From NCBI RefSeq assembly GCF_037038585.1, contig NC_092524.1, forward strand, positions 46,213,001 to 46,277,000: a stretch of DNA of 64,000 nucleotides, given 5' to 3'. The notes under the pieces are model-generated. The model was not told the DNA's origin. It made no database searches and worked only from the letters and a program-made list of their open reading frames with translations. Each line of letters starts with the position of its first letter. The stretch's first letter is position 1. The stretch comes from Patagioenas fasciata. Taxonomy: Eukaryota; Chordata; Aves; Columbiformes; Columbidae. A program made the position numbers and the translations under genes. Shown here in pieces: positions 1 through 64,000 of the stretch.

Positions 1-3000
1 TGCCACTAAAACTGCCATAACTGGCCTCAGAGCAACCAAGAAATGCACAAAGAAACGAAATGCTTCAGGGAGTGAAAATGCTACAGACTCGGGATAAACT
101 GGAATGGGAGAGCAGCCAACTGCCTCCCCCTCAGTTCTGCAGGGAAGTGCAAACGCATTCAAATATTGTGTAAAAGGACAGGTCACCCCCACACCACCCA
201 AGCCCTCCTGCTAGAGCTCAGCTCCAGCACTAATTAAAGCCTGTCCTAGTGAAGCAATTCCATGAAGACTTGTCCCAGGCTTGGACTCACAAAGCCTCAG
301 CAGATAGCTAGAGTCCTATTAGCTCAGGGTCATCTGTGTGGCCATGGTTAAACTTTTTTGGTGCCAGGGCTGTTTGAAGTAATCTAAGCAATCCCAGCTC
401 CTCAGTACTTGCTCACATCGTCTCTGTTGTGCCAGCACAACACTATACGCAGCTGCTTGGCAAACCAGATCCAGGAGTTGATCTGGCAGAAAAGCCTTCA
501 ACTTTTGTTTTCCAGGGGTTAATTGCCTGCCAGGACAGCTCACCACAAGGCTCTGGAACAGCACCGTGCACCCCAGCTCAGTTTGGGGGGTGCCAGCTGC
601 TCCTCCCAGATTTGGATCAGCTGATTTACAGGGACTTGGGCTGCTGCCGACACCACACCCTGTGTCATGCCAGCACAGGCGGGTGCCCAGCCGCCCAGGT
701 TGCCACTTCGCAGCAGTCTGAGCTGAGCTGCCGTGGGCTGGCTTTTCCCACTCCTCCTGGCACGGGACCCAGCTGATTCTTGACTTTGCTCCCAGCCATT
801 TCACCTTGCTAAGCCAGCACAGGACTGATTGATAAAAGCCGGCAAAGGGTTTTCTGCGGGGGTAGCACAAGAGGGCAGCTCCTCACCCCATGGCCAAGAG
901 CTGGACCCGGCAAGGAGCAAGAATGGTGTCCTCCAGCAGGGAGGGGACCTGCGCAACAGCTGAAGCCCATGGCAAGCCTGAGCAGCAAGTGGCCCGAGCT
1001 GATCTCCAATGTGCTGAAATAAAGTGCTCCGTTTCCAGATGGGTCAGCTCTCTGAATTGGCTTGCCACACAGCTGCATGCCCCTATGGCCAGAGCAAGGG
1101 AAACAAATACATGGCTCAGGCAGGAGGGGACAAGGAGGAACACAGGGCTGTGTGGCCACCCTCCTAACACTCCAAATCATCAGCCACTTGCTCTTGCCCC
1201 ACATCACCGCTCAGCTGGACCTGTGTGCTGCAGGGCAGGGCAGGTTTGGGAAGAAGTAGCGGGGCAGGGCTGGGTGGAGGTGACTTGAACTGCTGCCGGG
1301 TGTTGAACTCTCCGTCCTCTGCCACACTGCTCCTTCTCCTGGGAGAGTTTCTGCATCAGACAGCAGGGAGACAACCCAGCCCTGGCAGGGTCACTGACTG
1401 GCAGGACGGGACACCAGTGCTGCCCAGTTGATTGAGATGAGGTGGGGGATGAGAACACTGGGCTAATTGGCCTCTATGGCTCCTTGCAGCCCAGGAGCTG
1501 TGAGCACCCCAGCCGGCAGCCCTGTTGCCTGTACCCTGGGATGGGACAGGGCCAGAGGGTGGACGGCCTGTCCTGGAAAAAGGGGAGCAGTGGGACTAAC
1601 TAGTGGCATTTTCCCTTTTTCACTTCAGTGTGAAATGTGGAGGAGAAACCACCCCCCTTACCACAGGTACCAGCTGCCTGGACAAGATGCATCTCAGATG
1701 GAAACGAAGTATTCCCTGCATGCCAGGCTTCAGCAGCAGGCGTTGCCTGGGGCCAGGGCTGTGGGAGGGGACCCGTCCCAGTGGGACATCCCTCCTGCTG
1801 GCCTCAGTTGCCCTGGGAGGTGACTTCAGACATGGTCTGCATTGCTGACGGCCAGACCCCCGGTGTGATCACTGCCTTTGGCTGTCTACCCACACTTCCC
1901 CACATGGCCAGTGGTCCCCAGATGCAGGTGACCAGGCACTCAGGAGCACGTGGGGAGCTGCCATGACCATGCAGAAAGCCTTTTCTCACACCTAGTGATT
2001 AGCTTCTCAAAGCCGTCACTTCAGGCTTGCCCTTGAGAAGCAAACACTAATTTCAGCCGCACCCTTTCCTGCCCCAGGGCTGCAGGGCAAGGGTATCCTC
2101 AATGTACATGGTGTTCAGCGACGAGGGGTGTGGGACAGGAACCAGCCCTCGTAAAATCACCCGGATTGAACCTGCTGCCCTCAGCCTGCCAAACCAAACA
2201 GAGCTGATGTAAAGCAAACGGCAATGACAACAGCCTGGCTGCTGGCGAGGGTTGGGCAAGCAGCTGGTTTCCAGTTTGCTGGCCTCAGCAGATGGTGGCG
2301 GCAGGAAGAGGCGCTGGGAGTTCCCACTCCGCAGGCACCTAACAAAGCGGCCAAGGCAGGGACAGCCCCGAGGTTCCCTCCTCTCCTGTCAGCGCTTGTG
2401 CAACTCTCCTTTGGGTTTCAGGGGAGCTCCCCAGCTGGTGTGACCCGCCCACCTGGTCACAGGGGAAATGCTGGTGGGTGGGTCCCACCAGTGGTTCTCC
2501 ACGCAGGGTGTTTCACCTAGGAGGTCTTTGGCTGCCGCACCTTGTAGGGGAGGCAGCTGATGTCAGAGGGGAAGACACCCAAAGTACACCCAAACGCCAG
2601 CAGTCGGTGAGGAGGCAGGGTGCTAGGAGCAGGGCTTTCTGGAGCAGCCCATGCCACCCCAGCACAGGGAGGAGCATTTGGTCTGTCTGGCCTCCGCCAG
2701 GCACCGCTGCTGCCAGTCACAGGAGCAACACCACACATTGGCGCCGGGCAAAGTCTACTAGGTGGTTTTGGCAGAGCAGGCTTTGCAGAAGATGCTGGTG
2801 GGAGGCAGTGGACAGACCTGGCCACTATTCATGAGATAGACCAGAAAACACTGCAACATATGTGGTTCACTTTTTGGTTTCTAATGTTTGCCTGGACGTT
2901 CACACATGCACCCCACATGGCACCCCAGGTGATAAGCACAGAAGAACTGCAGCACATGTGCTGCGGGTCCTCAGCCCACACCTGCAAAAGCTTATACCCA

Positions 3001-3150
3001 TCCCTCTCAGAGCAGGGACTGCAGCATGGCCTTCTCCACCCACCCATCCATCCCAGCCTGTTCAAGCCCCAGGCTCTTCCTCCATCCAGGCCGTTACTAC
3101 TGCTGGTCAGGCTCCCTACTGCAGTGGGCTGCACAGCTGATGTGAGTGAA
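1..3150. other. Non-coding flank, no gene seen
   Basis: This stretch has moderate GC content and frequent short open frames on both strands. None resembles a known protein or has a convincing chain of splice sites. I looked for TMED10, the gene expected on this side of FOS in other vertebrates, and saw no matching exon. Isolated AATAAA hexamers occur, for example near 1018 and 3150, but nothing ties them to a transcript. Confidence 0.5.
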
Positions 3151-3289
3151 AAATAAATGCTCCTCTTCAGCAGGGTTATTTTCTACCTTGGGCCCATTTC
3201 CCACCTCAGGTTACCAAGCCACAGCCCCCCTGGTGTGCGAGGCAGGGGTACCCAGTGCTGGCTGATGGGGTGTCTACCAGCCCCCACCG

Positions 3290-3900
3290 CAGACTGCTGC
3301 CTTCTGCCCGTGGGGGCTCCCGCGCGGCGGGACACCCGGTCTGAGGGGCTTCCCCAGCAGGGCCGAGAGGGCAGTCGAGCAGCGGCAGAGGGACAGACTG
3401 GGCAGGGTGCCCCGCCGGCGGGGCCAGTCGCCGCCGGGCGCCGGCAGCCGCGTGGGCAGGACGCCCGACAGGGGCCAGGGCCGCCGCCGGCTCCCAAACA
3501 AACAACAGCCGCTCCCGCTGCCATGGCGACCGAGCCCCACCCTCCGCCGCTGCCATGGCGACGGGGCTCCACCCCTCCCACCGTGGCTGACGCCGCCGCC
3601 TGCGTCGCCCGCGAGCTCTGGCGGGGAGAGGAGGGAGGGGGAGAGCGATGACGTTGTCGGTCCGTTGCTACAGAAACCACGCACCGACGTCAACAGGTCT
3701 GTGTGTTTTCAACGTTCCGCCGTCTCCCGGGCAACGTCAGGCGGTCCGCCCGGCCCCAGCAACAGCGTCGGGATTGGCCAGGAGGGGTGGGAGGCGGGGC
3801 CTGCGCGGCGCCGGCCCATCCCCGTCCCCGCGGCGGGGCTGGGCTGCGGCTGTGTGGCCGCGCGGACCCGCGGCTGCCCCGGGGTAGCCTGGGCATGCGC
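3290..3900. promoter_or_regulatory. CpG island promoter with RFX X-box-like motifs
   Basis: The interval is very rich in GC and CpG compared with its surroundings. Two identical 14-mers GCTGCCATGGCGAC (3517-3530 and 3549-3562) are near matches to the palindromic RFX X-box GTTGCCATGGCAAC. GTCTCCCGGGCAAC at 3722-3735 fits the RFX half-site pair with a 2-bp spacer, and GTTGCTACAGAAAC at 3664-3677 is a weaker fourth. CRE-like sequences lie near 3649-3655 and at 3686-3693, and an inverted CCAAT box (GATTGG) lies at 3772-3777. X-boxes with CCAAT and CpG islands are typical of ciliary-gene and some ubiquitous promoters. The direction of transcription and the gene served are unknown; both strands are possible. 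Confidence 0.6.
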
Positions 3901-6900
3901 TGCCTCGGCCTCGGAGTGCGGCGGCTTCACCGGGTACCCAGCCGAGCGAATACGTCCCTGGGTGGCCGCAGGGCCTATGGACCCCTCCTGCCCCCCACCC
4001 TGGGCCAGAAGGCGTGAGCAGGGCCCGACGGGAGCCTGGTGAAGGCCACTGGGGTGAGGGGTGTCACAGGCCTCGCCAGGGTGTTGGCCTCAGCGAGCAC
4101 CCCAAAAGTCAACTGGCAAGTGCATGTGGGCCAGAGGAGTGCCGGGCAGTCCCGGTGCTGGGTGGGAGGGAGGCAGGAAGGAGGCCCTGAGAGAACAGCC
4201 CATGCTGTGGGAGACCGAGCATCACCTGCCTTGTGCCTGGTGCTTGGTCTCTGTTCTGCACTTCCTCACTAGGCCTGGACCGCAGTCTCCAGGGTGCCTT
4301 CGCTCCCTGGGGGAGGCAGGAGGGAATCCCTGCTTACAGGAACCGGGGGTGGGTGGCTGTAAGCTGCTCTTCATGTCTGAGTGGGGCTTTGTGCTGGAGC
4401 ACAGGGTGCCTTTTCTCCAGCTGGTGTCTGCCCACACCCGCACTGGCGCTCTTGGTGCCCAAGGCAGCCAGCACGGTTAAGTATGTTAAGCAGGCAAGAG
4501 GTGCCAGTTTTGCACCCTGCTGAGCTCTGTTGAGATCCTAAAGCAAGTGGGGAGAAAGCAAGTTACCCTGTCCCTGCTGACTGTCAGCTGTGCCCTTGGC
4601 AGCTAGGCTCTCGGGAGGGGAGTACAGAGAAGGATGGGCACCCTATGTGCAATCACTGGTCAAACTGAGTCCCAAAGTGGATCATTGTGCCTCTTTGTGG
4701 GGGTTGGTACTTGAATTTCTAGACCTGTACTTTCTCGCCTGTTTATTGTCTACATGCTTTCCATCTGACCTCAACAGGGAAGGACATGGCCAATCTCTTC
4801 AAGTGCTGGTATGGGCCTGGATAATGGCAAGTGCTTTCCTTGATGTGGAACAAGCTGTGGGCCGGCAGCAGTGAGCAACAGAGACTTCTCCAGACCCTGT
4901 TCAACCATGCAGAGATTGAGCAGAGCACCCCAAATCATCTGCAAATCTCATACTCCTTCCAGGTCTCTCTGCACAAGCATACACTTAGGTCTTGTTGCAC
5001 TTGCGTGGATACTTAGGAATGAGTTCACACAAAAGATGTTTCTCCCTCCCAGCAGTTCCCCCCAGCCAAACCAAATTGCTTGGCAGATCTAGATCCTTTG
5101 GGAGGATCAAAGCCTCGGGGCTGGGCTGGCAGTGCTCCACACTGTTTACGTGTATGTATATTCATGGCACTGTTAAGCCCAGACCATTTAATAATATTGA
5201 ATTTCATATTTATTACATTTCTTAAATACCATCTAAGGAACCTCAGTTTCCTGGGGTATTCCCAGTGTTTGTTCCTAGGGCAGAGATGGCCAACAGCCCG
5301 TGTAGCCACCCCTCATCATTCTCTTGCTGCGTTACTGGGGTCTCTATTCCTGCACTGCGGTGTCTTTCCACAGAGCTAATGGCTTCCTTCAGCTCTGCCT
5401 TGATGCAGCCTGACTGTCCAGCCTGAGGTACAGCTCAGCCAGAGCAGGAAGCAAGCACTCTGCTCTCAAATCTCACTGTTACCTTCCAGCAGCAGCAACT
5501 GAACGTGACTCCCTCTGGGTGAGGGCAGGCTGAGTCTTTGTGAGTCCCTGCAATAGCCCCATCACTACGAGAGCCAAGAACTCAAAAAAAGAGACCTTAC
5601 TTGTGTTAATGGCTGTACTCTGGGGCAGCCCTCCTGGTATGCTGGTCTCTGACATGGATGGCATAGGAGGAAGGTGATCTGGGGACTACCTCCAGTGAAG
5701 CAGTGCTGTTTATCCAAGCAGTGGCCGAGCCTCAGGCTGTCCCACTCCCTCCCAGGCTATCTTCAGCTTTGTGATCCTTTGTTTATCCAGAGTTCCCTTG
5801 AGCTTTTCCCCAGAGCACTCCCCAGTCACAACAATTAGAGGTTTTCTTTCTGTCCTGAGCCGAACAATCTTCAACATCCTGTCCCTTCCTTTAATTCGTC
5901 TGCTTTGTTCTCCGCCCACAACAAAATCTCCTTAGCTAAGCACAGTGGCCTTTTCCTCCTTCATCTCAGCACTTCCTCCTTTGCTACCTTTGGCCCATTT
6001 TTTTCAAGAGCCACCGCACCGATGAAGGAAAGGACCCCTTTATCCAGCCCCCAACCCCTTTATCCAGAGCCCACCCCACACCATAAGCATCACCATGGCT
6101 GCCTGTCTCCATGGAGGAAGAGGCAGCTTGTGCAACGGGACCATCCAGCTGCCACCTCTAGAAAACTCTTGGATGCAAAAAGAAGCCCAGGCTTTCTCTC
6201 AATGGTGTGTGTGTTTTACTGCAGGCTCCTTGTGGGGTTCCAGCGAGGAAAGTGCAGCTGTGCCTGCCTCATTTGGATCTTGTTTGATCAGGAGAATCAG
6301 TCCGTCTGTCACTGGGTTTGAACATGTTACCTCTCACCAAGTGCAAGCTTATTGCCTTTCATATCTGGGATTTCACTTCTAAATATCAAGTGGTTCCACA
6401 AATGTGTGGGTCATTTTGTTTCAGGTGTTTTCCTCTCCTCTGTGCCCAGCTGTTCAATGCCCTGGGATTATGACTGTGAGCATGCACAATGCCCTGGGAC
6501 GGGCCTATGTCACTGAAGCCAGTGGGGAGATAAGAGGCCAGCTTGGCTGCAGTGTTCCAATTCTGTGGCACTGCCATGGTGCACAAAGGGATGGCACCGG
6601 TGGCAGCAGGAGCTGTGGCTGGAGAACTTTGCACTTGAATTGCTCTGGGTTATGAACCCTTGCTTGTGGGACAACAGCTGCCAGCCTGGCCCTGGGACAA
6701 TGGAGTGTGGAGGAAGTGCTATGATAGGCAAAGTCATCTTTTGGACCTACTGGATGTGAGCAGCACAGGGTTTTGTCAGCGGGTGGAACAAGGTCTAGCC
6801 ATGCCTGGTGAGCTATTAGAGTATCCACCATGGTGCAGGTGAAAGCAGCAGGCAGAGTGGTGAGAATGGGTGGGAGGCCTTAACAGTGTTTGTAGTAATT

Positions 6901-9900
6901 GCTGGCCCGTGGCATGTGGCTGCACAACCACAAGATGCCGGGATGTCTCTGCTCGCAGTGTTTATTCTTTAGGACGTCCCTGTCACACACCCAGCTGCTG
7001 TGATTATTAATTACTGTTTATACTTTACTTTGGGTATGCGCTGCATTTTAAAGACCAGCAGTGGTTGGAACTCTGCCCTCCTGGAGGCTCCCAGGCTAGG
7101 TGGAGGGTCATAGCTGCAGTGTGTCTTGGGGGGAGCTCAGGCCCCTTGGATGGTGTGCTGAGGGCTCATTTCCACCCCCTACTCCCCAGCCACATCAAGA
7201 GAGGGAGCACGCCCCCACCACTGGTTTATCAGCCCCTCTTTCCTGCTTTTCCATCCCATTTGCTCCCAAGCCTTGCAGCCCTTGCCCGGCTCCGCAAACC
7301 TCCCTGGGGACAGGCAGACAGAGAGGGTCCCTTATATTGTGCTGGGAGTACATGAGGTGGGGGGCACCAGGAACAGCGGGTGCACAGGTGTGTGCAGGGG
7401 GAATTGCACTAATGCCCCTGGAGCCTGCCCATGAAGTCTGTACCTCAACGGTTGTTCACAGTGTTGTGTGGATCATCTGTTGTTATGGGCAGGGGACTTG
7501 GCCAGGCAGTGATGGTTTCTCAGTGCAGAGGGGTATTTGACAGTGAGGAGTTATTTTTTGAGCCCACAGCAGTATCCCCTGTGTGCTAGACCTGCTGCTA
7601 GACTCTGGCCCCCAGGTCTCCTTCCCACCCCAGCAGGCCCTGGGTTAGGGCTGTCATGCAGCTGCCAAAGGGCCATGCTGCTGGCATGAACTTTCCCCTG
7701 GTGAACGGCCAAATTTAGGCTCAGCCATCTCCTGCCCCTGAAGCAGATTTTGGCTTTGTGGTTTGCACTGGCCCACATATCTCAGGCACTTCTCTGCTGT
7801 GGTTTTCCAAGCCCAGGCTCAGTCGCAAGCTCAGCTGAAGGAGGGGTGGTGAAAGCAGGACCAAGTTCCCATCCGCACTTTGGGACTGGGGAGCTCACTG
7901 CTCGCTTGTCAGCTCGGGACCAGCAAGCTTTCCCACCTCCCTGCATGGCAGGAGGAAAAATGGTGGCCAAGCAGGTGGAGGGGCCCTGGTGGTACCCAGG
8001 ACAAGACCCTTGTTGGATGAGTGCTTTCTTTCTGCCCTGCCAGCACCATAGATACACACAAGCAGTGCAGTGGCCATGGCCTCTTTTATCTGGCCAGGCA
8101 TCTGGGAAGGGCAATCTCCCTGACGGTGGTGGTCAACAGCCACCTCCTCCTCACCAGCGCAGGGCCCAGCCATGCTGTGGGCTTGTCTGGAGCAGGGGCA
8201 AAGGGCGGTGCCAGGATTTATGGCCCCACCCCTGGCCTGAGAAGAATCCCAGTCCTTACAGTAGTCCATCCCTACAGCTGAGCACCACTGGAGCCCAGCA
8301 AAACCCTGCTGGCCCTGGTTGTGCAGATTTAATAATATTGTAATGCTCAATGGACTCGTGTTCTGTTCCTTAGATTGTGCTATTTTGAAAGACCTGAACA
8401 CTTCTGCCTGTTCCCAGCAGGCAAAGAGCCTTCATTGGGCTCCTTTGGCACGGTGGTGAGGGCAACCCTCTCAAGAAGGTTCATGCTCTGACTCTGTTTT
8501 GTCCCTGCGGTACCACTTGCTTCCTCTTTTTTGTCTCACATGGGCTGCGGTAAAACTGTGTGCGCTCCACGTTTGGAGCAAAAAACAAACCCACGTCATA
8601 TGTTTTCGCTTTCTCTGTTTCCTTGCCTCCACATGTTAGAAAGGTGCAGCGTCCTTGCACTTTCCATTTGGTACAAACAGAGCATGCTCGGTCGCCAGTG
8701 GAGATGGCAACAGATGGTTTGCCTGGGTGTCACAAAAATATCTTGGGCTTTAGTGAATCAGGCCCCCTTCCCTGATTTCCAGACACTTCTTTTGGGGGCA
8801 CAGTCTGATGAGAGGAACCCTGGGCAGTTTGTAGACAGCAGCAGGTCTAAGCAGGGATTTTCTGAAACATGCCTAACAAATGTCCGGGGCTTGAACCTGT
8901 GTTGGAGGCTCTTGCCCATACTAGGCACCAGTACCTCAACCCAGGCCCTGCTGGGAACATGGCTCCAGAGGTCTGGCCTGCTGCTTGGCCACTGGCAGGG
9001 ACGACAGGGTCATGGCTTTGCTAGTTTTCTGGCACGTCTCTCCTCCAGGCAATGCTGAAGGGGGACCTCCCCGCCTGTAGTCTGGTTCTGCTGAAGAGAC
9101 CATGCTCACCCCACTGCTTTGGCAGCCAGGATGGGGGGAATGCTGGCCAGGGCCAAGAGCCCCCAGCAGCACAGGGGCCTGGGGTGACTGATGCCTGCCC
9201 TGAGAAGGGCTAGCCCATGGGCTGGTGCTGAGCTGGTGAGAGGCAGTGCTGGTCCCTGTGGGCCCTTTCCCAGGGAGCGGTGCAAGCTGTGAGCTGCGGC
9301 AGTCCTTGGCTGTCCCCTCTGCTTTGACAGGCAGCTCAGAAATAGCAGCTGGCCCAGTTCTCCCGCCCCCGTGGCCCAGATCTCTAAGAACGGAGGTTGC
9401 TCGCACAGCAACAGCAACAGCAGCAGCATCAGGCACTGCATTTAGCCCATGAGCTCAAACAGCAGGAGAAGCTGCCAGCAGGATCCCAGCCTGGCTGGGT
9501 GACGCTCCTGCTTGGAGACTGCGCTGCAGGCTCTGTTTGTTGCTGTAAACACACTCGCTGCTGCAGCTTCCCTGTTACTATCTATAGCCGCGATCTCTTG
9601 GCTCCCGTGCAAGGCGAGTCTGCGGTCTGGCTCCTAGCTTAGCCTGACCTGAGCCAGGGGCTGCCTGACATCCCCGTCGTGGGTGGGTGTCTCCGGGCTT
9701 CACTGCAACAAGGATCAAAACAAAACCCAAACTGGAGGAAAGGACGAGCCTCACCCCTTGCTCCTTGATGGTGGTTTCCCGGTGGCCCCTAGCCTGTGCC
9801 CTTGGCGCATGTCCCAGTATTCCTGAACACTGCTCCCAAGTTCTCCTAACCTTCCTGGAGGGCTGCGGCCCCCCAGGCTTTCCTGGCAGGGCTCCCCAGC

Positions 9901-9990
9901 ACCCTGTGCCACTACCCCGACTCTTGACTATTACTCTGCATGTGTAACAGACAAGTAAACAGCGCCAGATGAGCGAAACCCCTTCCTCAC
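3901..9990. other. FOS upstream flank, non-coding
   Basis: No open frame here resembles a known protein. The sequence has a typical intergenic composition, with AT-rich patches near 5140-5230 and 6885-7055. The latter is dense in homeobox-like TAATTA and TTTATA motifs and is a possible upstream enhancer. Fos enhancers lie upstream as well as downstream in mammals, so regulatory sequence is expected here, but nothing in the sequence alone proves it. Confidence 0.45.
9406..9429 (+). repeat. CAG/CAA trinucleotide microsatellite
   Basis: A short run of CAGCAA and CAG units. It lies in a small frame with no recognisable protein, so it is treated as a simple repeat rather than a polyglutamine codon tract. 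Confidence 0.7.
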
Positions 9991-10396
9991 CGCAGCAAAG
10001 AGGGTAGGTCAGGCTCTCCGCAGGTAGCGCCCGCTGTGTCCCCGTGCCCAGAACTTGTTCTGGGCCCGGGACGAAGTTTTGCTCGCAGTGCAAAGCGCAC
10101 GCCAGCCCGCCCGGCCCGCCGCGGGGCCCGGCCGCCGGCCCTGCTTTGCCGCCTCCTTTGCAGCACCTTCCTCCGAGACGGGGTTGCGCGGAAGCCCCGT
10201 CGAACTGCGGTGCCGCCGCCCGCCTCCCTCCCGGGGAGGGGGTCGCCTGCGGCGGGACGGCACCTGCGGGGGCAACGTTGGTGCATCGGGACCCCCGGCG
10301 GGGTCTCGCCACGCGTGGGGGTGGGGAGGGGCCGCCGCGTCCCGTCGCGTCGCGTCCCGCGCGCTGCCCGCCGCACTTGGCTGCAGCCTGGAGCGC

Positions 10397-10455
10397 TTCC
10401 CGTCAGTCACGCCCCCTCGCACAGGATGTATCCCATATAAGGATATCTGCGTCAG
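10397..10455 (+). promoter_or_regulatory. FOS serum response module (SIE, TCF site, CArG box, FAP site)
   Basis: Four elements appear in the same order as in mammalian FOS. TTCCCGTCAG at 10397-10406 differs by one base from the sis-inducible element that binds STATs. CAGGATGT at 10422-10429 is the ETS/ternary-complex-factor site. CCATATAAGG at 10433-10442 is a perfect CArG box for SRF. TGCGTCA at 10448-10454 is the FAP/AP-1-like site. The CArG box lies about 300 bp upstream of the inferred start site, matching the human position. This module would confer rapid induction by growth factors through ERK-TCF and SRF. Confidence 0.93.
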
Positions 10456-10687
10456 TGGGTTCCCGAGGAGGCCGTACCACTCCACGCGGGGGGGGGATCC
10501 GGCCACCGCCCCCCCGCCTCGGTGCCGCCCGCGGGATTCTCCCCGCCTCAGTGACCGCCTCCTGCACCTCGTCCCGTCTCTCTTCCGCGGCAGGCGACGG
10601 CGGACGGCGCGCAGGGCCGCCCCGGGGTGGTGCAGGGCTGACGCGGGGCGGTCTGCCCCCCCGCGGGCGCGAGTGGCACGTCCCCAG

Positions 10688-10712
10688 TGACGTCGGCGAG
10701 AGGGTATTAAAG
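10688..10712 (+). promoter_or_regulatory. FOS core promoter: CRE and TATA-like box
   Basis: TGACGTC at 10688-10694 is a near-full CRE that would bind CREB/ATF proteins and link FOS to cAMP and calcium signals. TATTAAAG at 10705-10712 is a TATA-like element. Together they place transcription initiation at about 10735, consistent with the roughly 150-base leader expected of FOS. The start site is inferred from spacing, not observed. Confidence 0.85.
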
Positions 10713-10735
10713 GGAGAGGCGCCGCGCTGTACTCA

Positions 10736-10881
10736 GCAGCAGAGGCAGCCCCGGCGGCAGAGCGCAGAGACGCGCGGCGCGGACCGGACAGAGGGACACA
10801 CGCAGCCGGCCCCCTCCTCGCCTCATTCCCCAAGGGCGCTCCGCTATCACCGCACCGCCAGCTTGTGCGCACCGAGACGAC
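10736..10881 (+). other. FOS 5' untranslated region (inferred)
   Basis: The leader runs from the inferred start site, about 30 bp after the TATA-like box, to the base before the initiator codon. It is GC-rich, and its length of about 146 bases is close to that of mammalian FOS. Confidence 0.75.
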
Positions 10882-12687
<1,806 letters not shown>

Positions 12688-13290
12688 GGGGCTGTAGCAC
12701 TGACTGATCTGCCGGGCCCCCTCCCCTGCCCGTGCACCCCCACGGACTTGCCGCTGTGCCCCATGGGGCTCCCTGGGCCTGGGGAGGGCCCCACCACCGC
12801 CACCCCCCATCTGGCCTCGTGCCCCGGGGCCTGGCAGAGCTCCCCGCGCTGAGGCCTCGTACCTCTTCCAGAGATGTAGCAAATCGCATGGAGTTTGTCT
12901 CGTCCCCAATGGCCCATCCATGAGAGCTGGTAGTCTGTAGCATGTCCCACATGGCTGGGTAGGTGACTCCCTCCCCTCCTTAGTATCACTAGCATTAACT
13001 AATTAATCTCTTGGTTTTAAATGATTGGAATTTAACCTGGTGCTGGGTATCTCCAACTTGTATCTAGTGCAGCTGATTAACAATAACTACTGTGTTCCTG
13101 GCAATATTGTGTTCTAATGACTTAGCAATGACCCATCCTACGTGGGGGGGAAAGAGACTCTTATTTTCTAGTAGGTAGATAACTAGCTATATCCATGTAC
13201 TGTAGTTCTACATTGATGTTCATTGTAACTTTACTGATCATGCATTGTTGAGGTGGTCTGAATGTTCTGACATAAGTTTTCCATGAAAAC

Positions 13291-13371
13291 GTTTTTATTG
13301 TGTTTTTAATTTATTTATTAAGATGGATTATCAGATATTTATATTTTTATTTTATTTTTTTCTACCTTGAG
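13291..13371 (+). promoter_or_regulatory. FOS AU-rich mRNA-instability element
   Basis: The region contains ATTTATTTATTA at 13309-13320, with further TATTTATA and TTTTATTTTATT stretches and long U-runs around it. This is the classical FOS ARE, with overlapping AUUUA pentamers plus a U-rich domain. Decay factors such as TTP/ZFP36 and the stabiliser HuR act on it, giving the very short mRNA half-life. The order of elements agrees with the mammalian element. Confidence 0.92.
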
Positions 13372-13448
13372 GTCTTTTTTGACATGTGGAAAGTGAATTT
13401 GGATGAAACTTAAGCATTGTTTGCTTATTATTGTTCAGAGACATTGTC

Positions 13449-13454
13449 AATAAA
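13449..13454 (+). terminator. FOS poly(A) signal
   Basis: A canonical AATAAA about 760 bases past the stop codon, after the ARE. T-rich and GT-containing sequence follows within about 40 bases, as expected downstream of a cleavage site. Confidence 0.9.
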
Positions 13455-13475
13455 AGCATTTAAGTTGACTACTGG

Positions 13476-15775
13476 AGCTGTCCTTATGTTACCTTTTTGC
13501 ATCACTTCCCTGTGACCCTAAAGGGGTTCCCTATCCTTTAATTTAGACTGGGCTTTATAAACTGCAGACTAGTGCTAGCTGCCTGAGCCATCAGGATGGG
13601 AATACCATTAAGGCCAGACCTCAGGGCTGGCTGTGTCTACACCCTTCTCACCAAGCCTGGTGGGCAGCAGGGTCATGCCTTCCCCATCTGATCTGAGTCT
13701 GGTTCTCTCCTGTGCCTCTGCATGCCACCTGCTGTGGCCTTTCAGTGGCAAGCTGGAGGCCTCACTGGAAATGACGTAAAAAGGGGCATGCGAGTTCACG
13801 CCTCTGAATCGGGAAGGCCATCTAAATTGTTTACATATACCTAGCAGCCCAACTTCTTCATGCCTGGAGAGGGTAGATATGCACCTTGACTCTGGGTACC
13901 CCTGTGCTTGGTCTGGCACCCCTAGGAGCAGCTACAGCATATTTGTCTTTTGGCCATGAGGGGAGGAAAAGTGCTCATGCACTTTATTCTCACTTTTGGC
14001 TGAATGGTATAAGGCAAAATACTGCCCTTGCCCCTCAGCTTCTATTAAAGCTAGCCTAGTCCTTGAATGAGCTGAGTTACAGCAAACAGCCCACATGCTC
14101 TGGTAATGTGCCTCTCCTGGGGCTCTGTGCAACATGGCCTCTCCTGCCCCAGTCAGTTTAGAGGCTGCTACCCTGTCATTCCTGCTGCCTGTGCACTGAA
14201 GTGCATGCCCCTCTGTCAGGACAGCAGCAGGGACAGGCTGCCCCTGTGTGCAGAGCTCTGCTCTGTCCCTGATGCTCACACAGGAACATTCCCACAGGAG
14301 CAGCACCACCTCCCTGATGGCCTCCAGCTCTCAAGAACTCCTTTCTCAAGGTGAAGGTAAAGATGCCACCTGCACTGGCACATGTGTCCAGCTGAAGGCC
14401 ACCTTGATGCTGTGCTCTCAGGCAATCTCTGCAGGCTAGAGGTTTCTCTGATGTTCAGGGCTGGGTTTGTGTAACTCCACATTTCCTGGTCACTGCAGCG
14501 GGCTCTGCTTTCTTCACCCGTTCAGTAATCAGAACCCACACAGGATGTATCTCATCTCAATTCCCACTTCATAGCTTGCTCAACAAGGCCAGCCCTGTGA
14601 AAAAGCAAATATGCACACGGCTTCCCATCTTTCAACATTAAGCTGGAGGCAGTGTTGACAACTGACGAAGAATGACCCCACTTGCTACTGAGATGCCACC
14701 CACTGAGAAGCAGCTACTTTGATATCACCACTTGAGTTTACAAGGGCAATGCCCAGGCACAGCAAATGCACAATAGTGCTGACCCCTGAAGCAGTCATGT
14801 AGGTGTAGCTGCAAGAGAGTGAGACTTCTGTGACAAGTAACCCTGTGAAGTCAGTAAATCTGGAATCACAACGTGCCTTCTGCTGAAAGACCATCAGGTT
14901 CAGAGCTGAAGAACTGAGAGCTCTCTGAGCACTCATACATGCTGTTGAAATCACCAGATGTTCAGCACAGAGGCAGAAAGGACAGGGGTCTAGAGAGTCC
15001 CAAATATCACACAGTTCCCCCAAAGCAGGCAGAGCGATCCTGGCTCAGTCATCTCTCGTGATCATTGGAGAAGTTAAAGCAAAATCTAGAGCTGAATTCT
15101 GAGAGATGGCAGTCCTGCAGCCTAACTGAGGCTTTTTATTTCCAGCAGCAGCAAGTGCCAAGTGTGTCAGGTTTTGCATTTGTTATGCAACTATGTCAAA
15201 CTCAGGGGTGGCACTACATGAGACACATCACGTTTAACCCCAGGTTCCAGCCCTACTCCTTGCCTTCAGCCAGGGATGATCTAGAATTCACAATGTACTA
15301 CACAAAATTTATGGCTTGTCATAGACATGATTTATCTGCTTCCTCACATTTGAGAATGCTGTAGTGAAATCTCACTTAAATCAGTGGGAATCTTTCTACT
15401 AACTTCAACAGAGCCATGAGAGGGAGTAACACATCGGTCTCTGCTTGGAATGGATTGCATGCATGTGCTTCAATTATAAACTGTATCTGATACATCACAC
15501 AGATATCAGTACAAAGCTTTGTGAAACAAAACAATGGAATGAGATAAGACAAGCAGGTAATGCTCACATTATTTCTGACACCTCCTGTGCTCCTGATCCC
15601 ATTGAGGGCAGTACTGTAATTAATTCTTAGAAATGAAACTGGAACACAATGCAAGGAATAGTGGAATCGTTATTATAAATTACAAAACGTAGAGCTGTAA
15701 AACAACGTGGAGAGCCTTAAACATGTTTACAGTAGAACAAAGATGGCCTGCCTGGCAAAGTAACCCCGGACACAG
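13476..15775. other. Intergenic, FOS 3' flank
   Basis: No gene-like open frame is seen. Small open frames on both strands lack recognisable domains or consistent splice sites. Composition is average until the CpG island begins near 15.78 kb. Confidence 0.5.
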
Positions 15776-15779
15776 GGGG

Positions 15780-16700
15780 GTGCTGCGGATCCAGAACTGT
15801 TTCGGGGCTGACAGAGGCTGCCGTGTCGACACGCTCCTGCGCACCCCGCCCCCCCCCCCCCCTTCAGCGCTCCGGCCCCTTGCCGCGGCGGCCCGTCTCC
15901 CCGCAGGCCCGAGGGCTGTGCGCGGGGGCCGGAGCTGGCACCGCTGCCGATACCTGAATTCACCGCGGAGCTTCGCAGCGTCGGGCCAACCCCCGCGCGA
16001 CCCCGTGGGGCTCTGTCACGGCGCCGGGAGAACGGCGGAGAGGCCCAGCACGGGGCCGAGGCGGGCCTTCCCCGGGACCCTCCGTGCTTGCGGGGGCGGT
16101 GCAGGCGCTCCCGGGCCCACTCCGCCGCAGGCACAGTCGCTCTCCCCTCGGGCGGCCGGGCGGGTCACCCAGCGCCCCACCACCTTCTCCGGCCCGGTCG
16201 GCGCTGCGGGGGCCGCCGCCTCCCCCGCCGCCCCGGGCCGCGCCTGCGCGCCCGCCGCCGTGTTGTCTGTTTGGTTGCCAGGGTGCCGCGCGGCCGGCGC
16301 GTCAGGGACGTGACGTCCCGCTCCCCGCGAAGACGCTGCGAGCCAACGCCGTGACGCAAGTACTTCCGGCCGTACCCATATATGGCAAAGCGGCGGCGCC
16401 CTCTTCCCGTGGCCACTGCTGGGTGTCGGTTGGCGCGTGGGGCTCGGGGGCGGGAAGGTTCTAGAAGGGCGGGGGGCGCGTGAGGGCGGGGCCGTTGGCC
16501 CAACGGCCGGGGCGCGCGGAGGTGTGCTTCAGCCTCGCCCGGGTCGCCCGGCCCTCCCCGTCCACACAGCTGGGGACACCGCTCAGTGCCCGGGCTCGGG
16601 AAGGCATGGAGCTCGTGGCTGAGCTCCGTATGGCGCGGCTGACCGGGCTGCCTGGGCTCCGTTACTCCTCCTCCAGCTCTCCCGTCCGCTTTGGAGGGTG
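15780..16700. promoter_or_regulatory. CpG island downstream of FOS
   Basis: GC and CpG content rise sharply, with a 14-base C run at 15849-15862 and dense CpG to about 16.7 kb. The island holds long, low-complexity frames with no recognisable protein. Its right half contains a set of transcription-factor motifs like those of the FOS promoter, annotated separately. Confidence 0.8.
16311..16385 (+). promoter_or_regulatory. SRE/CRE cluster: CArG box beside ETS site
   Basis: TGACGTCC at 16311-16318 and TGACGCAA at 16352-16359 are CRE/ATF-like. ACTTCCGG at 16362-16369 is a strong ETS site. CCATATATGG at 16376-16385 is a perfect, symmetrical CArG box for SRF. An ETS site 6 bp from a CArG box is the layout bound by SRF with ternary complex factors, and the added CRE-like sites repeat the input logic of the FOS promoter. 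The cluster lies about 5.6 kb downstream of the FOS start site. It could be a FOS enhancer, a promoter in its own right, or both. Confidence 0.65.
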
Positions 16701-16883
16701 AGGTGTCAGGAGGAGGGGTGGGAGCCTCCCTGGCTCCGTGTAGTGCTGGGCTTTGAATACTGGGCGGATTCACAGGTAACAGCTTATACCTCTCGCTGTC
16801 CTAGATTGGGCTTCCCTAGCATTGCCTTTCCACCTGCAAATCTCTATGAGAGCTGTGATGATGGAAAATCAAAGGTTACATAA
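16606..16883 (+). CDS. Possible small two-exon gene, unrecognised (hypothetical, may be non-coding)
   Basis: This is a hypothesis from sequence signals only. Downstream of the SRE/CRE cluster an ATG at 16606 opens a frame reaching a GT donor at 16698 (GGAGG then GTGAGG). A pyrimidine-rich acceptor ends at 16804, which would give a 107-base intron. Splicing keeps the frame open to a TAA at 16881-16883, for a 56-residue product rich in Ser, Gly, Pro and Leu with no recognised domain. An AATAAA follows at 17068-17073. A second possible donor (CACAG then GTAACA) lies at 16775. I recognise no homologue. The RNA could equally be a non-coding immediate-early or enhancer transcript, and the signals could be chance. 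Confidence 0.22.
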
Positions 16884-17067
16884 TTAAACTTAAATGCATG
16901 ATAAGAACTAGCTTTCATCGCCATGTGGAATTAAGTGAAAGCAAATAATTACACTGTCAGTGTCAGAGCTACCCTATGAAACCTGACTTCAGTGTAGCAG
17001 GTGTCCAGGTACCTGTATCCCTGAATACTTGTTCTGCTGGTTTTCATTGTATTGTTGTTACTTTGCC

Positions 17068-17073
17068 AATAAA
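17068..17073 (+). terminator. Possible poly(A) signal for the 16.4-17.1 kb transcript
   Basis: A canonical AATAAA in AT-rich sequence about 190 bases after the candidate stop codon. Single AATAAA hexamers are common by chance in AT-rich DNA, so its meaning depends on whether the upstream transcript exists. Confidence 0.3.
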
Positions 17074-17559
17074 TCTGACTCCTGCTCTCAGTCAAAATAG
17101 AACAGGAATCCTGCCAAAGAAGTCATCTGAGCCAGTGGACAGTCAAAAATAAATGGGTTGTTCAGAGGAGATAAGGGTCTAGAAAAAAATAAATTAGTAT
17201 TTTTGTTCTACACTGACTGTAGAGGAAGTTAAGATTCCTGTGCTTATACTTGGTTTTGTGACAGATTTATCAGAGGGCATGTGTTAAGCTGAAGTGTCCA
17301 TATAAAGGATAATTAAAGATATAAAAAGTGCTGAGCAGTTGCACTGCATGATGATCATCCAGGAGTTCTAAGGGAAGATTGAAATAGCTGAACTGCTTAC
17401 TAATGGTTTTGTGTAGCATCTCATTTAGAAGTGCTTTGATAACAGAGAATATGAAGATAGTTAATATGCCGATTAAAAAAAAAAAGGGTGACTAGAAAAG
17501 TTCTGGAGTGCTTCTGAGCAATTAGCCTGTTAACTGTACCAGGCAAGTTAAATAAAACT

Positions 17560-18400
17560 ATTTTTAAAGGCGAACTAGTGGATGTGTGTGGTGGGAATGG
17601 TGTACCAGGAGAGGTGGCAGAGCTTTTCTAAAGAGGAGTCCTGTGATGAGTTGGCAAAGCATGTGGAGAGCTTATGTGATCTCCTTGGGTTTCTAAAAAG
17701 CATTCAATAATATCTAGCAGCAAAAGCCTCTGAAGAAACTATAGTAAGAGGGACAGTTTTCACATGGGTAGATGATGCTGGGTTAAAGACAAGCTGCTGT
17801 AAGGGCAAAAAATGTTTTCCTGATGGAAGGAGTCAATATGTGCCATTCCACAAGGATCTAATTTGGAGCCTGTGGTCTGAGAGGAACTTCAGTAAAACTT
17901 CACAATACAAAGTGAATGGGTGATGCAGTTCGACACAGATAATATAAAGTGTTTTAAATGGGAGATAATCCAAACTTCAAATATCCAGGAACAGCCTAGA
18001 AGCTGATTTATCTCTTAGGAACAAGATCTTGGCATAATAATAACAATTCTGTGAAAACCTCAGCTTAAGGCTTGGTAAATGAATAAATCCAATGTTGGGA
18101 GGTAAGAAAGAAGGGCTAGAGAACAAAGCAGAGAGCATCATTATGGCATGGGCTAGATCTACCATGTGCCCATACTTTGTGTGCAGTTCTGATCTTCAGA
18201 AAGACATAGAGCACTGTGAGAGGTGCAGAGAAGTGAATAGGTGATGTGAGGTGTGAAACAGCTTCTGAGTGAGCAACAAATGAACTAACACTCATGGGCT
18301 TTACAGAGACATGAGTGAGGGCAGGTTTCTTTCAGCATGAGAATGATGTGCATCAAATGAAACTTGGGAAAAATGTGGAACAAACCCAAACTTGATGAAG
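17560..18400 (+). mobile_element. Ancient CR1/L3-like LINE relic, ORF2 reverse-transcriptase and 3' part
   Basis: The DNA can be followed against the consensus of old amniote CR1/L3-type LINEs as I remember it, in the sense direction and in the right order. The recognisable blocks are the stretch before the YADD-type motif (about 17650-17730), the 'tctgtactgggaccag' equivalent (about 17850), the 'accagatcttgg' equivalent (18021-18035), 'agagaacaaa' (18117-18127) and 'tgtgcagttctg' (18180-18192). Reading frames are destroyed by many indels and substitutions, so it is a fossil with no coding capacity. It is much more decayed than the copy at 29.7 kb. Confidence 0.7.
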
Positions 18401-20776
18401 TTGCTCACTCCATATTATTATGAAAAACCTTGTTGCATGATTTTGTGAATACTACAAGGTTTTTTTTTGAGCTGAAAAGAAGTCTTGAAAACGCACATAA
18501 GAAAAAGCTAATGAGGACTATTAATTACAAAAATAACTCATTTTGCTAAGGAAGTCCTGATTTTTGTACATTTCTGGGGCCTTGGAGAATACTGCGGGGA
18601 GGCAGCACTACACCCTGATTTTGTCCTCACAACCTGCTTTGGGTGGTTGCTGTCAGGTAGTGTCAGAAGACCGTGGCTGACAGCAGAAAGGGGGAAAAGG
18701 TGTGCTTGACCTGATCAACTATGACTATTCCTGTGTGGGTTTGTAAGTACTTAGCTGAACTTTTGCTCCTATTCTGTGCTTCCTTATTGTAATGGTATTT
18801 GAAATTTGTTTAAATTACCACAAGATGTGATCTCATTTGTCCATGCTCCTCATCCGTTCAGATCGTTTGCTGATAAAGTTGTTCTTTGACGCTGCTTCCG
18901 GCAGACTTTCCAGACAGTTGGTAGGCTGGTGACCTGGTGAGGTGCTGAAGTGAAACTAACACCACTCATTCTTCTCATTTGGAAGCAGCGGATGTCCACA
19001 AGGGACATGGATAATATATCAACAGGATATCATGGGAAAACAAAAGAAGGTCGTAACTATCATGTGGACAAAATATCTTTATTATTTCCAGTTATGGACC
19101 TCTTGTTCTGTTTCCCCCCACTGCATCTTTGGCTTGCAGAACAACATTTTCAGATCTTCTTCACTGATTATATTTGAGCTCTGTTTTCATACAAATGTTT
19201 TGTAACTTGATCCTGTTGGCTAAAGACAACCAGCTGCAACTTTGAAGGAGTTATTCTAGTTCTGATTGCATTGCATCTTCCATTTGGCAAGGGTTTAGCT
19301 CTTTTTAAATAGCCCATCTTGTATCTTCTTATGCTAGGGAATAAAGGAAGTGAATGCAACTCAGAGTATTTATCTGGTTTTGTTTACAAAAATAAATATT
19401 TGTTTTGCACAGATAGCAGCATTGCAAAGGTGGTAAAATACAGTAGCAGTGTCAGGCCTAAAGCATATAAACTGAAATGTACAAGATTCAGATATTATCA
19501 AGTTATTGGGGTTTTTAAATAAAACACAACTTTGACACTGCTCTGAAACACAGTGGGTGCTTCAGGATGAGAATGATGCAATTCCTGCTATGAAGCATTT
19601 GAACTCTAATTGTAGGAGGAACGACAGTTGCTTATAGCGCGCAGTAGAAAGAAGGACAAGCTCTGTTACGGCATTTAAGCATGTGGTATGGCAACTGAAT
19701 TAAAGTAGTAACGTAACCTAATGATGATGTGTCACTAACCTTGAGGACACAAAGGAAGAGAAACCAAAGTAATTTGCTGTCATTACATAAGAGTTGAGTG
19801 CAAAGCCAAGAATGGAGTTTCAGCACAGATAAGGATTTCACTCTGAGCCTTTCAAAGAATTCAGCTCTTCATAACTTTAACTGTTCATGAGAGTCTCAGC
19901 CTTCCCCCTCCTTTTTTTTTTCCCCCTGCTGTTTGTCAGCAAGTTCCAGGTACCACAAGCCTGGGTTCCTTGGGTATGTCTGAGCTGTTAAATCAAAGGG
20001 GTTAGGTAGTGAGCTTGAGCATTGGACTGCTGATTTTCTACCCTGCTCTATTACACGGTAAAAAGCCTGGTCTCTGAAACAGTTTTGGCCTGTGTCAGCT
20101 AGCAATCTCCAAGATGGTGCTTGGGTGTAGCTCAGAGGGTGGCGTGTTTCCCATGAGGAGGAGGCAAGACTCTGTGAAACTGAGCTCTCTCCACTCTATT
20201 GGGGGGTCATCCTGCAATATCCTAACATACTTCATCCTATCAAGCACACCTCTGTGCTTTGGCATATGACGAGTCCTTCAGCTTCATGCCATAAATTGCC
20301 CCTCTGGGCTACAGCACAGCTCTTGTTTCTTCAGTTCTGAGTGTTTGAAATAACACCCCTCAAATAATACTTATGCCTTAGGGCTATGGCGACACCACAC
20401 ACAGTTCAGAGGTGACTATGGGCCAAGTGCTGTGTAGTGTGGATGTGGTGAGTGTGTGGCCCTTCCACCACAGAGCAGTACCTGGCCCTGCTTCATTTGG
20501 TATTGCAGATGCTACTTTTGTCACCACTCTATAAATGAGGTCTGGCAGCTTAGAGAAGGATTTACCTCTCACTGTAAGGGTCATGTGAAGTGTTCAGTGC
20601 TCCAAAAGGAATCCTGATGACTGCAGTGTATGGTAAACTACACCCAGATCATCCTAAATATTAGATGGGATTTAAGGGAAACATGAACTTAGGTTTTTCA
20701 CTGAAAGGTAGATACATAGCTTTAATTGGAGACAAATACAGTGAAATAACACACAAGGAAACATGTTACTTTAGCT
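18401..20776. other. AT-rich intergenic sequence
   Basis: No gene-like frame or clear repeat was recognised. The region is AT-rich with short T- and A-runs, such as those near 18460 and 19910, and may hold further unrecognisable old repeats. Confidence 0.45.
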
Positions 20777-20960
20777 CAGGGATGTCAAACTCATATTCAC
20801 TGGGGGCCACATCAGCCTTATTGTTGCCTTCAAAGGGCCAAACATAATTTTAAGGCTGTATAAATGTTTATATTTGTTGCAGTCTGTGAGCTTAGGGTGA
20901 TGGCAAGCTGATGGAATGGTTTCTATAGCTTTTAGAACTGCAGAATGATACTCATACAAG
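20777..20960 (+). mobile_element. Possible hAT/Charlie-like DNA transposon relic
   Basis: The segment begins CAGGGATGTCAAACTC, close to the terminal CAGGGGTGTCAAACTC common to hAT-Charlie elements. It is followed by GGGGGCCACATC and CAAAGGGCC, which also recur in that group. No matching inverted terminus was found nearby, so only one end seems preserved. The right boundary is uncertain. Confidence 0.45.
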
Positions 20961-22839
20961 CTACCTCACCCAGAAGGTATGTTCCCGATTAGGAACATTT
21001 ATTTGAGAAAAGTTTCATGTATGCTGTACATACCCCAATGTTTCTAGGGAGCTTACCGAGGGCAAATGCTTCATTTGGTATAGCTTCTGGCTCTTAGTCC
21101 CAGTACATTTAGTCAAGACGTGAACTTGTAATCACCCTCCTAGTGTGTTGTCACTACAGGCGTGCAAAACTCTCAAATGTTACACCAGAGTGGGATCACA
21201 TGGCTTCTCAATAAACCTGTCATATAATGTAAACATAAGTAATTTTTGCCAAGAGGGCTTTAACACTTCAAAATTGAATATTTTTTTCATGGTTTTTAGA
21301 ACCTATAATGTGGGAAACATCTTATTGTGCAAGTATTTTCATGCCAAAAATAAATGCAGCTTATTCGCCAATTCCTTCTAGAGAGTAGTTATTAATAAGA
21401 CAGTTCTGGAATTGGTGATGCTTGTGTGTTTGTGATCAAAGTGCCAACCAGTTCAATTCGCTGCATATGTGGAATTGAGTATAACTCCATGCAGCCAAAC
21501 TCCAGCAAAATCTCATTTTTCCAAACCATTTTATGATCAAAGTCTGCAAAATTTTTCCTCTCTGTGGTACATTGTCACTTGCTGTTGTAACATCACACAT
21601 TGGCTGCTGCTGAAGGCCTAAACTGTTGTGTGCCTTGACAATTATTATCATAGCTGATTTAAAGCACATGTAGTTGCATGGGGAATGACCTCACAACTTC
21701 CAGTCTTGTCATAAATATAGCTTAATTACTGGATACTGCATGACAGGTTGTGCCCTGCAGGTGATCAGGTACAGAATGTGGTAACGACCAGCTCTGACTC
21801 TTAAGCAAAGGTTTGTATTTCCTTCTAAGATACATCATGCACTGAAATAATCACCTATGTTTATGAGGACAAAGTATTTATGATATGATTTCCACTTGAG
21901 TATCTCAGAGCTCCTTATGGGCACTAATGATTGAAGTGTTCTGTTCTATTCTGCAGCTTACCATGAATTGTTCAGAGCAGCACCTAAGTACTTTCCCAGT
22001 AACCTCAAATGTGACTAATATGCAAGTGTGTGGTTTGTTCCCCTCTCCTCTCCCCAGTGGATTTTTTGTTGCAGTGTGTTTGCATTACCTGTGAAAGCAG
22101 CACAGCTTGCAGTCTAGACAGGCAGGTACTGAAAGGTCGTTAGTCCCTAGGGAGCTCATTCTCCACATTTCGACAGGTCTTTGGAAAATGGGTCTCCTAC
22201 ACAGGCAAGCATTGCATTATTGCAGAGTCTACTTGTGGTAGAGGGTCAGATTTGTTGTCTACAGTCTATCTTGGTGTTTCAGGTGACTTTTTTTTTTTTT
22301 TTAATGTGCTAGTACCAGGTCACTGAGTGCCTTGAAGGTGGCAACCTCAGCTTTTCACTGACTTAACTGTCCCACAGAACCATGTCAAGCAGGTGAAGAG
22401 TGTGATTCCATTTTAGTAGCCAGGTGAATTGAGGCACTGAAACGACAATTTCAGGACAGCTTAAATCCATGTACATGTGTGGTCCTCCTATCTTCTCTGC
22501 TCCCATCCATGTGATTCTGTTTCCTTCCTGTCTTCTACACAGTTACTTGTCTGACATCTCAATGAAATGGTTCAGGAAATTACATTGGCACAACAAACAT
22601 TTTTATGTGGGAGGGTTGAGTTCCAGCTGGTCTGAGTCCATGACTGAAATTACTGCAGGATCAGTCAAATGCTAATACCAGAGCAATGGAAGAAGCAGAC
22701 CCTGTAGCTGACAGAAGTGTATAAACTCTTGTGGAACAGCGTATTGAGGGCATGTGTGATTTGCCTAAAGTCAGTTTGGAGTGGCGACTCTTAAAAGTGT
22801 GTGCCAAAATCCTAACATTTTACTGTGAAGGTAAGCAAA
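20961..22839. other. AT-rich intergenic sequence
   Basis: No gene or confident repeat is visible apart from a 15-base T run at 22288-22302. Frames are short and unsupported. Confidence 0.45.
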
Positions 22840-22985
22840 CACTGGAGCAGGTTGTCCAGAGAGGTTGTGGAACCTCCAGCCTAGAGGTTGCTAGAACTTG
22901 GCTGTCTGAGACCCTGAGCAGCCTGCTCTAAGTGACCCTGCTTGAGCAGGGTTGGGCTAGGTGACCCCTTCCACCCTATGTGATA
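22840..22985 (+). mobile_element. CR1 LINE 3' fragment
   Basis: The sequence follows the 3' end of CR1. It shows the 'aacaggctgcccagagaggttgtggag' equivalent, the 'ctgctctaagtgaccctgcttgagcagg' block, and the 'ttgggctaggtgacc' block before the short terminal repeat. This is the usual 5'-truncated avian CR1 form. Divergence is moderate. Confidence 0.88.
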
Positions 22986-23990
22986 CATGGAGTCGATGAT
23001 TGGCAGTGTCAGTTTGGTCACGGAAAGTAGAGTAACGCACTGGTGGTGTGTGTGAAAGCAGCTGAGTGGTACACAGCATTTGTGGCAAGGACCTCCTCTA
23101 GATGTATGAAACATCTCTCTGCATATGTATGATCTGGATGACATGCTCTGACAGATCTAAATAGCAGTTTAAAATACCATCTTTGCTGTCTGTCATGGGT
23201 TGTTGGCTCTCCCAGGTGACAGAAAGAGAGCCTGTGTGTACCCTCCCCATCCTCAGTGCTGCTAGCTAACCAAGCAACTGAGGAAAGGGGCTTGTGCAGA
23301 GCTCCACAATGCCTAGTGACAAAGGCTGAAGTTCACAATCCTTTCTGCCTCCCCTGGAATGGATGTGTTAACCCAGTCCAGGACAGCAGGTGGAGAGACT
23401 GGCATGGGAATGCCTGAAACCACCTCTGCCAGTTGCATCAACAGAGGAGTCAGACCCCTGAGGCAGTGCTTTTAGGCTCAGCTACCTCTAAACCCAGGTC
23501 TTTGGGTTCCCGCAACATCCATCCACTGGGATTTCTTTCCCACATGTCTGATTTTCCATAGTTGTCATCTGTGGATAAAGTGCCATAGTTTAAACCAACA
23601 TGTTACAGTTCTTACTGGATCTAACAGAAGCATGAAAATGTCTTTGTGGCTTCGATGCTCAGTTGTGTGATGAATATATGAACATGACCCTGAGCTGTAG
23701 CAAAGCTATCTGGTAAAGTGGTACATGGCTGCTCAGGTCTGCTGGGTTTTGGCAGTCCCCCTTCCAGGTCCCGTGTCAGTGGAAGAATCTTGGTGCTACT
23801 TGGGATTTCATCATCCCAGTCCCTGGAGTCATGTGGTTATGTAAGAATTTAAATTTCGGTTTTTGTTAAGCACGTGTTTAGATCTTGACATCAAGGAGGA
23901 GAGTTGGGCAATATGACCCCTGTATCTCCAGACGCTTGAAGCAACAAGCAATGTTCAGTGCTTACCACAGCAATATCGAGCCAGTCTTGG
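22986..23990. other. Intergenic, nothing recognised
   Basis: Average composition with no supported frame, repeat or RNA gene. Confidence 0.45.
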
Positions 23991-23999
23991 GAGTTACTG

Positions 24000-24350
24000 G
24001 GATGTGGCTGGTGGGCTGGCACCCGCGGGGGCAGCCGGCCGGGCAGCCCCCTCCACACGACTCCCCGGCTGAACAAAACGCCCCCAGCCTCTCTGTGTCT
24101 CGGCCAGGTCCCCGTGCAAGTCCCCTCCTGAGACTCGCGCTCCTCGGCGGCTGCTCAGCCTCTCGTGTCGCCGCGGCTCCCCCGTGACAGCCGCCACTGT
24201 CACCGGCTCACCGCCGGGGCTCTCCCGGCCCGGTAAGAGCATCCCGCAGTGCGCTCTGCTGGTCAGGCCCCTGGCCCGCTTCCCGGCGCTCGGCACTCGT
24301 CACTGCAGCCCTGGGCAGTCCCGGCATGTTTTTGCAGCCGTGCGGGAATG
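24000..24350. promoter_or_regulatory. Small CpG island, possible promoter
   Basis: CpG density rises sharply over about 350 bases in AT-richer surroundings. A good donor-like CCCG then GTAAGA lies with its GT at 24233-24234 on the plus strand, which could end a first exon. No coding homology was seen on either strand. It may be a promoter of a non-coding RNA or a CpG-rich enhancer. Confidence 0.45.
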
Positions 24351-24539
24351 CTGCTGGTCCGGTGGGCAGGTCTTCATTCCTCGCCTTCCACTGCTCCCTG
24401 CTGGTCACCGGGAAGCTGAGCACTGGTGGAGAGAAGCAGAAGTGACTAGTTCTAGTTGAGGGGGCTTGAATCAGGGTGCTCTGACCACGGAGGTCATTAT
24501 TCCAGCCCCCGGCTCAGACCACGTCGAACAAGAGTGTGT

Positions 24540-25165
24540 TGCTCACTGCATTGTCCAGTTAGGTTTTGAATGTCGCTGGGAAGAAAGGTTCCACAGCTTT
24601 TCTGGGAAACTCAGTCCAGTGTTTGACCACCCTCATACTAAAAAATTGGGATCTTTGAGACATTTTTGGAAGAGTTCCCCCACTGCATTTGCAAACTTTT
24701 GATAAATTCCAAGTACTTTTTCAGCAAAGTGGATCCTCAGCCAGGTAGCATCCCGTACTGTTGCATGGAGTTACTCCCTCCCAGGTGAGGGACTTTGCAT
24801 TTGATTTTATTTATCTATTTATTTTTTTAAACTTCAAGAGGTTCCTATCAGCCATTTATCCAGCCTATTGGGACTCCTCTAAGTAGTAGCCCTACTCTCT
24901 GTGTATATCAGCCACTACCCCTGATTTGGTGGCCATGTGCTTTGTCACATTATTCAGGGTTTTGATAAAGGCATTACAGGGCATTTGCCCTGATATTGAC
25001 CCTTGGACTTTGTAACTGCTCATCAGCTTTGAGCTTGGTGGTCCATCCAGTTTTCAATAAACCTCATTATTCATGTACCCAGTGACTATCTCACTAATTT
25101 GATAATACAAACATTAGGGGAGATGGCATTGAGACCCCCACTAAAGTCAATCTAAATTACTGGCT
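24540..25165 (-). mobile_element. Antisense CR1 LINE relic with internal deletions
   Basis: Read on the plus strand, this follows the reverse complement of CR1 ORF2. It shows 'gtccagttgggttttgaatgtc', 'ccacagc...ctgggcaa', 'ccagtgtttgaccaccctcat', then after a deletion the 'ctccccaggtgcaggactttgcattt' equivalent, 'ttcatgaggttcct', 'tatcagccac', 'tattgacccttgg' and 'ccagttttcaatccacct'. All blocks are in the expected order for a minus-strand insertion. Large deletions and an AT-rich insertion near 24805-24830 show that it is old. It starts about 190 bases after the 24.0-24.35 kb CpG island. Confidence 0.8.
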
Positions 25166-28100
25166 CAGCCACAACCAAAGTGCTGATGCTCCAGCCCCGG
25201 TGCAGCAGCCTGTTTTGCCAGCTGTCCCAGACAGACCTTCCAGTCCCCTCCACAGAACGTCTACCCCAGTCACTCACGTGATCCCATCTGCACTGACACT
25301 CTCAGGCTGCCCTCCTTGCTCTTGCCCATCTGCTTTCCAACGATTGCCCAGCCTCACAAGGGTGCTTCCTGGGGCAGGACCAGGTAGGCAGGTAGACTTT
25401 TCATGGTTGTTGATACATGGCCAGACTTGCTGTCAGAGTCCTTTGCCTTGCTGTGTATCTACTGTGCAGTCTGATAATTGAAATAGCTTCTGATGAAATC
25501 TTAATCCTCTCAAATATGTCTATGTGCTGATATTGAGTCTAGTTTACCTCATGAAGCTTTGGAAAGAGTGGTCTGTTCCTGTAAACACCATGCAGAGCAG
25601 GGGCCCCAGAAACCTCTTATCAGATTTTGCCCGAGGAATGAGTAAAAAGTCTGAGAGAGATTGTGGGTTTGGGATCTGGCAGAGACTGTTGGGCTGGGTT
25701 CTGGCACTTCTGAAAAGTACTGAAGACTAAAGCACAGCGCGCAAGGAGCTTGGACTCCCACAGACTATCCTAGTCAGGGGAAGAGTTTTGCTTTTGTTTA
25801 TTTTCCAAAGTCTGTTTTTTGACTCTTTGAACTGTGTTCTGCAGGAAGGATTTAGGGAGATCTTGGGCTGAGCCTATCTTGGGTGAGAGAGAGCCCAATA
25901 CTGAAAAATTGACAGAGACCAGATCTTTGGAGTGTCTTGCTGTAATTACTGTGCTGGCAAGAGGACGTTCAGTTGGCACTGGCGCTGAAGGGCTTTTTGG
26001 ATCTAAAAGAGAACACAGAGCTTGCTGGATTCAAATGTTGTGCTGTGTGTATATGTTTGGGCTGGTCTCTAAAGTAAATGAAAAGGTAGGAAAATACAGC
26101 CGTGGTAGAAGGTACCTCAAAATTTTCTGCACTGGTATTAAATTACTTAAGTCCTTCCTCCAGAAATGGATAGCAAGAAAAAGAGCCCTGTCCACATATG
26201 GCTCGTGCCACATATGACTCATGACATTTATTCCTGATCTTTTAAACCCAGAATAGAAATCTCTGTGTGGCAAGGGAAGTTAAGAGTTGAGGGTTAAGAG
26301 TTGGATAAGAGTTCGGGTAAAGTGTACAGTAGAGCCTTCAGCTCTGTGAGCATCAGCACTGCAGCTGTTTCTCAAAAGTTAGCTTGTCTTCACCCCTTGC
26401 ACAGTGGCAGAGGGAAGGCAAGTCAAAGGCTTCTGAACCCAGCACTGACCTGTTGTTGCTGCTGTCTCTGTTGGATGGGACTTTTACATGGTTGAAGAGT
26501 AGGCAGGGGACAGATGTTGAGGGCAAGTTGGAAATGGCCGTGGGGAGATGTGGAGGGGAGGCACCCCGAAGCAGCAGTGTAAGAGACATGCCAGGGACAG
26601 CATTAGAAAGGATATCTTCCTGAGCCTGTAAAGGTCTGTCCAAACCCATCTGACCACTATGTGATAGGTACTGCAGCGCTTTGTTGGGTTTGCAGTTTCT
26701 AAGGCACTTCCAGAAAGTCGTGCTCCTAGTTGTTTTTATTTCCTTGCTCTCGTCAAAGAAGCACCTATAGGTTTAAGCTAATCTGATCTTTTGGCTTCCC
26801 TTGTACCTGAGAGTTTGCTATGTCCAGCTGCTCACCATGCCACATCAGAGTATCAACCCTGCGTAGTTTGAGATACATTCACTTTGTTGCACTTGCTTGG
26901 GTTAATTTTCCATTTGTGTCCTGTCCAGAGTGGCCAATGGAAGTCTCTCTTCAAAAACAACATAACAGATTTACTTATTTTCTTTTCTCACTGAAGACCA
27001 TCTTTCTTCATCCCTATCTGCTAACATTCGGCATGCTGGAAGCAGAACAGTGGGAGCCCTGGTCATTGCAGTCAGCTGTGCAATAGAAATGGCCACTGTT
27101 GTGCTTGTAATGATGGTTAATTACCTGGGTTTGAAAGGAAACAGTATGTTAGTAGTTACACAGCTACAGAGTCCTGCCTGTCTTACATGCCCTGCTTTGT
27201 TCTCAAGACCTTCAGAGTAAAAATGGAGACATAGTGAACAGTACAGGCAGTAACAAATGCTGTCTCTCATTTTGTTGATGCTGGGAGCAGGGGCATTTTG
27301 CTGTGCTGAGTTTCCTTGTGAAGGATATTTGTCCCAGGGAAGTTGTCTTCCTCTCCTGTGGACTGTTAAGCACATTCCTGTCCTTCCCTTTGGGAGCACT
27401 GCCATTGGAGTTGCAGAGCTGCAGAATGATGTCAAAGATGCAGAAGGAGTGGGCTTTGCTGAGGAGATCACATAGCTGCAGTACCTGAGGAGCCTTCTCC
27501 TTTTGCAAAACCTGTTGTACGGTCCTTCTGCTCCTGCTCTGCCCAAATACCTTGGTACATGAGCTAGTGCCTATCAAAGGAGAGGCAGGATGAGTCCTGC
27601 CACATTTGGCTAATGCTTCACAAGGAACAGGTTTTTCCTTTGCTTCCCTCTGCACTGTAATCCTTCTGCTGACAGTCAAGACATTAAAATAAAGTTTGCG
27701 TGGCCCCTATTGATTCTACCCAATATGCATTTTTATTATTTTTACTTTTATTTATTTTTCTTTCTATGAAAGCCTTCTTGCACTGTGCCTTTCAGCTCAG
27801 GCTCTGGATCAAGTCTTGCAAAGACTGCGTGCAGCTGCAAGACTGCTGGAGGGGTTTTTATCGTGACATCAGATGGGGCTGGGGAAAAAAAACAAATTTG
27901 TAAATCACAGAGCCAGCAACTTTCTTGGCGTCTCTGGGATTGTGGCTCCTCCTGCCCCTCTGGCCTTCAGAAATGTACTCAGCAGAGCTGCCCGCATAGA
28001 AAAACAAATGCATCCCAAACCAAAACAAACAGAGTTGGGTGTTGGTAGTGAATGGGCCAATGCTGTGCTGGCGTCATCGCTGCCCACTGCCAGCACGTTG

Positions 28101-28880
28101 TCATAGGAACAGCTGGATTATTTTACAATCCAGCTGTGGAGCCAATTCTCCAAAGGAGTAGCCTGGAGGGAGGAGAGAGGGGCGGGCAAAAGGGAGCACT
28201 GCTGCATTTTCTGGTAACTGGAGGGAGGAGTACTAATGGAGAGAGGGAGGGAAGGATTACCAGTGAGTCCCATCTATCATAGCCTGAAACCGCAACGAGT
28301 CATTTCCAGATAACTGACTTTGCCATTAACTGCATCTGGGAGTTACTGTGGGAGAAGGGGGTGAGGAAAAAGGCAAATCTTTTTGTGTTGAGGCTGATAA
28401 CGTGTGTTTCACAGCATGTTGTCCTGCAGTGACCATGGCTTGCAAGTTGCAGGGAGTGCTGTACACCTGTATAGGGCCCCACCACTGCAGAAAGTTGGAG
28501 CTGATCAAGTAATGAGTGTTAGGAAAAAGATTCATCACTGTTTCCCTTGCCTTCTCTGAAATATTTGTTGCCCTGTTTCCTTTCTGATAGCTCCTTGAAT
28601 CCTATTTTGCAGCTGCAAAGCACTGAGGGCATTATAGGTACCTAAGCAGAGGTTCAGTGCTTGTGCTGGTGAAGGCTGTCCTACCAAAATGAACACACTT
28701 GGTCCAATGGCAGGATGTCTGCTCTTTACGCGAACTCCAGGCCTTATTTAGCAAGTCACGCTGGTTTTGTGCTTGATGAATACTCTGCCATGAAGATTTG
28801 TTGACAAAAGCTAAGAGCCTGCAGTGATTGTGAGAACAAAAGCAGTGTCTTTGGTCTGATACAGCTGAGGCTGCGGAGGG
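25166..28880. other. Intergenic or intronic, nothing coding
   Basis: No supported gene. A consensus AP-1 site, TGACTCA, lies at 26215-26221. Other frames are short and lack recognisable domains. Confidence 0.45.
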
Positions 28881-29240
28881 TTGCTCTTCCGGAGGGGGAA
28901 AGCAGGCAGAAGGAAAATCTCTTGCCTGCAGGAGCACTCCTGGCCCGGGTGGGATCGAGGTAAGGCAGAGGCCTGGCTGGAGGTGCCGGTGTTAGCAGCT
29001 CTCTACAGCGCCGTGCCCAGGCCGTGGCTACACTGCTGCGGTCTGAAACGAGACACCCCGCATCCTCTTTCAGCCCATATTAGCGTTAGAAGTGGCGTCA
29101 CGGCCTCCCGGCACACGGTGGTGACGGCGACGCCTGCGAGCTGCGGCCGGTAGAGGGGGCAGCCGGTCGGGCCCGCTCCCGGCAGCGGGCAGGCGGCGGG
29201 GGAGCGGGGCAGCGTCACGGACCCTCTTCAGCCGGGCTGC
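28880..29240. promoter_or_regulatory. Small CpG island with splice-like signals
   Basis: GC and CpG content rise between about 28.94 and 29.24 kb. At its left edge an acceptor-like tract ends CTGCAG at 28931 and a strong donor-like GAG then GTAAGG has its GT at 28960-28961. A CRE-like GGCGTCACGG lies near 29093-29102. No coding homology was recognised. A promoter or exon of an unannotated transcript is possible. Confidence 0.4.
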
Positions 29241-29699
29241 CCCGGCGTAGCTGGCGGCTGGTGCGAGGCTGGGCCAACTCGGCCTTGGCCAGCTGCTCAG
29301 GGGGACTCGGGCTGACGGTGTGGCCTGGGCTCCTGGAGTGTGTTAGCGCTTCTGGAGCCAGAGCTGCCCAGCATTGCCAGGGCACGGGCCTGCAGCTCCT
29401 GGGATGGACAGAGCCAGCCAGCCCTCTCACTGCACTTTGCCATACCTGGGAAAAACACAAGGGCTGGCAGCTGCCTCCTGTCAGCTCTGTCAGTGTGCTC
29501 TGCAGCTTGGCTTGGCTCGGCTCTACAGAAATTCTCCTTATACCAGTCACAGGGTGGAACAGTCGCACAAGAGCTGACTGTGGATTGACTGCCAGGAAAG
29601 GTGAATTCACCTGCTGTAGAAAACAGGGTCTTGCTTCCCCCTTGCAAAGTCATCTGGCTGCTCTGATAGGTCTGGCTGGCTCTGGAGGCTCCTTCCCTA

Positions 29700-30582
29700 A
29701 GTAAGTTTGCAGATGACGCCAAGCTGGGTGGGAGTGTTGATCTGCTGGAGGGTAGGAAGGTCCTCCAGAGGGATCTGGACCAGCTGGCTTGTTGGCCTGA
29801 GGCCAATTGTACGAGGTTTGACAAGGCCAAGTGCCGGATCCTGCACTTGGGTCACAACAACCCCAGGCAGCACTACAGGCTCGGAAGAGTGGCTGGAAAA
29901 CTGCCTGGCAGAAAAGGATCTGGGGGTGTTGGTCGATGGCAGCTGCATATGAGCCAGCAGTGTGCCCAGGTGGCCAGAAAGGCCAACAGCATCCTGGCTT
30001 GTATCAGGCATAGTGTGGCCAGCAGGACTAGGGAAGGGATCGTCCCCTTGTACTCAGTTCGGTGAGGCCGAACATCGAATCCTGTGTTCAGTTTTGGGCC
30101 CCTCACTGCAAGAAAGACATTGAGGTGCTGGAGAGAGTTCAGAGAAGGATGACAAAGCCGGAGAAGGGTCTAGAGAAAAAGTTGTGAGGAGCAGCTGAGG
30201 GAACTGGGGCTGTTTAGCCTGGAGAAAAGGAGGCTGAGGGGAGACATTATCGCTGTCTACAACTATCTGAAAGGAGGTTGTAGCATGGAGGCTGTTGGTC
30301 TCTTCTCCCAACTAACAAGTAACAGGACAAGAGGAAATGGCCTCAGGTTGCTCCACGGGAGGCTTAGATTGGATATTAGGAAAAACTTCACAGAGGGGGT
30401 TGTTAAGTATTGGAACAGGCTGCCCAGGGAGGTGGTTGAGTCACGATCTCTGGCGGTATTTAAAAGATGTGTAGATGTGGCCCTTAGGGACAGGGTTTAG
30501 TGGTGGACTTAGCAGTGTTTGGTTTATGGTTGGATTTTATGATCTGAAAGGTTTTTTGAAACCTAAGTGATTCTATGATTCC
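29700..30582 (+). mobile_element. CR1 LINE, 5'-truncated, end of ORF2 and 3' tail
   Basis: The element begins inside the reverse-transcriptase domain, with a frame reading [10 protein letters not shown] from about 29706 (the catalytic F-A-D-D motif). It continues through 'RDLDQLA', '[19 protein letters not shown]', '[19 protein letters not shown]' and 'REGIVPLYS', all standard CR1 blocks, with frameshifts and stops between them. The tail shows 'gaacaggctgcccagggaggtgg' and ends with the ATTCTATGATTC terminus at about 30582. It is inactive but much less decayed than the other copies. Confidence 0.95.
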
Positions 30583-33500
30583 CAGGGCAGACTTCTCACA
30601 TGCAGTCTTTGCCTGAGCTGGCCAAGTCCAACTTTATTGATTGATTTTGGACTTATGAGTGCATGACAGATAAGAACCACAGAATGCCAGGGAGCTTGGG
30701 AGACTCTAGCATCATGATTTTGCCCTTTTTCAGAGTTCAGAAAAGATACTGAGCCATTTTGCATACTTCACTTGGCATTTTTGTTTATCTCATGTACCGA
30801 CTGGTGCTGTATGTGCAGACTGGGGTCTACGGCAGATTTGAAAGGGGGATCTTTGTCCTGTACCTTAGTGTTGCTTAACATTTTAATAAAAAACAAGTTA
30901 GCATTGCAAAAAATAATTTAGTAACTGTTTCCATCTCTCCTGCTTTTTCCATCTTTCTGGCTTCTTCCAGTGGTCTCTGTTTACCCTGCCAGTGAAGATG
31001 TGCAGCCCGTGTTATGGGGACGGTTGGCAGGGCTTTGAGTATGCACATCCAGCCTAGCTTTCAGCATATGGGCTGCTTTACCAGTGCATCTCCAAGCTTG
31101 TGAGAGAAGCTCCAGTGAGAACCAACAGCTTTAAATTATTTGCAGGATTTGGACTTAATAGTAAAGACATCTGCTTGAAAAAATAACTTCTGAGCGTTTT
31201 TAGTAGTGCAGGTCTGGACCTGGCCCCTGTTCTGGATGAGTTATTGACAGACGAAAATAGCGCTGGAGAAGAGGTCGGAGTTTGGCCTGTAAAATATAAA
31301 AAGAAAATTAATTGTCTGGCATCTAGACTGCCACTCCAGTTATTTCTACATTTTTGAGGAGATACAGAGATTCCTCTTTTCTCATTGTATTTTTGGTCTC
31401 TACTGCTTTGGGGACATGTTCGAGGAGGCCAGCTGCAGGCAGTGACTAATGAAGTGTCTCAGATGTCTTTCCATGATGAGACAGCCACCAGTGTGGAAAA
31501 TACTGCACTTTTTCTTTGGGGAATTTTGTCTCTTACCCTCTGCTATGGGGAACCCACTTTCTTGTTCTTTATTTTAGCCTTCAGCAGAGGAGGAAGAGGA
31601 GGGGATTTCAGGCAAGGCAGCAGGACACTTTTTTCTAGAGTTTCAGTGGATTTTCACCACTGTGACATTCAGGTTAGGCTTTGTTTCCAACTTATCCCCA
31701 GTCTCAGCTGTTACAAATGTACCTGTACTCGTCTGCCCATGCAGCCCATCACCCTGAGGCTGCGCTACCAGTGGGTGAGACCTACCAACCCAACTGCTGT
31801 TGTAGGTAACCTGCTCAGCTGTGTGATTTGGCCAGAGCTGTGGCACCAGGGAACATGGTGAAGCAATAGCAGTGTCAGCCCCACCATGCTGGTACACAGG
31901 CAGGTAGCTGTTGCTAGTACATGGATCAGCTCTTGTGATGTGTGTAGTGAGAGCAGCAATTGATGGGTCCCTGGATTTTGCAAGTATGCAATGTAAGATC
32001 TCTGGTTGGTTGTGATCCAGCTATATGGAGCTTTTACTCTTCAAAAGCGTTGATGGGTAACAGGAGTGTTCATCAGTAGTAATTACTGAAGATGGGACAT
32101 GGAAGCTGGGGCAGAATGTGGGAAGGAAGCAGAGAAAGAATAAAATTGATACAGGGTAATTGCAGGAGGGCAGAAAGGTGTGACATTGGCTTTTATGGGG
32201 AGTACACCCCCTTGGTGTGGGTCCAGGGAGGAGCAGGTAGCTGAGAACATTATTGTCTTGTGGAATTACCTGGGCTAAGCCTGATCCACATTGGCACTTT
32301 GATGGTGCAATGTGGTAGCCGAAGCCCATCTCTGCCCCAGGAGACCCCCAGCAGTGATAGGTCCCTGGCAGGGTGAACCCAAGACCCTGCAAAGTGATGC
32401 AGGGCTTATCACTCAGGCTGCTGTGCCACTGCCTCTGCCAGTGGTGGTGGTGATGCCAGTACAAGCAACACACACAGCTGAGTTCGAGCATGCTGCTACC
32501 CAGCTCCTTCTGCTGCTCAGGTTCTGTCCTAAGTGGTACTGAGAGAGGCACTTCTAGCCAGTGATGGATCTGGGCCTCCTGTACTTGCTGCTGCATCCCC
32601 TGAAAATCAGCAGTCTAGCACTGAACCAGTGCTTAGCTGCACTTTCAGACAGAACTGCCCATTCAGAAAGGAGCTTCAGGTACTCCAGGGCATTGTTTGT
32701 CCAGGCTATCCCCAAACTCCTGTGTTAGAGAGTGTCCTGTAAGGAATCCAAATACTTTTTTTGAGAAGGATCATTAACAGACCATCCTTCAAAGACCCTG
32801 AATGTGCTATCTTGAACAGGAAACATAGATAGGAGTGATGTTGCTGGCTCTTGGCGTTTGGCGCCCTTCCAAGCATCAAGTATACTGCTGGCCTTCGAGT
32901 AGTAAGGCATTAAAAATTATTTTGTAACATTCAGAGCTGATTTCTCTTCCTCTGATTGCAAGATCTTTTCTTCTTTCAAGCTTTTCAATTTCCTAAGCTA
33001 GGCATCGGTTGTAATTTTTTGTTGGAAGGAAACATGATCAGATCAGCTTTGTCCCTCCAGTGTAAACTTTAGCTAGCAGCAAACTTATTGAAATCACTTG
33101 ATGATAAAAAATAATGACCAAGCGAAGATTTTCTCCAAAAACCCAAATGTGCCTTTGTTCATAATGTTTATAACCTTGTTATTGCAGCCACGAAATCCTG
33201 CAAAGGAGAAGATCTTAAAAGTATGGACAAATGTGATACTAATTAGCTTGGTGTAATTGTCCAAGCTGAATTAAGTGCTGAAGGAAAATAAACATTCACA
33301 GTGAAACACAGCAGGGATCTAAACAAATTCTTTCAGCTTTACTAATAATCTGCAGTGCTTCCTTACTAAATGAATGGCTGGAGAATTTTTTTATTTTAAA
33401 ACCGGGGTCGCACACCATCACTGCCAAGTCTACACAGTTCAGCTTGGACCTGCTTTTCCAAAGGGCTTTTGCCACAGAGGCTGGGCCAGAATCTTCCCCT

Positions 33501-36500
33501 CTCTCCTATCAGAGTGTTTCTTTGTGCAGACAATAATGGTAGCTGCATGTGTCAACTAAGCAAGCAGCTACATGCACAGTTTTTCATGTTGCTTTGGACT
33601 CCTGCCTTTTAGAGATCAGGCCGTGAGTGATTATGGTTTTTAAATTTGCTTTGCAACTAGTACGATCCCTGAGAGTACCTTCATTTCCAGAAGTAGCTGG
33701 TCAATGGATTTGCCTTTAGATAAGAATTTTCTACACTCTGCCCTGAGTGGAGCTTGTTGACTACAGGGAAGATTGTAGCTGCAGTTAAGTCTGCTGTGAA
33801 ATTCCCAAGATTCCCATCATCACCCTCGTTTAAACATCCCCCAGCCCTGCTATAAACAAGTGAGAGACACTCACGCTGCACCCTGGCTGGGAGCCAAGGA
33901 TATCGGGCACTCTGGATGGAGACAGAAGGGGAGCACAGAAAATAGTGTCAAGTCATGAATCATCTCCATGAGGATCGACAGCCACCATCAACAAAACCAG
34001 ACAAACCTGGGACTCGCTGCTTAATAAGCAGTTTATTTCACATCAAAGTTACAATGTGCAGGCAAGCTGGAAAGTCAGCAAAGTGCTGCTGGCAGGCAGC
34101 TGCCTGTGCTCTCTGCACACAGGGCACCTCCTCGCCACGTCCTCTTGCAGCACGATACCTGTAGGGCTGTGGACATAGTGTATGGGCCTCTCAGCTGTTT
34201 CTGGCTGGGTTCCTAAGGTGACAAAGCCTATGTAATCAGGCTGTTTACCGTGGGGCCCTTCTGGCAACTTTTGAATGTGCTAGACAGTTTCAATCATATT
34301 TGAGAGAAGAGTAGAAATTTCCAAGCTTGTTAAATTTCTACAAGTTTTGTGATGCTCTGCAGGTGGACAAAAGAATATCAGGCCCAATTCAGCACCATGC
34401 CACAGGAGAGGCATGGAGCGTGGAGCTGGTAGAGACCCTGGTCTGGAAGCTGTGACCCATGTGCTCAGGGTGCACATGTTGGTACGAGAGCCAGCACATA
34501 CGTGTACATCAGGAGAAGCCAGAGCAGGGGATGGGAAGAGGTATGAAGAGAAAACCAGGATTAATGCACTGTGGGAGAGGTGTACAAAGGAAAAGGACAC
34601 CAATGTGGAACTTGGCTCACCAGCTGTTTTCTTCTGTTCCAAGATTTTTATCCAGACTGCCTTGTGCCTCTTAATTCTGGAAAGAAATCTAGACAGTCTG
34701 TGCTCATGAGTGAAGATTTAGATGTATCTGTAGCTTCACACACTGAGTGTGAGACTCACTTGATTGCATCCTAAGCTCCTCTTTAATGAGATTTGAAGCT
34801 TGAAAGTGGTGCCTCCATCCTGAGGGACTTTGGGGGAATATAGGTGCAGCCCATCAGCTCTTGGCAAGTTTCCAAGGTGGCATGGTTTCTTTTCTTGGGA
34901 AGTCCTTGCTGCCTGGTCTATAAATGCTGTCCGCTTCCCTCAGGTTGTATGGGACAACAAATACTTAGGGAGGTGCTGCATGGCAGGTGAAGTACTGCCT
35001 ATGCAGAAAGTTCATGGGTCCACAGCCTTATGAGTTGTTTACTTTTTTGTAGTTATTTTTCATAAACAACCTCATGTCCAAGCAGGAGTCATAGTTTTTA
35101 CCTTATGGTGTATCTTACCACATTACACTGGAAGGGCTGTAGCTGTTTTGCTAGGCAGTCTCCTGCTGCATGGCTGATGCCAGCGGATCCTTGTGATTAA
35201 CTGCACACCTTGAGGGTTCCTCCTTCGTCTGTGCCACACTGCAGCACTTCTCATCTGGGCTGATTTGCACGGTTGTCCATGTGCTCTGTGAGTCTGGCTG
35301 GGGTCACCTTGGTCAGCCACCCTCCCCTCAATTTGAATAGGGAGCACACGGCCTCTTATCTGTGACTTAAGGGTGCAGCCAGCCCCCTCTGCTCACCATG
35401 CCCCCTACTTCTGCAAGGTTATACAAGGAAAGCTGAAACTTTCTTGGCAGAGGAGGGGGAGCAAGTTCAGTCTCCAGCAGACCTGGAACAAGGAACAGCT
35501 CGGAGAAGGTGTGCTTTCCAGGACATGTGCCAGCACTGAACCAGCACCAGTGGCAGGTTTACAGAAATGCCACAGGCATAACGAGAGCTCTGGTAGTTCA
35601 CAGGCTCCCCAGGTTTGACAGGCAATCATCCAGGCACACCTCTTGTATAAGACTGGCCCCTTCATTTCATGTAGTTACCCCTGTCCCACACCCAATAATA
35701 CGTGGTTGCCAGCAGCGCTCTTAGGAGGTTAACCAGCCTCAGTGCAGAGTCAAATGGAGACAGAGAATCTACCATGTTCACAGGCTGATCGGCCACACTC
35801 TACAAAACAGTGTTTTATTTCTAATCAGAAATTGCCTGGTTATGGCATCCGGCTGTGGTTCCCATTCTTCCTTTCTTCAGGAGATTAAAGACTGTTTGAG
35901 TGCCCCATGTTTACTCCCTGGGATTACAGTGGGATAAAGGCTCTTCTGAGAGGCTGAACAGGCTGAGCTTACTATGGGGCAAATAGTGCAGAGCTCAGCC
36001 ATTGGAGTCTCTATCCCCTCTCTGTCCACCAGTGGTCAACATCCTTTTTAAAGCAGGGAAGTAATGCTTTTGCCAGTGCTGTACACTGGTGTTGCATACC
36101 TTCCTTTACCCCTACCCACCGTGTCCTTCTCTGTCTACTGTGAGGACTCAGGCTGGATTTAACCCATGTTCCCAAAGGGAAGTGCTTGTAGCCATTTTAT
36201 ATGATGCAAGGTGCATGTTGAATCAGAGAGGGACAAAACCAGCAGTAACAGAAGACCTTTTCTGTGTTGTAAGGGCCAAAAGCAATTAATCACTGCAGGG
36301 AAATAGGCTCTCTCGTCTACACAGAGGGTGGGAGAGAAAAGTAAGTGCTTTAGAAGGAAGAAAGTAAAGAAAGGTCCTGGCAGTGTCCCTGTCAGTACCA
36401 AAATAAATCTCTGAAGAGAGAGAGGAAACAATGCCAGCAGAAAGCTGCCAGAGCCATGGCAGAGCAGAGCTTTAGGAGCAAACCTCTTCCTGACTGCAGG

Positions 36501-39500
36501 CTGCCAGCTCTGGACCTTTGTGATTAGTTTGCTTTGGTGAACCCAGTAACTGCTGGCATGTACTTGTCTTTCTCATCCATGGACTGCTTGCTAAACAGCC
36601 TGAGTGGTGATACTGAGGGCAATATCCCAGCAGGAATGTAGCTGAGCCATTGGATCAAATATTGGATTTGAACCAAACCAGTCCTGTTTTGGAGCAACTA
36701 AACTGTCCGGTGGGCTGGAAAAAGCTCTGGGGAACCTTGACCAAGGTTGCTAGAGAGTAAAGTAGCAGAGAGTTTCCATCCAAAAAGGATCCAGGCAACA
36801 TCTCCTTACAGTAAACAGAAGAAAACCTTGCAGTTCTGTGATCCTTAGGCGTACGGGGGAGTGGATGAGGCTGCCGGGAGCAGGCTGACAGCTCTGGGAG
36901 GTTTGTACTGACAGAGCACATCTGTAGAGGAGGGCTGCCAGGCTGTCGTGCAAACCCATTGGGGGACCATCTCACACTTGGAGCACATGCTGTCTGCATC
37001 TCCAGGGGCTCGTCACACCTTCCTGTACATGACTGCATGCGGGGAAGCAGGGCAAATCATCAGCATTATTAACAGCAAATCTGACATCTGGGCTGGCTGG
37101 TGGAACAGCCCAGGCATTTGCTTTGTTTATTTTTCTTCTGCCTTTGGCGCTTTTGCTCTTTACAGAAGAAGGCCTGAGTGCGTTGCTAACACACTGCTCG
37201 GGGTAAGCACTAAATGAAACTCCCACTATTTTGAGGAACCCAGCTGAGGCATTTTTTAAATAACTGATGCTTTTGTATAATTCTTGGACAAACTGAAACT
37301 AAAACCTCTTTCCTGACACACTGTTTTTGTCTGTTGTGGTGGTAGGCTGCTCTGTGGTTATAAATCAACATATTGACGTATTCTGATTCTGCTCTCACTT
37401 GGCCTAACTTGACACTCTGGAATAATTTCATTAATGTCAGTGGAGATGTTTCCTCTTTACACTGGCGCAGAGCTAGTTTGGATGTGAGCCCCCACCATAC
37501 ATAGAGGAGAGCTGCAACGCTCCCCTGCTGCAGCTAGCAAGATCTGTAGAACAGAGGTGAACTTGCTGGAACACAGAACGTGAGCACATGGCTGCTGGGG
37601 ACTAGGGAGAGCAGCTCACCTTTGCCAAGAGCAGATTTTCAGCTGGGGGCTGTTGATTCCTGCCGTATATGCTCTGCAGCACAAGAGAAACAGACCTTTG
37701 CATTGACCATGGCCTGTTTGGACATGTTCTTCAAAGCCACCTGCTCTTCTCCTTTTTCTCTCCGCTTCCAAACAACCCGTCAGCATCTTGGTGCCTGGTA
37801 TAATGAGCTGCTTGCTCTCATGACAGTGAGGCTACATGTTAGACTCTTTGGAGCAATTAGGGTCTGGTTTTGGCTGAGCTGCTTTCAAGAGCAGTTGAGT
37901 AGGTGTAGGTACAGTGTCTGGGGATGAGTTCTTGGGTGCCTGTGACTGCTGAGATGCTGAGCAGACCTCTGGTGAGTCCAGCAGTGGGAGGTTCACTGAT
38001 CCCTCTGGGGGTGCTACAGGGAGGGGGCTGGAGTGGGTGTAGCTGGTGATATGTATATGCAGCCAAAACCTGGTGTTGTAATGTCTGAGACGGTCTGAGT
38101 TTGGAAAAGGCCCCGATGATATCACCCTGCAGAACTGTTAACGGCAGAGTGCAGGAAAGGAAATGTTCACAAGTCCCTTCTAAATGTGTAAAGGAGAGGA
38201 ATTAATGCTCCCTCTTCCCATCCCCACCACTCTACTTAGAAATGGCTTTCATTCACCACCAGGCATCAAAATGCTCGTTTATTTTTCTTTTGTCTTCTCC
38301 TTGCTGCTGCCATCTACCACATGTAGCTGAGACTGCTGAGGGCAGAAAGTGTGGGAGCAGAGGCTCTTCTGCACTAGCTCCTTGCCAGGACACTGAACTC
38401 TGCATACCATCCTGCAGCTTTGCTTAATCCACTTACAGAAGAGATAAGCAGGCAACGTTGCTTTCAGTGCAGCCACAGAACATGCAAAAAGAGATTAAGT
38501 TCTGCAGGAGCTCTCCCATGCTCCATCTCCTTTGTGGCTGCTCACTCTCTGCAGCTCTCTGTACCCCCGCCTGCTCTGCACAACTGCCAGCCCCCACCTG
38601 AGCCCCTTCCAAGTTCTGCACTGCAGCCCTGCTTGGCTGCAAGACCCTCCCTGTTCATTGTGGGTGTTGCCAGCACAGCACAGCCCCTCTGCTTAAGAAA
38701 GCATCTTTTCTCTGGAGGTAGGGAGCAAGACAATGCATAGATTGCTTAGTTGCTCTCAGCTCTGCTTTTTTAATTTGATCCACCCACTGTCACAGGATCC
38801 TTGGAAGGGTGGGAAGGAGAAGCCCAAAGCTGGAATCAGTTAGTGTGAATTAAGTGAGCAATACCCTGCACAGCACAAAGAACATGAAGAATTATGTCAA
38901 CCAGTGACAGCATGAACTAGGCAATTATCTTTGTGATTTTTCTCAAACCAGAATGTGGAGAACATGGGTGAAATATTTTCCCTTAGAGCTTCACGTGGCA
39001 AGACCTGCAACCTGACAGGGCTGGTATGTCGTACTGAGAGCAAGTGAAAGCAGGGCCTGTTAAGCTATTTTGATGGGGGGAGCTTTCTATTTTAGCCGGT
39101 TGCTCCCTGCCAATGCACGAAGTCTTGCATTTCCCCTTCCCCACCGCTCAGGAGCATGGGCCGATCTTCCTCCCGCCATCTGTGATGGATGAGATCAGCA
39201 TGGAGCTCTCACCCTGCTGCTTGCAAAAGGGCCAATGTTGTGGGCAGTTCGAGGAAGGGGCAAGGCAGGTAACAACCCTTCTCTATGGCTTTCATGAAAC
39301 CTCATGTCCTGGAGTCACCTGTTCCAGCATGGACACTTGTCCCCGGACTGGCTGACATTTGTTTGTGCTTGTGAACATTAGCTTGGTGGTAAGTGTGGTC
39401 CTACCCTTGTGAAAACAGAAAGATAACAGGTGGGATTGACTTTCCAGTAACTTTCACTGATTTCTGGAGTGCAGCCCAAAGGACAGCAGTGGGGAGCAAG

Positions 39501-40000
39501 TCAGGCAGGGGGTCTGTGTTGCATTATGGTTGCAGAAAAGGTCAGTGTGATTTTCCTCTCCAAGGAGTGGAGTGAAAGTCTTTCTCTGAACAGTTCTCCA
39601 AACATTGTGATCTGAATTGGGGATATTGGGACTGTTGAGAGGCTGTGGAGATGGATTGAGCACAGTGCTAGCCAGTTTAGCCAAAAGATTACTAAGGTAG
39701 GGGAAGCATTGTTGTCTCCAAACATCTGTGAAGAGATGGGGACTGTGTCAACAAAGGAGAAAATTTAGACTGAGCATCAGTAAAGTACTTCCTAGAAGTG
39801 AACTGTGTTTCCCCAGGGAGGGGGTGGGAGTCCCATATCTGGAAAGATGAGAACAGCAGTAAGTAATAACGAGTCTGATTACTTGCCATGCAATGATAAC
39901 AAATAATGTAAAATGAGTCTTGATAAAGAGCTAGAGTTCTCTGATAACAACTAAATGTGCAAGCCAGAGGGTGAGCAAGGTGGGACTTGGGGGGTTACAG
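30583..40000. other. Long non-coding stretch, first part
   Basis: No protein-coding exon was recognised on either strand. An AT-rich block at about 33.10-33.35 kb and a splice-flanked candidate micro-exon at 37166-37202 are discussed as findings. The rest shows average composition without clear repeats. Confidence 0.45.
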
Positions 40001-43000
40001 ATGCTGGCAGGGCATGCCTGGGAGTTCTGTTGACATCCTTGAGCCATAAAGCCTGTATTTTGGCTTTTGCTCACTCAATACTTGGGAGCAGATGTAAGTT
40101 TGGTTCTGTGGCTCCTTCTCTGATGTTTTTCATTTGAAGGAGAAGGAGTCTGGTACAGCAATGATCAGTTTGTACTTTATTTGCTGGCAGTGGGATCCTA
40201 GAGACCTTCCCCAGCTTTATTTCACTTCCATGCTGTTTGAAGTGGAAGAATCTCCCAGCAAATCATGCAGAAAGGCAAATGTATGCTTTGGATGGGAGTT
40301 GTTCTGTGGTATGAGCCACGGATTGGACTGGAGTGGGGTCTTAAATGGACAGTCACATCCAGGAGTATGTGAGAAGCATCTCCTCTGAGATGTGGCAAAG
40401 ACCCTAGGTACCCTGGCCAAAGGGAGCCCTGCCTACAGAGCAGGCAGAGCTGTAGATGAGAGGAACAACTGGGTCTGTGTGCCCAAGTGAGGCCCAGACA
40501 CCCATATAATAGGGCCAAGCCCCCAGGTTCTTCTGCAGCTGGTTTCTTGGAAAGAGACTAGAAACAATCTCCTTTTTATACATCACTCAAAAAGACGGAG
40601 TTAAGGCCAGGGATCTTTAGTGTTTGAGGGATTTTAGTTTCAGTGAATGATGAGTCCTTGATTTGCTTTGGTAACCCTGGAGCAAGATGGCAGCACTTTG
40701 TCTTGTTTGCAAACTTGAAGCCTTGGTTTTCTTTAGCACAGGCTGTAGTGCCAGCCCTGGAGGGTTAAAATGTGAAAAGGGAACACCCTTTGCTTATGCC
40801 CTTGCCCACTTGGTCTTTGGTGATTTTCTCCTAAGTGGCAGTCAGATGATAAAAGGGAAAATATGACCGAAAGGGTGCTTGGAGAACTGCACCAGTCCCA
40901 CCAGTAGAAGAGGAAATGGGTGACTCAGGACCTGGGAGCACATCAGGGGCAGGAGGGAGGTGGCAGCTGTCTTACAGGGTCCTGGTTGAGAGTGACTGAA
41001 TGCTGTCCATGGGGATCTGCCTCTGTCCCCCAACAAGCTTTGTGAGCGATGAAGGAGAGGAGTTTCCAGCCTGGCGGTACAGCAACCACACCTCAAGGAA
41101 GTGTCAGACCAGAGGCCACTTGGCCACATGAATGTGAGACACAGGCAAACGTGTGGAAGAGAGACAAGAAAGGGGCTGGTGGTTGAATTTGTTTTTTATC
41201 CTGGAGCAGGTTTGTTAGAGCACAGCCGTATCTGCACGGTCATCTCATAGTCTACGGGGAAACAAGCACAAAGGGAAAATAAACTATAAGAATCAGGCAC
41301 TTCGGCAGCCAGATCAGCAAGGTTGTTGTCCACAGTTATCCCAAAAGAGGCTGCATGATATCAGAGTCACTTCCTCTCCCCCAGTCCTGCTGCCTTCACC
41401 CAGTAACCAGACTCCCAGCATGCTCCTGCCAGGAACTTGTTGAACTTCCATGCAGAGCTTGTGGGAGCTGAGTGCAGAGGGTGAAGAGTGGGTGCTGGGT
41501 TGGATGGCATGGCCAGCCTGGGCAAGAGGAGCACAGCATGCTTGCTTGAAGATCCAGCTGTAAGCTCACGGAGGCTGCCTGTTCTTCCGGGCTCGACTCA
41601 GTGCAGCCTGGCCCTGGTGCATGTGGGATGATTTCAAACTGTGTGTTGCTTACAGAGGCTTCCAAGGATGCTTCCGTCTTTCCCTGATGTGCAAACCATA
41701 CCTCCTCTTCCCCCATGGCCCTGCCTCAGCTAAAAGCTGTCGTCTTCTTCTTTGTCCTGTGAAGGCTTCAGTTCCCTGTATCTTTGAGGCAGAAGGACGG
41801 AAGTAATACCCAACACCCTTGGATCCATTCTCCATCCTAAGAACCCACATGGTTCACTCAGAGCAAGGTCAGTACATGGAAATTTGTCATATAGCACAAG
41901 CGCCAAGAAGAGTGGGACAATGTGCGACAGAGCCAGCCTGCAATGGCAATGTACCTCCAGTGGGAAACTGGTGGTCAGCTTTTCTCCCATGTGCTATGGA
42001 TAGGTGAAGGGAGCCTCAACTGGCAGCATGCACACCATATGCAGCATGAAAGGAACCTCAGTCACATGAAACCCATTAGCAATGTCACCTGTCACTTTTG
42101 TCTGGCTTGTGGATGGCCTGGGTGATTGCTGACCAGTTGTCCCATTCCCACCATCTCCACCTGTGATAGGGGTATCTAAACCAAGCAAATATGGGTAGCC
42201 CTGAGCTCACCTGTGCTGAAATGGCTCCCGCCTCTGGCTGCTGAGCTGGTGTGATGCTCCTCAGAAATGTCCCACAGCAGGAGGCCAAACTGATCTTGCC
42301 GCAGGAAAAGGAACCACCACAGGCAGCACAGCCTGTACACCCTGGCCCTCCTACAGTACCAGCCAGCCGAGCTTTGTAGACCACTAATGGGGGCAAGCAC
42401 TGGGGGAAGTGTCATCCCTTCAGCCTTCCCCGACTCCATTGCTAAAGCCTGGCCTAGTTGGGAGGCCAGGTACTAAAATATCTAAGGAATGAATGGAGAG
42501 TCCCGTGAGGTCAATGCTGGGACTGATCTGGAGTACAAATTTCCCTCTGTCCCTCCCTAAAGCAGACCTGCCCTGAGTGCTATGAGGGCCGTGGAGAAGT
42601 TAACTCTGCAGCTGGGGAGACATCTGCAATTTGGCGAGGATAGGTTCTTTCCACAGAGGCTGCTAATTCTGCATGACTTAATCTGGCTTTGCTGCTTCTC
42701 TGTGCTGTGAGTCACGGTGCACACGGTCCTTTGGTCACTGTGGCAGGCTGCAGGACTTCATAGTGGCCTTTTGCTCTTCCTAGAGAGGATGACTCTCTTT
42801 GACTTGTCTGCCATGTGCTGTTTGACACTTCCCATTTATGTGTAATAAGATCGCTGGGATCTGCAGCAGCAGCAGTAGGTTGTCATCCTAAGATCTTCTC
42901 AGCAACAAGCCATACATTAGCTGACCTGGAGTCACACTGGTCCAGAATGATGCCTGTATAAAAATTTCCTCAGAGGAGCCGTTGACAGCTCCTAGGAATT

Positions 43001-46000
43001 GAAGATCTCAGAGAGATACAGCCATCAGTGTGAGGCAGCCCACCTTGTCAAGGTAAAGCTTTACAGAGCTGGGTGGAAGGGGAAGAAAAACCACTCTGTA
43101 TAAAAATAAAGCAGAAGCTGATCATTCATTGCAAGGCGAGTGCTGCCTTCCTCATCAGCCTGCCCAGCACCCATGGAAAAGCTGTTGCTATCGGTAAACC
43201 CAGCCCCTTGACCGAGGACTCTCTACCCCACCCTGCACCTACTGGGGCAGCTGAGCCCCAAGACCCTGCAGATTCCCGAGCTGCAAGCACTGGGCTGCAG
43301 GTACCAGATTAGCTCTTTTTATTTCCTTTCATTTAGCAGGATCCTGCAGAGCTGGGCAGCTGCCAGTCAGTCTGTCAAGACGCGAACTATTTTGGGAATT
43401 TTTATGATGGAGCAATATTTTTTTGGTAAACAAACGGAAAGCAGTTAAACAGGGACCTTCACCTTGCAGCTCCCGGTTCAGCTCCCTCACTGCTGCGATA
43501 CCACAGTGACTGCACTGTCCTCTCTGCGGAGCTCCTTTCATGACTTCAACAGGGGCAAAACAAATAGCAGCTTTTTTTTTTTCCCTTTTCATTAACTCCT
43601 CAACAACACTGAAAACACCAAAACCAACCAACCAATGAAACAAAAAACAAAACAGAGTCATCTAGGTTTAAGCAGCACAACTGTTTTCTTGGTGGACTTA
43701 ACCCCTCACACACTTGAGGCAAGGGCAAGCTGTGTATTGGCTCTGTGTGCTGTGTTATCTGACTGTGCAGCATCCAGCGACATCCCGGGCTGTATTTCTT
43801 CAGGACTGCTGGAACACAAATCCAACCAGCAGCGACACAGATCTGACTGTGTACACACAAAAGGAAGGCTTCCTTTTTTTGCAGTGTCTGTTAATAGGAA
43901 GCTCTGATGGAGTTACAGAGCGCTCAGAGGAAGCTGTTTTTATGGAAGAATTGAGCAGAGAAGGGAAGGGCAGAAGCCTTTCCTGCTCTAAAATGGAGGG
44001 ACTGCACTTCTCAGGGGAAAAACCCCAAGAAGCCAGTGAGTCCTTCTTGACGCCATGGGCTAAAATTGGTTTAATGATTCCTATGTATTGGTGGCAGTGG
44101 AGAATCCAGTCTCACATGGGACGTATCTGCTACAGCTTTTGGGGCAACTGATTGATGGCAATCAACTGGAAGGAGCTAAGACATTTGTCTGCTCCAGACA
44201 CGCTTCATCCATGTCATGAAGGCAGTTTGTGGTTTTCCTCAGTTCCCAGAAAGTCCAGTCCAGCTTGTACAACAGTGTTGGCTCATGCGGGCCCGACTGG
44301 CAGCCCGGTAACTCCGGAGCATGCAGATTGCTGAAGCGTCTCAAGGGATGGCGTTCTGCTTCTCTCCCCCTTGTTACACTCTCAAACTCATCAAGGACTT
44401 GTAGTTTGCCCGACTGGAAACTTGCACAATGGGATCTTTTGCTTGCCCCATCCTGGTTCTGCTTTGGGATCTCTCCTGTAACTCATGAACTGTTCTTACT
44501 TTGAGACCCTACTACTAATGACTTTTTCAGAGGAGCCTTCAGTAAAGTTGCTTGTGAGCAACTGCACCTTCTCCCTGACTGCCTGTCTTCCCCTCTCTGT
44601 GGGCAGTTACAAGCCCTGCACGTTTCTTCTGTTTGCTTTCACAGCCTCAGCAGATCAGCTCTGGCACCTCTGTCCCTTACCCTCCTCCATTGCGCTCTGA
44701 CACTTCCTAGAATTCCTCCCATGTCCATTCCTATACATGACCCTCTTCTGACCTGCAGGACTTCAGCACACTTCCAGGGCAGCTTCTCCACCCCGCTGTC
44801 CCTTCTCTTTCTGCCCTCTGCACAGAGCGGCTTCCCTTGGCTCTGTGCTCCGCTGTCCGCCACACAGGAGCAGAGCTCACCTGGCTCCTCTGTGGGAGTG
44901 CATTTGCTGTATGTTCAGGATGAGAGTCCCAGGAGTGCTGGGAGGACACAGGGTGAGCATCTCAGGACCTGCAGCAGTGGTGCTATGGGAAAGATATACA
45001 CTGGTCCTCAAGCTCCCAGGCATTTAAGACATCCTCATTCTGCAGCTGGATGTACAGAGACTGATTTACTCAGGCCTTTTGGATCCCAAGTCTGCATTTT
45101 AAACAAGACACGTAAGCTGTCAAAATCCGTGCAGCTCATATCTTCTGTGATTACAGCTTCTGCTGGCTGTTATTGGAGTTCCACTTCTATTTAATTTTCT
45201 TGCTTTGGCTTCCCACTCTTCACCCACTAACTTCCCCTCTCTTCATTGCACCCCACATTTTAGCCACATGAATTGAACTTACAGAGAACATACTCCAGAC
45301 CCAGTAAATAGCCCAGCTCTCCTCCTTTTTCTGTTTTTCTCCTAAACTGTTTGTGCTCTTCTGCAGGGTGTTATCTCTTCAGCACTCACTGGCTTACCGA
45401 AATCAGTGTCACTTATGCCTGTCACTCCTGTTCCTCCTGCTCAGCCTCATTCCTTTGCTAAAGAAGGCTTTTCTTTCTGCTGCAGTTTTATTCCTCCAGC
45501 TTATATCCGTCTTGGTCTCCCCTAGGTCTAGCTACACTTTGTCTTCTGTGCCAACCTGGGAGCTACACTCCAGAAGGGTCACCATACTGGTGGCGGGACA
45601 ATCCTTCAAGTCACGCCAATATAATGTGTTCTGCTTGTGCTTATCTTATGCTTCTCTGGGCCTTAGCCTATAGTTGTCCAGCTCTGTCTTCTTCATGTCA
45701 AGCTGTCAGAGCTTTATTGTCCCCTGCTTGGATTTGAGCACTTGTCACATGGAAGTACAGCAGAATACATGAGTTTTGTCCCAACAACTTCTCTGCTCTG
45801 ACTTGGCTACAACCACTTGTAGCTCTAGGCACTGGGCACCAAAAGGACACTCTGGATCTATGATTTTTATGGCTGTTCTTCAGTCAGGTTATAGACAAAT
45901 ACACCCACAAGGCAGGAAGGCAACTTAGCCCCTCTGTGGCAGTGACAACAGCCAGCTAGTCTATGGGGTCACTGGTGGGGGCCCTCCCACAAGGGTGCCT

Positions 46001-48540
46001 TGTGCTTGGGAGGAGCAGGGAAGAGGTCTCGAATGGTGACACTGGCAAAACCAGTGCCCTGGGCAAGACCTCAGTCCTGCCTCATCTTCATTCCTTCTGC
46101 CTGTGCCTCCGCGAAGGATGTTCTTTCTCTCAGCTTCTAACCTGCAGGCATCTCCTGGTCCTCAGTTGTTTATGATACCGCAATTTGTTGCCTTGGAAAT
46201 AAGTGCTGGTTTATCCCAAACAGAGCCTACAGTTTCACAGCACAATCAAGCAAGAGAAGCAGATGGTTTCCCCCATCTCTTCTGTTGTATTATCCTTGTC
46301 CCCATTTGGATGACAGGACTCTGTGATTCAGCCCAAGTATCTGTGGCCTGGCTGTATCTACCCATGTAAGCTGGTGAGCCATTTTTCTGCTGGGACATGA
46401 CATGCCTTTGTGTCTAGCATCACCTTTTTGGCTTCCTGCAGATGGAATTTGACCAAAAGCCTAAAATAAACAACTTCTCACTGACTTAAATGGTGTCTAT
46501 GAGTGGTCAGCAGAAAGAAGGTTCAACACCTGCAGCTGCTGCTTCCCAGACCTTTGTAGTATCTCTCCTTAAGCTTTCAGCCCTCTGTAAGCTCATTTTA
46601 TTGTTTTATATGTTGAACTTTGAACAATATGTGCCTTGTACTCTCTGCAGACACTGGTATTCTCCTTTTTGCAGCTCTTCTGGGCTGAAGCTCAGTTGCA
46701 GTTTGGCAGCAGCTGCACTAGGTAGGACTGGGGGAGCTGGGTGGGGGATAGGTCTTCATGCAAATGTCTTTTCCTGGATGCAGTTTTCAGAGGAGCTGCT
46801 GGTACAGGGGCACAGTGGGGTCATGGCTCTAATATGTACTTGGGGAATCTAAGAGATGTGGGGACTTAATAGGGCTGAGGAGCCTTTGGGATCTGAAATG
46901 GCATGGGGAATCGGCACTTCCAAGCCGCGGATTAATTGCTTTGCAAACAGTTCTGTTTTCATTCCTTGGTGTTATTCTTTGTGATTCAATCTGATTTGTT
47001 TGAATTCTGTTCTGAGGCTTATGTTTTACCGAGCGCTTTGCTACTTTGGTGCTGTCTTTCATTGCCAAGGGAAATGGGAATGAGTACATTTATGCTGGAG
47101 ATTTGCAGAATATTTCTTCCTTTCGTAGCAGTAGGATCCTCGAGCAGCTCTCTAGTGGGAACAGGGAGAGCAAAACCCCAATTGGTTTCAAGATTGAGCC
47201 TGACTAGTTTATGAAGGAGATTATATAAGTGATGCTGTCAGAGCTTGTGGCTGGATTTAGTGATAGTGTCTCTTCCACTTCTACCTTTCTGGGAGCCAGC
47301 TCTGTTTAACATTCATTTGAAGAAAGGAGAATTATCCTCAAGGTTCAAATGTTCTGAACTAAAATGGAAAATGGAGTGGAGGCGATGACTGAAAATTTTG
47401 GTTCTTGGTTATCCTTGTCTAGCAGCAGGCAGGCTGCAGAGCCAGGGCAAGCGAGGAGGTTGGCTTGTGGAAAGAAACAGAATTCCTGTAGTTCGGTGTG
47501 GAAATGTGTCCTGGGGAGGGTAAGACAGAACCCTAGAGAGGACGATCATGAGTGATGGGGCAAGAAAGGAGGGACAAGTGCAGTATTGGGGTAAGGAGTG
47601 CAGGTCCATGAGATATGGGAGGAGGAGAAAGGGAGAGAGTTGCCTTTGCTGCACATACCATATCTGGCTCCTTTGCTTATCACTGAATTTACCCTTTCTG
47701 CAATGAGTAACTTGACTAAGGCTCCTTGTGCTGCACCATTAATCTGTGGCTTTCCATTAACAGGCAGGTGCTTGTACCCGGGGGACCACCATGCTGACTG
47801 CCAGAGATTCCTGGCACCGGGTACTACGGAGTTAAGCAGCCAGGGCAGAGTGTGCAAACAAACATTGAGACCTGTACTAACAGCCCTGCTTTGTGTTAGT
47901 GGGAAGCACAGGCTCCAACTTCTTCCGATTTCTCACCTGTCCAGACTGGTACAGAGAGAAAATGTTTCTTGGATTTGCAGAGAAAACCACACCTATTTAC
48001 AGTGGATTCCCCAGGGCCCTCCTGTGGGGTATTAACCCTTCAGCCCTGGGCCCACAGCCTCCTTTTGACGTGGAGAATTTCCCTGGGAAAATCAGCCCTT
48101 CTCTCTCTGCTGCAGGGATTTCTCCTGTTTGTGGCTCAGGTCAGTGGCCCATATACTCCCTAGAGCAAGTCACTGCTTTCTCTTTCCTCTCCATATGTAC
48201 AGTTATCTCCATCTTTTGCATAACTCTGCACTGGGGCTCTTTCTGTGAGAACCAGGCTTCCTGACCCAGCTCCTTCCTCCAGAAAGCAGAACTTGCTCTG
48301 CTGCATTTGAGTTGGACCTGTGATTGTGTCTCTCTGTTTGTCTCAGACCCCACCAAGTTTCCCTGAGATACCAGCTCATCCCTCCCCCTTGAAATATCCT
48401 TGCTCTCTTCTGACTTCTTCCTGGTCTCACTGTTTGCTTTCCCTCTTTTCCCTGGTTTCTGAGTTTTCTCGGAAGGAATCCCGTGCTCTGGCCTCCTCAG
48501 GCTGGAGTGTTGTGTTGTTGTTTTTCCTTTCGTCGCTATG
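40001..48540. other. Long non-coding stretch, second part
   Basis: No gene recognised. A consensus AP-1 site, TGAGTCA, lies at 42708-42714. Simple A/C-rich sequence occurs at about 43615-43660. A possible conserved element at about 46.92-47.09 kb is discussed as a finding. Confidence 0.45.
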
Positions 48541-48554
48541 GGCAGGGATTTTGA

Positions 48555-48740
48555 ATACTGAGCCAAGGAGAGGGAGGGAAGAAGGGAGGCAGAGAAAGAA
48601 GGAGGGAGTACAAGGGGAGGGATGAAGAAAGCCAGGAAAGTGAGAAAGCAAAGTGTGCAGGGGAGAGGGGTAAGGAAGAGATGGTGAAGGAATGAAATGG
48701 GGAAGGAGGATAGAGGGCATTGTGAAGAGAAAGAGTTTTG
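48555..48740 (+). repeat. Polypurine (GA-rich) tract
   Basis: Nearly 190 bases consist almost entirely of A and G on the plus strand, with GGGA, GAAGG and GGAGA units. It produces an uninterrupted-looking minus-strand frame that is not a gene. Such tracts can form triplex structures and are often length-variable. Confidence 0.75.
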
Positions 48741-49007
48741 GATAAATATGGAGAGATTTTTCATTGGCTCTTCTAATAATAACACTATTGCAGCAGACAG
48801 CAATATCCAGAGGAAGACAAGGAACCCTACCCCCTCCCCCACCATGTGCCTAGGACACAAGGCATGAGAGGTTATTCAAGGCAAATAGGTCCTTCAGAAA
48901 ATGAACATCCAAGCCTAGAGCAGCCAGTAGGAGCACAGGCTGCAGCAGAGAAAATGTCAGATGGGAATTTGGTGGGTAAGGAGAGAATGTGAAGCACAAA
49001 GACCCAG

Positions 49008-49023
49008 AAAAAAAAAAAAAAAA
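49008..49023 (+). repeat. Poly(A) run
   Basis: Sixteen consecutive A residues. No target-site duplication or upstream SINE-like body was recognised, so it is called a simple repeat. Confidence 0.8.
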
Positions 49024-49099
49024 TAGGATGTTCTTTCAGTCTATTGGAAGTAGGAAGCCTGGGAGAGGGCTCACAGATTTTCTGGGAACAGGGAAGAAA

Positions 49100-49480
49100 G
49101 TAGAGCAGATAAGGAAGCTTAGGGCTACTGCAGAGAAGCTGTGTAATTCCTATACCAAAAAGAAAAACGTAACCACTCCTAATAGTGCAGCTCAGCTGCT
49201 ACAAACAAGGCACCCTTAGGCAGTGAGAACTATTAAACGCAAAGGCTGGTGTCTTAGAAAACAACAATCCCCAGGACTGGACACCTGCACCTGAGGGGCA
49301 GAGTGCTAGAGACCAGCAGCTGCGTGCAGAAATAGAGAACAGAGAGAGCCAAGGAACTTCAGACATGGGTCTTGTTTCGATCCCAGGAAAATTACTGGGA
49401 TGCTCATTAAGGATCTGCAGGTCCTCTCTGCATACCCACCTGATCTGCCACATTGCAGCAAAAAATCTGTAGCTCACTTT
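49100..49480 (+). mobile_element. Possible very old CR1-like LINE fragment
   Basis: The stretch around 49375-49430, CCCAGGAAAATTACTGGG followed by a CTCATTAAGGAT block, resembles the 'ataccaggaaaattactgga...ttattaaggat' part of old CR1/L3-type ORF2 consensus sequences. Preceding sequence is compatible but weak. The call rests on a short match and may be wrong. Confidence 0.25.
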
Positions 49481-49699
49481 CCTCTGCAAAGGAAAATCGT
49501 GCTCCTGGAACTTCCAGAAGTTATGGAGTGTTTCCTGCTGTATGAAATAACAGCAGAATGTGGATTTTCAAAAGTCTGGGAACGGTGTCTTTCACAGGAA
49601 CTTCTCAATGATGCCAAGTGTCCACGAGGTGATTTGTGCTGGCACTGCTGAAATACTGCAAAGAAGTAGAAAATCAAAGGCCCTGAAGGTTCAGAGCAT

Positions 49700-52600
49700 T
49701 TAATCTCTGGCAGTCATGCAAGGGTGGCTTTATAGTAGGATGGAAACTAACCCAGAGAACATTGTAATGCCACTGAGTGAGTCTGGGATAGACCTTCAGC
49801 TGGAATCCTCTGTGTGCTTCTCACCACCCTTGCTGGGGAAAATAGGGAAGACACAGACAGATAAAGAAAGTTGCTGAAAGGATGAAGCCCCTTCCACATG
49901 AGCAGGAATTGCAAGGAACACAACATGTCAGTTTACAGAGAAGATAAATGGGGAAGCAATATGAATTAGATAGGACTATAACTTTTTTTAGGAAAGACTA
50001 TATTTTTCAAAGCCTAAGCCAATCCTAGGAAATAAGAAAGGAAAATAAGGAAATAAGAAAAAATAAATATGAAATAAGAAGAGAATCCCTCTTTGCAGAG
50101 GTTATTCCACAACTGTCCAACACAAAGATTATTTAACTTAAGGATCCAGCAGTGTCAGAGACAAGCTCTTGCACAGCGTTTGCACAGCCCCAGTGTCTAA
50201 TCAGTCCCATTTTTATAAACAAGCAGCCTGGGGATCGATCAGCCCATCGGCTTGTGTCCATTAGGGCTCTGTCTGACTGCTGTGGCAGTGACTGCTCTGG
50301 TCTGAGCACTACCACCAGCCCAGACCCAGCTACTTTTCCCCAGTGACTTGGTGGCAATTTACCATCCTCTCACTCCTGCTGCTTCTGTGATTTGTATCTT
50401 TGCTCCCCGGGCCAATTCTGCAAAATCACTGGAAGTAACATTTCTTTAAAGAAAACTCAGACTAGAAATGAGGTAGGGTGGCATGAAGGGAACAGCTAAA
50501 TCAGTGGTTAGTGGGGACCATATGACGTGCAGCCAGAGGAAGCTGAAGGGCAGCTATGTCTTGACTTGCATCACTGCCACCCTCTCCTGCAGGCTGAAGC
50601 TCTTTCTTGCTGCAGATAGGTGCTGTACTCTAACTTACAGGAGTTTGAATGTGTAAGTCCTAGGTTGCATCCTTCAGTGGATGATTGTCAGTACTGACCA
50701 TCAGGATTGCAGATAATCCTGATACTGAAGGCAAAGATCAGAAGAAAGGAAAGCAGATTCATGAAGATCTGCATGATTTAGGTGGATGGGCGACATGAAA
50801 AACACTGCTTCATGTAGCAAATGTTAGATGGCAAGTGTGGGAGCAAGGAACTGGTATGAGGAATCCCAGTTAAGCAGAAACACAGCATAGCTCTGAGCCT
50901 CAGGGGGTGGAAGGGGAATCATCAACCCTGTCAGCCTGCATGGAGAGGCAGTGCGGGATGGAATTTTACATGTAGGAGGTCAATGTGGCTTTATGTCTGC
51001 CAGGCATGTCCCACATGCATGTTTTTGTGCTAGTCAGTCCTGATGAGGTTACAGAAAGGAGATGAACTGGAGTGGCTCACAACCTGATTAGACCTAGAAT
51101 ATTAATTAATATCAAGAACTGTGCTTGGACATGCAACAGAGATATTTAGGTCTAGTGTATTATTATATTTCTTGGCCAAGAATGTCCAGGGAAATTACTG
51201 TGAGTTTATCTCTACTGATGGTGGCATCAGGAGGGTGCAGAAGGCAAGCAAAGGGCTGTCATTGCTGGGGTCTTAAACATGCTTTCAGTGCGCTTGGAGG
51301 ACATGGCAGATTAAATGTCGGGGACTCTCAGGAGCCTTGTCAGCTCTCTGTCTCATCGTTGTGTGACGGATGGGCTGTAACATCAAGAGTAACACTGGGA
51401 AACCTGGCAAGATGGACCAGTACTGACTCAGCCTCCCCTGCCCACCTTCAGAGGACACGGGCTTGCCCCAGGCAACATCTACTGCTGCTGTGAGAGGGCC
51501 ACCAGGCAATCCAGAAGGGAAGGGTGAGAAGGACAAGGATGGCTGCAGTGCTGTCACATGGCATCCTGGCCTGGGCCTGCATCTGGCCAACAAACCACAC
51601 AATTCACCCACATGGGGAAGGCAGAAAAATGCGTGCTGGCAAGCAAAAAGCAAAGACTTTTTCCCAAGGACTGAGAAAAACTCCTTTGCAGTCAAACTTC
51701 TGTGCTGGAGCAGCTCTGTTTTGCTCTAGAGTTTGCTCTGTTCCTGTTAACTTTCTGGCCCTGTGTTGTGTTGCAGGGGCTCTAGTTCCACATCCATGAG
51801 CCTTCAACTTCCGCACACTTCATTTTGGACAAAAATATGCAAATCATCCATTTTGTCTGAAGAGAAAGCCATCTTCAAGTGGTGAGGTACCAGCAGCTTT
51901 TTATATTCTGTGCAGTGGAACTATTGCTTATTTCTCAGCCACTCCTGTCTCCATTGTAGATGCTGCCTTTCCCACTTTGTTAATTTGTCTCTGTCTGCAC
52001 ATGTTTCCACAACGGTGGCAAGACTGACCGGCCCTGGAAGGGCCAGCCGTGTTTACCCAACCACTCCACATCCTTCAGCAAGCAGCCTGTTGTTGGTGAC
52101 TTTTCTGTTAACTTTCACCCACTGAAGCCACAAATTCTCAATGAATTCTTATGCCTTTTCTAGCTCAAATGAAACTATCTGAAAAATAAACATGTTTGGT
52201 GTTTACATGAGGCAAAATCCAGCTTGGGAAAAGAACAGTTCAAGCACAGGCGGCTGCAAGAATGAGGAAAATTCCCCTGTGAGACAAGAGTTCCCAACTC
52301 AAGAAAGAATGATGCAAGTTTGTCCCTTTAAGCATGTACGTAAGCACTGTCCCAAACAAGGATACTTCCCTGGAATTAGCTCTTCAACGGTTAAGTTAAA
52401 CAAGTCCCAGATAGGACTAGTTTGGATTATCATAATAAGGGAGGCTCAGCTGCCCCAGGACCTGCAAAGTGGAGCAGGGAAGGAAAGACGTGGTAGGCTG
52501 AAGGGAGAGATTCGGCTATACTCTCTCCTCCCTTCTTCCGGACCTTAGACAGCACAGTGTTAGGTACACAGCTTTGAAATCAGTGCACTGCAAACATGCT

Positions 52601-54500
52601 GCGAGTGCCAGCCATGCACAGACTGGTAGGTGTGGGGTCCCTGCTCCTCTCCCATGGGGCTGGCTGGTGGGGGGAAGAGCACCCATGAAGAGGTCAATAT
52701 TGGAGGCTGGGGCTGTAGATGCCTATGTTGCAATGACATGTCCCAGCTCTGCCCACTAGAGAAAGGGAAATGAAAAAGGGTAAAATAGTGGAAGACAGAG
52801 CAGGAAGAGCTCTCTTCCAGTGTCCAGCAGAGAAGGGGAAATGGCACTTTCCCACCTTCCCTTTGGCATGGAAGGGCTGCAGGAGGAACCACTGTGCTGG
52901 ACTGGGCCTTGCTCAGCTAGGTCATCAGCCTCCTCTGAAATCCTCTTGGTTTTCCCTCTCCCTTCCCTCTGGAGGCAACAGATGTGATGGAGCTGCCATG
53001 CCCTGAGGGCAACTTGTGTGAATTGCTAGAGAGACATGTTGTTTGTCAACCACATTGAGATCCCTCCAGCTTAGGGCACTAGAAAAGTCTGTCCTATCTG
53101 ATATAGAAAGGTGAAGGAACACTTATGGGAAAAACATATCTCAGCTCGTGCTTCTCCCTTCCCCCCAAGAGGAGGTGCCAAGATTAAAGAAATACTGGGC
53201 TTGTATGCAAAGGTATATAGAAACTATTTTGCCTGTTTGAAAATAACAAGATAAAAGAACAACAGCATGAGCAGAGTGGGAATGAGGGTATGTGTGCAAT
53301 GTCCTGCCAAGCCAGGCTGTTACCTATTTCTGTATGGGACAACTTGGGCAGAGTATATCCTATATTGGACACAGTGTTTCTGGTCCCCTGTTCCTGACCA
53401 CTCCCAGTTCCCCAACGGAATTCTCTTTCTTGCTGAGACACAGATGAAGAGGGCAAAGCTGGAAGTGCTGGCAGTGAGACCTTGTGGATGATGAACACCA
53501 TGAATTGTCAGTGGTAAAAATAAGTGAAATTGGTGAATGCTGAAAAGAAACAATGACTGACAACCCAAGGAGAAGGAAAACAAGGTAGGGTGGATGGTGT
53601 CCCTCTGTGCAGCTGGGTGGGTTGGAAGGATGGGGCAAAGAGATGGCAGCATAACTCAGCTCCATGACAGACTCTTCTTGTCTGCAATGACCTGCCCACA
53701 GGGCCCAGGGACACAAAAGCGGTCTCAAAAGAATTTGCTGGCTGCGAGTCTTCTTTGGGTGACATGTCTCGTGTCTTTCCCCATTTACTTTGGGCATAGG
53801 CTCAGGCAGAGGGAGCTGGGCAGTACCTGTCAGCCCAGCAGTTTTCTTAACCGCTCTAGTATCTTTTTTGTTTGTTTTTCCAAAGAATAAAGGAGCGTTT
53901 CTCTCCCAAAATGCTTTAGGAGAAACAGCCCTGCAGCAACCAGTACCTGTGGCAGGTCCAGTGTGGCCCTGCGGCTGTGCAGAGCTTTGCTTCCCAGATC
54001 AGTTTGACAAATACAGGTGGGAAGAGGCCGATGTCAGAAAGAGGAAGCACGCAATTCAAATCCATGCAAATAAGTTATCAGGAAGGCCCCAGTTCACCAC
54101 TTGCTCCCCCTTCTCCAACTGACATGACGGTGCCTGTGCTTTGGGCAATGCCCCTCCTGGGACATTGCAGTAATGTTAAGGGAAGGAGACCAAAGCAGCT
54201 GGGCAGAGGAACCTTGAGCCCCTCTGCTTCCTCCTGGCTCTTCTCCATCCATGTCAAAGGGCTAGTGTAGCTGGGATTGACAGCCCTTGACCCACGTATG
54301 GGGGAGAGACATCAGCATGTGGGGTGTGAGCAGGCCAGGCTGAGGTGGGATGAGAAGTAGCTTGCTTCCCATGGGGTGGGGGGATTGCCCTACAGCCCTC
54401 CCTGCCCCTGTGGCTTTGCTGCTCTGGGTGAGGTGGAATTGATGCTGGGGAGCCCTGGCGACTCTCTCTGGTCCTTTGTCTCCTTGTTCCCAGGCGCAGG
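49700..54500. other. Non-coding stretch before the 55 kb CpG island
   Basis: No gene recognised. A short AAATAAG-rich simple stretch lies near 50030-50085. Frames on both strands are short and without domains. Confidence 0.45.
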
Positions 54501-55700
54501 ACTGAAGACCGGGGGCTCTGCACAGAGTCCGCCACTGCGGGCTGGCCCAGGCAGGGCTACTGCGGCACCGGGCCGGATCACCGGGGTTGCCCGCCACCGG
54601 ATCTTGGCGTGCGCGGGGGGCGCGGAGCGCGGAGCGGAGAGCTGAGGGGGCGGGGTGGCGCAAATAGGAGCGCAGATGGAGCCTGCGCCCGGCCGAGGGG
54701 GTGCGAGGTGCCGGTGCGCTTTGGTGCAGAGAGTCGGGGGGTGCCGGGGCTGCCGGCTGCGAGGGCGCAGGGGTGTCAAGGGGTGGCTGGTGCGGAGTCC
54801 CGGGGTGCAGGTTGCAGGGATGCTGGGCTGTGGAGTGCGGGATGCCGGTGCGCGGGATGTCGGGGTGCCGGTGCCCGGCTGGTCCCACCCCTGCGCGGCG
54901 CTCCCCGCCCCACAGCCCCGCTCCCCCGCCCTCCCTGACGTGTGGCGCTGGCAGCCCGACCGGTTCCGCATTCCCGACCCCTCCCCGCAGCCCGGGGCCG
55001 CTATATAACCGGGGCTGATGCAACCCACCCCGCCGCCCGCCACAGCCTGCGGGAGGCGCGCAGCGGGGCGGCGGGGGGCGGAGGGCCAAGGCGCCCCGGT
55101 GGCGGCCGGCACCGACATCGGCACCGACATCGGCACCCGGCGGGGCCCGGGGGTCGGGGCAGCGCCGGGCGGCGGAGGCGGCGGGGCTGAACCTGCAGCC
55201 CGCGGCCGGGCACCCCGGCAGCCCGGTCCCCCTGCACGGTGGGTGCGGGCGCGGGCGGGGGGAGCACCGGGCAGGCCGGGATTGCGGCAGGAGGTGGCGG
55301 GGGCTGCGTGGTGGGGACGCTCGGAGGACTATCCCTGCACCCCGCGGCGGCGGGCAGGGTGCAGCCCTCCGGGCGACAGGGGGTCCGGCTGCCAGCGATC
55401 GGGCGCAGCGCGGAGGTGTAGGGAGACATTCCGGGGGTGGCGGCCAGAACCGCACAGGCGGCTCCGAGCAGGGCTTCTGCCCCCGCATCCAGCTCTGCGC
55501 GGGGGCTAGGGCTGCCTTTCGGGGGTGCCCGGCACTGGGATGCTACTCCCGCACTGATATGATTCAGGGGCGGTGGGGAGCGGCCTCTCCCCGCTTCTGG
55601 GTACCCTCCTTGCCTCCACTTCACCTGTTACCAGGCGCGCAGGTGAGGGGTCCGGACTCCCTGTGGCCACTGTGTGTGTGCGCCGCGGGGAGGGCTGGCG
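54500..55700 (+). promoter_or_regulatory. CpG island with TATA box; candidate JDP2 promoter and first exon
   Basis: CpG and GC content are very high. A clean TATATAA lies at 55002-55008 and a CRE-like TGACGTGT at 54936-54943, giving a predicted plus-strand start at about 55032. Donor-like sites follow at 55239 (CACG then GTGGGT) and 55643 (GCAG then GTGAGG), either of which could end a non-coding first exon. In other vertebrates JDP2 is the next gene downstream of FOS in the same direction, so this is a sensible JDP2 promoter candidate. No JDP2 coding exon was found up to 64 kb; it would have to lie beyond the window. Confidence 0.55.
55108..55138 (+). repeat. Short tandem repeat, 12-base unit
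   Basis: The unit GGCACCGACATC occurs twice in full and then partially, about 75 bases after the predicted start site at 55 kb. It accounts for the repetitive MSVP-like peptide in the opposite frame, which is not a real protein. Confidence 0.8.
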
Positions 55701-56153
55701 TTGCGGTGAGCCGTGCTTCCAGCCCGCGGGGCCCGGGAAGGAAAGGGGCCCCGGACGTTCCCCTACTACTCGGTCCCAAGTCCGCTTTAGCAGTCAGGCA
55801 TGGAGTTGAATGGAAGTTGCATTCTTTTGCATGATCTGCTCCAGGAGGCACTTTTCTTTTTCCATGGAAGGGAAGTAGGTTTGAGAGCAAATTGGGGGAA
55901 AGGGAGAAATACCAAGAGAGCAAGAGCCACATTATGTTTCCATTTTCCTTTAATGAAGGCCCTGTGGAGGTGTATTTGAAAACACAGGGTCTCCTATGCC
56001 TTCAAGGAGGGTGAGAACACTGCGCTGGCTGGTTCCAGGGCCATATGCAGTGTATGGTGGCCAATGAAATGGGGCCTGGCTCGTTCTCTTGCTTGTCTTG
56101 GCAGCCTGCTCCATGGCTTGTATTACCAGCCCTGGAACACAACCACTGCCAAA

Positions 56154-56178
56154 CTGTGTGTGTGTGCGTGTGTGTGTT
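56154..56178 (+). repeat. TG dinucleotide microsatellite
   Basis: A run of TG units with one C interruption. Confidence 0.85.
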
Positions 56179-57510
56179 TGGACTCTGAGAGCTCAGCAGA
56201 AACAAATGCTTCTGCAGCTCCGACCAGGGCTTTTTAGCTAGTTTTGAGAAAACTTGCATGAAAACTGAATCTGGAGGCTGTTGCCAGAGCCTGCACCGGG
56301 GAATTTGTTGTTGAGTGCTTGTGTGAGGACATCTGGGAATGCCAGTCATTGGAGTTCAGATTGTTAGTATGACTCCTCCTGATTTTTAAAAAGCAAAAAC
56401 CTGAACATCTGGGGTATGACTGAGTGGGTACAGGAGCTGCTGTCCAAACCATTCCTGTGTTAAGCAGCAATTGGTTGTCTCAGGTTCCTGGGGTCTGAGG
56501 GATTAAGAAGTTCTGCTGAACGTTAACATGCAGGTTGCTGCTTCTGTCTCCTCACTGAGACATCTATGGATGCTTTTCCCTCCTCTTTATGGCTGAGTGT
56601 TGAGTGTTTCCCTCCTTACAGGATGCAAAGGTCTCTGTGCTGCAGTCATTTCTAAGGAAGAGAGATACTCCCTCACACCTCTTCCCTCCTCCTGCCTCCT
56701 CCATCTGAGCGTTGTGTCCAACAAGGCTGCTCAAGCACAGGGCAGTGCTGAGCATCTGCTCTGTGGGCTCCTTCCCTGGGCTAGTGTTTACAACTTCAGC
56801 TGCATTGCCTGGGCCAGGTGCTCGGCAGCACACAGCGTCCTGAGTGTGAAGTTGTTGAGAGGCTCTCTTCACTGCAGTAGATTGTTCATGGTGGCCCTGA
56901 CCCCAAGAGCAAGGAAGGCAGAGCCATGGTGTGTGGCATGGACACCTTGCCAGCCTGCACGTGTCTAGTGCAGCAAGGAGGGGAGCATAGCAAACCTGAT
57001 ACTATCTGTCTTTGACTGCTTGCATGGATCTCTCAGTTGCTTGGACTGTCCAAAGTATCAATCCAAACATTGCAGGCTATTTTAGCATGCAGCCAGGGTG
57101 CTGAAGGTCCATATGGGCCTCTCAGCTGAGTAGGGCTGTCGCAAACTAGCCAGAGCTGGTCTTTGTGTGGACTAGAGGCCTTGTGGATGACCCTGGCATT
57201 CAGGGCATAATTTTGAGGAGTTTCTATGGGGGAACTCTCATCTCTGAGGCCATCCTTGGCCCCTGAGGGCAGAGCCCTGTGCGGAGTAGGGTTGTCTTCT
57301 TGAAGATTCCAGCCCTGACGACATGTGATCATGGAAGGTCCTGGGGGATTTCAACAAGTCAGATGTCAACCTCAGTGTCTGAACTGGAGACTAGCTCAGA
57401 CCAAGATATTCCAATCCCTTTGAGCTGCTTCAGGCAGAAATAGAATAGGTTTCACCTTTCTGCTCTGTACTGCTGTCCAGTGGGTGGTGCAGCATAGTTG
57501 AATGTCTGCC

Positions 57511-57595
57511 ACAAATAATTAATTGCAATCTCTCATATAAAACTGTGATAATTAATTGTATTTTTTGCAGTTATTGCAATTAATTATTGCAATAA
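57511..57595. promoter_or_regulatory. AT-rich near-palindromic block with C/EBP- and homeobox-like motifs
   Basis: Three copies of TAATTAATTG-like sequence alternate with TTATTGCAAT and ATTGCAATAA within 85 bases. The right half (57571-57595) is a near-perfect palindrome. ATTGCAAT matches C/EBP-family binding and TAATTA matches homeodomain binding. It lies about 2.5 kb after the predicted start at 55 kb, a typical place for an intronic enhancer, but low-complexity AT sequence could look similar by chance. Confidence 0.35.
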
Positions 57596-60462
57596 AGGAG
57601 TCTTGCTGTGCTAGGTGCTGGACAAAACCCCACTGTCACAGATTGCTTCCAAGTCAATCGCTGCATTGCAGTGGCGGGGGCAGTGTAATGCCAAACTAGA
57701 ACATTTTACTACCCTGTGAAGGTATGAAGAGAAATGCTCAGGGAAGGAGAAGGACTGTGAGCTGACTGCTTTGCTAATGGCAGAGGGGAGGTTATTTACA
57801 CAGCTGAGGACTGGAGGACCAGTATTCCCCCTCCTCATAATGGGGATAAGGAATCAAAGCATCAGACAGGCAGGTGTGGGGGCTTGATGGTGGGACTCAG
57901 TTGGGTGGGGGCTGCAAAATTGCACTTCTGCTGAGGAGAGGCTGTGTGCTCTGGGCTGCTCCATGGGTACAGCATAGGGAGTTGTGTGCAAGAGAGGCAG
58001 CAAGGCTCTCTGCATTCCTGTTTTCAGAAAGCTTTCTGTAGCCTTCTGTCTGTGAACGACTCAGATGTTCCTCTGCCATCTGTGTGAAACTGGATGTGCA
58101 GGACTGAACCCATACCATTCCCACTCAGGAAATGGGTTTAGACTTTCATCTCCTAAGGAACTGTCCTGCACAGCTCCTTCCTCTCTTTGACATTGTGCCC
58201 CTGCAGTCCACTCACTGGAGTTTGGGATGGGACATTACATGTGTTCACAAACCCTGCGGTTCTTCTCCCGCTATGTGGGATTGCCTTTGGGAAGAGGGAA
58301 GAGCAAGGGCAGCAGCTGGAGGTGTCTATGTGAAGGGCACAGATGCTTTTTTCTGCAGACTGGGCACCTGGTTGTAAGAGCTGTCTCTCCCTCTTGGGAT
58401 GGCATGTGGAGGTGGTGAGGCACTATGGTGTCTAGCATACAGAGGTGGCATGCTGCAGCTCAGTGCACCTGGTAATCCGTACTGTGATCGTGCCTTACAC
58501 TGGCCTTTAAATAAAGAGGAATCTCCCTGACACCGTAAAATGCTAAGTAATGTTAGGGCATGCACAGTTTTATCCCAGTGTGTGTCACTGCAGCTCTTCA
58601 GTGCAGTCCAGGTGATGGGTTCCTTGACATCAACAGGTTCAGCAGATGAATGAATGGATGCAGAGTGGCTGTTCAAGTCCATGTTTGCCAGCAGTACTGC
58701 ATGGGTACCTGAAAAGACTGTTTACAACCAAAGGGCTTGGCTGCCTCTGTGTTCTGATGGTTGGGCAAATAACTTTGATACTGATCAGTATGGCCTTTGG
58801 CACTGACACTGCAAGTTAACTGCTTTTAGCAATGCAAACCAGAAAAAGCTAGACAGGAGATGGGGTGACCTGCTGTAAGGCACTACTCAAAACTAGGTTT
58901 ATGAGATGTATCCAGACCAGACAGCAGTTGTGTGGGAGTGGGAGAGCATTGCATTTTAGACAACAGAAGAAAACCGTAAATGCGTGGCTAGGTACTTGTG
59001 GCACTGGGACTATGGGATAGTGGCTTTCTGCCTCCAACTTCATTGTGCTTAACTTGGCACTCACTGGGGGCTGAACCTCAAAGTGGAAGAAGGTCTGTAG
59101 GCTCCAGTGACCCTCAGCAGCCTACAGTCTCCCCAGCCAGAAGAGTCCAGATGGAAAAAAGCAAGTGGCTCTGTGCTTCAGAGAAGGAGTGATAGCCAAT
59201 TGCCCTGCCTTTGTTTAGAAGTGACATTCTTGGGGCATGAGAAGTTGGGCATGTCAGGAAAGGGTTTTTATATAAATCATCCTTCTGGCAACAGAGGAAC
59301 TAGAAAGATGTAATGTATGACATACAGGCTGAGCAAACTTGATAGCCAGGAGCTAAAAAAAAAGTTTAAAAAATGACAATAAAGCCATAGTAAAATCTAA
59401 GGAACCAGAAGTTGTTCCTCATGGATGGTAGCACTACTTGCGATTTCCACAGCAGAAGTATTACCTGTGGGCCAGGAGCAGATGAAAGGCCAATTGCTGT
59501 GACTTAGGTACTCCAAGACAGTACATACAAATGGCGATAGTATGTTAAGTGCTTACACACTGATGAAGAGATAGAAGATTGCTTGTGTGGTGGCTTGCAG
59601 GCTTTGGCAGTGCTCTGATTCATGGCAGCTGACGAGTAATGGCAGGCACCCAGGTCGAGCCTGGAGTGAGAGAACAACAGGCAAGCCTGGCCTTGGTTCT
59701 GCAGCCAGCATGGAGAAGGACTGGTAGGACAGACTTTGCCTTAGTGCAGCACTTAACATGGACAAAAGTAAAGCATGCTGCTATGTACAGTGTCACAATC
59801 TGCTGGCTGGCAATATTAGGTGCTAGACTGGCTCTCTGAGCATCAGAAGGGTACTTGGATCAACCATTCCAGATGTCAGAGCATGTAAAATAGCTTATAT
59901 TGGAAGAAACTGTGATTTAGGAGACAGCAATATGGAAAATAAAGTTGCAAACAGCCCTCACTCTTGCCAAGGAAACTGACAGCGAAGATAAGACAGTAAA
60001 GGCAGTTTAAATTGAAGTGTGACTGTCAGAGCCTACTTTGGGATGTTGTGGTCCTCTCTGCCCAATGATGCTGTTGACACAGCAGTAGCAACTGCATTTG
60101 CTTTATAAAGAAGCGAACAGCACCTCTGGATAATCAGGAATGCATAGGATGGTCCTGGGGGAACAGCGGATACAAACTAAGGCAGGTTGTGCACAGGGAA
60201 ATAAATGTATGATTTCAACGCAGGTAGGCATTCCTGTGCCTGTTTTGGTCTGTGGGTAAGAATAGCACTAAAGAGGTGGCAGGAGGGGTGTGAATACAGA
60301 CTGGTAAATGGAGTACAGGCCCCCAGGGACACTGGGTTACGTGGATTATGCCTACGCATGTCAGATTTATGCCGTAACTGCTGTGCAAACTTCAGCTCTT
60401 TAAAAAACAAGCAAGCAAAAAGAGTCCTCAGAAAAAGCAGCAGCAAAGTCAGAAGGGGGAGG

Positions 60463-60500
60463 AAAAAACAAACAAACAAACAAACAACAAACCAAAAAAT
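60463..60500 (+). repeat. CAAA tetranucleotide repeat
   Basis: About six CAAA units followed by degenerate A/C-rich sequence. Confidence 0.85.
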
Positions 60501-63268
60501 AAAACACAAATGTAGGCAAATGAAGATTGGAACTGCAGGAGAAAGAACAGGAGGGTATGCAGGGACAGTGTCACCAAGGAAGCTGAGCAATTGTATGTGA
60601 CAGTAACAACTTAGTAAAGCTTCTTCTTGCTTGGTTGTGTGCTCCAGAAGATAACAGACCTCAGCAACAAGAGAAATAGGCACTGCATTTAAGAAATATG
60701 AAATAAACCAGTGTCACAGAATGGTGACCATGAGGACATAACTGGGGAATGAAGCACAGAAACACTCATCACTGATAGGAACGATGCAGCAAAACCAAGG
60801 TGAGCAATGGCAGCTGTACTGTTGTCAGCTTCTTGAGGATGAGACTGCTGATTAAATAACTGAGCTCGACCAAGACCACAAGAAGAACAGTGTCAAAGCA
60901 AAGACACAAAAGTGACAGCAATAATTAGGAGGGTTTACAGACATTTCGGCAAGAGGTCGAGTCTTCCATTACAGAATTTTAACCAGAACAATGGGAGTGT
61001 AGAGGCAAAGCTAAGGAAATACAAACTGAATTTTGACCCATGAAGTTGCATATTGACCTGTTTTTTGCTGTAAGGATAGTTGCTGAAGAGAGCGTTGAAT
61101 GACACAAGCTGCTCATCACTGAACTGAAGTTTTAAGAAAGCCTTCTCTGCCTCCTAATTCACTCTGGAGCATCTTGATGTTGTGGCATGAAATGATGAAT
61201 AGCATCAGAACAGAAGGCACAGCTACGGCGAATGTAAACTTGAGCAGCTGGTGTCATGCAGATCCCAGTGTCAGATGTAAAACTGCACATTATCTTCCCC
61301 TCCTTGCTTTGCTGTTGGCTTCATTATGTGAAAAAACATAGTTGATACAATGCAGGAATTGTGTGGTTCAGCCACAGGACACCAGAAAACTAGGTTTTGC
61401 GGAAGACACAATGTTTCTCAGCTCGTGTAAGAAGACATTGAAAGACTTCCTGGCACCGAGGAAAAAAGACTGTGTTAATAACCAGTTAGGAAAAGAAAAA
61501 GAAAAACTAGTAAGTATCCCAGCTGAAGCACTGTGTTAGAAAGGAAAGGAATACAGAAATGAGTTGGTTGATTTGCCTTACAAATAACAAACTCTGCAAG
61601 GGAATATCCAGAAAGGAATTAGGAACTGGCAAGGCACCAGCCATATTCACCCCATTGAGCAAGATGTGGCTATTGAAAAATTGCAACTTGAAGGTCAAAC
61701 TCAGATCTTGAACTTCAAAATTATTTCTGCTCCATGATGCAAACATGGTAGGAATACGCTGGAGCTATAAGCAGGCATCTCAGTGTCTTTCAGGGTAACA
61801 GTCTTGGGAAGAAGACCAAAGTATTAAACAGAATTACATGCCTTGTTTTTTTGACATGATCAGAGTACAACTTCTTACCTCTAGCATTAACTAGAAAAGA
61901 AGGTGACAGTATCTGGGACTTGGGATGAAGGGAAAGCCTCTCTTACGGGAGGAAGAGGCAGAAGGTGTAGAACAAGGGGGTCCCTCCGATCAACAGGGAG
62001 TGACAGTGCCTGGGGCTGAGGGGCAGCAAGGGCTGGGTGGGATGCTCTGTCACTGCACCCTTGCTCTGCAGAGATGGACAGCATCTCTCAGTGTTCCCTT
62101 CTTATTTCCGTGGTTATAGCCCTGCTGGGAATGGTTTTACGTTCCTCTCCAAGGTCTAACACAGCTTGACTCTTGGCAGTTCTCAGTGTGCTCCTGAGCT
62201 TCCTGCCCCTTGAGCAAGATCTTGCTTGTAGAAGTCACTTTCCCCCTTCCCACCTAGTTCTCAGCTCATGTTAATGTGCAGGCTCATGTTCTTCCAGGTG
62301 ACTCCGGTTTGAACAGCTTTAGATTTAATTTACACTGATGCAGGTGTGATGTGGGCTTTGGCAGTGCAGTTGCTGGATCCAGGATAAGTTTTTTAGTGTG
62401 TTAGGTACTGGGCCAGCTCCTTCACTCCAACCTGTGCCTGACGTCACCCTGTGAGGGGGCATCTCCTGACACTGTACAAGGCAATCACTGCAGACGTGGA
62501 ATTACAGCTGTCTGGTTTAGAGATCACTATGGAAGAATTAATACTTTGGATCAGTTTAGGTCCTTGCAGTCTCAAGGAGCTGAAGTGCATCTTTTCTGAA
62601 GTCAAGTGTCATTATGAAGTATTTTCTCTTTCTCTATTGTCACCAAATGGGCTGGAGTCTATTTCATCAGGCAGTATCACTTCGCTTCAGAAGTTACTTT
62701 TCTCTCCTATTTTTCCCATCTTCTGTTTTTCAGGCTTTAATGTCCTTGTGCAGATCACCTCCCCTGGGCCCAGCTTCCTCCCCTTCGCACACCAGCACTG
62801 CTGAGCACTGGTTGCTCTCCCTTTTCTGCTCTCTCCTCCTGAAAAACGATTGGAGCAGAGGGCTTGATTCCTGCTCGCCACCTCTTTACAGTCATGGTCT
62901 TGCTGGCTGCTGAGTGAACTCTGCCAGGGTACATCTCATGTTGACACTTGGACCTCTTCAGCAGCAGATTAGAGCATATGACAGCTCACAGCATACTGCA
63001 TACTTAGGGGTGCTCTCCGATGCAAATCCCCTTGTCTGTCGTGCTGGTATAGCTTGTACAGAACCTGTGCTGGGAGCTGTGGAGATTGCATTAGCCTCTC
63101 TACCTTTGACTAACCTGAATGATTGGCTTTCCTTCCGTTCTGCTGCTCATCTCCCGTTCCTTCACATTAACAAATACACCAGATAATCTCCTGGGTAAAG
63201 AGATGTGCCAGTGCAAATAAATCCTTAACTTCTCTGTTTGTCATGATTAACCCTGTTTAATCTGTTCC

Positions 63269-63350
63269 TGCTGACCCTGCTTGAGCAGGGGGTTGGACCA
63301 AATGATCTCCAGAGGTCCCTCCCCACCTCAACTGTTCTGTGACTGTGATC
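63269..63350 (+). mobile_element. CR1 LINE 3' tail fragment
   Basis: It shows the diagnostic CR1 3' sequence: 'ctgaccctgcttgagcaggg', 'ggttggacca', 'atgatctccagaggtccct', and the 'ttctgtgactgtg' terminus. Only about 80 bases remain, which is common for 5'-truncated avian CR1 insertions. Confidence 0.9.
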
Positions 63351-64000
63351 GAGCAGTCCTATCTCAGATGCAGCTCTACTCAAGTTTTCAGCCTGGTGCT
63401 GACATAGATTTGTCACCCGAGGTGAGGGCTGAGCAACTGTGTCAGCTGGCTTGACAATGTGTGTGTGCCTCTGCTTAGCACGCACTGCCTGGACCAAAAG
63501 TCTGCAGTGCCTGTAACCTGGTCTCTCAGTGGCTGAGAGTGGATGCTTTGGAAAGAATAGCACAAGTGCATGTTATCCCTCTTTTAATGCACTTCCTTGC
63601 TCTGGGAGTCAATGCTGTCAGAGCTTCCAGCAGACTAATGTGACTGATGGTCCTTTGTGGATCTGTCTTCCATGAGTTTGCTCAATTGTCCATAGAATCC
63701 TTGCCTTGTGACTGGCTCTAGTGGTTGTGGGAAGCTGCTCCATGAGATTTTGGGTTCACTGCTTTAGCCTGTTGCTCTCTCCTGACATCGCTGGTCCCTT
63801 TCACCACCACGTGGGTGCCTCCTGGTACGAGAGCTGGGTGGGATGGATGTCTGGAGGCTCCCGGAGTGTGCTGGGACCAGTCCAGCTGGGCAGAGCAGAG
63901 AGAGCAGTGCATGACACTGGGACACGTGGGTGAGTTGAGGGGGTGGAAGAATGGTTGCTGTGTGGACAGAAGTTGACTCTGCATGTTGTAACTGGGTCAC
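63351..64000. other. Non-coding end of window
   Basis: No gene, repeat or RNA recognised. Confidence 0.45.

Follow-up and report, generated by a model that had tools for sequence, protein, structure and literature searches.

A CpG island that lies beyond FOS in Patagioenas fasciata carries a compact group of FOS-promoter-like sites, and the question is whether it serves FOS or starts an RNA of its own. We analysed a stretch of 64,000 nucleotides around it, which corresponds to C5:46213001-46277000 in the genome (hereafter the window; all coordinates refer to it). An earlier note on this DNA had regarded the island as a separate serum response and CRE module. Its observation was confirmed and its interpretation was supported in part: because the sites are packed like a core promoter, the island is more probably an unannotated RNA start, which may double as an enhancer, than an independent duplicate of the control region of FOS. 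Literature searches, made by topics not specific to the island, found no paper on it.

The FOS-JDP2 interval and its CpG islands

The identity of FOS was borne out by its bZIP exons, with the start codon at 10882. Its promoter contains the SRE CArG box at 10433, the CRE at 10688, and the TATA box at 10705, and a putative poly(A) signal is found at 13449. TMED10 is located upstream of FOS on the minus strand. The coding region of JDP2 begins on the plus strand at window coordinate 64861, that is, 861 bp past the window end, and BATF is found near 90-93 kb in the same coordinates. The gene order TMED10-FOS-JDP2-BATF is the same in mammals.

The island studied here (Table 1; 15688-16715 under stricter limits) has the highest CpG o/e ratio of the six islands in the window, and its GC content and o/e ratio qualify it as a CpG island, as in orphan CpG-island promoters. 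The earlier claims that the island is a separate one and that its content is promoter-like are supported. The CArG box is about 2.9 kb past the putative poly(A) signal at 13449; the distance of 5.6 kb downstream of FOS given in the earlier note is counted from the FOS start region.

Several other features of the window were recorded. A large CpG island at 54425-55896 has a strong plus-strand splice donor at 55643 (CAGGTGAGG, score 11.3), and the two are probably the JDP2 promoter and the donor of its first non-coding exon. A palindromic full CRE, TGACGTCA, is located at 62439-62446, in the probable intron 1 of JDP2. Another island, at 3251-4061, precedes the FOS start by about 6.7 kb and is away from the TMED10 exons. 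Two small islands, 23950-24426 and 28911-29368 (o/e 0.70 and 0.72), have no recognised gene; they contain no perfect CArG box (one CArG-like sequence is at 29075), and each has a good plus-strand donor, at 24233 and 28960, respectively. Open frames at 29670-30500, with the plus strand as sense, look, by eye, like those of a CR1-type LINE reverse transcriptase. The region 17050-18700, with more G than C on the plus strand (0.16-0.47 in 150-bp blocks from 17100 to 18599) and almost no CpG, is perhaps an old repeat.

The motif cluster and its frequency

Motifs resembling NRF1, RFX, CRE, ETS, CArG, SP1, E2F, TCT, and heat-shock elements crowd within about 16240-16490, as pattern matches to consensus sequences taken from general knowledge. 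The box CCATATATGG has the CC(A/T)6GG core of an SRF-TCF serum response element, and the ETS site that such an element has near its CArG box is present as ACTTCCGG across a gap of 6 bp. Both had been claimed in the earlier note together with two CRE/ATF-like sites upstream, which we found as TGACGTCC and TGACGCAA; to these we add a third half-site, on the minus strand, inside GCGTCAG (16299-16305), a run of seven letters in common with the TGCGTCAG site of FOS. The heat-shock-element-like sequence GAAGGTTCTAGAA follows the predicted start at a distance of about 45 bp.

Table 1. Features of the CpG island at 16 kb and of the predicted transcription unit
Feature	Position	Strand	Basis or remark
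CpG island	15661-16720		1060 bp, GC 0.72, CpG o/e 0.92; sliding-window scan
NRF1-like site GCGCCTGCGC	16240-16249		pattern match, consensus from general knowledge
RFX/X-box-like half-site GTTGCCA	16274-16280	+	pattern match, consensus from general knowledge
CRE half-site CGTCA (TGACG on the minus strand)	16300-16304	-	pattern match
CRE/ATF-like site TGACGTCC	16311-16318	+	sequence match
CRE/ATF-like site TGACGCAA	16352-16359	+	sequence match
ETS site ACTTCCGG	16362-16369	+	CCGGAAG on the minus strand at 16363
CArG box CCATATATGG, perfect, palindromic	16376-16385		also best plus-strand TATA-like match in the island
TCT-initiator-like CCTCTTC	16400-16406	+	pattern match
Predicted first exon, to splice donor AGG/GTGAGG	16409-16697	+	start inferred; intron from 16698
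Heat-shock-element-like GAAGGTTCTAGAA, three units, perfect	16454-16466		pattern match

Across the window, CArG, ETS, and TGACG sites occur in the expected numbers. The three CArG boxes (4.78 expected; at least three in 83 of 100 shuffles) are a chance number, and the argument from the CArG box alone was therefore dropped. For TGACG, a count of three over the entire island is not unusual, being reached in 17% of 5000 shuffles; in the 300-bp core of the island, three were reached in 0.4% of 5000. When the whole window was shuffled with dinucleotides preserved, a CArG box with a strong ETS site within 25 bp appeared in 2 of 300 shuffles, and when the island was shuffled, in none of 5000, although these figures, like those from the genome below, overstate the surprise because the motifs were chosen after they had been seen.

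We then searched both strands of the genome (1.45 Gb) for the pair in one ETS orientation, with YTTCCGG before the CArG box and 0-12 nucleotides between them. The pattern matched at 36 places, and a single tandem array on contig C43 accounts for 12 of these. Of the 24 pairs outside the array, the 22 with loci were read. Five are in CpG-island-like DNA (GC of at least 0.6 and o/e of at least 0.65 over 800 bp). The present locus, with three TGACG half-sites, is the only one of the 22 that has at least two within about 220 bp; one other locus has a single half-site, and the rest have none. A reversed-pattern control gave 130 matches against 36 for the ordered pair, so that the genome shows no enrichment of the pair as such; the control pattern, however, contains no CpG and is not a fair match. 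Locally, the cluster is unlikely to have arisen by chance, and in the genome it is rare. The 301-bp core matches its own genome at one other place, weakly (50 bases at 84%, on contig C21). Searches with shorter pieces told us little: a 30-base exact pattern had no match in bacterial or archaeal genomes, an uninformative result, and a 14-base piece had at least 120 matches in viral contigs, taken as chance at such a length.

Core-promoter reading and direction of transcription

On balance we favour the reading that the island is a plus-strand CpG-island promoter, in the interval between FOS and JDP2, of an unannotated and probably non-coding transcript that would start near 16,409. Scored as a TATA box, the CArG box reaches 9.1 (the TATA box of FOS reaches 10.8) and ranks about 11th of 63,985 plus-strand positions, with a mismatch to the consensus at the first T (the TATA and splice-donor matrices were taken from general knowledge). 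TATA boxes lie at a usual distance from the start, and from this spacing a start near 16405-16411 is predicted; the predicted start region, about 16401-16420, overlaps the TCT-like sequence. With that start, a CRE/ATF site would lie at about -57, the ETS site at about -47, and the combined TATA/CArG element at about -33 to -24, and a short first exon would end at the donor at 16698. The predicted promoter may respond to growth and activity signals through SRF, paired with an ETS-family protein, and through CREB/ATF.

The direction of transcription was considered from the splice donors and poly(A)-type signals. The plus-strand donor at 16698 (score 8.9) is the best of both strands between 15.3 and 17.6 kb, and a plus-strand transcript would reach it before its first poly(A)-type signal (16883). 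Minus-strand donors of at least 6 bits lie nearest to the core at 15567 (7.5; 0.8 kb away) and 15347 (7.6), and a weak one (5.6) is at 16180. A minus-strand transcript would meet its first poly(A)-type signal 1.2 kb away, at 15135, behind the donors at 15567 and 15347, and minus-strand or two-way transcription is therefore possible. The order of donors and signals leans to plus-strand use, and the evidence for that direction is modest.

GC skew was examined in the same context. The known genes behave as expected of a control, with -0.087 in TMED10 (minus strand) and +0.076 in JDP2 (plus strand; P 8e-5). The mean skew is +0.059 over the 35 blocks from the island to JDP2 and -0.010 over the 21 blocks of the TMED10-FOS interval (P 0.006), and the change point was placed at the island (P 0.007-0.009). 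When two repeat-like stretches, one purine-rich and one a LINE-like relic, were also masked, the change point moved to 25 kb (P 0.027) and the difference had a P of 0.017. Compared with the JDP2-BATF interval, the stretch from the island to JDP2 has no significantly higher skew (P 0.11 and 0.21). In T/A skew no difference was seen (P 0.45), and the keto excess of the stretch is below that of JDP2 (P 0.036). The long-range skew would weakly suit germline transcription from the island on the plus strand. The local minimum of the skew, at 16408-16420, does not reach significance on its own (P 0.07-0.18), and local skew is a poor locator of start sites, because in the FOS control the minimum, near 11,056, is some 300 bp past the start. 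A depletion of AATAAA on the plus strand was not seen (22 vs 23). This asymmetry was set aside as a test of transcription; it is uninformative because 55897-64000, probably intron 1 of JDP2, shows 8 vs 0, in the unexpected direction.

No gene was recognised at the island in the searches that follow. In Pfam, no convincing match was obtained with 146 of the 177 plus-strand ORFs (at least 58 aa) and 142 of the 170 minus-strand ORFs (at least 62 aa); five families with one member each, at E values of 0.0099 to 0.047 among 288 ORF scans, were read as chance. Most ORFs outside the scan start beyond 55.1 kb, and short exons would be missed by it. A protein-coding gene starting at the island thus had no Pfam support in the ORFs scanned, and this reading was rejected. 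The 31-aa frame that runs from 16606 into the donor had no PDB match up to an E value of 5. The TCT-like start prompted us to consider a snoRNA host gene, and this was rejected, as the window contained no Rfam match at gathering scores. A retrocopy that would show the exon structure was not found either; 16395-16720 matches only itself in the genome. LINC01220, a human lncRNA that presumably lies downstream of FOS, was considered as a counterpart. The part of the source available to us places it at 14q24.3 by band only (PMC6658720).

Alternative readings and known systems

The readings discussed here, and the confidence that we attach to each, are not mutually exclusive. An ordinary constitutive CpG-island promoter, which is the unresponsive form of the preferred reading, is a real possibility although short of probable. 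The CArG box would then be merely TATA-like and not bound by SRF, with steady drive from NRF1, ETS, CRE, and SP1 sites. The high TATA score, the NRF1-, SP1-, and E2F-like sites, and the TCT-like start all fit, and four islands upstream of the window, one of which contains a TMED10 exon, have an equal o/e ratio (0.91 each). However, the box is a palindrome that fits the CArG consensus perfectly, and the ETS site 6 bp away makes with it a pair that is rare genome-wide.

A stimulus-responsive downstream enhancer with promoter character, in which SRF/TCF and CREB would bind the site and increase the output of FOS by way of looping and an eRNA, seems to us rather unlikely, and it can hold together with the promoter reading. 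The right motif classes are gathered in one 75-bp cluster that is unlikely by chance, and a signal response and an enhancer action on FOS are plausible. The arrangement, however, is like that of a core promoter, with a splice donor in the exon position. Enhancer 5 of mouse Fos is reportedly downstream of the gene. The parts of the reports available support Fos enhancers in rodents both upstream and, as the earlier note had said of mammals, downstream of the gene: in the rat, the eRNA of downstream enhancer-3 is induced by KCl and activation of this enhancer raises Fos mRNA (PMC7515708), and in the mouse, enhancers 1, 2, and 5 gain H3K27ac and eRNA upon stimulation (PMC9106336). The main text of a chicken eRNA paper, as far as available, does not name FOS (PMC12652509). 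Likewise from partial texts, a TFIIIC-bound SINE downstream of the mouse c-Fos start (PMC3744447) and a conserved promoter within c-fos intron 1 (PMC2888593) are elements other than this island.

It is improbable that the island is a far-upstream alternative promoter of JDP2, with the donor at 16698 joined to the exon in which coding begins at 64861. In favour of this, the two share a strand, the first coding exon of JDP2 contains some 5' UTR sequence and is preceded by a good acceptor, and the GC skew is positive throughout the interval; against it, the intron would span about 48 kb, and the nearer island at 54425-55896, with its stronger donor, is a simpler JDP2 promoter. A functionless chance cluster in GC-rich sequence would agree with the expected window-wide site numbers and with the excess of the reversed control (its pattern free of CpG), but is very improbable in view of the shuffles and of the accompanying promoter-like motifs and donor.

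It is a long shot that FOS and the island form a tandem of immediate-early promoters, with the island as the second, receiving the same SRF/ETS/CREB signals and making a non-coding RNA or a far-upstream first exon of JDP2, which would tie FOS and JDP2 to one input in cis. JDP2 is a repressor of AP-1. If the promoter fires with FOS, it would provide a built-in internal control for studying two adjacent promoters under one signal, and if it feeds JDP2, it would provide cis wiring for negative feedback on AP-1. If it is constitutive, it would be an ordinary unannotated promoter, though one that reporter assays and genome scans could wrongly present as an enhancer of FOS.

In comparison with the proximal promoter of FOS, the claim of the same combination of inputs stands for the classes of sites (SRF, ETS, and CREB/ATF) and not for their arrangement. 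In both, a CRE is close upstream of a TATA-like element, with 17 bp between the starts in FOS and 25 bp here. The SRE of FOS has its GGAT core on the plus strand, with 5 bp from the end of the core to the CArG box, and TGCGTCAG right after the box, whereas in the 16-kb island the ETS core is inverted, on the minus strand and 8 bp from the CArG box by the same measure; no AP-1-like site is beside the box, the nearest likeness to TGCGTCAG being GCGTCAG about 70 bp upstream. The CREs of the island are upstream of its CArG box, which is at the TATA position, whereas the CArG box of FOS is 272 bp upstream of TATA. Ternary complex factors tolerate changes in orientation and spacing, and an SRF-TCF complex on the island is therefore possible; SRF might then compete with TBP for the ten bases of the box. 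PMC2200674 was rejected as a source for a CArG-Ets spacing rule, since the part available uses planted motifs and gives no rule.

With the activity-dependent Fos enhancers of mammals, the island shares a location downstream of FOS, as in rat enhancer-3; the available parts of those reports describe no CpG-island CArG/ETS/CRE core (PMC7515708, PMC9106336). A further known class that is close to it is that of orphan CpG-island promoters. According to the part of the study available, about half of mammalian CpG islands are orphan and many of them show initiation (Illingworth et al. 2010, PMC2944787). Like them, the 16-kb island has promoter-like content, and among the ORFs scanned no gene was recognised that would start at it; if it belongs to the class, it would be expected to show initiation and H3K4me3. 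It is probably an orphan CpG island, a known kind of element in an interesting location.
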